DNA of 44,899 nucleotides, taken from the IMG/VR virus record IMGVR_UViG_3300001680_000196, positions 1 to 44,899 of that record, one strand, 5' to 3'. Numbering within the stretch: position 1 is the stretch's first letter; each line of letters opens with the position of its first letter. Source of the stretch: a virus. This document shows positions 1 through 44,899 of this stretch, one piece after another. Below the pieces are notes generated by a model. The model searched no databases, was not told where the DNA came from, and saw only the letters and a program-made list of their open reading frames with translations. The translations under genes and the position numbers were made by a program.

Positions 1-12
1 AGCCTTGTTCAT
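1..12 (-). CDS. Possible start of the next leftward gene, cut by the window edge
   Basis: On the minus strand an ATG at 12-10 follows the stop of the preceding gene (17-19) after four bases and opens a frame reading Met-Asn-Lys-Ala before the window ends. The spacing fits the tightly packed leftward operon, but four codons cannot show a function. A replication gene would be expected here from context only. Confidence 0.25.
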
Positions 13-16
13 AATC

Positions 17-391
17 TCAAACGCAGTCATCATTAGCCTCAACAATCATATAAGGTATATATACTTCGCTTATTTCCGAAGCCTTATTATGTTTCTGCCA
101 ATTCACTGCTCTGTCATATTTGTCATCGAACTTCCGTTCTCTAAACAAATTGTCTAACGTTGTATACGACACCCCAGAAGAACCACGCATAAATTGTGAG
201 TAGTTGTCTTCTGACTCAGAGATATACTTTATAACTAATAGAACCCTATCCTTTCCGAACTTCTTTACAGCACGAAGTATCTTTTGTTCTATTTTTGCGG
301 TCATTCTCAATGATGGGTCATACCCACATTTTTTTCTTAATGACTTCCATTGATTGAAAATTTCTCTAACTTGCCTCGTTAAGTTCTCCAC
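17..391 (-). CDS. Replication-initiator-like small protein
   Basis: This 124-residue protein is the last complete gene of the leftward early operon and overlaps the end of the RuvC-like gene by 26 bases. Its middle part, with F-M-R-G near residues 67-70 and T-L-D-N-L-F at 78-83 followed by a K-Y pair at 91-92, resembles the C-terminal segment of phage replisome organisers and DnaD-type proteins (pattern F-x-R-G ... L-x-x-L-F ... Y). The N-terminal half is basic and helical. The usual winged-helix half of such proteins is missing, so it may be a stand-alone C-terminal type domain. The position next to recombination genes supports a DNA-replication role. The family match is by eye and could be wrong. 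Confidence 0.45.
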   Translation of the reverse strand: MENLTRQVREIFNQWKSLRKKCGYDPSLRMTAKIEQKILRAVKKFGKDRVLLVIKYISESEDNYSQFMRGSSGVSYTTLDNLFRERKFDDKYDRAVNWQKHNKASEISEVYIPYMIVEANDDCV

Positions 392-1010
392 TTAGTAACT
401 CCGGTTCTGGTTTATATGGTTGTTGTTCGTCTGTTTCTTCTCTTTTAGACCACAAAGCAACGCCAGCAGCGTCAGAGATATGGTCCTGTCTTCCTTGTTG
501 GTATAGGGCTATGCCAAGATGCGGCAATAGTTTAGGCATTATTTCAAGAGATAATCTTTTAGCCTCTTCCCGTTTTATTCTTCTATTGACTCCAAGAACA
601 TCTTTTCTCCAAGTCATTACAGGAACAAATCTTACATCAACATCATGGTAAAGTTCTATTCCTCCAAGCAAAGCACCTGTGAATCTAGCCAAGTGAAGAG
701 CAGTTCTTCCTGATCCGGCACGGATATATATATCTTCACAAGCGAGTTTGAATGGAGTTTTTTCTAGCTCTGGCAAGTGTGCAATTACAGACCCTATTTT
801 TGAAGGGCGATCTACTATAATCAATTGTTCTGTTCGCTTTATCATTCTTACGATTGACACTTTCCAAACACGTTTCTTTTTTCTTACTCTCTTATTCCAC
901 AGAACGGATATAGCGGCAGTGCCGTTGATTAGCACCACCGCTGATCCGTTATTAGCGGGGTCTATGCCTATATAAATTTCATTAGAATGGCAATTCTTCC
1001 CAAGACTCAT
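366..1010 (-). CDS. RuvC-like Holliday junction resolvase
   Basis: This RNase H-fold endonuclease would cleave four-way junctions and branched phage DNA before packaging. The acidic active-site residues typical of RuvC are visible: I-G-I-D-P near residue 17, a C-E-D at about 91-93 and D-H-I-S-D at about 176-180, in a 214-residue protein of normal length. The chosen ATG at 1010 has a GGGGAAG ribosome site six bases upstream. A longer frame to 1064 exists but lacks one and would overlap the SSB gene by more than 80 bases. The C-terminal tail is acidic and Pro-rich. It lies directly downstream of the SSB gene in the same operon. I am confident of the superfamily and less so of the exact substrate. 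Confidence 0.72.
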   Translation of the reverse strand: MSLGKNCHSNEIYIGIDPANNGSAVVLINGTAAISVLWNKRVRKKKRVWKVSIVRMIKRTEQLIIVDRPSKIGSVIAHLPELEKTPFKLACEDIYIRAGSGRTALHLARFTGALLGGIELYHDVDVRFVPVMTWRKDVLGVNRRIKREEAKRLSLEIMPKLLPHLGIALYQQGRQDHISDAAGVALWSKREETDEQQPYKPEPELLSGELNEAS

Positions 1011-1587
1011 TTGTTTCTTCCCCACCGATATTTTTATCATCGTGTGGTTGGACTTGCTCATCAAATGAATTTAAGAACTTGATTTTGTGATAAATATCGC
1101 CATATTCAATTCTTTTATCAATCATCTTCTGGATGCTAACTACAGCCTTAGCTATCACTTCCTTTTGTTGGTCTGTGACTTTTGATGACCGTGCAACATT
1201 GTAATATTTAATGTTCAGATATGTTTTTTCGTTGTAAGTTCTTTCGGCAAATGTGCCTTTGAAAACCTTTCCTTCGCGAACGATAGAAATAATATCTTCC
1301 ATCCTCTCTGGATCAAACGGTATCTCACATCCCATTGCAGCCGCAAACTTTCCAATTTTCCAGGTAGCATTTTCAGTAAGGTAGAATTTATCAGAATGGA
1401 TTATACCCACATCGTTACTGTCCTCTAAATCCTCAACGACAACATAAGTTATCTCCAACACGTTCTTCTCAAAGGACTCCTTAAACCCAATCGCTATTGG
1501 GGATAGGATTTTACGCCCTTCGTGTATAATTCGTTTGATTTGCTCATTATCGCCATCTGTTTTCCAATCATTCGGATTGACTTTCAT
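982..1587 (-). CDS. Single-stranded DNA-binding protein, DUF669-like
   Basis: This 201-residue protein should coat single-stranded DNA during phage replication and recombination. The middle region, with T-E-N-A-T-W-K-I-G-K-F near 92-102 and a K-x-Y-L-N-I-K strand near residue 145, matches the pattern of DUF669-type phage SSBs. The C-terminus is acidic and ends W-E-E-L-P-F, like the partner-binding tips of SSB proteins. It overlaps the end of the Sak4-like ATPase gene by 20 bases and is followed by the RuvC-like gene, so three recombination functions are probably translated together. The call rests on pattern memory, not an alignment. Confidence 0.68.
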   Translation of the reverse strand: MKVNPNDWKTDGDNEQIKRIIHEGRKILSPIAIGFKESFEKNVLEITYVVVEDLEDSNDVGIIHSDKFYLTENATWKIGKFAAAMGCEIPFDPERMEDIISIVREGKVFKGTFAERTYNEKTYLNIKYYNVARSSKVTDQQKEVIAKAVVSIQKMIDKRIEYGDIYHKIKFLNSFDEQVQPHDDKNIGGEETNESWEELPF

Positions 1588-2407
1588 TTTCTTTCTCCAC
1601 GGTTTCGGTTTCTATATTTATACTGGTTATTACTCTATCTATTATCTCTTCCATGTTGGGATTGGTTATTACTGACTCCAATCCGAAACAAGGCTTACAC
1701 ATATAATTCTCAGGCCCATCGAACATTAACTTTCTAATTGCTACGTCTTCTGGGTTCTTAGCTCTTGTTCTATATAGGAATCCAACAGCCGAGAAGAATT
1801 GCATAACTTCGTTGCCTGTTTTCTTTCCTTCAAACATTGGTCCGACATATCTAACATCATCACCACCAGTGGTAACTTCAGATAGGCACGTACAGACAAC
1901 ATGGGCTGGAACATCACGTATCCATCGAATTAGTCTTCTCATTCTGTCAGCTAATCTGCCCCAATCTTGAATTCTAAACTCAGGATTGTCTTCGCCTTTG
2001 GCTTCAAGAATTTCAGTTTTAATTAAACGCTGTACCTCAGTTAAAGAATCAATGACCAAAGTATCGAACATATGCTCTATTCCATCAGAATCTTTTAGAC
2101 TTCCAGATTGAACTTGCATAAGAATATTGCGTAGATCATTCGCTGTAGTGCAAGTGATTATTAAAGCGTCCTTATTTGAATGAACAGCACTAACAGCACC
2201 GTTCGCCTCAGTTAAGATTATTAAAGGGTTTTTAGAACCCGCAGCAAGAAATGTCTTACCTGATCCAGAATCGCCTATTACAAGTATCTTTGCTTTGGCT
2301 TGCTTATCTCGGAAAGCATTAGCAGCCTTAACTACGATGATAGGTTTTGTTTCTGGCTTATGGTTTGAATCGTCCTTTGGTCGTTTCTTGTTATTTTTTG
2401 GTGGCAT
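1568..2407 (-). CDS. Sak4-like RecA-fold recombination ATPase
   Basis: This 279-residue P-loop ATPase has a clear Walker A motif G-D-S-G-S-G-K-T at residues 45-52 and a Walker B-like T-L-V-I-D-S at 116-121. Length and layout fit the phage Sak4/RecA-core family, single-strand annealing proteins that work with an SSB. The short basic N-terminal tail and acidic C-terminal tail lie outside the core. A GGAG ribosome site precedes the ATG at 2407. It sits between the PD-(D/E)XK nuclease and the SSB, the arrangement expected for a phage recombination module. Another small AAA/RecA-like ATPase cannot be excluded. Confidence 0.7.
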   Translation of the reverse strand: MPPKNNKKRPKDDSNHKPETKPIIVVKAANAFRDKQAKAKILVIGDSGSGKTFLAAGSKNPLIILTEANGAVSAVHSNKDALIITCTTANDLRNILMQVQSGSLKDSDGIEHMFDTLVIDSLTEVQRLIKTEILEAKGEDNPEFRIQDWGRLADRMRRLIRWIRDVPAHVVCTCLSEVTTGGDDVRYVGPMFEGKKTGNEVMQFFSAVGFLYRTRAKNPEDVAIRKLMFDGPENYMCKPCFGLESVITNPNMEEIIDRVITSINIETETVEKENESQSE

Positions 2408-2422
2408 AATGCTCCATTGGTT

Positions 2423-3670
2423 TTATGTTTGGTTGTTGATAACCCACCTCATAGTGGGAAGCTGTGGATACTGTATGACCTCTAAAGGAGTGTTAGCAAT
2501 GCAATTAGCACCGAATTGGCACTTTCCCCATCTGTCACACAATGGATGACGTAAAGAAGCAAAATCAAACTGTCTTTTTGAATGTGGATTTATCCTGACT
2601 AGTTCATTCCGCTTTTCTGATAGCTTTTTTGCTACCGCGTAGTCTTCAACTGTAGTTCTTTCTATGTCTTCTTCCGTTATCCATCCGTATTCTATTCCAA
2701 AGTAATCGCTGTCCTTCTGTTCTTTACATTCACGGTAGTGTTCTTCATAGTCAGAAAAATCAAGATCATTTTCTATTACCGCTTTCTTGAATTGCCAAGA
2801 AGGACCAAGCCTTGCTGTACTAAGCTTTCCAGACTTTAGCGGTTTTGGTGGGTTCGGTATTTTTGAACTACATATATCCCACAAGTATCCAGCAACCCGC
2901 TCGCATTTTAAAGAGCTAAAACAACCATGCTCCAGTTCATACTGTAATAAGCGACAATATGATGGAAGTTGTAAATCGTAAGAGAGCTTGTTCCTGTATG
3001 TCGAAAGAGAAGAGGTTGTTTTGTGGTCAATTATCCATAAATAGCCGTTGTCATTATCCATAAGAATAGCGTCAGCTTTCCCTATTTTATACCACGGCAT
3101 TTGCATCTCAAAAGAATCGTGAATTTCCCCTACTTTTGCCAACCTATATTGTTTTACACCCTTGATTTCTTCTTCTATAAATCTCTCGTTGCTTACAAAA
3201 TGGTCGCCTTGTAAATCAAAAACAGGTGCAATTAATTCTTGTTCGATGGCTATAAGTGTATATTTACCAGATATATGCTTGTTCCAACTTGCAACCCAAC
3301 CCTCGGTGGAGTTTGCCATTCGTTGTTGAATCTCTTGGTGGAAATCTTCGTATTCATAGTCATTCAAATCATACTTACTGAGTTCGTCAGAGATGAATTT
3401 CATATGAACACCACAGTCCATCTCTTTTTTTACCCTGTCAAACTGTAAATTTGAACCAAATCTAAAGAGTAGATATTCAAGCCAGGAGTGCCAAATTATT
3501 CCATAAGCCCGTGGTTTGGACATACCTTTAGTATTGAATTCTTGAACGTATTTATATGTCCATAGTCGGTTACACCCAAACACGGACCTTTCCGTCTGAC
3601 TAAAGACCATAGCTTGGCCCAATTGTGAGACTCGTTCACTTTTTTCGTACCGATTTACTATTAATTTCAA
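2423..3670 (-). CDS. PD-(D/E)XK nuclease with Cas4/RecB-like cysteines
   Basis: This 415-residue protein carries a full RecB-type nuclease signature: His61 in an early helix, G-K-A-D-A-I with Asp200, I-I-D-H-K-T-T with Asp215 and Lys217, and Gln234-x3-Tyr238. A cysteine at residue 33 and three near the C-terminus (C-D-R-W-G-K-C-Q-F-G-A-N-C) have the spacing of the 4Fe-4S site of Cas4 and AddB nucleases. It should act as an exonuclease making single strands for the downstream ATPase and SSB. The frame opens with a TTG at 3670 that has only a weak purine stretch upstream. An ATG at 3610 is an alternative and would keep all motifs. Confidence 0.75.
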   Translation of the reverse strand: MKLIVNRYEKSERVSQLGQAMVFSQTERSVFGCNRLWTYKYVQEFNTKGMSKPRAYGIIWHSWLEYLLFRFGSNLQFDRVKKEMDCGVHMKFISDELSKYDLNDYEYEDFHQEIQQRMANSTEGWVASWNKHISGKYTLIAIEQELIAPVFDLQGDHFVSNERFIEEEIKGVKQYRLAKVGEIHDSFEMQMPWYKIGKADAILMDNDNGYLWIIDHKTTSSLSTYRNKLSYDLQLPSYCRLLQYELEHGCFSSLKCERVAGYLWDICSSKIPNPPKPLKSGKLSTARLGPSWQFKKAVIENDLDFSDYEEHYRECKEQKDSDYFGIEYGWITEEDIERTTVEDYAVAKKLSEKRNELVRINPHSKRQFDFASLRHPLCDRWGKCQFGANCIANTPLEVIQYPQLPTMRWVINNQT

Positions 3671-3717
3671 TTGGTTCTCAAGTTATAGAATAATTTTATT
3701 ACTCAAATCAGGATATT

Positions 3718-3723
3718 TATTAT
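3718..3723 (-). promoter_or_regulatory. Consensus -10 box upstream of the nuclease gene
   Basis: The minus strand reads TATAAT here, about 48 bases before the TTG start at 3670. No convincing -35 box lies at 16-18 bases, so this is a weak promoter call resting on the perfect -10 alone. Confidence 0.28.
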
Positions 3724-3805
3724 ACAAATAAGATAACAACATTTCGAGGAAATAGCCACACAAACATCATTAATTTAATTAATTAATTATAACTCTATAA
3801 CTGAA

Positions 3806-3833
3806 GAAGGGAGGGGAACCAATCCCTCCCTTC
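3806..3833 (-). terminator. Strong hairpin after the holin-like gene
   Basis: GAAGGGAGGG at 3806-3815 and CCCTCCCTTC at 3824-3833 pair perfectly over ten bases with an eight-base loop. No U-tract follows on either strand, so it is either a factor-assisted terminator or an mRNA-stabilising structure at the 3' end of the lysis segment. Confidence 0.45.
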
Positions 3834-3950
3834 AGGGGTAAAGTAAAAACTTTACACAACCATAAAACCAGTATTATAAGCCAAGCGGCACAATCCTAGG
3901 AAGTTGAACGTCTTGGCTGTATTTGGATAGTATCATAATTATTATCAAAA

Positions 3951-4241
3951 TCAAGAACTTTGTTCGTCTTTTTGGATAAACCCGCTTTTCGCCATTGCTG
4001 CCCGTACAAAAGCATCCACGGCAGATTGACCCCCCAAGTACAACGCCTGTACTGTACCAGCGGCATAAACCATTGCAGATAGAACATTGGCGTCAATACC
4101 CTTTCGTATTCCGAACCAAATCAAACCCAACCAGCCGATGTTCCAAATCATTGCTGCCAAGAATTTCTTGGAGCCTAAAGGCGTTTTCTTGATCTCATCC
4201 AACCATTTATCATTATTTCCGTTTTTCAAAGATTCGCTCAC
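3951..4241 (-). CDS. Holin-like membrane protein
   Basis: This 96-residue protein has two hydrophobic segments at about residues 27-45 and 52-70, a charged N-terminus and a polar C-terminus. That is the size and topology of class II holins, which make holes in the inner membrane and time lysis. I start it at the GTG at 4241 because AAGGGAG lies eight bases upstream. A longer frame to another GTG at 4259 has no such site. Its start lies within the end of the Cys-rich membrane protein gene. With the YkuD-like enzyme three genes upstream it probably forms a lysis group, inside the early operon. Another small membrane protein is possible. Confidence 0.58.
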   Translation of the reverse strand: MSESLKNGNNDKWLDEIKKTPLGSKKFLAAMIWNIGWLGLIWFGIRKGIDANVLSAMVYAAGTVQALYLGGQSAVDAFVRAAMAKSGFIQKDEQSS

Positions 4242-4632
4242 AGTCTTCACTCCCTTCACATGCTTTAAGTATCACAACTGAATTCAAAATATTTCCTATA
4301 GACTCACACTCTTGACCAGAAGTCTTGCTATCAATGCCTCTTGTGGTCATACGGCAAAACATTTCTCTACACAAACCATCTTCGTGTTTGTCTATATATT
4401 CCATAGAACAAGGTATTTCCAATAAGTCTATGTTTGTAAGCTGTTTCTGAACAGCTATTTGTTCCTCGGCTACTTTGTTATCAGGAACTATCACTACAGG
4501 TACAATGTCGGGCCTTCTATTCAAGGCCATGAATGTGCCAGCCGTTCCACCGCCACCAACAATAGTACCAATCAAAATCCATCCCCACCAAGTCATATTA
4601 ACCTCTGCTATTTTTTCTAAATCTACTTTCAT
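4213..4632 (-). CDS. Membrane-anchored protein with six-cysteine ectodomain
   Basis: This 139-residue protein has a single Gly-rich membrane segment at about 14-37 followed by an 80-residue polar domain with six cysteines (75, 88, 93, 109, 125, 131). An even number of cysteines after an anchor suggests a disulfide-bonded domain outside the cytoplasm. It overlaps the methyltransferase gene by four bases (ATGA) and the holin-like gene by up to 47 bases. The place beside the holin suggests a lysis role, for example spanin-like or antiholin-like. I recognise no family, so function is inference. Confidence 0.5.
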   Translation of the reverse strand: MKVDLEKIAEVNMTWWGWILIGTIVGGGGTAGTFMALNRRPDIVPVVIVPDNKVAEEQIAVQKQLTNIDLLEIPCSMEYIDKHEDGLCREMFCRMTTRGIDSKTSGQECESIGNILNSVVILKACEGSEDCERIFEKRK

Positions 4633-5180
4633 ACTATATCCAAACTTACATCCGAAATGACTTCATCACCCCAACAATCCCAACCATCAACTCTTCTTCT
4701 TGCGAACAATTCTATTTTGTTTTGAACAGGGAACATATCCTCTATCCTTTGACGTACTTCTTCCGGCTTCTGGCTGTGTTTTGTGCGCTTTGAGTATACA
4801 TACTGCCTTGCGTTCCTTATGCCTCTTGGTTGCGGAATACGCCCCCTTTTACCCAGCAAACAGAGTTCGCACTGAGACATTGTGTAAAATCCTGGGTTTA
4901 CTCTTACTTTATCCCACACAAAACCGACTGTAGCCCACTTGAAACCCCAAGACCTCATAAGGTCTACCGCTTGGTCTAAATGCGGGTTAGTTGTCCACAT
5001 GAATAGCAAACAATCATCGTCACAGATAGAAGTAACATTAAGACGTTTAAGGTCTTTGAGCTTTATGGTCGAATAATGAGAGATAGCTCCTCCGGTATCT
5101 ATCCCACCTTCACCGTTATGTTGTTTTTGTCCTTTGTAATCCCATGGTGGGTCCACATAAATGACTTGGTACTTTTTCAT
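4629..5180 (-). CDS. MT-A70 family adenine-N6 DNA methyltransferase
   Basis: This 183-residue SAM-dependent enzyme has the catalytic D-P-P-W motif at residues 10-13, preceded by a hydrophobic strand, and later the F-M-W-T-T-N strand typical of MT-A70 proteins (about 60-65). Phage members usually methylate adenine in phage DNA, most often to avoid host restriction. No restriction partner lies nearby, so an anti-restriction or regulatory role is more likely than a full R-M system. It overlaps both neighbours by four bases (ATGA), so it is translationally coupled to the YkuD-like gene upstream and the membrane protein downstream. The family call is strong; the target site is unknown. Confidence 0.82.
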   Translation of the reverse strand: MKKYQVIYVDPPWDYKGQKQHNGEGGIDTGGAISHYSTIKLKDLKRLNVTSICDDDCLLFMWTTNPHLDQAVDLMRSWGFKWATVGFVWDKVRVNPGFYTMSQCELCLLGKRGRIPQPRGIRNARQYVYSKRTKHSQKPEEVRQRIEDMFPVQNKIELFARRRVDGWDCWGDEVISDVSLDIV

Positions 5181-5755
5181 TCTTCAATCAATGTATACGA
5201 AAAGCTATTTCCATAAAGTGATGCCGAAAGCCTACAGAAAGACATAAAAACATCAAACTCCTTTGGATGAGCAAATACTTGGCAACCTGCTGACCACTTT
5301 TCTACTACGGTAGACTCCCTACGAGAATTGGACCTATGAATGTTTATTCCGAACCATCCCTCAGATACGCTACTGGCATCCATATCCAACACATTGTCTC
5401 TGTTAGAATCCCTATAGACCTTAACCTTCCCATTACGTTGGCATAAAGCATCATAGCGACCTCTATGTTTGTCTATTTTCCATACCCCGCGATACTGACC
5501 AGGAACGAGTATAGCTGTGCCTTCTATTCTGCTTGGGTTTTGTAAATGATATAAACCGGGGTCAGTGGTAATTTGGAAGCATATATCTATCCAATTCCCA
5601 ATCTCATCCTTACAAACAACATGCAAACTATCGTTATAAGTATTTGATATATTGTCCTGAGAGCGAACACCGATGAGGTTTAAATTCCACACCCCTGTTT
5701 CAAATACAGTGTGTCCAAGGTCTTTAGATTTTTGAAGAATAGCAGGTATAGGCAT
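5177..5755 (-). CDS. YkuD-like (L,D-transpeptidase fold) cell-wall enzyme, possible endolysin
   Basis: This 192-residue protein has I-H-R-S (His140) followed 18 residues later by a cysteine in W-S-A-G-C-Q-V-F (Cys158). That is close to the H-x(14-17)-[ST]-H-G-C active site of YkuD L,D-transpeptidases, with the His before Gly replaced by Ala. A strand reading L-V-P-G-Q-Y-R-G fits a family I remember from several phages. It would act on peptidoglycan peptides and could be the lysis enzyme, since no other endolysin is seen and a holin-like gene lies nearby. I start it at the ATG at 5755, which has CGGAG seven bases upstream. A longer frame reaches 5821. The catalytic chemistry is inferred. Confidence 0.55.
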   Translation of the reverse strand: MPIPAILQKSKDLGHTVFETGVWNLNLIGVRSQDNISNTYNDSLHVVCKDEIGNWIDICFQITTDPGLYHLQNPSRIEGTAILVPGQYRGVWKIDKHRGRYDALCQRNGKVKVYRDSNRDNVLDMDASSVSEGWFGINIHRSNSRRESTVVEKWSAGCQVFAHPKEFDVFMSFCRLSASLYGNSFSYTLIEE

Positions 5756-5848
5756 AGTTTTCTCCGTTTTACAGTAGCCGAAGAAAAGATAATGCAGCCA
5801 AGGTCTGTTGTCGATTACCATAAACCACCGCCAACTTTAATCACATTT

Positions 5849-6274
5849 CTATTTTCCTATATAAACAATGTCAGGATTTGGGTCAGGTGCATTTTCCCAT
5901 TTACGGATATTTTTATTGGCCTCAAACTCCCTGATCTCTTTAAGAGTTGTTGTTCCTCCATTGTCTTCAAAAAACTTTTCCAATTCAAAGGAACTTCCCC
6001 TCATAGAAACAAGAAGAACAAAAGAACCGTCTGCTTCAGAATTCATTTTCTCTACCCATGTTTTCATAAAATTATAGTTAATCCAATTTGTGGCACCATA
6101 ATCTAATCCGACATGCAGCGTTCGTGGCTCTGAGATAACCATTCCTCCATTTGAGCCAATACACTTATAGATTGTAAGATTTACATCGTATAGTACGAAT
6201 AGCAGTTCTTTATTCTCTAAGAAGTCGAATTCTGCATGAATCGCATTGCTTAGTTTTATTCGTTTAGCTATCAT
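5849..6274 (-). CDS. Hypothetical early protein
   Basis: The protein has 141 residues, and its ATG directly follows the stop of the 70-residue gene, so the two are coupled. The sequence looks globular, with strands around residues 10-60 and a helix rich in Glu and Lys at about 95-125, ending in a Pro/Asn-rich tail. I see no signal peptide, membrane segment or metal motif and recognise no family. It lies between the small SH3-like protein and the YkuD-like enzyme in the early operon. Confidence 0.6.
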   Translation of the reverse strand: MIAKRIKLSNAIHAEFDFLENKELLFVLYDVNLTIYKCIGSNGGMVISEPRTLHVGLDYGATNWINYNFMKTWVEKMNSEADGSFVLLVSMRGSSFELEKFFEDNGGTTTLKEIREFEANKNIRKWENAPDPNPDIVYIGK

Positions 6275-6487
6275 CTATCTCTTCTTCATAGCTATCAAAT
6301 CTTCTGGATCTTCCCAACTCAGACCAGTAAAGGACCAAAGAACAACTATATGATCTCCGTCTATTTTCTCTACTGCGCCTGTCTCTGTTTCTTCTTCGAT
6401 TTTTAGATAAGCGTCCTCTTTGATCTCCTTTATCCATTCGGCACTTCTCTTTACTTTTTCTCCTATGAGAATGTCGGCTATCTTCAT
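6275..6487 (-). CDS. Small acidic hypothetical protein, SH3-like barrel pattern
   Basis: The protein has 70 residues with alternating short strands and many Glu/Lys, ending L-W-S-F-T-G-L-S-W-E-D-P-E-D-L. Such a pattern suits a small beta-barrel like those of phage SH3-like accessory proteins, though I cannot assign a family. GGGGA lies six bases before the ATG at 6487, which overlaps the preceding gene by four bases (ATGA). Confidence 0.55.
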   Translation of the reverse strand: MKIADILIGEKVKRSAEWIKEIKEDAYLKIEEETETGAVEKIDGDHIVVLWSFTGLSWEDPEDLIAMKKR

Positions 6488-7299
6488 CTGTTATCCCCAC
6501 TATTCTCAAGCGGCTGAACTGGAACAAAATTGGTATACAGAACATATTCTTTATAAGAATTCATTAGCTCTTCGTAATCAAAATGGTTTCCACAAACATC
6601 TGCGAACGAGATCATAACAGAAGATTGGTCAATCCTTGTAACGTCACCGTTATAAGTGAATAGATGCTTATAAACTTTGACCTTTCCACTTATAAAGTCC
6701 AAACCCAATTCCGTTGGTTTCCATAGCCCTGTCATGCGCTTTTTCCTGGTTTTATCGCGGTTGGTAACAGCCAATCCCCACCAAGCTAGAGCCGGGTAGT
6801 CCCTTGAAGAGAATTCACAGTCTTTGTAGTGAATCCAGCCATCATTATCATCAACATGGCCCATTATATTCTCCATATACTTCTTAGTTAATGAGCCGAG
6901 AAATTTGGCACTATTGCTGCTTAGTGACCTTCTGTATTCCTTCACATGTTGGTCACAGCATGGACAAACAGTTCCTTTAATCCTTGTAGTTATCAAGTCA
7001 CTTCTTGCGGAACGTATAAGCTCACTCCTAAGTTCAAACTCAGATATAATTCCTGTCTTATGAAGACCCAGAAAGAACAAGAATTCATCCTCACTGTTTT
7101 TGAAAACATGGGGGTTCTTTTCCATTACTTGTGTAAATCGTGCCAACCATTGTTTGACTTTCTGCTTTTTAGGTGGCGGAATCTTGGGTGTATAGCCGGG
7201 ACGATGCCCGATTTGCGCTGATGGCTTGCAAACATCTATAAAAAACATGACCTTCCTCACATCATCCGGTGTAAGGAAGCTAAATCTATCGTGGTTCAT
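6484..7299 (-). CDS. Zinc-finger/winged-helix-like phage protein of unknown function
   Basis: This 271-residue protein has V-C-P-C-C-D-Q-H near residues 111-118, which could hold a metal as C-x2-C-D-Q-H. It is followed by a basic helix (V-K-E-Y-R-R-S-L) and a C-terminal part with W-G-L-A ... L-W-K-P-T-E-L-G-L-D-F-I-S-G-K, typical of a winged helix ending in a wing strand, and F-D-Y-E-E-L-M. I remember phage proteins with the order C-P-V-C ... K-L-Y-K-R ... Y-W-G-L ... F-D-Y-D-E-L-M, always unassigned. AAAGGA lies before the ATG. It is the second gene of the early operon, so a DNA-binding or regulatory role is reasonable but unproven. Confidence 0.6.
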   Translation of the reverse strand: MNHDRFSFLTPDDVRKVMFFIDVCKPSAQIGHRPGYTPKIPPPKKQKVKQWLARFTQVMEKNPHVFKNSEDEFLFFLGLHKTGIISEFELRSELIRSARSDLITTRIKGTVCPCCDQHVKEYRRSLSSNSAKFLGSLTKKYMENIMGHVDDNDGWIHYKDCEFSSRDYPALAWWGLAVTNRDKTRKKRMTGLWKPTELGLDFISGKVKVYKHLFTYNGDVTRIDQSSVMISFADVCGNHFDYEELMNSYKEYVLYTNFVPVQPLENSGDNR

Positions 7300-7314
7300 T
7301 GTGGTCCTTTGGTT

Positions 7315-7650
7315 TTATTGTTCGTTTTCCCCGTCAAGTATGTCTTGAAGTGAATCTACTGGAATACACACAACGCCATCGCCATGAATGGCAAGAGCCA
7401 GGTCTAACTCATAGCATAGTCTGATAATGGCCCATAACGGGGCAGAGCGACCTGTCGGGCTATTATTTGCGTAAGCAGCGCAAGCTTGCGGTGTAATCTC
7501 TAAAATTTCAGCCAAAGCAGAGGCAGTTCTTCCTGTTTTGAATTGCCATCTTTTCCGCAGTTCTCTAAACAAGTCCTTACGGGGCAAATCATTGTTCTTC
7601 GTGCCATAATAAGGAGCTTTTTCCTCTTCATTTGTAGCTATCGACGACAT
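7315..7650 (-). CDS. HTH transcriptional regulator, first gene of the early operon
   Basis: This 111-residue protein has a helix-turn-helix pattern at about residues 42-82 (T-A-S-A-L-A-E-I-L-E-I-T-P-Q-A-C-A-A-Y-A), like XRE/Cro-type regulators. An AGGAG ribosome site stands a few bases before the ATG at 7650. It opens the leftward early operon, and its promoter carries an inverted repeat flanking the -10 box, as expected for autoregulation. The N-terminal 30 residues are polar and probably flexible. No opposing lysogeny regulator is present in the window, so it may be a Cro-like switch or simply a lytic regulator. Confidence 0.62.
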   Translation of the reverse strand: MSSIATNEEEKAPYYGTKNNDLPRKDLFRELRKRWQFKTGRTASALAEILEITPQACAAYANNSPTGRSAPLWAIIRLCYELDLALAIHGDGVVCIPVDSLQDILDGENEQ

Positions 7651-7678
7651 TCTAACTCCTAAAAAAAACTAGACTCGT

Positions 7679-7713
7679 ACAGACATAGTATAGCACATTA
7701 TTACACGGTCTGT
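7679..7713 (-). promoter_or_regulatory. Early-operon promoter with flanking inverted repeat
   Basis: The minus strand has TATACT at 7692-7687, about 40 bases before the HTH gene start. It lies between the repeats ACAGAC (7679-7684) and GTCTGT (7708-7713). The second arm overlaps an imperfect 13-base palindrome (ACACGGTCTGTGT, 7704-7716). These look like operator half-sites for the gene's own product. A clear -35 box is missing, consistent with a regulated promoter. Confidence 0.45.
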
Positions 7714-7775
7714 GTTACAAATCAAGCCAATTCAGTAAGATAATTTACTTCCGATAGAATATATTTGGCGACAAT

Positions 7776-9188
7776 TTAAACAGTTGGTGCCTGACTTTTA
7801 TAAGGGTGTGTGGGTTGCAATAGCCCCTGAAGTCCGTATCGCCAAGCCAAGTATCCTTCAAACTTCTGCCTATCTGGTATAGACAATTCACCACGAACAA
7901 GTATAACCTCCGCAATTCGTCCCTCAAATCTCGTTGTTGAGCTACCAATCCCCATATACAACGCATCTGCATTATCTGCCCCAACGGGAGCGGTTGTAAA
8001 ATTACCGTATTGACTACCATTACGCCAAAATCCAAACTTCTGTGCTGTTACGGTACTATCTTTATTGGTGACAATTCCTTGAAGTTGGAATGTGCCAAGA
8101 GAAGTGGCGTTATCACTACTTGTCTCTTTATCACTACCCCCTGTTCCCCATCTGTATTGCAAACATTCATCATTGACACCCCCATTATCATAGATCGAAG
8201 CCTCATAACTGTCTCCTTTCCATACTATCCCACTTCTTAACGGTGCTACTGAGCCAGGAGAAGCCCATGCGTCGTTCTTTGCCACCCATAAAACGCTAAG
8301 ACCAGTGGAATTAAGGTCAAGTGAAGTGGAATCAATAGCCGTAAGAAAGGAAGCTAAACCATCAAATTCAATAGCCGGTAATGAGTTTACCGCATTTGAA
8401 ATGTATTCTGGCCTAGAACCAGGAACGGCTTGAGAAAGATCATTACTATAGGCTGTATTATCCGTCCAAGCAGAAACACGATCTTTACCATCTACAGACA
8501 CTGTAGTTACATTTGCGGCATCAGCTCTCCACCAAGCAGCAAGTGTTCCAGTAAAGTCTCCGGGTGCCCACAATGCGGGAGACTCACCCGTTGCGGTGTA
8601 TTCATACGTTGTAAAGTTATCAATATATGTAGTCCCGCTTTCAATATGCATACCGGGCTGACCAGTTACAAGCCTCTCCGCTGTAGTGTCACCAGTATTT
8701 ATGACCACTTCTTCATCAATCAATAATTGCAGTGTGACTTGGGTTGTTCCATAACAGCGGAATTCCATGGTGTGCTTAGAGCCAACCGAAGTAGCATCAG
8801 AAGAGATAGAAGAAGCAGCAATAGTTAAATCTACGTCATCAATCCTTCTAACAATCTTAAACGAAGCGTCAGAATTATCAAACCCTCCAAAGTACCCATA
8901 CTTGGCACTATTCAAGCCAGCACTGGAACTTGTGAACGTATGCGTTCTAGCCATAAGCGATAGATTTCCAGCAGTAAACAAAGCGGTATTAGAAGGCCAA
9001 GCATATTCAATCTGAACCGAGTAATGGTCTTTAGCCCAAGCTGTAGAGGTATTTAGATAAGTGGACAGGTAGTCTTCATTCGTTGCCGAAACTCCGGAGC
9101 TACCCACCAGAACCTTGCCGGTCAGGACACCAGTTGGGTCATCTATGGTTCCCCATCCACCAATACCATGCCAATTGCTCTTAGCCAT
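7776..9188 (-). CDS. Tail-associated protein with two ConA/LamG-like domains
   Basis: This 470-residue protein is the last gene of the tail operon. Residues ~1-205 form a beta-rich domain with a Trp/Gly-rich start. Residues ~210-460 show the pattern of LamG-like phage domains: L-A-A-W-W-R-A-D-A near 210, then strands, then I-A-E-V-I-L-V-R-G-E-L-S and a final helix with G-Y-L-A-W-R-Y-G. Such concanavalin-like domains bind carbohydrates, which fits a receptor-binding role at the tail tip. I start it at the ATG at 9188 because TTGGAG lies upstream; the TTG at 9200 is part of that ribosome site. An appendage attached to the fibre protein is equally possible. Confidence 0.62.
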   Translation of the reverse strand: MAKSNWHGIGGWGTIDDPTGVLTGKVLVGSSGVSATNEDYLSTYLNTSTAWAKDHYSVQIEYAWPSNTALFTAGNLSLMARTHTFTSSSAGLNSAKYGYFGGFDNSDASFKIVRRIDDVDLTIAASSISSDATSVGSKHTMEFRCYGTTQVTLQLLIDEEVVINTGDTTAERLVTGQPGMHIESGTTYIDNFTTYEYTATGESPALWAPGDFTGTLAAWWRADAANVTTVSVDGKDRVSAWTDNTAYSNDLSQAVPGSRPEYISNAVNSLPAIEFDGLASFLTAIDSTSLDLNSTGLSVLWVAKNDAWASPGSVAPLRSGIVWKGDSYEASIYDNGGVNDECLQYRWGTGGSDKETSSDNATSLGTFQLQGIVTNKDSTVTAQKFGFWRNGSQYGNFTTAPVGADNADALYMGIGSSTTRFEGRIAEVILVRGELSIPDRQKFEGYLAWRYGLQGLLQPTHPYKSQAPTV

Positions 9189-9250
9189 TTTAGACTCCAA
9201 ACTTTATTTGAAAGTATATCCTTTTGTTTTCCAATTCACACACGCCAATC

Positions 9251-9487
9251 TCAATGTTTGCTATCCTTCCCCTTTTTCTTCCCGGCTTTTGGATTTGTTT
9301 TTTCCCCAACATAAATCTTGTCTACGCATTCCGACCATATCAGAATGTACTTAGCAGTAGTATTGGGAACAATATTATCAACCACACCATACGGAAGATC
9401 CAAGCGTAGCATATCTGTTGTAGGGCATTTAGAATACCCCTGGCACACTATGGCTGAACCACCTTTAAGGTAAACAACGACCATCAT
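9251..9487 (-). CDS. Small hypothetical protein in the fibre region
   Basis: The protein has 78 residues with a beta-rich first 60 residues (V-V-V-Y-L-K-G-G-S-A-I-V near the start) and a strongly basic tail (K-A-G-K-K-K-G-K-D-S-K-H). It fits snugly between the long fibre gene and the twin LamG gene in the same direction. No motif or family is recognised. It may be a small structural or chaperone protein for the fibre. Confidence 0.5.
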   Translation of the reverse strand: MMVVVYLKGGSAIVCQGYSKCPTTDMLRLDLPYGVVDNIVPNTTAKYILIWSECVDKIYVGEKTNPKAGKKKGKDSKH

Positions 9488-9500
9488 TTCATTTTAATAA

Positions 9501-11261
9501 TTATGTTTTAACAATGTCATACACGAACAGTAAGACTTCCGTATTTAGATCACCACCAGATCCGCCAAATGTAACAGTTGTAGTGCCAAGGGAACTTGCA
9601 ACAGTATATTCTGAGGAATCTACCGGACCAGAAGCAACCAGCTTGCAGAAAACACCGTTCACGAACGCCATCACACTATTAACATCTACAGTATCCGTAA
9701 GAAGTGCATATGCGAGATTAGCATTACCCACCGTTGCCTCTTGCTTTCTTTTAATTCCCATCTTGACATAAGTGACAGCATTATTAGCCAGTTTGGCTGT
9801 GCTAACAGACCCATCTGCGAGACTACTTCCACCAGTAAACTGAGAGAATCCCATGGCAGTTGTACCAACAGTTACAGTGCTATCATTAGTTGAGATGAAG
9901 CCCTGATCTGCACCGGCTGTTCCTTCACGAACGAAAACAGCCCCACCGATAATCTTAGCGGAGGTATCGAAATCGGTGGCTCGTGTCAAAATAAACGCAG
10001 CACCCACCGCGCCAGCATTGGTAACTACATAAATACCGTTTCTTAGAGCGTTACCAGCAGTTTCATTCTTAATCAATACACGAGTTGTTCCAGCGACAAA
10101 AGCAGTAACAGCATCAATTGTAAGTGTTCCACTTGCATTGGCTGTAATGGTCGCTCCAACCCCACTGGCTCCGTTAGCGTAGGTATTTGCCGGTAACACG
10201 GCAGCAGTTGCACATTTCACTGAATCTTTCCAGTGTACTCCAGTAAGTAGTGAAGCCACATATCCGACTGTTGCAACATCATTATCATTAGGAGATGCGG
10301 AGGGAGTTGGGGAACGAAGGTATGTTGCCCCAGAGAGATCCCAATTCTGACCAGAAATGTTCAGGTTTCCGGAAGTGATAGCAGCAGTGGCAATCTTTCC
10401 CGCTGTAACAGCACTACCACTAATCCTATCTGCCGTTACACAGTTATCGGCTAATTCTCCACCAGTAACACAGTTTGCTGCTAGTTCGGAAGTACCAACA
10501 GCACCAGTGCCAATGCCAGCAGCAAGAACCGCGCCAGCGGCTATCTGAGTTGATGTAACCGCTCCAGTAGCGAGTTGAACGTTTGTGATTGTAGCATTTA
10601 CAATCTTTGCTGCTGTTATTGTAGTGTTTGCAATCTGGGTGGCTGTGATTGTAGCATTTGCAATCTTTGCTGCTGTTATTGTAGTATTAGCGATCTGAGT
10701 GTCTGTAATTGTAGTATTCGCAATCTGACCGGCTGTGATTGTAAGGTTTGCGATCTTTGCTGATGTGACAGCTAAGTTATTGATAGCATCGGTGCCAACC
10801 GCACTACTAGCAATACTAGCAGCGATAACCGCGCCAGCACCAAGCTTCGTTGAAGTTACAGCACCAGTGGCAAGTTCGGTTGCTGTGATCGTAGTAGCTG
10901 CTATCTGCGCAGATGTGACTGTATTATCTGCTATCTGTCCGGCTGTAACTGTCTTATTCGCAAGCTGCGTGGATGTGATTGTATTATTCGCAATCTGCGT
11001 AGCTGTGATTGTAAGATTTGCGATCTTACCACCTGTGACAGCTAGGTTATTGATTGCAAGAGTGCCAACGGCATTATTAGCAATACCAGCAGCGACAACT
11101 GCGCCATTCGCAAGCTTCGTTGAAGTTACAGCGCCAGTGGCAATAGCATCAGCAACAACGGCATCATCTGCCAGTTCGGCTGATCCTACTGCATTGGAGG
11201 CAATTAAAGCCTGAGTGACTGCATTATTCTTAATCTGGAAGGTGCTAAGTTGAATAGCCAT
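9501..11261 (-). CDS. Tail fibre with 10-residue repeats
   Basis: This 586-residue protein is built, from about residue 10 to 310, of ten-residue repeats with consensus A-x-x-T-I-T-x-x-x-I, a pattern of trimeric beta-fibre shafts in phage tail fibres. Residues ~310-345 include D-V-A-T-V-G-Y-V, and ~345-480 form a domain common in fibres (R-V-L-I-K-N-E-T ... N-G-I-Y-V-V-T ... L-T-R-A-T-D-F-D). The C-terminal ~100 residues carry V-N-G-V-F-C ... V-T-F ... V-Y-D, a tip motif shared with the 350-residue protein upstream. CGGGGAA precedes the ATG. It should contact the host surface, though the receptor is unknown. Confidence 0.78.
   Translation of the reverse strand: MAIQLSTFQIKNNAVTQALIASNAVGSAELADDAVVADAIATGAVTSTKLANGAVVAAGIANNAVGTLAINNLAVTGGKIANLTITATQIANNTITSTQLANKTVTAGQIADNTVTSAQIAATTITATELATGAVTSTKLGAGAVIAASIASSAVGTDAINNLAVTSAKIANLTITAGQIANTTITDTQIANTTITAAKIANATITATQIANTTITAAKIVNATITNVQLATGAVTSTQIAAGAVLAAGIGTGAVGTSELAANCVTGGELADNCVTADRISGSAVTAGKIATAAITSGNLNISGQNWDLSGATYLRSPTPSASPNDNDVATVGYVASLLTGVHWKDSVKCATAAVLPANTYANGASGVGATITANASGTLTIDAVTAFVAGTTRVLIKNETAGNALRNGIYVVTNAGAVGAAFILTRATDFDTSAKIIGGAVFVREGTAGADQGFISTNDSTVTVGTTAMGFSQFTGGSSLADGSVSTAKLANNAVTYVKMGIKRKQEATVGNANLAYALLTDTVDVNSVMAFVNGVFCKLVASGPVDSSEYTVASSLGTTTVTFGGSGGDLNTEVLLFVYDIVKT
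10588..10767. repeat. 30-bp tandem repeats in the fibre gene
   Basis: Six imperfect 30-base units starting with ATTGTA (plus strand) run head to tail. They encode ten-residue fibre repeats on the minus strand. Similar but more diverged units continue to about 11250. Such repeats can expand or contract by recombination and so change shaft length. Confidence 0.8.
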
Positions 11262-11353
11262 GGTATTCCCCGGTGTAAATCATTCATTCAATGAATTATT
11301 ATCACATATAATCGTCATGCCCACTCAATATGTAGAATCTCAACAACTTGTTG

Positions 11354-12406
11354 TTAGACAAGCTCTTGGTAGTCCACGAGCAATTCATCTCCAAAAGCCG
11401 GTAAAAAGGTGGTCGTAAAAGTGGTGTTATTATTTATTATGATCTCTGGCGAAGCTCCAGAAGAACTCTGGCGTACACCGTTCCAATATACATGTATTGG
11501 GCAATCGGCTCTAAAACTCTGCGTTGTTGTAAACGAAGTGGCTATTCCATCGGCTTGTGCGCTAAGGTTCTCCGTTTCAATACTACAATTCGCAGTAACA
11601 GAGCCAGGAATACTTGGAGCTACGCCTTCTGACCATAAATCTCCGCCAAAGCCTTCAATACCCATGGGAACTATTGTCTGAGGTTCTTGTAGCTTATTGG
11701 ATGCGACGGTCCATTCCACGCTTGTGCCAGCATACCAATTCTCAACACTGGCTTCTGGGGATCCGCTTATATTCTCTTGTATGAAATTGCTGTACGAGAT
11801 CGTTGTAGCGGTTCCGGCATACCATTCTGTATAGCCTTTTGTACTATTGAAGAATTCAACCCCTTGGTTATTAGATGTTCTCCACCCCAAACCACTATTG
11901 CTAACTATCTTCACGCTCTCAAAAACTGGAGTTCCAGTGGTAATGGCGTATGTTCTTGCCTGTGCCACCCGATCCTGTTGGCTGTTAGAGCTATTCATGC
12001 TAAACCTTTTAGACCATGCAGCAAGTGTAAGTGGTGTCGTAGAAGTCGCTATGTCCACCTTTGAGGTATAAGAATCAGTAACAAGCACCAACCACTCATA
12101 ATCGTCCCTAATCAATGTAAAGTCCTCAACCCGACCCATTGGGGTGGACTTACGAAGAATAAACGAGCCTTCGCCATTTGTTCTATCGTTTGCAAGAAAC
12201 ATTAACGCTTCCATAGTTGTTGCCGGATCTACGATTGTAGAAGACAACGAATCGTACTCTACAAGAGACAATGAATCGAATGACGTTCCACCATCAGGAT
12301 TTCGTATATCAGGAGGAAGCACTTGTTTTAAACTGTCTTTCAGGCCATCAAACACAGAGTTTAGTTCTGCTGCCGTGTAATCCTCTCTATCTTGTGTAAG
12401 TGCCAT
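11354..12406 (-). CDS. Minor tail/fibre-attachment protein
   Basis: This 350-residue protein has a helical acidic N-terminus (residues 1-45) and a beta-rich remainder, with W-Y-A-G-T occurring twice near residues 194 and 224. The C-terminus reads V-Y-W-N-G-V-R-Q ... F-T-T-T-F ... G-D-E-L-L-V-D-Y, a small beta-domain pattern seen in several phage fibre and baseplate proteins and echoed at the end of the repeat fibre downstream. It lies between the tail hub and the fibre, so it probably links them or forms a short fibre. No exact family is assigned. Confidence 0.6.
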   Translation of the reverse strand: MALTQDREDYTAAELNSVFDGLKDSLKQVLPPDIRNPDGGTSFDSLSLVEYDSLSSTIVDPATTMEALMFLANDRTNGEGSFILRKSTPMGRVEDFTLIRDDYEWLVLVTDSYTSKVDIATSTTPLTLAAWSKRFSMNSSNSQQDRVAQARTYAITTGTPVFESVKIVSNSGLGWRTSNNQGVEFFNSTKGYTEWYAGTATTISYSNFIQENISGSPEASVENWYAGTSVEWTVASNKLQEPQTIVPMGIEGFGGDLWSEGVAPSIPGSVTANCSIETENLSAQADGIATSFTTTQSFRADCPIHVYWNGVRQSSSGASPEIIINNNTTFTTTFLPAFGDELLVDYQELV

Positions 12407-12415
12407 CTTATAATC

Positions 12416-14086
12416 CTATGCTATACGGTCATACAACAACCACATCCTCAAACCTATAACAAGCCTACCACGTTGATACTCAATCTTCTCTATTGTGGAT
12501 TTAATCTCGGAAAGACCTAATTTTTCGTCAGTAATCTTTACATTATCTCCCAATTGAACCATAAACATCAATGCCGGAGATCCTTCGTATTCTACATAAT
12601 AAGATGGAAGACTAAAATGAGATGCCAGCCAATCAGCAACGTATTGGGCGGTAGCATCATCATGGATAATCACACTTTCTAACGGTTCTCTTTCTCTAAG
12701 ACCCAATCGGCTTTCTGAAATTTTGCAAAACACATTGTTCGATGAATTGACCGTTATAATCTTTTCATGGTTATTGGTAATACCGTTAAATGAATATTTC
12801 AGAACATATGAATTGTAAATGTCTTCTTTAGAGGACTCTTGTACGGAAGAGGCCCTATCATACAAGAGATTTTGTCCAACTATCAGTTCCTCAACATACA
12901 CAGGGCTACTTCTATTTGTAAATACAGGCCCATAACCACGACCACTGTAGGCCATACTAATCATTGGAAAACTACTACATATTGTGGACTCGATATAATC
13001 TATCGCTGTAGCTATATCGTTCTCTCCGCTGGCGTTTATCAGCAATTGTGCCAGTAATGTCGGACATTTCGTCTTGGCTCTTGAAAAAAGGTTCTCGTCT
13101 ACACCAACAGGGCCATATAAAGTCATTGTCCGTATAATATCTTCTATTAATTCAATAACAATTCTCTCTGACCCATCAGAGCGTTCAACATAAACGTAGA
13201 CCGATACATCTTTGTAGTAGCTATGGCTTTGGTTTAGAATGCTAACTTCCAGATACTTTATTCCATTAGCCGAGAAAGCATCACTAACAGTTACGATATT
13301 GAGAACCTGTGGAAGCTCTTCTCCATCAACAAAAACAGTCGTTACTCGATGTTGGTGCCCTAAACAAACAACAAATTTATGTTGATACGAGCCAGTTGAT
13401 AGGTCTTCTCTAAGAACACCAATACATGGCACACCAGAAGTATTTCTGTCCATTACAATTGGGAATCTAAACCCAATGGAATCTTCTGGTATTGATGCTC
13501 CTTTAGTATAATTTCCGAAGGAATTTTCGTCACAGATGTATTGTGGCTGGATCTTATCAAATGTTATCTTTGGATCAATAACATCAAATTCCAATGGCTC
13601 ATCACTTGTGCCAAAGACCACACCACCAGACATATCTCCTTTCAACAAAACGTAACGAGACTCATATTCTCCATCTGGTATTTGCAAACTTATCTCAGCA
13701 AACCCAGTTATTAAATCACCACCAAGAACAACCGCCATTGGATCAAGCGTCCTGGCATCAATACTAACAACAAAAGAACGCTGAGATGCAGCACCAGAAC
13801 CCAATGTGTAGGAAGAGCTTATGGTTGGCTCTGCTATGAGCTTAGGCGCATAATAGTGACTTTTTGAGTTCTTATCTATCGTTGAAATGCTATCGGTTGC
13901 GACTGAAATTCTATGACCGTTCCCGAAAACAAAATCCATAGTCATGACAACATTGGTCATGCCGGGGTCTTTCGTTATAATATCTAACCAATAAGAATTG
14001 ATGACATTTACTGAAAAAACACGATTAAACACAATAGATCGCAAGTCTCTAAAACTATAGACCCCACCAGCACTAGTAACCGTCAT
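12416..14086 (-). CDS. Tail hub / baseplate protein
   Basis: This 556-residue protein starts by overlapping the stop of the large tail gene by one base (TAATG), so the two are coupled. The C-terminal 90 residues have A-T-A-Q-Y-V-A-D-W-L-A, then L-G-D-N-V-K-I-T-D and L-G-L-S-E-I-K-S-T-I-E-K-I-E-Y, a pattern typical of siphovirus tail hub proteins of the gp27/Tal type. The first ~350 residues are beta-rich. Position after the tape measure and before the fibres supports a tail-tip hub. The assignment is by pattern and order. Confidence 0.6.
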   Translation of the reverse strand: MTVTSAGGVYSFRDLRSIVFNRVFSVNVINSYWLDIITKDPGMTNVVMTMDFVFGNGHRISVATDSISTIDKNSKSHYYAPKLIAEPTISSSYTLGSGAASQRSFVVSIDARTLDPMAVVLGGDLITGFAEISLQIPDGEYESRYVLLKGDMSGGVVFGTSDEPLEFDVIDPKITFDKIQPQYICDENSFGNYTKGASIPEDSIGFRFPIVMDRNTSGVPCIGVLREDLSTGSYQHKFVVCLGHQHRVTTVFVDGEELPQVLNIVTVSDAFSANGIKYLEVSILNQSHSYYKDVSVYVYVERSDGSERIVIELIEDIIRTMTLYGPVGVDENLFSRAKTKCPTLLAQLLINASGENDIATAIDYIESTICSSFPMISMAYSGRGYGPVFTNRSSPVYVEELIVGQNLLYDRASSVQESSKEDIYNSYVLKYSFNGITNNHEKIITVNSSNNVFCKISESRLGLREREPLESVIIHDDATAQYVADWLASHFSLPSYYVEYEGSPALMFMVQLGDNVKITDEKLGLSEIKSTIEKIEYQRGRLVIGLRMWLLYDRIA

Positions 14087-17000
14087 TAAACAACTTCCTG
14101 TAAGCTAATGGACATATTGCCAATTGGTTTCCATTGAAGATTGCGTTGATCATAGTACCAACCTTCATTATCCAGAGAAGTAGAGCCGTTATACTTAGAT
14201 AAAATTAGATTGTCCGTCCTTTCCTTCGTAAAACCATTGAAGAACACAATTGGCCTTTTAGAATAGCTAGATAAACTTCTCAACGAATCTCTTATTTTAA
14301 GTCTTTCCTCTTCACTCACATCGCCAACGATACTGAGGGTTAACTCTCGATTTGGTGGCCCTTCGTTGTAGCACCAGTAAACCCCACTACGGGTGGTGAA
14401 TTCTGTTTGGTTAGGGGTCTCCTCGTCTGAATATGCCCAATCAAGAGGAACATTAAAGTCAAACTTCTGACCACCTACAATGGTTCCTATTCGCACATGC
14501 CCTTCATATGTATAAGGCGTAGTAGATGCCAACCTAAAGATAGGCAAATGAACCATATTATCAAATTCAACTACAGAACGGTCTGCAAAAATCGCAACTG
14601 AAGTTCCAACCATAGATGCTTGAGAAATCTTACTTACATCTGGTGCTTCAAACGTGAAAGAGTCGGATCCAATATGATTATCAATCTTAAACACAGCATT
14701 TGTTGGATAATAAAAGGTATCTGCCGTATTTGTTATTTCTAAGTAGAACGATCTTTTATCGGAAGAAGATAATGACCCACCACGAACAATGTCCTCGTTT
14801 TCAGTACCAGCATATCCGGCACCAAAATAATCAATGACCCAAACTCCTTCCGTTACACTGGAAACACGACCAGTAATGATTGTTGCATCAAAATCTTTAG
14901 ATGTTGTAATCACAGTAGCAGCAGTAGAACGATAGGAAACTGTCCCCCTACGAATGTTTGTATTGAATAAAGCAACACACCGATGACTAAATACCTTGTC
15001 ATTTGGTGCTTTAAAATCCAACACTACACTTGAAGGAGAGGTCTCTGATCTAAACATGGTTCTTGGAGAAGCAAAAGCGACAGCATTTTTAGAACTATAT
15101 GAAAAGGCATTTGAGGCAGAGTAAGAGTCTCCATCCATTCCACCTGTTCCTCCCCACACAATCTCTATCTTATCGTTCATTAATACAGGTTCTCCTGTCA
15201 TTAGCTTTCCGCGTGGAACATCTTTACGTTCCACATACTTCCATGGGCTTGTTGCGATACCGCTAAAATCACTATGTAGCTGACACATCAAGGCAGAGGA
15301 AGTTAAATCATTCGACCTATGAACACCGAAGTTTTGGAATTCAATAACAGTAGGGCCGCTAGGAGCAACAGTCGGTGTGTGTGGAAATAATCCGAATGAA
15401 ACTGCTTGGTGCCACGGATTTGTTGTAGTGGAATTAACAAAAGATGGAGCAACATAATCGCTATCTGATGTTGTAGTTGATGACTTTGGGTAAACCATTG
15501 GAGTAGAGTACCAAGTCTCTGTTCCCTTTTTCCGAGCCATTAAAAGACACGCAGTTCTAATATTGGGATTGGCCTTAGTTGCCGACCAAACGCCTTGAAC
15601 GGATAATGGATACCATCCCCACCTAAATTCAACAAAGCTGTCTTTAAAGAAATCAGTGCTTGGGCTTATAGTAGCTAATGCTATGTTCTGTCTTTCATCC
15701 CAAATTATTGCATAGCTTTTTCTAAGTCGAACACTACATCTAACTAGTGCGCCCTTAAAGTATGGTGGTGTCGTTACTGGCGGTTCCCATATACTCATAG
15801 AATCTAACATAAAACTATTGAGACTAATCCCAGCAATCAGTGTAGTATTTTGAACTACAGAAGATGTATTTTCACGACGGATTTTTGAGGTCCATACTAT
15901 ACAAGAGCCATGCCCATTAGTTGCTGGGATACTTACATCTGGTGGCGGTGCCGTACTCCACCAATAACCAGAATTATACGGACTTATTGTCCCCGCATTA
16001 TCTGGTACAAAGCACCAATTAACATCTGGCGTGGCCTGGTTTCTATAGATCCCAAGTGGATTAACAGCACTGACGCTCGCGTCATAATCATACTGACATA
16101 TACCGGCAGAAGGGGACCAAACTGTGTTGTTGTTCCATGTAGATCCATTTCTGAAAGGGTATGCACCAACCCCCGGATCTTGGAATGTATATGCTGCATA
16201 TGTTTCAACATTGTATGCAATATTAGCTAATTTCAAGCTTTCGGTAGTTAGATTTTGTGTGCAATATCTAATGCTTCTCTTAAAAGGAGTATTAAGGGAA
16301 GAGTTGGTTGGAGTATTGTTCTCAGCCGGTGAGCCAATTGTTATGTCCCAATAAGGAGCGAAAATAGCGCCTTTTGGTTGCCAAGGATTTAATTCATCTA
16401 AAGACTTCTTACCCATTAGAAAAGAGTCAGGATAGTTACCAGCATTAAATGACCGTACAGGAGCTATTGACCATCCACCCATCTTGTAATAAAAAATAAG
16501 AGCTAAGTTTGAATTTATGCCGGTGTTTCTATCGTATGCCTTATGAAAGAAAGAGAGAGATCCACCAGCCCAAAAGAGTTTTCCAACAGCCGGTAAATGG
16601 CGTATAGCACAGTTAAACCCAGTAATTCCGAACTCCGTGTCGCTACTGTCTACTGACCCAAGTGCTGTCCAGTTTACTTCTTGGAGGTTAGATCCTAACG
16701 GTATCCTCTCCATATTATATTCTATGGCATCACTGGTATTCTCAACATTCAAATAATTATTCCTCTGACATAGATGAGAATAATAAATGACTAAATGAGC
16801 ATCGGTTTTGCACATAAAGGGCTTCTCCGACCCCCACGAACCACGATGATGTATGTTTAGATTTTCTTGACCCTGAAAAGCACCTGATCCGGTAGCCATA
16901 TACCCGGTATAGGCCATAATCCCATTTTGGCTAAGATTTATATAGCTATCATAATCTTCTAAAAATGGATTTGGATCTGCTGATTCTGTTCTCTCAAACC

Positions 17001-18099
17001 ATACATCAACATCTGGCTTAACCATTAGAACAAAGGTTCCGCTATCGTCTGCCGATGAAACATCGAACGACCACTTTGGGCCATTAAAATCAACTGTGCC
17101 CGGAACTATATCAAATTGATTTGTTAGACCCCAACTGGATCCACCATCAATACTAACCAACCCCAATAGATACCAAGAGTCAATAAACTCCAAATCAGAC
17201 CTGCTACCAAACGGAGTAGAAGCTACGGTAACATCTTCTCGTCCAGCTACTGTTTCTGTATTTTTAGATGACGGGTCTTTGACTTCTCTTGCTGTATTAG
17301 CCGATACATACTCAACACACACAATTCGCAAGTAGTAACCGCTTGATACAAGCCTTATCTCGTCAAGTCCAGCAGCTTTTCTACCAAGAAATCTTGATGT
17401 GACCCTATCGCAAATTGCTGTCCACTCCAATCCGTCTTCAGAAGAAAAAATAGTTATGTCATTATTGCTTATGATTGCCATTCTGAACGTACCGTCAGGC
17501 ATTACGCAAACATCAATACCGTGATATGGCAATTTATGTTGTGATAACTGTTTTGACGATGTTCTTATCTGCCAATTGCTTGCTGTTGTCCAAGACTGTT
17601 CGTAATTAGACGCCCCTGCATTTCGGTATCGCGTCTGAATAGATCCAGTAGGATAGCGCGTTGAAGCCAAGTTCTTATATGTGTATAAGTATTCTTTTTT
17701 CAATTTGGGATTGTATACAGCAGCCAGCGAATTCATTTGAAAACTTGCTGCCCCACTATCAAACGGGTCTGAAAAGTCATGGCGATACCGTATATCGTGC
17801 TGACCATAGTAGTTATCGTCGCTCTTGGTCTTGTCTTTCCACGTCCAAGTTGCTTCTCCCAACGAACCGCTTGTTTGTGCTCTTAAATCATACTCTGTAG
17901 ACTGTGTTGGTACTCCCATAGCAAAAGCTGAGTTGTTGCCTAAATTCGTGCTTGCTGGCGTTATGCTGGGTGAAATCAATGCTGGCTTGGTTGGAACCGC
18001 TAAAGGAGCATTTGCCGAAGTCATCACCTCTGCTTCCGTTAGCAGTGGGTCTGGAAGAATAAAGAACTGAGTAACATTATTTGACGAAAATAGTGGCAT
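14086..18099 (-). CDS. Large tail-tip protein with Asp-box (BNR-like) repeats
   Basis: This 1,337-residue, mostly beta-strand protein is the first gene after the tape measure. Two segments match the Asp-box loop of sialidase-like beta-propellers: S-S-E-D-G-L-E-W at about 219-226 and S-I-D-G-G-S-S-W at about 316-323. The second fits S-x-D-x-G-x-[ST]-W exactly. Asp boxes are structural, so a propeller fold does not prove sialidase activity, and I see no clear catalytic Arg triad. The size and place suggest a distal tail or central tail-tip component that might bind or cleave surface glycans. Confidence 0.55.
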   Translation of the reverse strand: MPLFSSNNVTQFFILPDPLLTEAEVMTSANAPLAVPTKPALISPSITPASTNLGNNSAFAMGVPTQSTEYDLRAQTSGSLGEATWTWKDKTKSDDNYYGQHDIRYRHDFSDPFDSGAASFQMNSLAAVYNPKLKKEYLYTYKNLASTRYPTGSIQTRYRNAGASNYEQSWTTASNWQIRTSSKQLSQHKLPYHGIDVCVMPDGTFRMAIISNNDITIFSSEDGLEWTAICDRVTSRFLGRKAAGLDEIRLVSSGYYLRIVCVEYVSANTAREVKDPSSKNTETVAGREDVTVASTPFGSRSDLEFIDSWYLLGLVSIDGGSSWGLTNQFDIVPGTVDFNGPKWSFDVSSADDSGTFVLMVKPDVDVWFERTESADPNPFLEDYDSYINLSQNGIMAYTGYMATGSGAFQGQENLNIHHRGSWGSEKPFMCKTDAHLVIYYSHLCQRNNYLNVENTSDAIEYNMERIPLGSNLQEVNWTALGSVDSSDTEFGITGFNCAIRHLPAVGKLFWAGGSLSFFHKAYDRNTGINSNLALIFYYKMGGWSIAPVRSFNAGNYPDSFLMGKKSLDELNPWQPKGAIFAPYWDITIGSPAENNTPTNSSLNTPFKRSIRYCTQNLTTESLKLANIAYNVETYAAYTFQDPGVGAYPFRNGSTWNNNTVWSPSAGICQYDYDASVSAVNPLGIYRNQATPDVNWCFVPDNAGTISPYNSGYWWSTAPPPDVSIPATNGHGSCIVWTSKIRRENTSSVVQNTTLIAGISLNSFMLDSMSIWEPPVTTPPYFKGALVRCSVRLRKSYAIIWDERQNIALATISPSTDFFKDSFVEFRWGWYPLSVQGVWSATKANPNIRTACLLMARKKGTETWYSTPMVYPKSSTTTSDSDYVAPSFVNSTTTNPWHQAVSFGLFPHTPTVAPSGPTVIEFQNFGVHRSNDLTSSALMCQLHSDFSGIATSPWKYVERKDVPRGKLMTGEPVLMNDKIEIVWGGTGGMDGDSYSASNAFSYSSKNAVAFASPRTMFRSETSPSSVVLDFKAPNDKVFSHRCVALFNTNIRRGTVSYRSTAATVITTSKDFDATIITGRVSSVTEGVWVIDYFGAGYAGTENEDIVRGGSLSSSDKRSFYLEITNTADTFYYPTNAVFKIDNHIGSDSFTFEAPDVSKISQASMVGTSVAIFADRSVVEFDNMVHLPIFRLASTTPYTYEGHVRIGTIVGGQKFDFNVPLDWAYSDEETPNQTEFTTRSGVYWCYNEGPPNRELTLSIVGDVSEEERLKIRDSLRSLSSYSKRPIVFFNGFTKERTDNLILSKYNGSTSLDNEGWYYDQRNLQWKPIGNMSISLQEVV

Positions 18100-18101
18100 T
18101 A

Positions 18102-21100
18102 TTAACTCGCAAATTTATTGAAACGGCCTCTACTGTAGCCAACGGTTACACCGCTTGCTCGTCTTAGCCTTTTTGTCATTTCTGGGGCATGTCCCCTCTT
18201 CATTGCTGTTATCTGAACAGCATCTAACAACCGTCCTTCCGCTATAATAGCTATATCTATCGGGGCAGACCCACCATATGTTGGTGGAACAACAGGTGGC
18301 CCAGCAGCAGCAGCAGAAAGACTAGTAGCATATGACCCAATACTATTGGTTGCAGCCATAAGCGATTGGCGTATCAGTTCAGATGGTTGCTGTGCAGCTA
18401 TAATGTAGTCTCCAGCAGCAAATGAAGCCATTAAGCCCTCTTGCCCAACCCGTATAGGAGCAGGTGTATCGTTAAACATAGACCAATTTGATGGCTTGAG
18501 CCTTGAGTCCTCCCACCACTCTGAAACAGATTTATCCTCAGAAGGATGCTCCTCATCCCAAGCATCAGCTTCGGCTTGTTTCTCCTTTAGCTTCTCTATA
18601 AGCGGAAACATGCTTAGAATCGCTTTACCAAATACCTCTGCCATATGAACGGCTACTCCAAACACAGCCTTCCTAAACGTTTCGCTACCAAGAGTTGCCT
18701 CCAGTATGCCTTGGAGAATATTGCCAAAAATATCCATTACGGCTTCAAAGGCAGAAGAGCTAACCACCCTCTCCATTGTTGCGGTCAGGAGTTCTGAAAC
18801 CGCATCTATTAAGCTTTTTATTAGCTTCTGCATTGGGCCACTAATCTGGTTCAATACGTCAGAAGACCCCTCAACTACTCTTTTTAATATATGGAGATTG
18901 CTTATTATTGAGCGTATTGCGTCAGCTATCCTTCCAGAGTTGGAAGATATACTACTTACAAACGTCTTAACAATAGTAGGAAGCGCAGTTGCAACTGCAT
19001 CTATAACGCCACCAGCACCTTCAATTGCTGTTCTAAAGAAATTCGGAAGTCCAGTAGCCAGAGAAGAGAGGACCTTTGGTGCCGCAGAACTAACGGCTGC
19101 AAATAACTTGGGCAGTCCAGCTATTAAAGCGTCCAAAACGGCTGGGGTTACCGCGACAAGTGACGTTGCGAAGTCTGTTGCAGCCTCTATCTTTGCTCCA
19201 ACCCCTTTTTTCGCTGTTTCACGTGTAAAGGAGGCAGAACGAGCCTCACCTATGCGACGTTCACGGTCTGCTGCGCTTATCTCTCCTTCCTCGAATAATT
19301 TACTTGCTTCGTCTATTTGCTTTTGACGTTCAGACGCCACACTCGCTGCAATTCCTTTAATCATTGACAATGGATTTAAATCAAGGCCACCCGTCATAAA
19401 TGACAAAGACGATTTAAAGACGCCCACGACCTTCTTTATTCCGGCTATTGCTACTTTTACAATCTTAACTGTTAGCCGTATCATGCCACCAATAACTTTA
19501 GCTGCTACCACTCCTATAGCAAGAACACCAGCAGCAATAACTGCAAGTGGGCCAGCAAGACCCGCAAGAGCCACAGCACCATCCTTTCCAAGCGACTTAA
19601 ATAATGGGCCTAACTTCTTCAAACCCGTTGCTGTATCTGTCCCTTTAGTGGCAAATTCACCAATCCCACGTTTCCAATCTTTCCAGGCACTACGAAGACC
19701 CGATTCTTTCCACGCATTACGAAAACCCGATTCTTTCCACGCGCTACTAAGACCCGATACACTGTTTTTAGCTAACTCAATAATATCAACCAACCCACGT
19801 AGGCCAGCCCCTGCCGATTGTGCTGCTTTTCCAATATCTACAATCCCTTGTGGCAACACGGACGTTAGCAGGTCACCCATAGCTGCTTGGGAGTCAATAT
19901 CTCTGAGGTTTTCTAAAAACTTAATTGCAGCTTTCTTTTTTTCTTCGTCTTTTATGCCCCTAGTCGTCTTCTCCCTAGTCTCAAACTCTTCATTCACTTC
20001 AGTTAATTTTTCATAATACTGTCTAAACGCACCTATCTTCTCTTTGAAGGACGCAGACCTTATGTTCGTTTCTAAGGTGGTAAGACGCTGAACTTTTTTA
20101 ATGTATTGCAACTCTACATTGTACAGGTCTTCTAAAATCTGTTCTTCAAGCCGTGCCCTTTCTTCCCACTGTTCGAGATTCAGCGCGGCTACAAGGTAAA
20201 GGGTTTCTTTCCTTTTATAGTCCTCCTTTGTTTTCTCCATGCTTTTGCGGTGTGTCTCATCGAGAATTTCCAATTCGCTTTTAGAAGCGTTCTCATTTAC
20301 CGCTTTTATTTTCTTAACAAGCTCCTCTTCCAATCGTAAAAGCTCTTCATCGCGTATAGCAGCAGCAAGAACAATTTCCTTAGTTATCTGTTCTTGCTTT
20401 TTCCTTTCGCCCTCTATTTCGTTTAGTGCGTTCTCTTTCGCAAGATTTGCTTCTTCCTTTGCTATCTTTTTCTCTCCTTCTAACCTTTCAAGTTGCAACG
20501 CTAAAACCTCTCTTGAGGCCTTAGTACCAGCAAGCGTCCTTACGGTTTTCTTTGATGATGCTATCTCTTTTTCAAGATGACTAATGTGTTCTTCAAGATC
20601 ACTTAAATCAGGACTTAAATCAATCTTCTTCATCTCCTTTTCTAGCTCAGTCATTAGACCTATCTGCTTCTCGTTCATTGCATTTAGATCAATAATTCTC
20701 TGATCATATGACTTTTTTATTTTAGTCTCTTCACTGTCTGTCATTCCAGCAAATGTATCGGATAGGTCTTTGCGTACAGCTTTTACATTTTCGTTATACT
20801 CTGCGATTAGTATTTTCGCTTCTCCTGACAGACCCGCGAGCAAGGCGGCCTCATGCCCACCACCTAACTCTTGAACAATCCCAATAGGCGCGTCTTCTAT
20901 CTTGTGCCTAAATGCTATTGCCGCTCTCTCTGCCTCGTTTAGAGCAAGAGCGAGTTCGACTCTTCTCGCTAACTCCTTGTTGTATTGGGAAAGGGCCTTG
21001 GTTGACTTTTTAAGAGCCTGTTCTTGTTTTCTTGTTGCCCCAGGACCTATGTTTTTATCTCGGAGTTCACCCAGCTTTTTTTCTGCGTGGATTTGATTTT

Positions 21101-24050
21101 TTACTTGCTGTCCCGCTGTCTTTGCTCCCTGTTCATATCCACGTAGATGCTTTCGGTTTACTTCAAGCTGTGCGTCAACTGCTGCCGCATTTCTTTGTAT
21201 TATTGTATATAGGTCTTTGAGGTCAGCGTGTTCACTAGGTAAGTCAAATGCTTTCATCCCCAGCCGCATACGCTCCGTATTTAATGATTTAAAGGATGCG
21301 ATCATTGCAGCGTGGGTGGTTCTATTGTTCTCGCCATACTTATGTTCAGCGGCAGCGACCTCCTTTATTGTCTTATGATACATCTCTTGTCTAGCAGTAA
21401 GAGTTTCAATAGTACCAGCAAAAAACTTACTTCTCTTTGAAGCATTCTCTTGTATTTTAAGACCGTCAGCCATACCCTCTTGAAGTAATCTCTGAGCAGC
21501 AGACCAAGACAAAACAGCAATTTTTCCTTTATGAATTATTTTAGTCAGATGGCCCTTTGATAAACCGTTCGCTATCTGTTCTGCTGTAAGTGTAGATAAC
21601 GTATCGAGTTCATTTCTAAGAACACCTCCAAGTTTATGCCGCGACTCTAATTCTTTCTTCAAATTCACCAGAGTTTTGTTCTGGACTTTCTCAATTTTTA
21701 CACCCTGCTTACGATATGTTTCCGCATCATCCTCCTGAATTTTCTGTATGGCCTTAGCTCCACCAAGAGCCCTTGCGCCAGCCAATGCAGCATTATCAGC
21801 AGCGGTTTCATACATGACCCAAGCAGCGATAGTGGCAACTATGGCTGCAACAATTCCCAATGGGCCTAACATGGCTGCTCTAAGTCGTACCATCGCGGAA
21901 GCAGTACCATCAGCAGCCACTCTAGCCGCTATAAATGCTTTTGATAGCTTATCTACGACTGTTATCAGCGAAGCAACCCCTGCTAATATGCTTGAAGATA
22001 CAAACACAAACAGCAGAGATTTCCCTAAAAACTTAATTGCATCTCTCGCTTGATATACAAACCGTACAAATTCAAGTAGCGCAGCAACCATAGAAGTTGC
22101 ACCCGCAGCAAATTGATCTGCAAAATCCTCCGAGCTTTTTGTCATATCAGAAAACAACAATGTGAGTTGAGTTCCGATTACAAGTTTCATTCCTCTAAAA
22201 GCTTCAGCGGTTCTATCTATGATAACTTTAAGTCCACCTATGAAGTCGCCAAGATTTGATTGGTCTCCACTACCGCCTTCGTTCATTAGTTCAAAAACAG
22301 TTATTAAAAGCTCTTCAAAGGCAGAACGCAAGATAAGGGCTCTGTTGCTTACAGCCGTTATCTGCTGTTCATATGTTCTTTTAGTAAGTCCTTCTGCGAT
22401 CCCCTTATCAATTTCGACCATTATCATATTGAAACTATTGGACTCTTCAGAGGCAGTAGCAAACTCCTTGGAAATTTGAGCGATACTACCAGCAGCTCTC
22501 TTTGAGACAAGACTAACAATGTCTCCCATCTTCATGTTAGCCTTTCCAATCGTTGTCATTATCTCAGCAAAAGAATTGGAAACAGGGTTTACCTCTTCCA
22601 TTGTAATGCCGTATTTTTCCAACGCTTCTTGGGCTCTTGCTGTTGGTCGAGATAGTGCCAACATTGCCTGTCTAAACTGTGTACCCGCGATGGAGCCTTC
22701 AAGTCCCAGGTCTCTAAACAACGCTAACGCTGTAGTTGTATCTTTCAGGCTCATTCCAAGCGCAGCACCAACCGAACCCCCGTATCTCATAGCAATAGTT
22801 AAACTTTCAACATCTAAAAGAGAGTTTTGTAGTGCCCCGGTAAATGTATCTACAACCTCAGTAGACTTATCGGAAGTCAGGTTGAACTGAGCCATTGTTG
22901 CTGCAAGTAGCTGAGTAGCATTCGACATTGACGTTGCATTAGCACCAGCAAAGTTAAGAGCATCACCAGACACTTCCAAAATAGAGTTAGCATCCATACC
23001 AGCTCGCGCCAACGCTTGCATGGCATCAGCAGCCTCAGTAGCCGTAAAAAGGGTGGTCCTACCGAGTTGTCGCGCTGTGTCCTCCATATCTTGCATCTGT
23101 TGGATGCCTTCGGCAGTACCCAAATCAATTCCACGTATCGAAGCAAGCGTGATGATTGATTTCTCAAAATCAGAACCAACTTTCAATACAGCAACGCCTA
23201 GTGCTGCTGCCGCAAACGCAGCAACCTGGAAGGCCATTACAAGTGGTCCCATCATAAACGAATGTAAGGATTTCACAGAACCGTGGAAGTCTTCCATGGC
23301 TCTTTTCTTCGCTGCTGCTTCACGTTTATGAATAGCAGCTATTTTCTTCGATGTAGCCTTTTCTTCTCGTTCTCTACGATTTCGTGCCGCCTTTTCTACT
23401 CTTACTCGCTTTTTAATTCCGGCTAGCCGGTCTTTTTCTAGCCTCGACCAAAACTCATTTAGGGCCGTTTCGTTGGCCTTTTCTTTCTTGCGATTTGCAT
23501 CCTTTACTCTTTCCAGCTTTTTAATTCCGGCTATCCGGTCTTTTTCGAGCCCGTCCCAAATGCTTTCCAGCGCTTCTGCCGTAGCTTTTTGTGACGCTAA
23601 TACTTTCTTGTCTGCTGCCTTAGCGCGTTTTATATGTTCTGCTTTGAGCTTCTTCGAGTAGCTTTCCCACGCTTCTGCTGTAGCTTTTTGTGACGCTAAG
23701 TTTTTCTTATCTGCTGCCTTAGAATCTCGTTCCTCCTTACTCTTAATAGCCCTTTTCGCTGCCCTGGCCTCTTTATCCAGTTGTATTTCTTTTAAAACCG
23801 TACCTTTATACGCTTCTAAGAGTTTTTCATTTGTTAGCTTTACTTCTGCAAGTTCTTTTCTGTGTGCCTGTAGTTTCTTGTCCCTGCGTTTTTTGTCGCG
23901 CCTTGCCCTCTTTTCCCTGCCCTTTTCAAGCTTATTCTCTTCTCTCTTTTGCTTCTTCATTAGATCAAGAAGCTTATCAAAGCTTTGTGATACCTCAGTG
24001 GCGTCAACCTTAATAGAGATGCCAAGATCAGCAATATTTATAACAGCCAT
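18102..24050 (-). CDS. Tail tape measure protein
   Basis: This 1,982-residue protein sets tail length and probably helps DNA entry. Residues ~20-255 are a highly charged helical region with internal repeats. Residues ~265-620 form a TP901-type tape-measure core (F-E-K-S-I-I-T-L-A-S near 295, then T-A-T-E-A-A-D-A-M-Q-A-L-A-R-A-G). Several hydrophobic stretches follow (about 690-760 and 1470-1540), and long helices fill the rest. It begins three bases after the stop of the T-type chaperone frame, the usual order. Tape measures run roughly 0.15 nm of tail per residue, which would predict a tail near 300 nm. The gene is intact. Confidence 0.93.
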   Translation of the reverse strand: MAVINIADLGISIKVDATEVSQSFDKLLDLMKKQKREENKLEKGREKRARRDKKRRDKKLQAHRKELAEVKLTNEKLLEAYKGTVLKEIQLDKEARAAKRAIKSKEERDSKAADKKNLASQKATAEAWESYSKKLKAEHIKRAKAADKKVLASQKATAEALESIWDGLEKDRIAGIKKLERVKDANRKKEKANETALNEFWSRLEKDRLAGIKKRVRVEKAARNRREREEKATSKKIAAIHKREAAAKKRAMEDFHGSVKSLHSFMMGPLVMAFQVAAFAAAALGVAVLKVGSDFEKSIITLASIRGIDLGTAEGIQQMQDMEDTARQLGRTTLFTATEAADAMQALARAGMDANSILEVSGDALNFAGANATSMSNATQLLAATMAQFNLTSDKSTEVVDTFTGALQNSLLDVESLTIAMRYGGSVGAALGMSLKDTTTALALFRDLGLEGSIAGTQFRQAMLALSRPTARAQEALEKYGITMEEVNPVSNSFAEIMTTIGKANMKMGDIVSLVSKRAAGSIAQISKEFATASEESNSFNMIMVEIDKGIAEGLTKRTYEQQITAVSNRALILRSAFEELLITVFELMNEGGSGDQSNLGDFIGGLKVIIDRTAEAFRGMKLVIGTQLTLLFSDMTKSSEDFADQFAAGATSMVAALLEFVRFVYQARDAIKFLGKSLLFVFVSSSILAGVASLITVVDKLSKAFIAARVAADGTASAMVRLRAAMLGPLGIVAAIVATIAAWVMYETAADNAALAGARALGGAKAIQKIQEDDAETYRKQGVKIEKVQNKTLVNLKKELESRHKLGGVLRNELDTLSTLTAEQIANGLSKGHLTKIIHKGKIAVLSWSAAQRLLQEGMADGLKIQENASKRSKFFAGTIETLTARQEMYHKTIKEVAAAEHKYGENNRTTHAAMIASFKSLNTERMRLGMKAFDLPSEHADLKDLYTIIQRNAAAVDAQLEVNRKHLRGYEQGAKTAGQQVKNQIHAEKKLGELRDKNIGPGATRKQEQALKKSTKALSQYNKELARRVELALALNEAERAAIAFRHKIEDAPIGIVQELGGGHEAALLAGLSGEAKILIAEYNENVKAVRKDLSDTFAGMTDSEETKIKKSYDQRIIDLNAMNEKQIGLMTELEKEMKKIDLSPDLSDLEEHISHLEKEIASSKKTVRTLAGTKASREVLALQLERLEGEKKIAKEEANLAKENALNEIEGERKKQEQITKEIVLAAAIRDEELLRLEEELVKKIKAVNENASKSELEILDETHRKSMEKTKEDYKRKETLYLVAALNLEQWEERARLEEQILEDLYNVELQYIKKVQRLTTLETNIRSASFKEKIGAFRQYYEKLTEVNEEFETREKTTRGIKDEEKKKAAIKFLENLRDIDSQAAMGDLLTSVLPQGIVDIGKAAQSAGAGLRGLVDIIELAKNSVSGLSSAWKESGFRNAWKESGLRSAWKDWKRGIGEFATKGTDTATGLKKLGPLFKSLGKDGAVALAGLAGPLAVIAAGVLAIGVVAAKVIGGMIRLTVKIVKVAIAGIKKVVGVFKSSLSFMTGGLDLNPLSMIKGIAASVASERQKQIDEASKLFEEGEISAADRERRIGEARSASFTRETAKKGVGAKIEAATDFATSLVAVTPAVLDALIAGLPKLFAAVSSAAPKVLSSLATGLPNFFRTAIEGAGGVIDAVATALPTIVKTFVSSISSNSGRIADAIRSIISNLHILKRVVEGSSDVLNQISGPMQKLIKSLIDAVSELLTATMERVVSSSAFEAVMDIFGNILQGILEATLGSETFRKAVFGVAVHMAEVFGKAILSMFPLIEKLKEKQAEADAWDEEHPSEDKSVSEWWEDSRLKPSNWSMFNDTPAPIRVGQEGLMASFAAGDYIIAAQQPSELIRQSLMAATNSIGSYATSLSAAAAGPPVVPPTYGGSAPIDIAIIAEGRLLDAVQITAMKRGHAPEMTKRLRRASGVTVGYSRGRFNKFAS
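19687..19758. repeat. 27-bp tandem repeat in the tape measure gene
   Basis: Two full 27-base units (19687-19713 and 19714-19740) and a partial third encode the nine-residue motif A-W-K-E-S-G-[FL]-R-[NS] on the minus strand. It lies between the helical region and a hydrophobic segment. The units are nearly identical, suggesting recent duplication. Confidence 0.75.
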
Positions 24051-24053
24051 GTA

Positions 24054-24416
24054 TCACCCATTAACGACAGGAACATTTCCATAGACCTTACTTAATTTAG
24101 CCAATAATTCCGCCTTCTTTTGCTCCTTACTAACTCCCTTATTGGATTTTCTGGTCTTTGGTGGTTTTTTAGCTCCAAATGCAGAGGCAACAGGGTCCAT
24201 TACCATCTCTATCATCGAGAGCTTGTGACGCATTGCGGCTCTTGAAGCCAAGCCAATCTGGTCAAAGCTCATATCAAGTATTTGTTCAAAACTTAAACCA
24301 CAAGAAAGCAACGTTCCTAATGAACGCTCCAACGACTCAACTTTTTCTTCTTCTGTTACATGTTCGCTGTTATTGATTTCACTGCTTGGCTCGCCTTTCT
24401 CGCCAGCCGTATAAAC
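24054..24416 (-). CDS. T-type extension of the tail assembly chaperone (-1 frame)
   Basis: This frame is open from inside the upstream chaperone gene to a stop at 24054, three bases before the tape measure start. It has no good start of its own: the only candidate is an internal TTG at 24332. It lies exactly in the -1 frame relative to the gene upstream and overlaps its end, so it is most likely made only as a frameshifted fusion of about 282 residues (162 from the upstream frame plus 120 here). By analogy with lambda gpG-T, the fusion would bind the tape measure and recruit tail tube subunits. The C-terminus is basic (K-K-P-P-K-T-R-K-S-N-K). Confidence 0.68.
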   Translation of the reverse strand, partial: VYTAGEKGEPSSEINNSEHVTEEEKVESLERSLGTLLSCGLSFEQILDMSFDQIGLASRAAMRHKLSMIEMVMDPVASAFGAKKPPKTRKSNKGVSKEQKKAELLAKLSKVYGNVPVVNG

Positions 24417-24901
24417 AAAGGGATTATGGCGGCTATCATCTCCTCTAGTGGAAATAGGTCTGCTGCTGCCAAATCACTGTCCTCAAAAGGAAAGCCTTGT
24501 TCAGTCGCCTTCTTCTTTACGCTGGCGATTAAAAGTGGTTGAGACACCGAAAAGCAATTGGAGATCACCCTTAGCACATCATCATTATCAGCAACCGACA
24601 TAATCAAATCAAACATAGAAGAAGCGTCATTCGCAAATGGCATCTCCGTAAAGCTAAGAGACTTCAATTTTTCAAACTGTCTTAGCACTTTTATCTGAAC
24701 ACGTGCGCTGGCGACTGTCCTTACCATGTGCTTTCCGCCTAATACATCTTGAACCTCGATTTCATCATCAGGTATCAATGTTTTCAACACGTTTTGAAGC
24801 GTATAACCAGCATCGGCTATTGTCAGTTGTTCTTCTACTTCTTCTACTTCTTCTTTTGGGATTTCTGGTTCAGAGGCGTGTGCCACTTCTGGATCTGTCA
24901 T
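24356..24901 (-). CDS. Tail assembly chaperone, G-like
   Basis: This 181-residue, mainly helical protein has a Glu-rich N-terminal 30 residues. It lies just before the tape measure and has an overlapping downstream -1 frame, the signature of gpG/gpGT-type chaperones that coat the tape measure before tube assembly. A perfect TAGGAG ribosome site precedes the ATG. In most siphoviruses this gene directly follows the major tail protein. Here a 2.5-kb rightward cassette separates them, so it needs the promoter seen just upstream. The sequence itself is not conserved enough to recognise, so the call rests on context. Confidence 0.68.
   Translation of the reverse strand: MTDPEVAHASEPEIPKEEVEEVEEQLTIADAGYTLQNVLKTLIPDDEIEVQDVLGGKHMVRTVASARVQIKVLRQFEKLKSLSFTEMPFANDASSMFDLIMSVADNDDVLRVISNCFSVSQPLLIASVKKKATEQGFPFEDSDLAAADLFPLEEMIAAIIPLFIRLARKASQAVKSITANM
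24416..24422 (-). promoter_or_regulatory. Probable -1 ribosomal slippery site
   Basis: The mRNA reads C-CCT-TTG in the frame of the upstream chaperone gene, fitting the X-XXY-YYZ heptamer for -1 slippage. After a seven-base spacer a GC-rich stretch can fold (GGCT pairing with AGCC), a possible stimulatory stem. Slippage here joins the two chaperone frames without meeting a stop. Confidence 0.6.
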
Positions 24902-24952
24902 TGTTTACTCCTACGTCATGCGTATTTTTGGGTAATAATTTTATATTACCTT

Positions 24953-24980
24953 ATCATAACGGATACCAAAAAACCTACAA
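24953..24980 (-). promoter_or_regulatory. Promoter for chaperones and tape measure
   Basis: The minus strand has TTGTAG (24980-24975), a 16-base spacer and TATGAT (24958-24953), about 50 bases before the chaperone ATG. A six-base inverted repeat GGTAAT/ATTACC lies between this and the gene. A promoter is needed here because the rightward cassette cuts the tail genes off from the head operon. Confidence 0.42.
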
Positions 24981-25038
24981 ATTACACCGATAGTAAACAA
25001 AAAAAGAACGGAAAAGACCCCCCGAACCCGATTCAATA

Positions 25039-25083
25039 TGTTATACTATATGAGTAACCAGAAGTGTAATTAATCATACTCAT
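25039..25083 (+). promoter_or_regulatory. Cassette promoter (extended -10) with operator-like repeat
   Basis: TG-T-TATACT at 25039-25047 is an extended -10 box. Directly downstream an inverted repeat, ATGAGTA at 25050-25056 and TACTCAT at 25077-25083, covers the expected transcription start. That arrangement suits repression by a dimeric protein. The first cassette gene starts at 25099. Confidence 0.48.
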
Positions 25084-25098
25084 AACCAGGGAAGAACA

Positions 25099-25743
25099 AT
25101 GGACCTCGTAACTATTACGTCCACGCTCAAAGGGGCTGTACGTGGCAGAAGACCAAACCGGAAAGCATACGGAAGACACAGAGTTATATCTGCAATCGAC
25201 GTAGGTTTCCGATACAGAGAGGTATTAAAAACCTCTTGCGACATTATTTATAGCGATAGATTTTATGACCTTTTAATGGACAAATTGGACGCTGAAGGCA
25301 TATTTGTAAAACGGGAAGATTGTGATTCGTTAATAGAGGCACAACACGACAAAATGAAATCCCAAATGACCGATAATTGGGGGGTTAAAGAGTCAATTTA
25401 TGCTCCAGCCCCATACTTCGGCATGGGATTCAAACGCCACAAGGAAACAGGTGGAATATACGTTGCTGGGCTACAAATTTGCGAGAAAGTGGTAAACCAT
25501 GACCCGAACGGAAGTATACCTGCTCCGAATTCCAAGGCAGCAACAATCGTAAAACGGTCAATAAGTGGCTTGATCCCGTTGGGAATATATAGAACCTATA
25601 AAGTAATAGACGTAGTAGAGGGGATAAGAATTCCAACAGCCGAGTGGAAAACAGGTCAAGATGCTTTGGAAATGCTCCTTATCAACGGTCTAAACCAAGC
25701 CAACAAACAATACAAAACTTTTTTAACACTGAAAGGGGAATAA
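25099..25743 (+). CDS. Hypothetical protein, first gene of the rightward cassette
   Basis: The protein has 214 residues with an AGGGAAG ribosome site before the ATG. The N-terminal 30 residues are very basic (R-G-R-R-P-N-R-K), which could bind nucleic acid, and the rest looks like a mixed alpha/beta globular domain. No catalytic motif, membrane segment or known family is visible. It is transcribed opposite to the tail genes on both sides from its own promoter, which makes it a moron-type gene. Confidence 0.62.
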   Translation: MDLVTITSTLKGAVRGRRPNRKAYGRHRVISAIDVGFRYREVLKTSCDIIYSDRFYDLLMDKLDAEGIFVKREDCDSLIEAQHDKMKSQMTDNWGVKESIYAPAPYFGMGFKRHKETGGIYVAGLQICEKVVNHDPNGSIPAPNSKAATIVKRSISGLIPLGIYRTYKVIDVVEGIRIPTAEWKTGQDALEMLLINGLNQANKQYKTFLTLKGE

Positions 25744-25746
25744 GCA

Positions 25747-26100
25747 ATGGACCGGAATTATTCAGAAATATTTAAAGACTTAAACCAAATATTAACCAAG
25801 ATAAAAGGACTAGGGCTCCTTGGCTATGAAGACAAATTTGCAATGTCACTATCATTTGGGCATGGAGTGAACAGGCGTAGTGGATATATAAATATCCATG
25901 TATTTGAAAAAGTGTTCACAGATATAGTTAGCAAGTTCAATCTTGCAAGTAAGGTTGAATTTTGCAATAGCTCTGGCAGTAGCGGACACCATGTTGAATT
26001 ATATTTAGAAGAATACGATATAATGCTCACATCTATTCTCCCCTTTAAAGAAAAACCCGAAGACTTAAAGACCGAATACTTTGGTGTATCCAATGTATGA
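25747..26100 (+). CDS. Hypothetical cassette protein
   Basis: The protein has 117 residues, three bases after the preceding stop, with AAAGGGGAA upstream. It is an alpha/beta sequence with a helical start (residues 5-25) and Ser/Gly/His-rich turn at about 75-82 (N-S-S-G-S-S-G-H-H). I recognise no family. Its stop overlaps the next gene by eight bases, so the cassette genes are co-translated. Confidence 0.58.
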   Translation: MDRNYSEIFKDLNQILTKIKGLGLLGYEDKFAMSLSFGHGVNRRSGYINIHVFEKVFTDIVSKFNLASKVEFCNSSGSSGHHVELYLEEYDIMLTSILPFKEKPEDLKTEYFGVSNV

Positions 26101-26365
26101 AGTAGGAAAGATAATACAAAGTCCCGATAGATTTTTTGTCTGCGTAAGAATTAGAAACAAATGGGGCGTTCCATACAGTCTCCGGAAAAGGATTGGTCCT
26201 TTGGAGATTAAAGAAGCGCACCAAACTCTTTCTAAATCCATAGAGAAATATGGCTGCAACTACGAGATAGTAATTGAGCCAGCAACACATGTAGATAGAA
26301 CTGCTGATAGCTGTCATAACAGCATCATCCAAAACCATGAGGTTAACAATGACTCATCCCCTTAA
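26093..26365 (+). CDS. Small hypothetical cassette protein
   Basis: The protein has 90 residues from the ATG at 26093, overlapping the previous stop. A GTG at 26081 in the same frame is less likely because it would lengthen the overlap. The first half is strand-rich and basic, the second half ends in an Asn/Ser-rich polar tail. No family is recognised. No clear ribosome site is present, so translation probably depends on the gene before it. Confidence 0.5.
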   Translation: MYEVGKIIQSPDRFFVCVRIRNKWGVPYSLRKRIGPLEIKEAHQTLSKSIEKYGCNYEIVIEPATHVDRTADSCHNSIIQNHEVNNDSSP

Positions 26366-26552
26366 TTCTATGCGCTATGTGAGATTAGCAGAGCGCCTAA
26401 ACGAAACATTGCGCTTGGTGAATACATATCTGCAACTTCGCATAGAAGAAGTAAAAACAAATTTGTCAGCACGACAGCTTGCCGACCTAACAAAGATAAC
26501 GAACATAGATGAAGTTATCAAAGACTGCGACCAAGCAAGCCCTATAAATTGA
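26349..26552 (+). CDS. Small helical hypothetical protein
   Basis: The protein has 67 residues and is almost entirely helical, with heptad-like leucines (R-L-A-E-R-L-N-E-T-L-R-L-V) suggesting a coiled coil or dimer. I start it at the ATG at 26349 because GAGG lies seven bases upstream. Another ATG at 26337 is in frame. It overlaps the end of the previous gene. A small dimeric regulator is possible and could act on the operator at 25050-25083, but nothing proves that. Confidence 0.48.
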   Translation: MTHPLNSMRYVRLAERLNETLRLVNTYLQLRIEEVKTNLSARQLADLTKITNIDEVIKDCDQASPIN

Positions 26553-26569
26553 TAAATATTTCCGTGAAT

Positions 26570-26732
26570 AGAGCCAGCGATTGGTCGCCTCATCATATGG
26601 TGTCTATGCAAGGCTTAACAGCCTTACCTTCCCCAAAGACTCCAGTTGGATACGGAGTTTGCGAAAGCTAAACGTAATGAGGTCTATCCATAAAGGCCAG
26701 CAGGTTTGCTTCATGTAGCCTGTTGGTCTTTT
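26570..26732 (+). ncRNA. Candidate structured RNA ending in a terminator
   Basis: This gene-free stretch can form at least four short hairpins in series: GCGA/TCGC with a tetraloop (26577-26588), AAGGC/GCCTT (26610-26625), AGACTCC/GGAGTTT (26637-26660) and the terminator stem (26695-26728). The density of exact small stems is unusual in this genome. It could be a small RNA or a leader for the next gene. It does not fit a tRNA cloverleaf, and no T-arm sequence is seen. Confidence 0.35.
26695..26732 (+). terminator. Rho-independent-type terminator inside the cassette
   Basis: A ten-pair stem with two G-U pairs (GGCCAGCAGG at 26695-26704 with CCTGTTGGTC at 26719-26728) is followed directly by TTTT. 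It lies before the last cassette gene and may end the RNA of the first four genes or attenuate the fifth. Confidence 0.55.
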
Positions 26733-26765
26733 AAATTTTATAAACAAACCACAAACGAGACAGCC

Positions 26766-27389
26766 ATGATAAAAAACATTAGCCGGAAAAAAAGGGGGGT
26801 AACTACAACGTGTGACTTCAAGGAGTACGAACCACACGGTAAGGGCGAGCTATTGCCACCAGAACTGCGCGAACGGATGGACCTAACAACATGGGATTGG
26901 GACACACTCAGATACTTTCAAAGCTCTGTTTACCGTGTCTCCTTTTATGTTCAGCCTCCGGTGGAAGATGTACGACCATTCCACTTTGGTCTACTAAGTT
27001 ATAGGCGTAGAGATGGAAAGACCATCGGATCTTGGAGGGAAAAGCAGCTTATAAAAGATTGTATCGCTGGCACATTATGTGAAGGAGCAGAACTATTCCC
27101 CTCTCATCTACGGCTACTGGATACCGCTAACCAGTATCATCTCTGGCTTATGCCTAGTGCGTCCCTAATGCCGTTTGGATACTTTCAGCTACGGTGTACT
27201 GACCAAGACGAAGAGGTAGTTAAGATGGGATCACTGGTAACAAAAAACAGATGCCCACAACAACCACGAAAGAGCCGCCATGACTATACCGAAGATGCCG
27301 GGTTTGGGCCGTATGGTCTTCTCGGTAAATGGTGGGAAGAATATGGGTATCCCACAACAGATTGGGACAAAAAGATAGGGGCTAAATAG
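26766..27389 (+). CDS. Phage protein of the DUF7694-like family
   Basis: This 207-residue protein contains W-R-E-K-Q-L-I-K-D near residue 90, then E-G-A-E-L-F-P-S-H-L-R-L-L-D-T-A and Q-Y-H-L-W-L-M, ending F-G-Y. That series is close to a widespread phage family (W-R-E-x-Q ... E-L-Y-P-A-E-S-R-L-V-D-T-A-N-Q-Y-H-L-W) listed, as I remember, as DUF7694, of unknown function. I use the ATG at 26766. An in-frame ATG at 26706 lies inside the terminator stem and is less likely. The convergent tail tube gene follows after a double hairpin. Confidence 0.62.
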   Translation: MIKNISRKKRGVTTTCDFKEYEPHGKGELLPPELRERMDLTTWDWDTLRYFQSSVYRVSFYVQPPVEDVRPFHFGLLSYRRRDGKTIGSWREKQLIKDCIAGTLCEGAELFPSHLRLLDTANQYHLWLMPSASLMPFGYFQLRCTDQDEEVVKMGSLVTKNRCPQQPRKSRHDYTEDAGFGPYGLLGKWWEEYGYPTTDWDKKIGAK

Positions 27390-27393
27390 CCCC
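27378..27393. terminator. Bidirectional hairpin between convergent genes
   Basis: GGGGCT at 27378-27383 and AGCCCC at 27388-27393 pair perfectly around a four-base loop and overlap the cassette's last stop codon. A second small stem, TGTA/TACA, lies just downstream at about 27405-27418. The symmetry lets it act for both the rightward cassette and the leftward tail tube gene. Confidence 0.5.
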
Positions 27394-27437
27394 TTAGATA
27401 ACTGATGTAGCAAATTACAGCATCTCAGCCCAAGATT

Positions 27438-28076
27438 CTAAATCTTAGTATATCTGTCGATACGGATTAAGCTTTGATGGTCAGACAATGCTAGACCATC
27501 CCAAGATTTTGTAACACCAAGGGCAGTAAATCCAAACCCAAATGAGTGTTCATCTTGACCAAACGGAGCAGTAAACCCGGTAGTTGACTGACATTTCCAA
27601 ACATAACAGTTGAGAGTATCGCCTGTAACTCCCATTTGGTGACGTATACTCATTGAAATATCAACATTCGTAGGATCTCCGCCAAACCAAAACGCTTCGC
27701 CAGTGGCAAGAGCGGGTATATCCCAACCAGGAGGCTCTGATGACCCGGCTCCATACAAGAGTTCATCTTCATCATTGATACCAGAACCTAATGCCATCTT
27801 GAACCGAAGAAAATCCCATTCAATAGAGGTAAAGGTGATGTTTACCATTTGTTGTTGTTGAAAAGTGTAGACTACCTGACGAGGATTTCCTTGCATGATC
27901 TGTTTCTTCTCTGAAACCATCTCAAGGGATACGCCATCGTCACCAATAAATCCAACATCAACGGTGGGAGTTAATCCATTCGGAGAAGTCCCGCTTCCAG
28001 TGAATAAGGCCATCTTTAAGGTGGCAGGTCCGAAACTAATGTCATTGGTAGTTCCGCTTGGTAGATTAAGAGCCAT
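27438..28076 (-). CDS. Major tail tube protein
   Basis: This 212-residue beta-rich protein has the look of siphovirus tube subunits: short N-terminal arm, F-G-P-A-T-L-K-M-A-L-F-T-G near residue 16, a long beta-hairpin region with Q-Q-Q-Q-M-V-N-I-T-F-T near 93, and a final strand pair. GGGAG precedes the ATG. It lies after the tail terminator-like gene. The chaperone and tape measure genes that normally follow are displaced by the rightward cassette. Identity rests on size, composition and order. Confidence 0.65.
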   Translation of the reverse strand: MALNLPSGTTNDISFGPATLKMALFTGSGTSPNGLTPTVDVGFIGDDGVSLEMVSEKKQIMQGNPRQVVYTFQQQQMVNITFTSIEWDFLRFKMALGSGINDEDELLYGAGSSEPPGWDIPALATGEAFWFGGDPTNVDISMSIRHQMGVTGDTLNCYVWKCQSTTGFTAPFGQDEHSFGFGFTALGVTKSWDGLALSDHQSLIRIDRYTKI

Positions 28077-28108
28077 GATCTTCTCCCAAAAAAGATTTCA
28101 TTTCAAAT

Positions 28109-28450
28109 TTATAAAGGATTTTCTTTAGTATATCGTACAACATTAACATGTGAACAAGAACGACAAATAATTTTTAGCTTGCCGCCAACGCCAGCAGTCC
28201 AGTAAGCATAAAAATCTTTGTATCTTATTCTCAATTCATCGCCCTCTGTATCGTATATCCCAAGCCTAAAGCTGCACTTCTCACAATTCCATATCACATC
28301 ATTGGTATGTAATGCATCAGTGCCATCAAGTTCTTGATTGCCATCTGTATTTTGCTGAGAAAGAACAGCCATTTGGATTATCGTTGCAAGCTCTGACTCT
28401 ATTGCTTGAATTTGTCGCTCTAATCTTTCTATGGATTTTCGTTCAGACAT
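28109..28450 (-). CDS. Com-like zinc-ribbon protein with coiled-coil N-terminus
   Basis: This 113-residue protein has a helical coiled-coil start (residues ~5-35) followed by a zinc ribbon with C56-x2-C59 and C96-x2-C99, in the contexts N-C-E-K-C and C-R-S-C-S-H-V-N. This resembles the Com zinc-finger of phage Mu, an RNA-binding translational activator, though the spacing between pairs is longer here. It starts at the ATG just after the tail terminator stop. A regulator of structural gene translation or a small structural zinc protein are the two main options. Confidence 0.55.
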   Translation of the reverse strand: MSERKSIERLERQIQAIESELATIIQMAVLSQQNTDGNQELDGTDALHTNDVIWNCEKCSFRLGIYDTEGDELRIRYKDFYAYWTAGVGGKLKIICRSCSHVNVVRYTKENPL

Positions 28451-28451
28451 A

Positions 28452-28865
28452 TTAACCAACAGTAACGGCTCTATATATCCCTCTAACAGCCCAACACTTC
28501 ATCGCATCATTAAAAAGACCAAAGGGTCGCTCAGTCTCATACATGTATCCCTTCATGCTAATTCCAGTATGCGAAAGTCGTACACAATTAAGAGACTTGT
28601 ATGCCAGGTCATAAACCGACTTGCTTTGAGAGGCAGAAATACGGCTATATGTGTATATCTGGATCTCAATATTCTGACTACACATGGCGTAATTGGCTCT
28701 ACCGCTACGGTTTTCTATGATAATCAATGGCATCTTAACTGTAGGTATATCGTAATCCATGAAGTGATCAGTATAAATACGATCTTCCACAACAGAGTTT
28801 ATGTTCGGATCAAGAAGCAATTGCATACGAATTAACTGGTCTACTATCTCTATCTCGTTTGACAT
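28452..28865 (-). CDS. Tail terminator / completion protein
   Basis: This 137-residue protein starts on the last base of the previous stop (TAATG), so it is coupled to it. It begins with a helix (V-D-Q-L-I-R-M-Q-L-L-L-D), then strands with P-L-I-I-I-E-N-R-S-G near 48-57, matching the alpha/beta pattern of tail terminators (gpU, DUF3168 types). The order HK97-gp10-like, this gene, then tail tube is the usual one. It would cap the tube and join it to the head. Confidence 0.6.
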   Translation of the reverse strand: MSNEIEIVDQLIRMQLLLDPNINSVVEDRIYTDHFMDYDIPTVKMPLIIIENRSGRANYAMCSQNIEIQIYTYSRISASQSKSVYDLAYKSLNCVRLSHTGISMKGYMYETERPFGLFNDAMKCWAVRGIYRAVTVG

Positions 28866-29359
28866 TATCCCCTTCCCTGACGCTTAATATGCCGTATAAG
28901 AGTCTTTTCAAATACCGAAGCTAGCTTTTGTTGTACGACAGGTTTAGTGGCCTCTCCACGAACCGGATCACGCGCAACCATTATCTTGGTGCCTTCCCAA
29001 ACATACAGCCTTGATTTCGGGATCCCAGAAGTAGGCCCAACCCGACCTTCTAATGTAAGACTGTTAACGTCAAAACCAAGATACTTTAGAAAAACACCCT
29101 TTCTTTTATGAACCATGTGTGGCTCTAAATTTCCGGGTAAAGGAAAGCCTCCAGCCCACTTTGTGGCGTATGGGTGGTTAAGATACCGTAGTCGCATTTC
29201 CGATATATCTGTTCTGGAAGACGCTTCAACCGAATACTGTAGAAGCCTTTTTGTTGTAGCCCTTAGAGCAAGAACAACAGCAAGATTTACACCTCTTTTA
29301 GACTTGCGAAGCTGATCACTTAGCCCCGATACATTTATTCTCAACTCTATCTTCGGCAT
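28865..29359 (-). CDS. HK97 gp10-like tail completion protein
   Basis: This 164-residue basic protein begins I-E-L-R-I-N-V-S-G-L-S-D-Q-L and has a Gly/Pro-rich middle, as in HK97 gp10/lambda gpZ-type proteins that finish the tail-head interface. Its start lies 44 bases inside the end of the glycosyltransferase gene with GAGATAGAAG just before the ATG. It is followed by the tail terminator. Family is inferred from pattern and order. Confidence 0.58.
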   Translation of the reverse strand: MPKIELRINVSGLSDQLRKSKRGVNLAVVLALRATTKRLLQYSVEASSRTDISEMRLRYLNHPYATKWAGGFPLPGNLEPHMVHKRKGVFLKYLGFDVNSLTLEGRVGPTSGIPKSRLYVWEGTKIMVARDPVRGEATKPVVQQKLASVFEKTLIRHIKRQGRG

Positions 29360-32252
29360 CTTCTATCTCAATTGGCTTTACAAAAAACGTACCCTTCTCA
29401 TCTACTTCTATTCTATCATAAGGAAAATCAGGAAGGTCTTGTTCTATCGTCGGTCTGAATTCTCCGGTATCTATGATTGATTGAAGAGGAAATACTGACT
29501 CTAACTTCTCAATAAGTTCAAAACAGACTTTATGAAACGGGTGGCCTGGACCGAGCCTTTCAAATGTATGTTTAAACATCAGATTCGACTTCCTACCAAG
29601 ATGGTAAGCATATTCTTTGTATGGCAAAAAGGCTGTTCCAGCACACATACAGGCTCTTTCATAACAAGTTTCTGCCTTAGCCATTTGACCATCATTCACA
29701 CATTGAAGACCCAAAGCAACCCAAGACCCACAATCCAAGGGATTCTTCTTCAATTCATTGAACAACATTGAATTGTATTTTCCTAACTTGTGTGCCATAT
29801 CTTTTGGTTTCCGCATTAGGCCGGTATTCACAGTGATAAACGGAGCATATTGAACATTGGGGAAAATCCCCATATCCATTAGTCTATTGAAAGCTTTTTC
29901 ATACCCCTCATGCACTGAGCCTTCTACTTTTACAAGCCCAACATCATCCAATTTTACCATTCGTATCGTTTCGCTTCTTGACTCTTTCTTGTCTCCAGCA
30001 TTTGTAGGATTGGTAAATCTAAACATCCATCCCCACACATCGTTAACCTCTGCCATCCGTTTGACAGCAGCAGTGAATGGAGGTTGATCTTGTGGCACAA
30101 TCTCATCAGGGTCCATTGATAGTACCCATCCAATTGTGCCTTTGTTTGTTTGCCTAAAGTGATCTATAGCTGCATTCCTACACGCGCCAAGACCTCCTTC
30201 AATGACAGCAAGCTCTTTATGTATGACCTCCACCCTGAATAACCTCATAAGTTGAGCCAAATTCCATGATGGGCCGGTCTTATACTTTTTGCTCCATTCT
30301 TCTTCTGTAGGCCAAGAAGCATGATTATCATCTTTAGCCCACTCCATATCTTCCTCTTCCCACTTGCCTGTCCATACAAGAGCCAACCTATCGCAGATCC
30401 CGTAAAGCTCTATAAACCATCGTCCAATATGCGGGATTATCTCATCTTCATATGCCAACATGTACGCTGCAATACCGTTCCTTGGATTGTAAACAGAAAC
30501 CGGGACATTCTCTTGCCTGACGATATGACTGTAATTCCCATCCAAGCCCACAAGCTTTGGGTTTTTTTCCTTGTCTAAATCTTGGTAGAATTTAAACTTG
30601 TCGGCTCGATCAACAGAACGAACATGAGATAAATGCCTCATTCTAATGCTTGTGTCGTACCTTTTTACCTTGCTGTGTTCTGGACAGTTTCCGCAATGCA
30701 AACCTATGTCAGTGCCAGCAAATACTTTCTGAGGGAACTTCTTAATAACCCTCCAAATCCTTGGGCCAGCCATTGCAGACGTATAGCCATTTGCAAATGG
30801 ATAATCTGTTCGGATTAGATTTGTGTTCTCCCAATGATTTAGGAATGACACATTACCGCAAGTCTTATCTGGATCTGGGTGGTGGATGGTTCTCCTAAAG
30901 GTATATTTACTAATCCTGTCTTCTGGAACCTCATCGCCATCTACCGAAAAGATATAGTCAGCGTCCATTTCATGCGCTATCTGGTACGATAAATTGCGCT
31001 CATCTCTTTCGTTAAAGTCACCGCCCCAAGGAGCGCAACGAACCTTAAATTCAGGGTTGTTGCTTTTAGCGATTCTTAAAATCCATTCTTCCAGCAGTTT
31101 GGCCCTGGCAGTAGAGTCTTGTTCTTCTTTACAGCTATCGAAAATCGCCTTGTTCTCATCGGATAGAGAGCCATACATTGGATTGTCGTATGAGGACAAT
31201 GCGTCTGCCGGATTATTCGTAAGAACAAAAGATATGCCATCCACAAGCTGAGACACACGAGTAACGCTCATCTCCAATTGTATAAGTTCGTTTATATTCT
31301 TTATAGAAACTCTATATGCAGCAATTACATTCTTTTCACTTTGAGTGTATTCTTCCCACTTGAGCATGTACCGGATTAGATTTTTTGTGCCGTGGTATTG
31401 ACCAGGAAATATCTCTTTAAGGGTTTGATGCATCATGTGACCAATGACAGTATGGAAAGACAAGGAAGAACGCCACCCCATCTCTTGGGCTCTTAGGCAT
31501 AAATCATTGTCTTCATACCCACCAACCGGAAACGAAACATCATCGAAAGGACCATAATACTGGTTTTCAACCCCTGTATTCTGGGCAAGGTCTTCAGCAC
31601 AATCACGCTTCAACATAATACAAAAGCCATAAACTATATTCTGTAGGATGGTTCTATTGCCATGCAACTCCCTCCAATCTGTAGAAAACGCCTGTATGCC
31701 CAATCGAATTATTTCAGACTTCACCCACTCGAAGTCCCTTCCAAATAAACCACTTTCCCCATATGCCCCAGGAGACAGTGGGCCTGTAATGCCAATCTTA
31801 CCGATCTCTTCTACTGGAAATGGGGCCTTTTTTGTTTCTAAGAGAGAGTATGTGTAAACTTCTTTTGTTTCCAAAGAAGAAGCCAAACTCTCCATCCAAC
31901 CGGGCGTTACATGCAGGTCGTCATTCGCAATAGTGATATATTCTGGAATACCGTAGTTCTCTTTCGCGAATTCATACCCTTTGTTTACAGCGGCACCAAA
32001 ACCAATTGGTTCGTCTGACCATACATATTCAATCGTTACGTTTTCCTTGGGACTCAATAATGCTTGTGCGCCAATTAGTCCTTTAAGGGCCTCTATGTTC
32101 TTCTTTGCGTCTTCCATCTTGTGTGGATTTACACTCACTACAAATAATGTATTCGACTCAGAATATTTATAGAAAGCCCCAAATGTTCTCATTAGAGTGC
32201 TTTCTAAGGCCAATGTTGGAATGATAACCAAGTGTTTATATTGGTCTGACAT
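29316..32252 (-). CDS. Large protein with three GT2-like glycosyltransferase regions and TPR-like tail
   Basis: This 978-residue protein is unlike its structural neighbours. Numbering from the longer frame (ATG at 32270), residues ~10-310 form a GT2 domain: I-I-P-T-L start, D-D at 117-118, and G-G-Y-E-D-N-D-L-C-L-R (~250-260), the acidic helix of GT2 enzymes. A second domain (~400-560) has F-S-V-D-G-D-E near 441-447. A third (~600-800) has A-Y-E-D-E-I-I, G-A-C-R-N-A-A and S-M-D-P-D-E near 718-723. Helical TPR-like repeats follow (~830-925). AGGGGC precedes the ATG at 32252, the preferred start. In the head-tail cluster it may glycosylate virion proteins. The fold is clear, the substrate is inference. 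Confidence 0.75.
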   Translation of the reverse strand: MSDQYKHLVIIPTLALESTLMRTFGAFYKYSESNTLFVVSVNPHKMEDAKKNIEALKGLIGAQALLSPKENVTIEYVWSDEPIGFGAAVNKGYEFAKENYGIPEYITIANDDLHVTPGWMESLASSLETKEVYTYSLLETKKAPFPVEEIGKIGITGPLSPGAYGESGLFGRDFEWVKSEIIRLGIQAFSTDWRELHGNRTILQNIVYGFCIMLKRDCAEDLAQNTGVENQYYGPFDDVSFPVGGYEDNDLCLRAQEMGWRSSLSFHTVIGHMMHQTLKEIFPGQYHGTKNLIRYMLKWEEYTQSEKNVIAAYRVSIKNINELIQLEMSVTRVSQLVDGISFVLTNNPADALSSYDNPMYGSLSDENKAIFDSCKEEQDSTARAKLLEEWILRIAKSNNPEFKVRCAPWGGDFNERDERNLSYQIAHEMDADYIFSVDGDEVPEDRISKYTFRRTIHHPDPDKTCGNVSFLNHWENTNLIRTDYPFANGYTSAMAGPRIWRVIKKFPQKVFAGTDIGLHCGNCPEHSKVKRYDTSIRMRHLSHVRSVDRADKFKFYQDLDKEKNPKLVGLDGNYSHIVRQENVPVSVYNPRNGIAAYMLAYEDEIIPHIGRWFIELYGICDRLALVWTGKWEEEDMEWAKDDNHASWPTEEEWSKKYKTGPSWNLAQLMRLFRVEVIHKELAVIEGGLGACRNAAIDHFRQTNKGTIGWVLSMDPDEIVPQDQPPFTAAVKRMAEVNDVWGWMFRFTNPTNAGDKKESRSETIRMVKLDDVGLVKVEGSVHEGYEKAFNRLMDMGIFPNVQYAPFITVNTGLMRKPKDMAHKLGKYNSMLFNELKKNPLDCGSWVALGLQCVNDGQMAKAETCYERACMCAGTAFLPYKEYAYHLGRKSNLMFKHTFERLGPGHPFHKVCFELIEKLESVFPLQSIIDTGEFRPTIEQDLPDFPYDRIEVDEKGTFFVKPIEIEDAEDRVENKCIGAK

Positions 32253-32330
32253 ATTTGCCCCTGGCGTCATGCGCTGTTTTAAGGTTCGATAATAACTTAA
32301 TATGTATAATGTATAAGCACAAAAAAGTAA

Positions 32331-32645
32331 TTATGAAGTCTTGCGTAATCTTCTGTTTTCTTTTTCTAATGATTCTATACGTGCCTTGAAAATAGCCAAT
32401 TGTTCTTTCAGGTCCACCAATTGTTCTTGAAGCCTCATTCTGTCTTCATAAATGCCTGTAATTTCACCACGAAGCCTCTGTATTTCTTCTCGCAAGTCAT
32501 CTCTGTAAACCAATATCTCCGTGCGCTCTATGTCGATTTGTCTCTGTTTCAATCTAAGGCTATCTTTCCAAAAATCCCACGCCTTATTAGATCCAAGTGC
32601 TGCAACACAAGCCAATGCGACGGTTAAAATAGATTCGTTCTCCAT
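32331..32645 (-). CDS. Small membrane-anchored coiled-coil protein
   Basis: This 104-residue protein has a short hydrophobic stretch near the N-terminus (residues ~5-18) followed by a long charged helix with coiled-coil heptads to the end (E-I-Q-R-L-R-G-E-I ... E-S-L-E-K-E-N-R-R-L-R). I take the ATG at 32645, seven bases after the previous stop. An ATG at 32699 would overlap that gene by 47 bases. It pairs with the next upstream gene, which has the same design, and may form a complex with it. Function unknown. Confidence 0.5.
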   Translation of the reverse strand: MENESILTVALACVAALGSNKAWDFWKDSLRLKQRQIDIERTEILVYRDDLREEIQRLRGEITGIYEDRMRLQEQLVDLKEQLAIFKARIESLEKENRRLRKTS

Positions 32646-32652
32646 TTCTCTA

Positions 32653-33129
32653 TCACGTATTAGTGAGTGCCTGTTTTGCAAGATTGCGTAATCGTTCATT
32701 CTCTTTCATCTCGTTCATTATTGATAAACACTGCTCAACCTTTTTTGTCGTGCCGTCCAATTCTTCTTTAATAGATGAAGATACCTTCGATATATCCACA
32801 ACAGCACTTATACTCTCAGACTGAGACAACGACATAATCTCCACATTATTGTCCACCCCGTCTATTCTTGTTCCTATAGCCCTTATTTCAGTTGATATAT
32901 TCGATCTTAAATCCAAACTATCTTTATTTAGCCCTTCAATCACCTCGTCATATCGGTTCCGCATGTCGGTAACGTCTTCTTTATACTCCTTTCTAATCTC
33001 AACCAATTGCTTCTGAAAACTCTCAACCAATAAATCCATCCTCTTTTGCATAGAGGTATACAACCAGATTAAAAAAGCCGCAAAGACACCAAGCGAGCCG
33101 TGGTCTAATAGTAAATCCATTATTTCCAT
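32653..33129 (-). CDS. Membrane-anchored coiled-coil protein
   Basis: This 158-residue protein has one membrane segment at about 12-26 (L-G-V-F-A-A-F-L-I-W-L-Y) and then an almost continuous helical region rich in Lys, Glu and Asp. The topology suggests an anchored rod, with the rod on either side of the membrane. The paired gene downstream has the same plan. Possible roles include a spanin-like pair or an inner-membrane partner of assembly, but I recognise no family. It has its own candidate promoter. Confidence 0.5.
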   Translation of the reverse strand: MEIMDLLLDHGSLGVFAAFLIWLYTSMQKRMDLLVESFQKQLVEIRKEYKEDVTDMRNRYDEVIEGLNKDSLDLRSNISTEIRAIGTRIDGVDNNVEIMSLSQSESISAVVDISKVSSSIKEELDGTTKKVEQCLSIMNEMKENERLRNLAKQALTNT

Positions 33130-33150
33130 ACGATACCCACAAACAAATAA

Positions 33151-33159
33151 ATTATACCA
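33151..33159 (-). promoter_or_regulatory. Extended -10 promoter for the membrane pair
   Basis: The minus strand reads TG-G-TATAAT at 33159-33151, a consensus extended -10 about 22 bases before the ATG at 33129. It could drive the coiled-coil pair and the glycosyltransferase separately from the head operon. Confidence 0.4.
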
Positions 33160-33161
33160 GC

Positions 33162-33194
33162 TTATCTATAGTGGGATTAGCCACATATAGATAA
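33162..33194 (-). terminator. Long hairpin after the head-closure-like gene
   Basis: TTATCTATA-GTGG (33162-33174) pairs with CCAC-A-TATAGATAA (33181-33194) with one bulged base and a six-base loop. No U-run follows on the minus strand. It may end or process the upstream transcript just before the extended -10 promoter. Confidence 0.4.
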
Positions 33195-33195
33195 A

Positions 33196-33813
33196 TTATC
33201 TCATCTCCATAATAATTCGCCAGTAGTTTTCGTACCCAACAGAGTATTGAATGTACTGAACACCAAGCACGAAATACTTTTCATTTGTGTCTGCATCAAC
33301 AATAAAATCTGATACGGCTGGAGTAAAAGATTCATCATAAGCCATAAAAATAAGGGGTTTCTCCGTCTGGAAAGAGCCAAAAGAGTCAACCCGATAGTCT
33401 TGTGTGCTTATAGAATTACCAAGGGGCCGGTTTATAAAACAAGGCCAACCAGAAACAACAGCATATTCGCTACTTGCAGAGCCACCGCCCTTTCCAAAAT
33501 ACTTCACTTCAATAGTAGATCCGGACGATACAAGCGTTGCATCACAAGCAATACTGGTGACAGTATCAAAGTCTTTTACTGTAATGCCAAGAGAGGAAGA
33601 AGAAAAGGATATGGTGTCCGTTATACCAGACAAATTCTTGGTCCCGTTAACAGTTAGAACCCCTGTAGAGGCTTGATTTAGTTTGACCTGTACCACAGAG
33701 GAATTGCTTGGATTCCTTGTCACCGAAATAGAAGAGGCAGCAGCCTGAACATCAAAAAGAAGCTGAGTTTGACGGGTAATATCTACCCTGTTTCTCAATA
33801 CACTCATCATCAT
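33196..33813 (-). CDS. Head closure-like protein
   Basis: This 205-residue beta-rich protein starts at the ATG at 33813, with GGAGG six bases upstream. The TTG at 33825 lies within that ribosome site. The C-terminal part (F-I-V-D-A-D-T-N-E-K-Y-F-V-L-G-V-Q) resembles the barrel of head-closure/stopper proteins, where a D-x-x-G-x-x-Y-x-V pattern recurs. The first 110 residues form an additional Ser/Thr-rich beta region. Position after the connector genes and before tail completion fits. The family is not certain. Confidence 0.45.
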   Translation of the reverse strand: MMMSVLRNRVDITRQTQLLFDVQAAASSISVTRNPSNSSVVQVKLNQASTGVLTVNGTKNLSGITDTISFSSSSLGITVKDFDTVTSIACDATLVSSGSTIEVKYFGKGGGSASSEYAVVSGWPCFINRPLGNSISTQDYRVDSFGSFQTEKPLIFMAYDESFTPAVSDFIVDADTNEKYFVLGVQYIQYSVGYENYWRIIMEMR

Positions 33814-33831
33814 GGCAACCTCCAATCATAG

Positions 33832-34590
33832 TCATCTACCAAATACTATAACTTCAGGAGATTTAGTTATCCTTCTCCTTTTGCGAGTTCTTGATGCGCC
33901 ATAAGCAATTTGCGCTTCATTGGCGTTGGGTATCTTTTCCGGCTTTTGTGGCTTTACCTCTTCCAACTGCACGATAGTTGGCTTTCTCTTGTTATTTACA
34001 TCTACAACGATACGACGCTTAGTCCCTGCTCTTTTAACGCTTACACCAAGCTCGCCAATTAGATATTCAGCCAAAGAAGAAGAGATATTTGAAGCAGTAG
34101 AGTCTGTTAACTGACCGTCAGTAAAGCGAATTTGAGTCTCTACTTTATCTATAAGATTGTTTTGTAAAACAACATCCAATGACCGCTGTAAAAAACACAA
34201 ATTATCATAGACTTGCTTTTTCATGCGCTTTTCACACGATGGATATACAAGTATTGTCTCCAACCCCATAAATTCCGAGCATCTAACAACGGTATCTATA
34301 AACCGTGACGCCCAAAGTCGGTCCACACCGCACAATATCTCGTTCAAACCAGAGCAAATAACACAGTATGTCTTATCAAACTGCTTAGAAAAATGCTCTA
34401 TCTGGCTCATGCAAGACATAAGCCGAGAATATATACTCTTCAAATCCTTGCAGTGAACCACATAAACATACGGCTCTATGCTTCCGTCTGTCTTCTCCGC
34501 TATGGTGTTCACAATCTCATGGTCAATCGGCACAGCGTTTCTTGGGAAAGACCCATATCTGTCTGATACATATACAATACCTATTTTCAT
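33832..34590 (-). CDS. Degenerate SGNH-hydrolase-like protein
   Basis: This 252-residue protein has an N-terminal strand I-G-I-V-Y-V-S-D-R-Y-G-S where SGNH hydrolases have G-D-S, then V-I-C-S-G-L-N-E-I-L resembling the G-x-N-D block, and F-T-D-G-Q-L-T-D like the final D-x-x-H block but without the His. The catalytic set is therefore incomplete. The C-terminal 70 residues are very basic (T-R-K-R-R-R-I-T-K). I start it at the ATG at 34590, which overlaps the stop of an upstream frame (ATGA). A GTG at 34602 is also in frame. A binding rather than catalytic role is possible. Confidence 0.4.
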   Translation of the reverse strand: MKIGIVYVSDRYGSFPRNAVPIDHEIVNTIAEKTDGSIEPYVYVVHCKDLKSIYSRLMSCMSQIEHFSKQFDKTYCVICSGLNEILCGVDRLWASRFIDTVVRCSEFMGLETILVYPSCEKRMKKQVYDNLCFLQRSLDVVLQNNLIDKVETQIRFTDGQLTDSTASNISSSLAEYLIGELGVSVKRAGTKRRIVVDVNNKRKPTIVQLEEVKPQKPEKIPNANEAQIAYGASRTRKRRRITKSPEVIVFGR

Positions 34591-34724
34591 TTTAGTAACC
34601 ACACCTGATTTTCGAGTTTAAGATACCAATCTATTGTTTCTTTGGGCAATAGTTCTTCTGGATGCCCACCAAACTTATACCAAGAGCATATCGGAAGGTA
34701 TGCCCAGACCTGGACAAGTAGTTG
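34587..34724 (-). pseudogene. Coding-like frame without a start codon
   Basis: Between the basic-tail protein and the SGNH-like gene, one frame runs from an in-frame TAG (34725-34727) to a TGA at 34589-34587 that overlaps the next ATG (ATGA). It reads as protein, rich in Trp/Tyr and ending W-Y-L-K-L-E-N-Q-V-W-L-L-K, but has no ATG or GTG near its beginning. It is probably the remnant of a coupled gene or needs a rare start. Confidence 0.3.
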
Positions 34725-34774
34725 CTACTGGATAGTACACCATACTAACTCAAAAGAGGTAATGTGTAAAAAGA

Positions 34775-35113
34775 CTATCTGTTTGAATGGCTTTTCTTCG
34801 TATAAGAACTTTTAGTAGACAGCTTTTTGTTGGCTACTTTCTTAGCTGCTGCTTTTATCGTTGCCTGTGACGGTGTTGCAGTCGGTGTTGCCTTTACCAT
34901 TGTTCGTGGAGGCGTCTTCTTAACGGCAGTTGTTGGCCTGACAGGGGTATACTCTTTGAACTTTAAACGTCTGGTAACGAACGTGTAGACATTAACGTCA
35001 TCAGTAGAGCATACCAAAAATCCATTATCAATAGTGCATTGTATCACTACGCCCATAGGAAGTATCCATTGGGTTCTACCACCATGGTATCTCTTTTTAA
35101 GATGATAAGTCAT
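34775..35113 (-). CDS. Small protein with basic, Thr/Lys-rich tail
   Basis: This 112-residue protein starts one base after the head-tail connector stop. The first ~55 residues form a small beta domain (I-Q-C-T-I-D-N-G-F-L-V-C). From about 58 onward it is a low-complexity Pro/Thr/Lys tail rich in A-T-P, A-A-K-K and S-Y-T-K-K, likely flexible and positively charged. Such tails can bind DNA or the capsid. No family recognised. Confidence 0.5.
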   Translation of the reverse strand: MTYHLKKRYHGGRTQWILPMGVVIQCTIDNGFLVCSTDDVNVYTFVTRRLKFKEYTPVRPTTAVKKTPPRTMVKATPTATPSQATIKAAAKKVANKKLSTKSSYTKKSHSNR

Positions 35114-35114
35114 T

Positions 35115-35696
35115 CTATCCACCCAATCCTCTAGCGAATACTCGCCTATGTTTATTTAAAATGCGTTGCGCTATTAAAGGTATGGTGCTTCCGGTGGCCC
35201 CGTCAAATTTCACCATGTAATCCCCAATCCTTTGCTCCTTAATACCCGCAGAAGACTGTTGATTGAAGAGACTTGTCGCTATTAGATTGCCAGCATAAAT
35301 AACATCTTCTGGAACCGAAGAAAAACCAGCGGTGTAATCCACTTCTACAATACCGCGACCAGTTGAAAAGAGAGCGGAAAGGGGCTTCAACTTTATTATG
35401 CCAAGACCTGAATCAAGCTCATATCCAGTAGCCGACATTAGCGAACCAGAGATTGTTAGAGCGGTAATGGATGCAACAGGTCTGTACGTCAAGGCCACCT
35501 CGCTCATTCCACCCGCAGTTACATCTATCTTTTCAGAATAAGCAATCACACCAGAAGAAGTTAAGCCCAATTCATCCAACACCATCTGTTCCACAGCACC
35601 CTGCAAATCTTCTATGGCAGCATCATTCCTTGTGACGACAGTTGGTATCCCCATCATGCGTTTAATGCGGTCTTTATCGGTGAAGACGTATGGCAT
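35115..35696 (-). CDS. Head-tail connector (gp6-like adaptor)
   Basis: This 193-residue protein has an N-terminal helix pair, a central strand region (R-P-V-A-S-I-T-A-L-T-I-S-G) followed by D-Y-T-A-G-F near 129-134, and C-terminal helices. This is the usual layout of HK97 gp6/SPP1 gp15-type adaptors that bind the portal and start the tail interface. It comes after the capsid and AT-hook-like genes. Good fit by pattern and order. Confidence 0.7.
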   Translation of the reverse strand: MPYVFTDKDRIKRMMGIPTVVTRNDAAIEDLQGAVEQMVLDELGLTSSGVIAYSEKIDVTAGGMSEVALTYRPVASITALTISGSLMSATGYELDSGLGIIKLKPLSALFSTGRGIVEVDYTAGFSSVPEDVIYAGNLIATSLFNQQSSAGIKEQRIGDYMVKFDGATGSTIPLIAQRILNKHRRVFARGLGG

Positions 35697-35702
35697 TATT
35701 CA

Positions 35703-35999
35703 TTAGTCCTTTGTTTGACTTTTCCGTGGTCTTCCTGGCTTTCTCTTATTCAAGATTGACCTGAAAACGTCTTTCGTCGCTTCTGTCCATCCTAATTTAG
35801 ACGCCCTTTCTACAGCGGATTTATTTTTAAGAAAGATTGTTGCTGCCATTACCCCATCAACACTGATTGGTTGGCTGTGACAACTATCTGTATAACAATA
35901 AAACGACTGACCAACCTGTGGGTCAATGTCATACCTTCGCATCGCAAACTTGAAATTGTCTTTAAGGAACTTTGGGTCCGTGCCGAGTGCAGTCGTCAT
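35703..35999 (-). CDS. Small protein with AT-hook-like C-terminus
   Basis: This 98-residue protein ends K-R-K-P-G-R-P-R-K-S near residues 83-92, containing the G-R-P core of AT-hook DNA-binding motifs between basic residues. The first 80 residues are mixed, with several aromatic residues and a Cys at 34 and 40. AGAGGTGA precedes the ATG. It directly follows the capsid gene's terminator, where decoration or connector genes usually lie. It may bind DNA inside the head, which is inference. Confidence 0.55.
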   Translation of the reverse strand: MTTALGTDPKFLKDNFKFAMRRYDIDPQVGQSFYCYTDSCHSQPISVDGVMAATIFLKNKSAVERASKLGWTEATKDVFRSILNKRKPGRPRKSQTKD

Positions 36000-36035
36000 T
36001 TATTCACCTCTGTAATTATTTTACACTGTATCAAA

Positions 36036-36064
36036 TAAAAAAGGGGGCCGCAAATGCAGCCCCC
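36036..36064 (-). terminator. Strong terminator after the capsid gene
   Basis: On the minus strand GGGGGC (from 36064) pairs with GCCCCC (to 36043) over at least six G-C pairs, with an inner TGC/GCA pair, and is followed by TTTTTTAT (36042-36035). This is a textbook Rho-independent terminator. It should keep capsid mRNA abundant while lowering expression of the connector and tail genes. Confidence 0.85.
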
Positions 36065-36100
36065 CAACATAGTGTTCCGATTATCTGAAACTTAGGTTGA

Positions 36101-37099
36101 TTACAAGACGTTCGTAAGCATAGAAGCACCGAATGTATTTGAGATGCAAAGAGCCCCATCCCAAAACATATCGAACTTATCAAACTGACTGTCAGTCTTA
36201 GCCAATGGCATAACTGTCATTGGGGTAAGCTCACTTATATAGGCGTATCTCTTGTTAAGGACCAAGATAGACGTTCCAGTTCCACTAGTATAAGACTGAA
36301 TGAGGGCACCAGCAGGGTTCAGTGCAATGGTATCTGGAATTGCAGTAGAGCCAACAATAGGAATTCCATCATAAGTTCTTACACGAAATCCAGCAGCAAT
36401 TTCAGTCTCGTTAACAAACTGTTGTGTCGCTTGAAGAGCCCCATTGATAGATCGAAGTCCTTTAAGCGACCCACAAATCACCAAGTCACTACGCCTACCA
36501 GAACCCTTGACAGCATCAATAGCTCTATCCAAGTTCGAGAGGTTTAGAGCAGCAGGTGTAGCGCCAGTGTTATTGTTGATCAATTGGGCACCTTGGATCT
36601 GTGTCATAAATCCATTGATTGCCTGGGTGGTATCTATGTTGGCAGAGGCAGCAGCATTTCCTTGACCCAGAACCAGCGCTTTTTCCATGGCGTTAGCAAA
36701 ATCTTCTGCCTTCATTGCCATTTCAAGAGCCAAAATATCGGTATAGCTCCGACCAGTGGCTTGAATTTTGCGGGTAACGTTACCTTGTGTGACCAACGTT
36801 TTATAGTCGAAGTTAATTTGAGCGTATTCACCAACTTCATCATAGGTGCTAGAAGCAGTAGTGTCCAAGACCCACGCCCCACCAGATTGTCCGGCAGTTC
36901 GTTGATTGATATACTCTGCATTACCAGTGCCACGACGACGATCAAGAACAGCCTGAAGGCCGAACTCGCGAAGCGTTAGCTGCTGAACAGTGCGGTTAAT
37001 AAATTTCTGAAGGAGTGTTGTTCCGTCAGAACTAACTGTAATTTGAGTCGCCCGTTCAAATGCTTGACGGGTTGCCTCAGTAGGTGACCATTGTGACAT
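36101..37099 (-). CDS. Major capsid protein, HK97 fold
   Basis: This 332-residue protein lies between the prohead protease and a strong terminator, the usual place of the capsid gene. It has a helical N-terminus, a long E-loop-like strand region with Y-A-Q-I-N-F-D-Y-K-T-L near 91-101, the spine-like helix A-L-E-M-A-M-K-A-E-D-F-A-N-A-M-E-K-A-L, and I-V-G-S-T-A-I-P near the P-domain, all typical of HK97-fold proteins. AGGGGAA precedes the ATG. No separate long N-terminal scaffold is present; the protease gene probably supplies it. Confidence 0.83.
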   Translation of the reverse strand: MSQWSPTEATRQAFERATQITVSSDGTTLLQKFINRTVQQLTLREFGLQAVLDRRRGTGNAEYINQRTAGQSGGAWVLDTTASSTYDEVGEYAQINFDYKTLVTQGNVTRKIQATGRSYTDILALEMAMKAEDFANAMEKALVLGQGNAAASANIDTTQAINGFMTQIQGAQLINNNTGATPAALNLSNLDRAIDAVKGSGRRSDLVICGSLKGLRSINGALQATQQFVNETEIAAGFRVRTYDGIPIVGSTAIPDTIALNPAGALIQSYTSGTGTSILVLNKRYAYISELTPMTVMPLAKTDSQFDKFDMFWDGALCISNTFGASMLTNVL

Positions 37100-37109
37100 T
37101 GTATTCCCC

Positions 37110-38927
37110 TTAGTTCCAGCTCATTTGTTTAGTAGATAGCAAACCGTCAGCTTCTGCGGAACGAAGTCCAGCACCGAGTAGGTCTACAAGTTTTGAGTGC
37201 GATACTTGCTTTTCTCCAAGCAACTGTTCAACGTTCTCTTCGATTACAGTAGCCAGAGCCGTGCTACCACTTTTCCGAGCAGCGTCAATACTGCGGCTAA
37301 ATTCATGCCGAGCCAGAGGGCCAGAGCCAATATGTCGAGAATGAATTCCAGTGCGTACTGGTTCCGACATAAGCTTTGTTATCATTCCTTCCGCTTTTGA
37401 AAGCCGATCACGCAACATAGTTACATCTTCGGGTTCTTTGATTTCAGTTTTCTCAGGCTCACTTGGGGCCTCTGTCGATGCAGATGCCTTTGGTAGAGCT
37501 TCAAGAACTGATCGAGTAACGATTTCAGCAATCGCCTTCATTTCATTTTCAGTCATGTCTTCTCCATGTCTGGTTCTGCTATCGACATTTTCATTCTCAG
37601 CAGAAGATTTAGTGTTTGGGTTATTTTCCGTATCGGAAATTGATTTAAGTTCTGGTGCGTCCTTGCCAAATTTTTCATAGTATTTAACAAGGTGGGCGTG
37701 TGCTTTTGGTTTCTCGTTGTCGGGCATATCTACACCGCCCCTGGCTCCATTTAAAGCAGCCATAGCCGCAACGACACCACGAAATACAACCCTAAGTTCC
37801 CCATTTATCATTCTGGCAAATGGAAGTTTATAGGCTGACTTGGAGTCCTGTGCTTTCTCCGGATCTAAATAAAGATGGGCTCTCTTATAACGGTCCCAAT
37901 TATCCAACCCTTTCCCCAAGACCTCATCTTGCGCTGTAGTGTTCCAATCCCACGGAACATCTTCCGCAGCGAGTGGCAAATCAGCAAACCCCGTAATCGT
38001 TCTCTCTTCGGTGCTGGCTTCTACTGACTTCTCTTCCTTAGACACTTTAAGAGTGGCATATTCTTCTTCAAGAAGATCAAACGCTTTTTTCAGCTTTGCA
38101 TGTTCTTCTTTCAAGCTGTAATATTCGTTGTCTTCTTCATCTTTTGCTCTCTCGATGACCTCGACAACTTCCTCTGTCTTATCAAGAACAGTTGTTTCTA
38201 CAGTTTTAGGCATAACCTCATCATCCCCCGTGTTGTTTTTGATAGCTTGATCAATAATACTACGTATTGACATATTAGCCAATCCACTACTGTCGGGATT
38301 TGCAGGGGCTCTTGTAATTGCAACATGGTCAAGGGTTACATCTTGGATAATAATGCGCTCTATCTCGCCACCTTCATTTTCCAAGACCGTTATATCTTCA
38401 AACCAACCACCAATAGACTGACCAATTGGCTCGCCACGATCAAGGCGTTTTACTAATTCCTTAGAACGCTTGTCATCTGCGTACAATTGGGAACGAACAA
38501 CTAAAACAAAGTTATCGCTTCCTTTTCCCTTTTTAACTGCCTCGGCCCTAATCTCTGCATCTATTGTGCGTCCAATTACCTCATCCCATTCCGCTATTCC
38601 TCCAGACGCAAAACTATTGTGTCTCGGAAGGATTGGGATACCCGCTTTAATTTGGTTACACATATTATTTAGGGCACCAATTGACATTTCAGTTCCATAA
38701 TGGTCAACAGAAGTGCTACTTGCTATGCCTTCGATAGCGTAAACCGTACCAACATTGCCGACATTACCAACGTCTATCTCGGAATCTGCGAATGAATTAA
38801 GTTGTTTTATATGATAGTTCGTCCTAAATCTTCCTTTAAGTCTATGAACGGTTCCCCCGTTCACATCTGTCTTAGAAGATTGACAAACAAAACCGTCAAA
38901 CGCCTCTTCATTTTTGTTCTTTTTCAT
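37110..38927 (-). CDS. Prohead protease fused to scaffold-like regions
   Basis: This 605-residue protein has an S78-type protease domain at residues ~60-225, with His103 in P-R-H-N-S and Ser171 in G-Q-S-I-G-G-W-F, followed by D-H-V-A-I-T-R-A-P-A-N-P, typical of HK97-type proheads. A charged coiled-coil (~245-305) follows, then a compact domain (~312-427) with W-D-R-Y-K-R-A-H-L-Y and A-L-N-G-A-R-G-G-V-D, seen in some prohead proteases. A second coiled-coil/acidic scaffold region runs to the C-terminus. Scaffold and protease thus lie in one gene. AAGG lies about eight bases before the ATG. Protease identity is firm, domain roles are inference. Confidence 0.8.
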   Translation of the reverse strand: MKKNKNEEAFDGFVCQSSKTDVNGGTVHRLKGRFRTNYHIKQLNSFADSEIDVGNVGNVGTVYAIEGIASSTSVDHYGTEMSIGALNNMCNQIKAGIPILPRHNSFASGGIAEWDEVIGRTIDAEIRAEAVKKGKGSDNFVLVVRSQLYADDKRSKELVKRLDRGEPIGQSIGGWFEDITVLENEGGEIERIIIQDVTLDHVAITRAPANPDSSGLANMSIRSIIDQAIKNNTGDDEVMPKTVETTVLDKTEEVVEVIERAKDEEDNEYYSLKEEHAKLKKAFDLLEEEYATLKVSKEEKSVEASTEERTITGFADLPLAAEDVPWDWNTTAQDEVLGKGLDNWDRYKRAHLYLDPEKAQDSKSAYKLPFARMINGELRVVFRGVVAAMAALNGARGGVDMPDNEKPKAHAHLVKYYEKFGKDAPELKSISDTENNPNTKSSAENENVDSRTRHGEDMTENEMKAIAEIVTRSVLEALPKASASTEAPSEPEKTEIKEPEDVTMLRDRLSKAEGMITKLMSEPVRTGIHSRHIGSGPLARHEFSRSIDAARKSGSTALATVIEENVEQLLGEKQVSHSKLVDLLGAGLRSAEADGLLSTKQMSWN

Positions 38928-38959
38928 ACAGATACCTTACAGCAAAACCCATACATATG

Positions 38960-38986
38960 TTTATACCAAACACCCTGAATCGTCAA
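38960..38986 (-). promoter_or_regulatory. Leftward late promoter before the protease gene
   Basis: The minus strand has TTGACG (38986-38981), a 15-base spacer and TATAAA (38965-38960), about 33 bases before the protease ATG. The spacer is short, but both boxes are close to consensus. It should drive the head-tail operon. Confidence 0.5.
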
Positions 38987-39099
38987 AACCGTACATTAAC
39001 CCAAACAATATGTAGCAAAACACTAACATTAGAAATGTCTATAGCATATTATTATTTTAAGTGTAAAAGCTAACGCAACATCTTGTTAAAGGCGCGATA

Positions 39100-40608
39100 A
39101 TGAAATTTGTCACAGAATCCCTAAGTATAACTAAGAAAATTGACACCGTACAGCCGGGCTCTTGGTCTTCTAGCAACTATATAGCAAGAAAACGAAAGGG
39201 CCTTCACTTCAATAATGAAGTATTCTCTCAAACGTCCATCCCATCTATGGGTGGCTCGTATACCCGTTCAAATGAACGGGTACTGTCCGATGAAGAGCTA
39301 TGGACCGTTTACTTGAAGTGTAGCGACGTTCGCGCAAGCGTTGACTCCATAGTTCGTAGGGTTGCCACGTTCGATTGGATGGTTTTACCTAACATTTCCC
39401 CACAAGATGAACGGTATGAGGGATTATTGAAGGTTTGCGATCAGGTGACACGCTTTTTACAACAGCCGAACAAAAATGGGGACACGTGGCAAGAAGTGAT
39501 GACCGCACTTTTAACCGATACATTGGTTATGGATGCCGGGGTGCTTGAATTAGCATACGGGAAGAATGGCGTTCTTCAAGAATTGGTTCCATTAAGAGGA
39601 TCAACCATCTTTCCACAAGTAGATGAGTTTGGCAGAATCAAAGAATACTCCCAAAATATATACCAAGATGGCATGTACGGAACAATAAGAGAGTCAACTT
39701 CTCCACAAGATTTTCCTACATTCAAGCCTAACCAAATAATGTTTCTTAGTTTGTTCAAGAATACAGCGGAACCACGCGGAAACCCCATTATAGAATCAAT
39801 AATCAACGAAGTAATAGCTATGTTGAGAGCGAATGAACACGCAATGATAAGTCTGGATGCAGACGAGATACCGCCAGGGATACTTGTGCTAGCTGGTATT
39901 GCGGGTCGCGCTGCCGAAGAAGCACGTGCTGATATGCAAAGATTGAAGGGTCAGGACCATAAGATAAGAGTTATGACCACACCAGATCCCACAGGGATAG
40001 GCGCGAAATGGATTGAACTCAAACGAACCCCTAAAGATGTCTCTATGATTGAGATTATCGACCAGATTAGGCGAGCTATCTACAGGGCTTTTGGAGTTAT
40101 GCCCGTAGAAATGGGTATGACTGAATCTATACCACGAGCTACCGCTGTTGTTCAGATGGACGTTGCCTCGTCGCACTTGGTTACTCCAATCTTAGAGCTG
40201 CTACAAGGGAAAATAAATGGGCAAATTCTTACATCTCTTGTACAAAATACAGAGATAACGAACTTAATAGAGTTTAAATTCGACAGAGAAAAAAGACTTA
40301 CTCCAGAAGACCAAAGGAACTTGGCTACAACGCATCAACTATACGTTAAAAGCGGTGTTATGACGCGAAATGAAGTTAGAGAAACACTAGGACTCAAGCC
40401 GGTATTAGGCGCAGACAAACTAACACATGAATATACCGGGAATATAGCAACTATTACTGCCGATACGGAAGATGTGTATGATGATACTGTAAGCGATGAG
40501 CAACTAAAAGATGACGAATCTTCGGCTGATGAAAAGATAGGGCTCGAAGAGCAAGAAGACATAGAAGTTTTTGAAACCGAAAAAGAAATAGAGAAAAAAG
40601 AAGAATGA
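39100..40608 (+). CDS. Portal protein
   Basis: This 502-residue protein forms the dodecameric ring at the head vertex. It shows an HK97-type portal pattern: S-D-V-R-A-S-V-D-S-I near 83-92, E-P-R-G-N-P-I-I-E near 225, P-P-G-I-L-V-L near 257, and a long helix with D-Q-I-R-R-A-I-Y-R-A-F-G-V. The last 60 residues are very acidic. AAAGG lies eight bases before the ATG. Its stop overlaps the terminase start by four bases (ATGA). The rightward direction, opposite to the protease and capsid genes, is unusual. Confidence 0.85.
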   Translation: MKFVTESLSITKKIDTVQPGSWSSSNYIARKRKGLHFNNEVFSQTSIPSMGGSYTRSNERVLSDEELWTVYLKCSDVRASVDSIVRRVATFDWMVLPNISPQDERYEGLLKVCDQVTRFLQQPNKNGDTWQEVMTALLTDTLVMDAGVLELAYGKNGVLQELVPLRGSTIFPQVDEFGRIKEYSQNIYQDGMYGTIRESTSPQDFPTFKPNQIMFLSLFKNTAEPRGNPIIESIINEVIAMLRANEHAMISLDADEIPPGILVLAGIAGRAAEEARADMQRLKGQDHKIRVMTTPDPTGIGAKWIELKRTPKDVSMIEIIDQIRRAIYRAFGVMPVEMGMTESIPRATAVVQMDVASSHLVTPILELLQGKINGQILTSLVQNTEITNLIEFKFDREKRLTPEDQRNLATTHQLYVKSGVMTRNEVRETLGLKPVLGADKLTHEYTGNIATITADTEDVYDDTVSDEQLKDDESSADEKIGLEEQEDIEVFETEKEIEKKEE

Positions 40609-42260
40609 TTGACAACTACCACAGTAGTTTAGCAAACGTAATCGACAAATATCCGGTTATAGGCCAAGCCATGCTACACCACAGGAATACCCGTGGTTTG
40701 CCTATGTCGTTTAGGGATATGCCATACCTGGCTCCACTGTATGCCGAGATACCAAATCTACAGGGGGCAGACATAAGGAAAGCAGTACAAACAGGGCTTT
40801 CCGAACTCTTTATAATCCTCGCCCTCAACCATGCTGGGTGGGAAGGTAAAATTGTTGCCTATATTCTCCCAACATTCTCTGTTAGAGACAGATTTGTAAA
40901 GCAACGGATAAACAAAATACTAAGCGGTTCTTCAAAGTATCGTTCAATGCTTCCAAAGGAAACAGACCTTGGGAACAACCGAATGAAAAGATTTGGCAGT
41001 GGCTCCCTTTTGTTCCTGGGCTCAAATACTACAGGTGATTTTGTCGAATTCTCAGCAGATACTATGATAGTAGACGAGATAGACCAGTGCGAACAAGCGA
41101 ATCTATCAAAGGCAAAGGACCGAATCAGGGCCTCTAAAGACCCACGAATGTATAGACTCGGAAACCCAACGCTGCCAAACAGAGGAATCTGTGAACTATT
41201 CGATAAAAGTGACCAATCTCATTGGTTTACAAAGTGTCCAAAGTGCAATCATTGGCAGACACTTCAATGGGACGTAAATATCGTACAGAAAAACGATGAC
41301 GGTCTATGGATACCAAGAGACAAAGAAGCCATTGATGCCTTACGATGGACAAAAGTAGAAAGTTATAAGGGCAAAATAGAACCCGTCTGCTCTAAATGCC
41401 ACGGACTTTTCCCAAGACAAACGGAAGGTCAGTGGGTACAAGTGTATCCGACAAGAGATAGGCGCGGCTATACCCTTTCAAGATTGGATATATTGTCGCA
41501 AAACCTAACAAATCTATACCAAGAGTGGATAGCTGCTCAGTCAGACATAAACAAACTATCGACGTTTTATACATCTGTGCTTGGCACTGGCTTTGAACAT
41601 AGCGGAGCAAGGATCTCATCGGAGATGCTTGGCAATTGCTGTGAAACTTACACATTAGACTACGGTGGTGGGCCAGAATATAAAAAAGAAATTGTTAGCA
41701 TAGGTATAGATGTTGGAACACTGCTTAACGTTGTCGTTTCTATCGCAGTGAAGAATGAGGAGGGAGAAGTTCGACGCAAAACTGTTCTGGTTTGTACTGT
41801 GCGGAAGTTTGGAGAGCTAAAAGACATAATTACACGCTACAACGTAGACTCTGTAGTTATAGACGCAATGCCAGAGATAAGAAAATCACAAGAACTCAGA
41901 GATTGGGGCAGACTAAAAGGGCTAAACATCTGGTTGTGCCGGTTCTATCCCACACAACGAGTAGGCGAACAGGCTTATGGAATGAAGCTGAATTGGCGAG
42001 AAAGGGTCATAACGGTAGACCGAACACAGATAATGGACGCCACTTTCGATGAGATAAGAGACAAAAAGCACCAATTTCCAAGCGACGTTTTTAGCGTCTT
42101 GGGATTTCTTGATCAAATGAAAGCCCCTGTTAGAGTGGTAAATCCAGAAAAGGGCCGAATTGTGTGGAACGAGGGCTCTGCTGCCGACCACTATAGACTT
42201 GCAGATTGCTATGATCGGGTAGCTTTTGATATGTCTACCATGACAGGAAGTTTCGGGTAG
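40605..42260 (+). CDS. Terminase large subunit, GpA family
   Basis: This 551-residue protein is the ATP-driven packaging motor and nuclease. It has a lambda-gpA-type deviant Walker A at about 59-67 (K-A-V-Q-T-G-L-S-E, Lys at the start), a Walker B M-I-V-D-E-I-D at 154-160, a zinc finger C211-x2-C214 with C262-x2-C265, and RNase H-like nuclease aspartates at D369 (I-G-I-D-V-G), D420 (V-I-D-A-M-P-E) and D528/D534. It is translationally coupled to the portal gene. No small terminase gene is recognised beside it. Confidence 0.92.
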   Translation: MIDNYHSSLANVIDKYPVIGQAMLHHRNTRGLPMSFRDMPYLAPLYAEIPNLQGADIRKAVQTGLSELFIILALNHAGWEGKIVAYILPTFSVRDRFVKQRINKILSGSSKYRSMLPKETDLGNNRMKRFGSGSLLFLGSNTTGDFVEFSADTMIVDEIDQCEQANLSKAKDRIRASKDPRMYRLGNPTLPNRGICELFDKSDQSHWFTKCPKCNHWQTLQWDVNIVQKNDDGLWIPRDKEAIDALRWTKVESYKGKIEPVCSKCHGLFPRQTEGQWVQVYPTRDRRGYTLSRLDILSQNLTNLYQEWIAAQSDINKLSTFYTSVLGTGFEHSGARISSEMLGNCCETYTLDYGGGPEYKKEIVSIGIDVGTLLNVVVSIAVKNEEGEVRRKTVLVCTVRKFGELKDIITRYNVDSVVIDAMPEIRKSQELRDWGRLKGLNIWLCRFYPTQRVGEQAYGMKLNWRERVITVDRTQIMDATFDEIRDKKHQFPSDVFSVLGFLDQMKAPVRVVNPEKGRIVWNEGSAADHYRLADCYDRVAFDMSTMTGSFG

Positions 42261-42297
42261 GTTAAAACTCACTTGCCGCTGAATTCATTCCAACACA

Positions 42298-42314
42298 TAG
42301 GTCATTCCGACCTA
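42298..42314. terminator. Hairpin between terminase and leftward genes
   Basis: TAGGTC and GACCTA pair exactly around a five-base loop between the convergent terminase and DUF2061-like genes. There is no U-tract, so it is a weak terminator candidate. Confidence 0.32.
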
Positions 42315-42340
42315 GACCTCTCACAAAAGCGGCTTTCCCC

Positions 42341-42532
42341 TTACTTTCCCGGCTTATGGTTCTCCCACCACACCTCAAATATAAAATGAGCTATGGTCTG
42401 CACAATCTGAACCAACACTGTTATTCCAGTAGCCGAGAAAAAGTCTCCGGTATAGATCCAGATAGTTAACAGCATCGTTGTGATAGATATGCCACGCCAT
42501 ATCGCAACCTTGAACAAGATGCCCCTATTCAT
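42341..42532 (-). CDS. DUF2061-like small membrane protein
   Basis: This 63-residue protein has two hydrophobic segments (about 12-28 and 33-53), with the I-W-R-G-I-S and Y-T-G-D turns and a final F-E-V-W-W-E-N-H. This matches DUF2061 (T-W-R-I ... T-G ... H-E-R-x-W), small membrane proteins found in bacteria and phages and of unknown function. It overlaps the gene before it by eight bases. A holin-like or membrane-modifying role is possible. Confidence 0.62.
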   Translation of the reverse strand: MNRGILFKVAIWRGISITTMLLTIWIYTGDFFSATGITVLVQIVQTIAHFIFEVWWENHKPGK

Positions 42533-43073
42533 CTATCGCTTCGCCACCAACGAACAACTGCATCAAGGTCTTCGGAATGTTTCCATCCGTATGCTCCAAC
42601 TTTATGCACGTTATCTCGCCAAACAAACGACGATCATTCTCGTTGTCTACATCTATCTCTGACTTTTGAAGATAGGCGTCCCCAGCCTCGCTAACCGTAT
42701 ACGAACACAAATACTCCTTCAACAAATGATCAAAGGCACTTCCCTTTAACGGCCCATGCTCCATAGCCCACGCCATCGCGGCCTTACCATACCAATCATC
42801 ACTCTCACTGCAATCCAATATGTAAGTCTCGCAAATGAAAAAACAACCCACCGGATGAACACCATCACGAACCATCTTAGACGATATGCCGCGAACTATC
42901 GAAGGCCACTTCGTCTTCTCCATCGCAAAATGATACGCAACCAAATCACCACTATCCGACACCACATACAACATAGGAGGGCACGAACCACCATCGCAAT
43001 ACGACAAACCACTACCCAACTCTATAACGTTACGCAATACACGCGAAGATAACGCCACTACACTATTTATCAT
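42525..43073 (-). CDS. Hypothetical protein
   Basis: This 182-residue protein starts at the ATG at 43073, with GGAGGGAG five bases upstream. A longer frame to 43097 is possible. The sequence is mixed alpha/beta with several cysteines (C-D-G-G-S-C-P-P near 26-33, and C-F-F-I-C). The codons are rich in G and T, unlike the early genes. No family is recognised. It shares an operon with the zinc-type protein upstream and the DUF2061-like gene downstream. Confidence 0.58.
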   Translation of the reverse strand: MINSVVALSSRVLRNVIELGSGLSYCDGGSCPPMLYVVSDSGDLVAYHFAMEKTKWPSIVRGISSKMVRDGVHPVGCFFICETYILDCSESDDWYGKAAMAWAMEHGPLKGSAFDHLLKEYLCSYTVSEAGDAYLQKSEIDVDNENDRRLFGEITCIKLEHTDGNIPKTLMQLFVGGEAIDE

Positions 43074-43452
43074 CTTGCTCCCTCCATAACGTACCACCTC
43101 GTGTCTTCGTCATCACCTCTCCTACAGCTCCACCACTACCGGCACTACCACCAACCCCACCCACAACCGAACCCGGCAACGGGGCGCTGCTACCATCACG
43201 AAGAAATACACCCACCCGACCATTCCGCATCCTACGTCGAACATAACGCTGCTCGCTAACTCCCGAACGCTCCAACCTCTCCAATACTCCCAAACATCGC
43301 TTGCAATCACAATCATCCTTCGCAAACACCATGTAATGAGCCTCATTCGGCATCCAAACTCCACAAGCAGTCCGGTAATGCTCCATACGATAACCATTAC
43401 CATCTCGATATATCTCGCGGCTTTCACCAAATGTGTAATGTACCTTGCTCAT
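43063..43452 (-). CDS. Hypothetical protein with D-C-D-C-K-R-C cluster and Gly-rich tail
   Basis: This 129-residue protein starts at the ATG at 43452 with GGGGGA upstream. The first half has His/Tyr-rich segments, a Cys and C-D-C-K-R-C near residues 48-53 that could bind metal. A Gly/Ser/Val-rich linker (G-S-V-V-G-G-V-G-G-S-A-G-S-G-G) follows near residues 95-110. It is the first gene of a three-gene leftward group beginning at the edge of the repeat region. Function unknown. Confidence 0.55.
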   Translation of the reverse strand: MSKVHYTFGESREIYRDGNGYRMEHYRTACGVWMPNEAHYMVFAKDDCDCKRCLGVLERLERSGVSEQRYVRRRMRNGRVGVFLRDGSSAPLPGSVVGGVGGSAGSGGAVGEVMTKTRGGTLWREQDDK

Positions 43453-43470
43453 AAGATAATCCCCCAACCC

Positions 43471-43498
43471 ATATTAACACGTTATCCAGTAAGTGTAA
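43471..43498 (-). promoter_or_regulatory. Possible leftward promoter
   Basis: The minus strand has TAATAT at 43476-43471, about 20 bases before the ATG at 43452. TTACAC lies 16 bases upstream (43498-43493) but is far from the -35 consensus. A leftward promoter is expected here for the three-gene group. Confidence 0.3.
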
Positions 43499-43516
43499 CT
43501 CGATCTGTAATTTTAG

Positions 43517-43550
43517 AAAAAATATCCGGGGGGAAGGCTGGCTGGCCCCC
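43517..43550 (-). terminator. Terminator-like hairpin in the leader of the leftward genes
   Basis: On the minus strand GGGGG (43550-43546) can pair with CCCCC (about 43532-43528) around a 12-base loop. Six T follow after a five-base gap (43522-43517). It would stop transcripts entering from the repeat region or act as an attenuator. Confidence 0.4.
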
Positions 43551-43627
43551 AAAAGCTAACATTTTGAGTCCGCTTTTCTTGACGTTCAATGATGTTAGTG
43601 CCAAGGCTCACAAATTCACGCGGTTTG

Positions 43628-43650
43628 AACCGGTCATGCCATGTCCGGTT
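43628..43650. repeat. 23-bp palindrome
   Basis: AACCGG at 43628-43633 and CCGGTT at 43645-43650 flank an inner CAT/ATG pair (43635-43637 and 43641-43643), with a single T-T mismatch between. It looks like a dimeric protein-binding site. Confidence 0.6.
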
Positions 43651-43687
43651 TATTTTGTGGTCTGTTAGCACCCCTTCGAGCCGACCT

Positions 43688-43827
43688 GGTTCGCAGTGCA
43701 TCGAATAGCCCCATTTTCGGACACTGTACAAGTGTTCAAAATTGGCGTCTAAGCTACCCCGCAAACCCCAATTCTAACGCCCAAAGTATTGACACTGCAA
43801 TGGGGGCTATTCGATGTACTGCGAGCC
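43688..43827. repeat. Inverted repeat pair A (TCGAATAGCCCC element)
   Basis: The 25-base element at 43688-43712 recurs in inverse orientation at 43803-43827 with 23 of 25 bases equal. Its core TCGAATAGCCCC occurs a third time, inverse (GGGGCTATTCGA), at 43954-43965. The pair is interleaved with pair B. Confidence 0.75.
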
Positions 43828-43850
43828 TGTTTTGAACAGATGTACAGTGT
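43721..43850. repeat. Inverted repeat pair B (ACACTGTACA-NN-TGTTCAAAA)
   Basis: The 21-base element at 43721-43741 recurs in inverse orientation at 43830-43850 with 19 of 21 bases equal; only the two central bases differ. Order along the DNA is A, B, inverse A, inverse B, so the pairs are interleaved, not nested. Confidence 0.75.
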
Positions 43851-43874
43851 TTTCATGGGGTAATTTGCGCCCTC

Positions 43875-43896
43875 TAACCTACCGTACCGTAGGTTA
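43875..43896. repeat. 8-bp inverted repeat TAACCTAC/GTAGGTTA
   Basis: The two perfect eight-base arms flank CGTACC. Copies of GGTAATTTG lie on either side at 43859-43867 and 43924-43932. It belongs to the same repeat-dense control region. Confidence 0.6.
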
Positions 43897-43940
43897 TGAA
43901 ACGAGCTAACCCCTACCGAATATGGTAATTTGGGTGTGGA

Positions 43941-43990
43941 TAGTTCCAATTAAGGGGCTATTCGAACCATAAGGGATCCAAGTGGAACTA
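43941..43990. repeat. Inverted repeat enclosing the third A core
   Basis: TAGTTCCA (43941-43948) and TGGAACTA (43983-43990) are perfect inverses and enclose GGGGCTATTCGA at 43954-43965. The structure lies about 55 bases before the rightward gene at 44044 and could be its operator. Confidence 0.55.
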
Positions 43991-44043
43991 CGAAGTTAGT
44001 AAAGCTATCATCGCCACTTGACCCGCAAACCAGAGAAGACACA

Positions 44044-44899
44044 ATGAAAACCAAAACAACCCAAAAGGTAACCACCAAAACCGAAAAGGTAGTTACCGCC
44101 CCGAAAGCAGTTAACCAAACTGCTACCACCGACAACGCAACCCCCGACGCTACCACCGTCGCCAAGGGTAGCGACACCGCCACAACCGACGCTACCACCG
44201 TCAATGATGACGCTACCACCGTCAATGAGACACAACGTACCCAACCCCTCACCCTTGAAGACGTTAACACCGTTCGACTTGAGAGCAACCTCAACCCTTG
44301 CGCTCAACACCTTGCGGGGTTGCTCCGAAAGATGATCCCCCAACCCACCCACGTTGACGCCTATCTCATTGAGCGCCTTCTCAATGGTAGCGTTCCTGAT
44401 TCCGAATGGATCGAAGGGCAATACTCCTTCCTCATGGGGATGGATGTCGATATCCTTGACGAGCAAGGAGAATGGACAGGAGAGACTGTATTCCAGAAGC
44501 TACGGGTTTACTTCCCCGCTTGTACCGTCGCGACACTTGACAAGTTGTTTATCCAATCGACCCATAATAAGAAGAATGCTAAGACGGGAAAGGTTGACAC
44601 CGTTAAACGGAATGGCGCGTTAGCGCGTGTTTTGATCGCGCGTAACAAGGATCTGACGGTGGAAAGTACTAAGGTAGGGAACAAGACCCACAAGTACATC
44701 AAGTATCTCCCTGAGTTCACCATTGACGATCTCCGTGGCGCTAAGGTGTCACGCCTTGACGCTACCCTCAAGATCCTACTTGGTACGCTGTTCACTTGTG
44801 ATGTTCGTACAACGGGTGATCTGTTCGACACTGTTAGCACTGACGGGGACTTCACTATTCTAAAGAATGGTGATCTTACCGTCGTAACAGTTCGGAAAG
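44044..44899 (+). CDS. Incomplete hypothetical protein with repeated D-A-T-T-V linker
   Basis: An ATG at 44044 opens a frame with no stop up to the window end, giving at least 285 residues. Residues ~1-65 are a Thr/Asp/Ala-rich linker with three copies of D-A-T-T-V encoded by an identical 15-base repeat. The rest is folded-looking, helical then strand-rich (V-F-Q-K-L-R-V-Y-F-P-A-C near 154-165). Codons end mostly in C or G (ACC, GAC, GTC), unlike the A/T-ending codons of other genes, suggesting a different origin or strong expression. The ribosome site is weak. It lies beside the repeat region, so a protein acting on it is possible. No family recognised. Confidence 0.68.
   Translation, partial: MKTKTTQKVTTKTEKVVTAPKAVNQTATTDNATPDATTVAKGSDTATTDATTVNDDATTVNETQRTQPLTLEDVNTVRLESNLNPCAQHLAGLLRKMIPQPTHVDAYLIERLLNGSVPDSEWIEGQYSFLMGMDVDILDEQGEWTGETVFQKLRVYFPACTVATLDKLFIQSTHNKKNAKTGKVDTVKRNGALARVLIARNKDLTVESTKVGNKTHKYIKYLPEFTIDDLRGAKVSRLDATLKILLGTLFTCDVRTTGDLFDTVSTDGDFTILKNGDLTVVTVRK
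44146..44223. repeat. Three copies of GACGCTACCACCGTC
   Basis: Identical 15-base units begin at 44146, 44188 and 44209. The last two lie in adjacent 21-base repeats. They encode D-A-T-T-V in the linker of the incomplete rightward gene, and the exact identity suggests recent duplication. Confidence 0.75.

Follow-up and report, generated by a model that had tools for sequence, protein, structure and literature searches.

Which function is served by two long inverted repeats that are interleaved in a gene-free spacer of a viral genome? The locus lies in IMG/VR record IMGVR_UViG_3300001680_000196, whose full 44,899 nt were analysed here (hereafter the window) and which overlaps two further records of the same virus, G001 (79,172 bp) and L034 (6.3 kb). 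We read the repeat region as a probable protein-binding switch of early genes rather than as a folded RNA. It belongs to an uncultivated tailed virus, probably with an archaeal host, that encodes a terminase, a portal, and an SU10-type capsid protein. The sole named relative of the latter in the phage collection is the haloarchaeal virus HSTV-1 (28% over 172 aa, E 1e-4). However, the primase/helicase is of bacterial type and the terminase, whose large-subunit gene (40605-42260, + strand; PHROG 675, E 2e-75) lies upstream of the repeats, is nearest to those of bacteriophages, so our assignment to an archaeal host is a lean rather than a secure result. Elsewhere in the same virus (L136, i.e. G001 19801-39800), a C5-cytosine methyltransferase gene is located at 3848-4720 on the + strand, and a separate minus-strand run (about 5251-11163) contains a second DNA methyltransferase match and genes for ADDT/aGPT-Pplase-like, arginine-deiminase-like, Tet/JBP oxygenase, and ParB-like proteins. 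Judging from this gene set (3848-11163), the virus probably carries hypermodified cytosine.

Repeat architecture and strain variation

The spacer (43453-44043) holds no credible gene and separates two divergent genes of unknown family. To its left lies a gene for a protein of 129 aa (43063-43452, - strand; low-confidence model), and to its right the first gene of a rightward early operon (44044-44899, + strand), with a full length of 403 aa in L034. Structure predictions for both flanking proteins were poor (pLDDT 45 and 39). Inverted pairs in the spacer were scored ungapped (+1/-2) against 1000 dinucleotide shuffles of the same interval, counting non-overlapping pairs. The interleaved A-B-A'-B' arrangement described in the earlier note is real: the A/A' pair (43688-43712 and 43803-43827; 25 nt, 92% complementary) scored 19 and the B/B' pair (43721-43746 and 43825-43850; 26 nt, 85% complementary) scored 15, while the best shuffle reached 13, so both are far beyond chance. 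Within the 21 nt originally given for B/B' there are two differences, which are adjacent to each other.

The same cannot be said of the smaller features. With A and B masked, the best leftover pair scored 8 compared to a shuffle mean of 8.7; such a score is ordinary, and neither the two palindromes formerly listed as notable nor the frame of the third A core are individually significant. The palindromes AACCGGtCATGcCATGtCCGGTT (43628-43650) and TAACCTACcGTACcGTAGGTTA (43875-43896) adjoin the leftward and rightward AT-rich boxes, respectively. The third A core GGGGCTATTCGA (43954-43965, + strand) is indeed an exact match, covering only the first 8-12 bases of A, but its enclosing inverted repeat (TAGTTCCA/TGGAACTA) is not above chance, and the core is confined to one allele, being present in two of the four sequenced copies (window and left end of G001) and absent from L034 and the right end of G001.

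Element B has a second reading besides that of an inverted pair, which in itself is genuine. B (43721-43741, - strand) contains an operator-like dyad, ACACT-N5-AGTGT, at 43721-43735, the sole perfect instance in the window, and B' (43830-43850, + strand) is the same operator with one half degenerate. As B is an imperfect dyad, it can equally be regarded as a repeated operator, of which one copy sits behind A and the other between A' and the rightward box.

All copies of the region are identical at 43600-43896 and diverge right after the second palindrome, with the left end of G001 covering only A' onward. As the three records are identical across A-B-A'-B', conservation within the species is uninformative. 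The first early gene (window 43897-44899; L123, L124, L034) occurs as two alleles that are 77% identical, with leader/gene mosaics between records. The start of G001 falls within A' and its end in the other allele, a pattern that would fit a genome that is circular or permuted and present in two strains, or a tandem copy. Structured repeats (TTAGCTCC...GCTAGCTTCGAGCC...GGCTCGAAGG) are located downstream of the first early gene and are alike in both alleles (L135:1800-2100; L124:11400-11689). No tRNA or tmRNA was found for the region, and a near-whole match to a named phage proved to be merely a 23-nt chance match.

Distribution of element A among viruses

Rather than being absent or randomly placed in other viruses, A was present and mostly clustered after the terminase gene. 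A scan of IMG/VR with CTANNCGATNNACTGCGAGCCT (18 fixed bases) returned 16 loci, of which 14 are of the magrovirus type and the other two are records of the window virus itself; A' matches this pattern exactly, and outside this virus all exact matches in the scan come from magrovirus-type contigs. The exact 17-base pattern was found at 13 loci, most of them with one homologous terminase (51-77% identical). A scan with the 14-base core was discarded because it mostly gave chance matches, though it had yielded the first relative. The A-bearing group encodes a family-B DNA polymerase, an RFC-like clamp loader, an ERCC4 nuclease, a DNA glycosylase, and a PD-(D/E)XK nuclease, and the best-covering matches of its polymerase are haloarchaeal viruses. 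Much of the published gene set of magroviruses, viruses of Poseidoniales, is found in this group (PMC10160649). As no named magrovirus turned up in the collections, the name as used here rests on gene content.

Conservation within the group is pronounced. In 88 magrovirus-type loci (998 kb, a few overlapping records included), motif A was found at 112 sites with up to two mismatches and at 283 sites with up to four, while the reversed-pattern controls gave 0 and 2 sites, respectively. Because A itself was the query that revealed the relatives, the number of lineages is a biased count, whereas conservation inside the group is free of this bias. The consensus CTAAACGATGGACTGCGAGCCTGTT ends in four letters (TGTT) that lie outside the searched columns, yet are conserved, and A' matches this extension. 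In the dozen loci mapped, the sites are mostly on one strand, in a gap of 1.3-1.7 kb just past the terminase gene. Arrays reach up to 13 copies. In further members there are one or two sites, and no site with up to three mismatches was found in about half of the loci. In L158 (2410-4089) and related loci this gap is nearly ORF-free, rich in ACTGC/GCAGT words, and dense in degenerate A copies, and it sometimes runs into an open frame (L143).

A weight matrix trained on magrovirus-type viruses only, with 100 simulated windows as null, gave 34.8 bits for A' (43803-43827, + strand; motif register 43807-43831, CTATTCGATGTACTGCGAGCCTGTT) and 27.0 bits for the inverted A (43688-43712, - strand; register 43684-43708, CTATTCGATGCACTGCGAACCAGGT). 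The next site in the window reached 3.7 bits and the null maximum was 14.4. Both copies thus score well over background, and they share the setting of the element A family, a non-coding gap near the terminase gene and upstream of an early operon. In addition, a half-site (CTATTCGATAG) precedes a different early gene of this virus by about 50 bases (L135:4906).

In spite of the shared motif, the two virus groups seem unrelated. No shared proteins were detected by BLAST between ORFs of G001 or the window and the magrovirus-type loci (E 1e-3), and a classification of the window virus as a magrovirus was rejected since BLAST revealed no homologous terminase, portal, capsid, or family-B polymerase; the terminases of the two groups are not alike (E about 0.3). 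A precise DNA motif common to viruses without detectable shared proteins is rare. The B dyad appears to be private to the window virus, with no perfect copy in the magrovirus loci and just single-mismatch matches in L146. We found no report of motif A in the magrovirus literature searched. One strict A pattern searched in 84,980 prokaryote genomes (GTDB contigs) gave only single matches in Idiomarina and Novosphingobium, a yield close to chance as estimated from the length of the pattern and the size of the collection, and no conclusion was drawn from them.

Candidate promoters and competing functions

In magroviruses and in a third lineage, a TATA box often lies about 15-42 bp downstream of A. 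In five magrovirus-type viruses the box is a clear ATATAC, located 21, 21, 30, 32, and 42 bp past A, distances that fit helical turns (Rayleigh p 0.005, for n=5 and a test picked after seeing the data), and in the third lineage (L154, L157, L159) A lies 15 and 26 bp before TATATAAAG boxes. The latter loci also have repeated promoters (CTATATAAAGAACCAATAAAG), and inverted repeats (GGGTTTAGG...CCTAAACCC) adjoin their A copies. In the window, A and A' face outwards to AT-rich boxes that are weak TATA matches: AAAATAAA (43650-43657, - strand), 31-38 bases past A, is a candidate leftward TATA box, and TAATTT (43861-43866, + strand), 33-38 bases past A', a weak candidate for a rightward one. A similar box of the CACAAAATAA type (AAAATAA) is found about 28-37 bases past A in L161 and L263. 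Past A and the AAAATAAGG box, these two loci have a conserved, GC-rich stretch of non-coding appearance (L161:2460-2560; L263 near 3686) that is possibly a small RNA. On the other hand, a TATA box so spaced is missing from most A copies in the dense arrays of magroviruses, and the motif in L146 lies between convergent genes, which is ill-suited to a promoter site. A bacterial sigma-70 promoter was rejected (one -35/-10 hexamer match found vs 1.3 expected), and terminators in the region were at or below chance level.

The conservation of A elsewhere and its frequent position upstream of TATA boxes support two of the earlier suggestions, repeated protein-binding sites and a regulatory switch, here at a divergent promoter. 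We therefore favour, with moderate confidence, a divergent control region for the leftward gene at 43452 and the rightward early operon at 44044, in which two protein-binding sites, the shared A and the virus-specific B, are each present twice. A would be bound by a factor available to otherwise unrelated viruses, most simply a transcription factor of an archaeal host that they have in common, possibly Poseidoniales. Since each A copy points outwards to a TATA-like box about 31 bp away, the pair might drive or gate two divergent promoters, and the B dyad would probably be bound by a virus-specific repressor or activator that chooses which promoter fires. More tentatively, A might be a lineage-crossing viral signal, a 25-bp site that unrelated viruses infecting the same marine archaea have independently retained so as to capture a single DNA-binding protein of the host; we hold this idea at somewhat less than even odds. 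The captured protein may be an activator, a replication factor, or a silencer.

The usual site of the motif past the terminase gene and, in magroviruses, its arrays of up to 13 copies are compatible with a role in replication or packaging. A replication origin, with A (and B) as iterons for an initiator and divergent early transcription as incidental, is in our judgement rather unlikely. Three to 13 A copies occupy the ORF-poor 1.3-1.7 kb gap of the magrovirus type, most of them pointing the same way and some at intervals of 28-31 bp, and there is one main A cluster per genome. But many viruses of the group have just one or two copies, and the loci devoid of sites within three mismatches make up about half; moreover, the composition skew of L184 does not change abruptly at the cluster, and no initiator gene is common to the two virus groups. 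Less probable still is a packaging (pac) site read by the terminase. The motif usually lies about 0.1-3 kb from the end of the terminase large-subunit gene in both virus groups, yet terminases as dissimilar as these (BLAST E about 0.3) would be reading a nearly identical motif, and in L147 it precedes the terminase gene by 3 kb. Most contigs continue straight through the cluster, which argues against a fixed genome end, and the sole contig end at A', that of G001, falls in a stretch that varies between strains.

Site-specific recombination, also raised in the earlier note, is very improbable as a function of the region. A cassette-exchange site would agree with strains that are identical to 43896 and diverge right past the palindrome, and with the two alleles (77% identical) and mosaics of the downstream gene. 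However, none of the examined genes next to the region encodes a recombinase, the mosaics are explained by assembly from mixed strains, and A is not at the starting point of divergence. We give the least credence, and very little of it, to an RNA element in which an A-A' hairpin alternates with B-B' pairing as a pseudoknot or attenuator: the + strand does fold far better than shuffles (z -6.7) and both A/A' differences are G-U compatible on this strand, but A is single or a direct repeat without a pairing partner in other viruses, so what is conserved is unlikely to be pairing, the adjacent differences in B/B' are non-pairing, the minus strand folds less well, no Rfam family matched, stems of 25 and 21 bp lying next to each other, with links of 8 and 2 nt, would make an unusual pseudoknot, and the identity of all copies over A-B-A'-B' offers no covariation to read.

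Comparison with known control regions

If A is indeed shared through a common host factor, it could identify the hosts of orphan viruses as well as an unknown archaeal regulator. It would serve as a sequence tag for tying orphan marine virus genomes to archaeal hosts and as bait for a transcription or replication factor, the first such factor used by viruses that infect uncultivated archaea of the Poseidoniales type. Moreover, A marks a single region per genome, the probable start of early transcription or replication.

Among known systems, magroviruses (order Magrovirales; viruses of Poseidoniales/Marine Group II) have element A (CTAWWCGATRNACTGCGAGCCTGTT) in common with the window virus, usually between the terminase gene and an early operon with a MoxR-type ATPase. 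They differ in their polymerase and helicase equipment, the absence of B, and the frequent arrays. The magrovirus arrays resemble those of iteron origins, while the window has only two full A copies, in opposite orientations and 115 bp apart. Divergent control regions with repeated operators are known from phages and archaeal viruses, e.g. the lambda-type OR/OL regions. As in the window, such regions have divergent genes on either side of two groups of repeated sites, and the sites of one group are dyads, but the window differs in its interleaved order A-B-A'-B' and in one site that is common to unrelated viral lineages.
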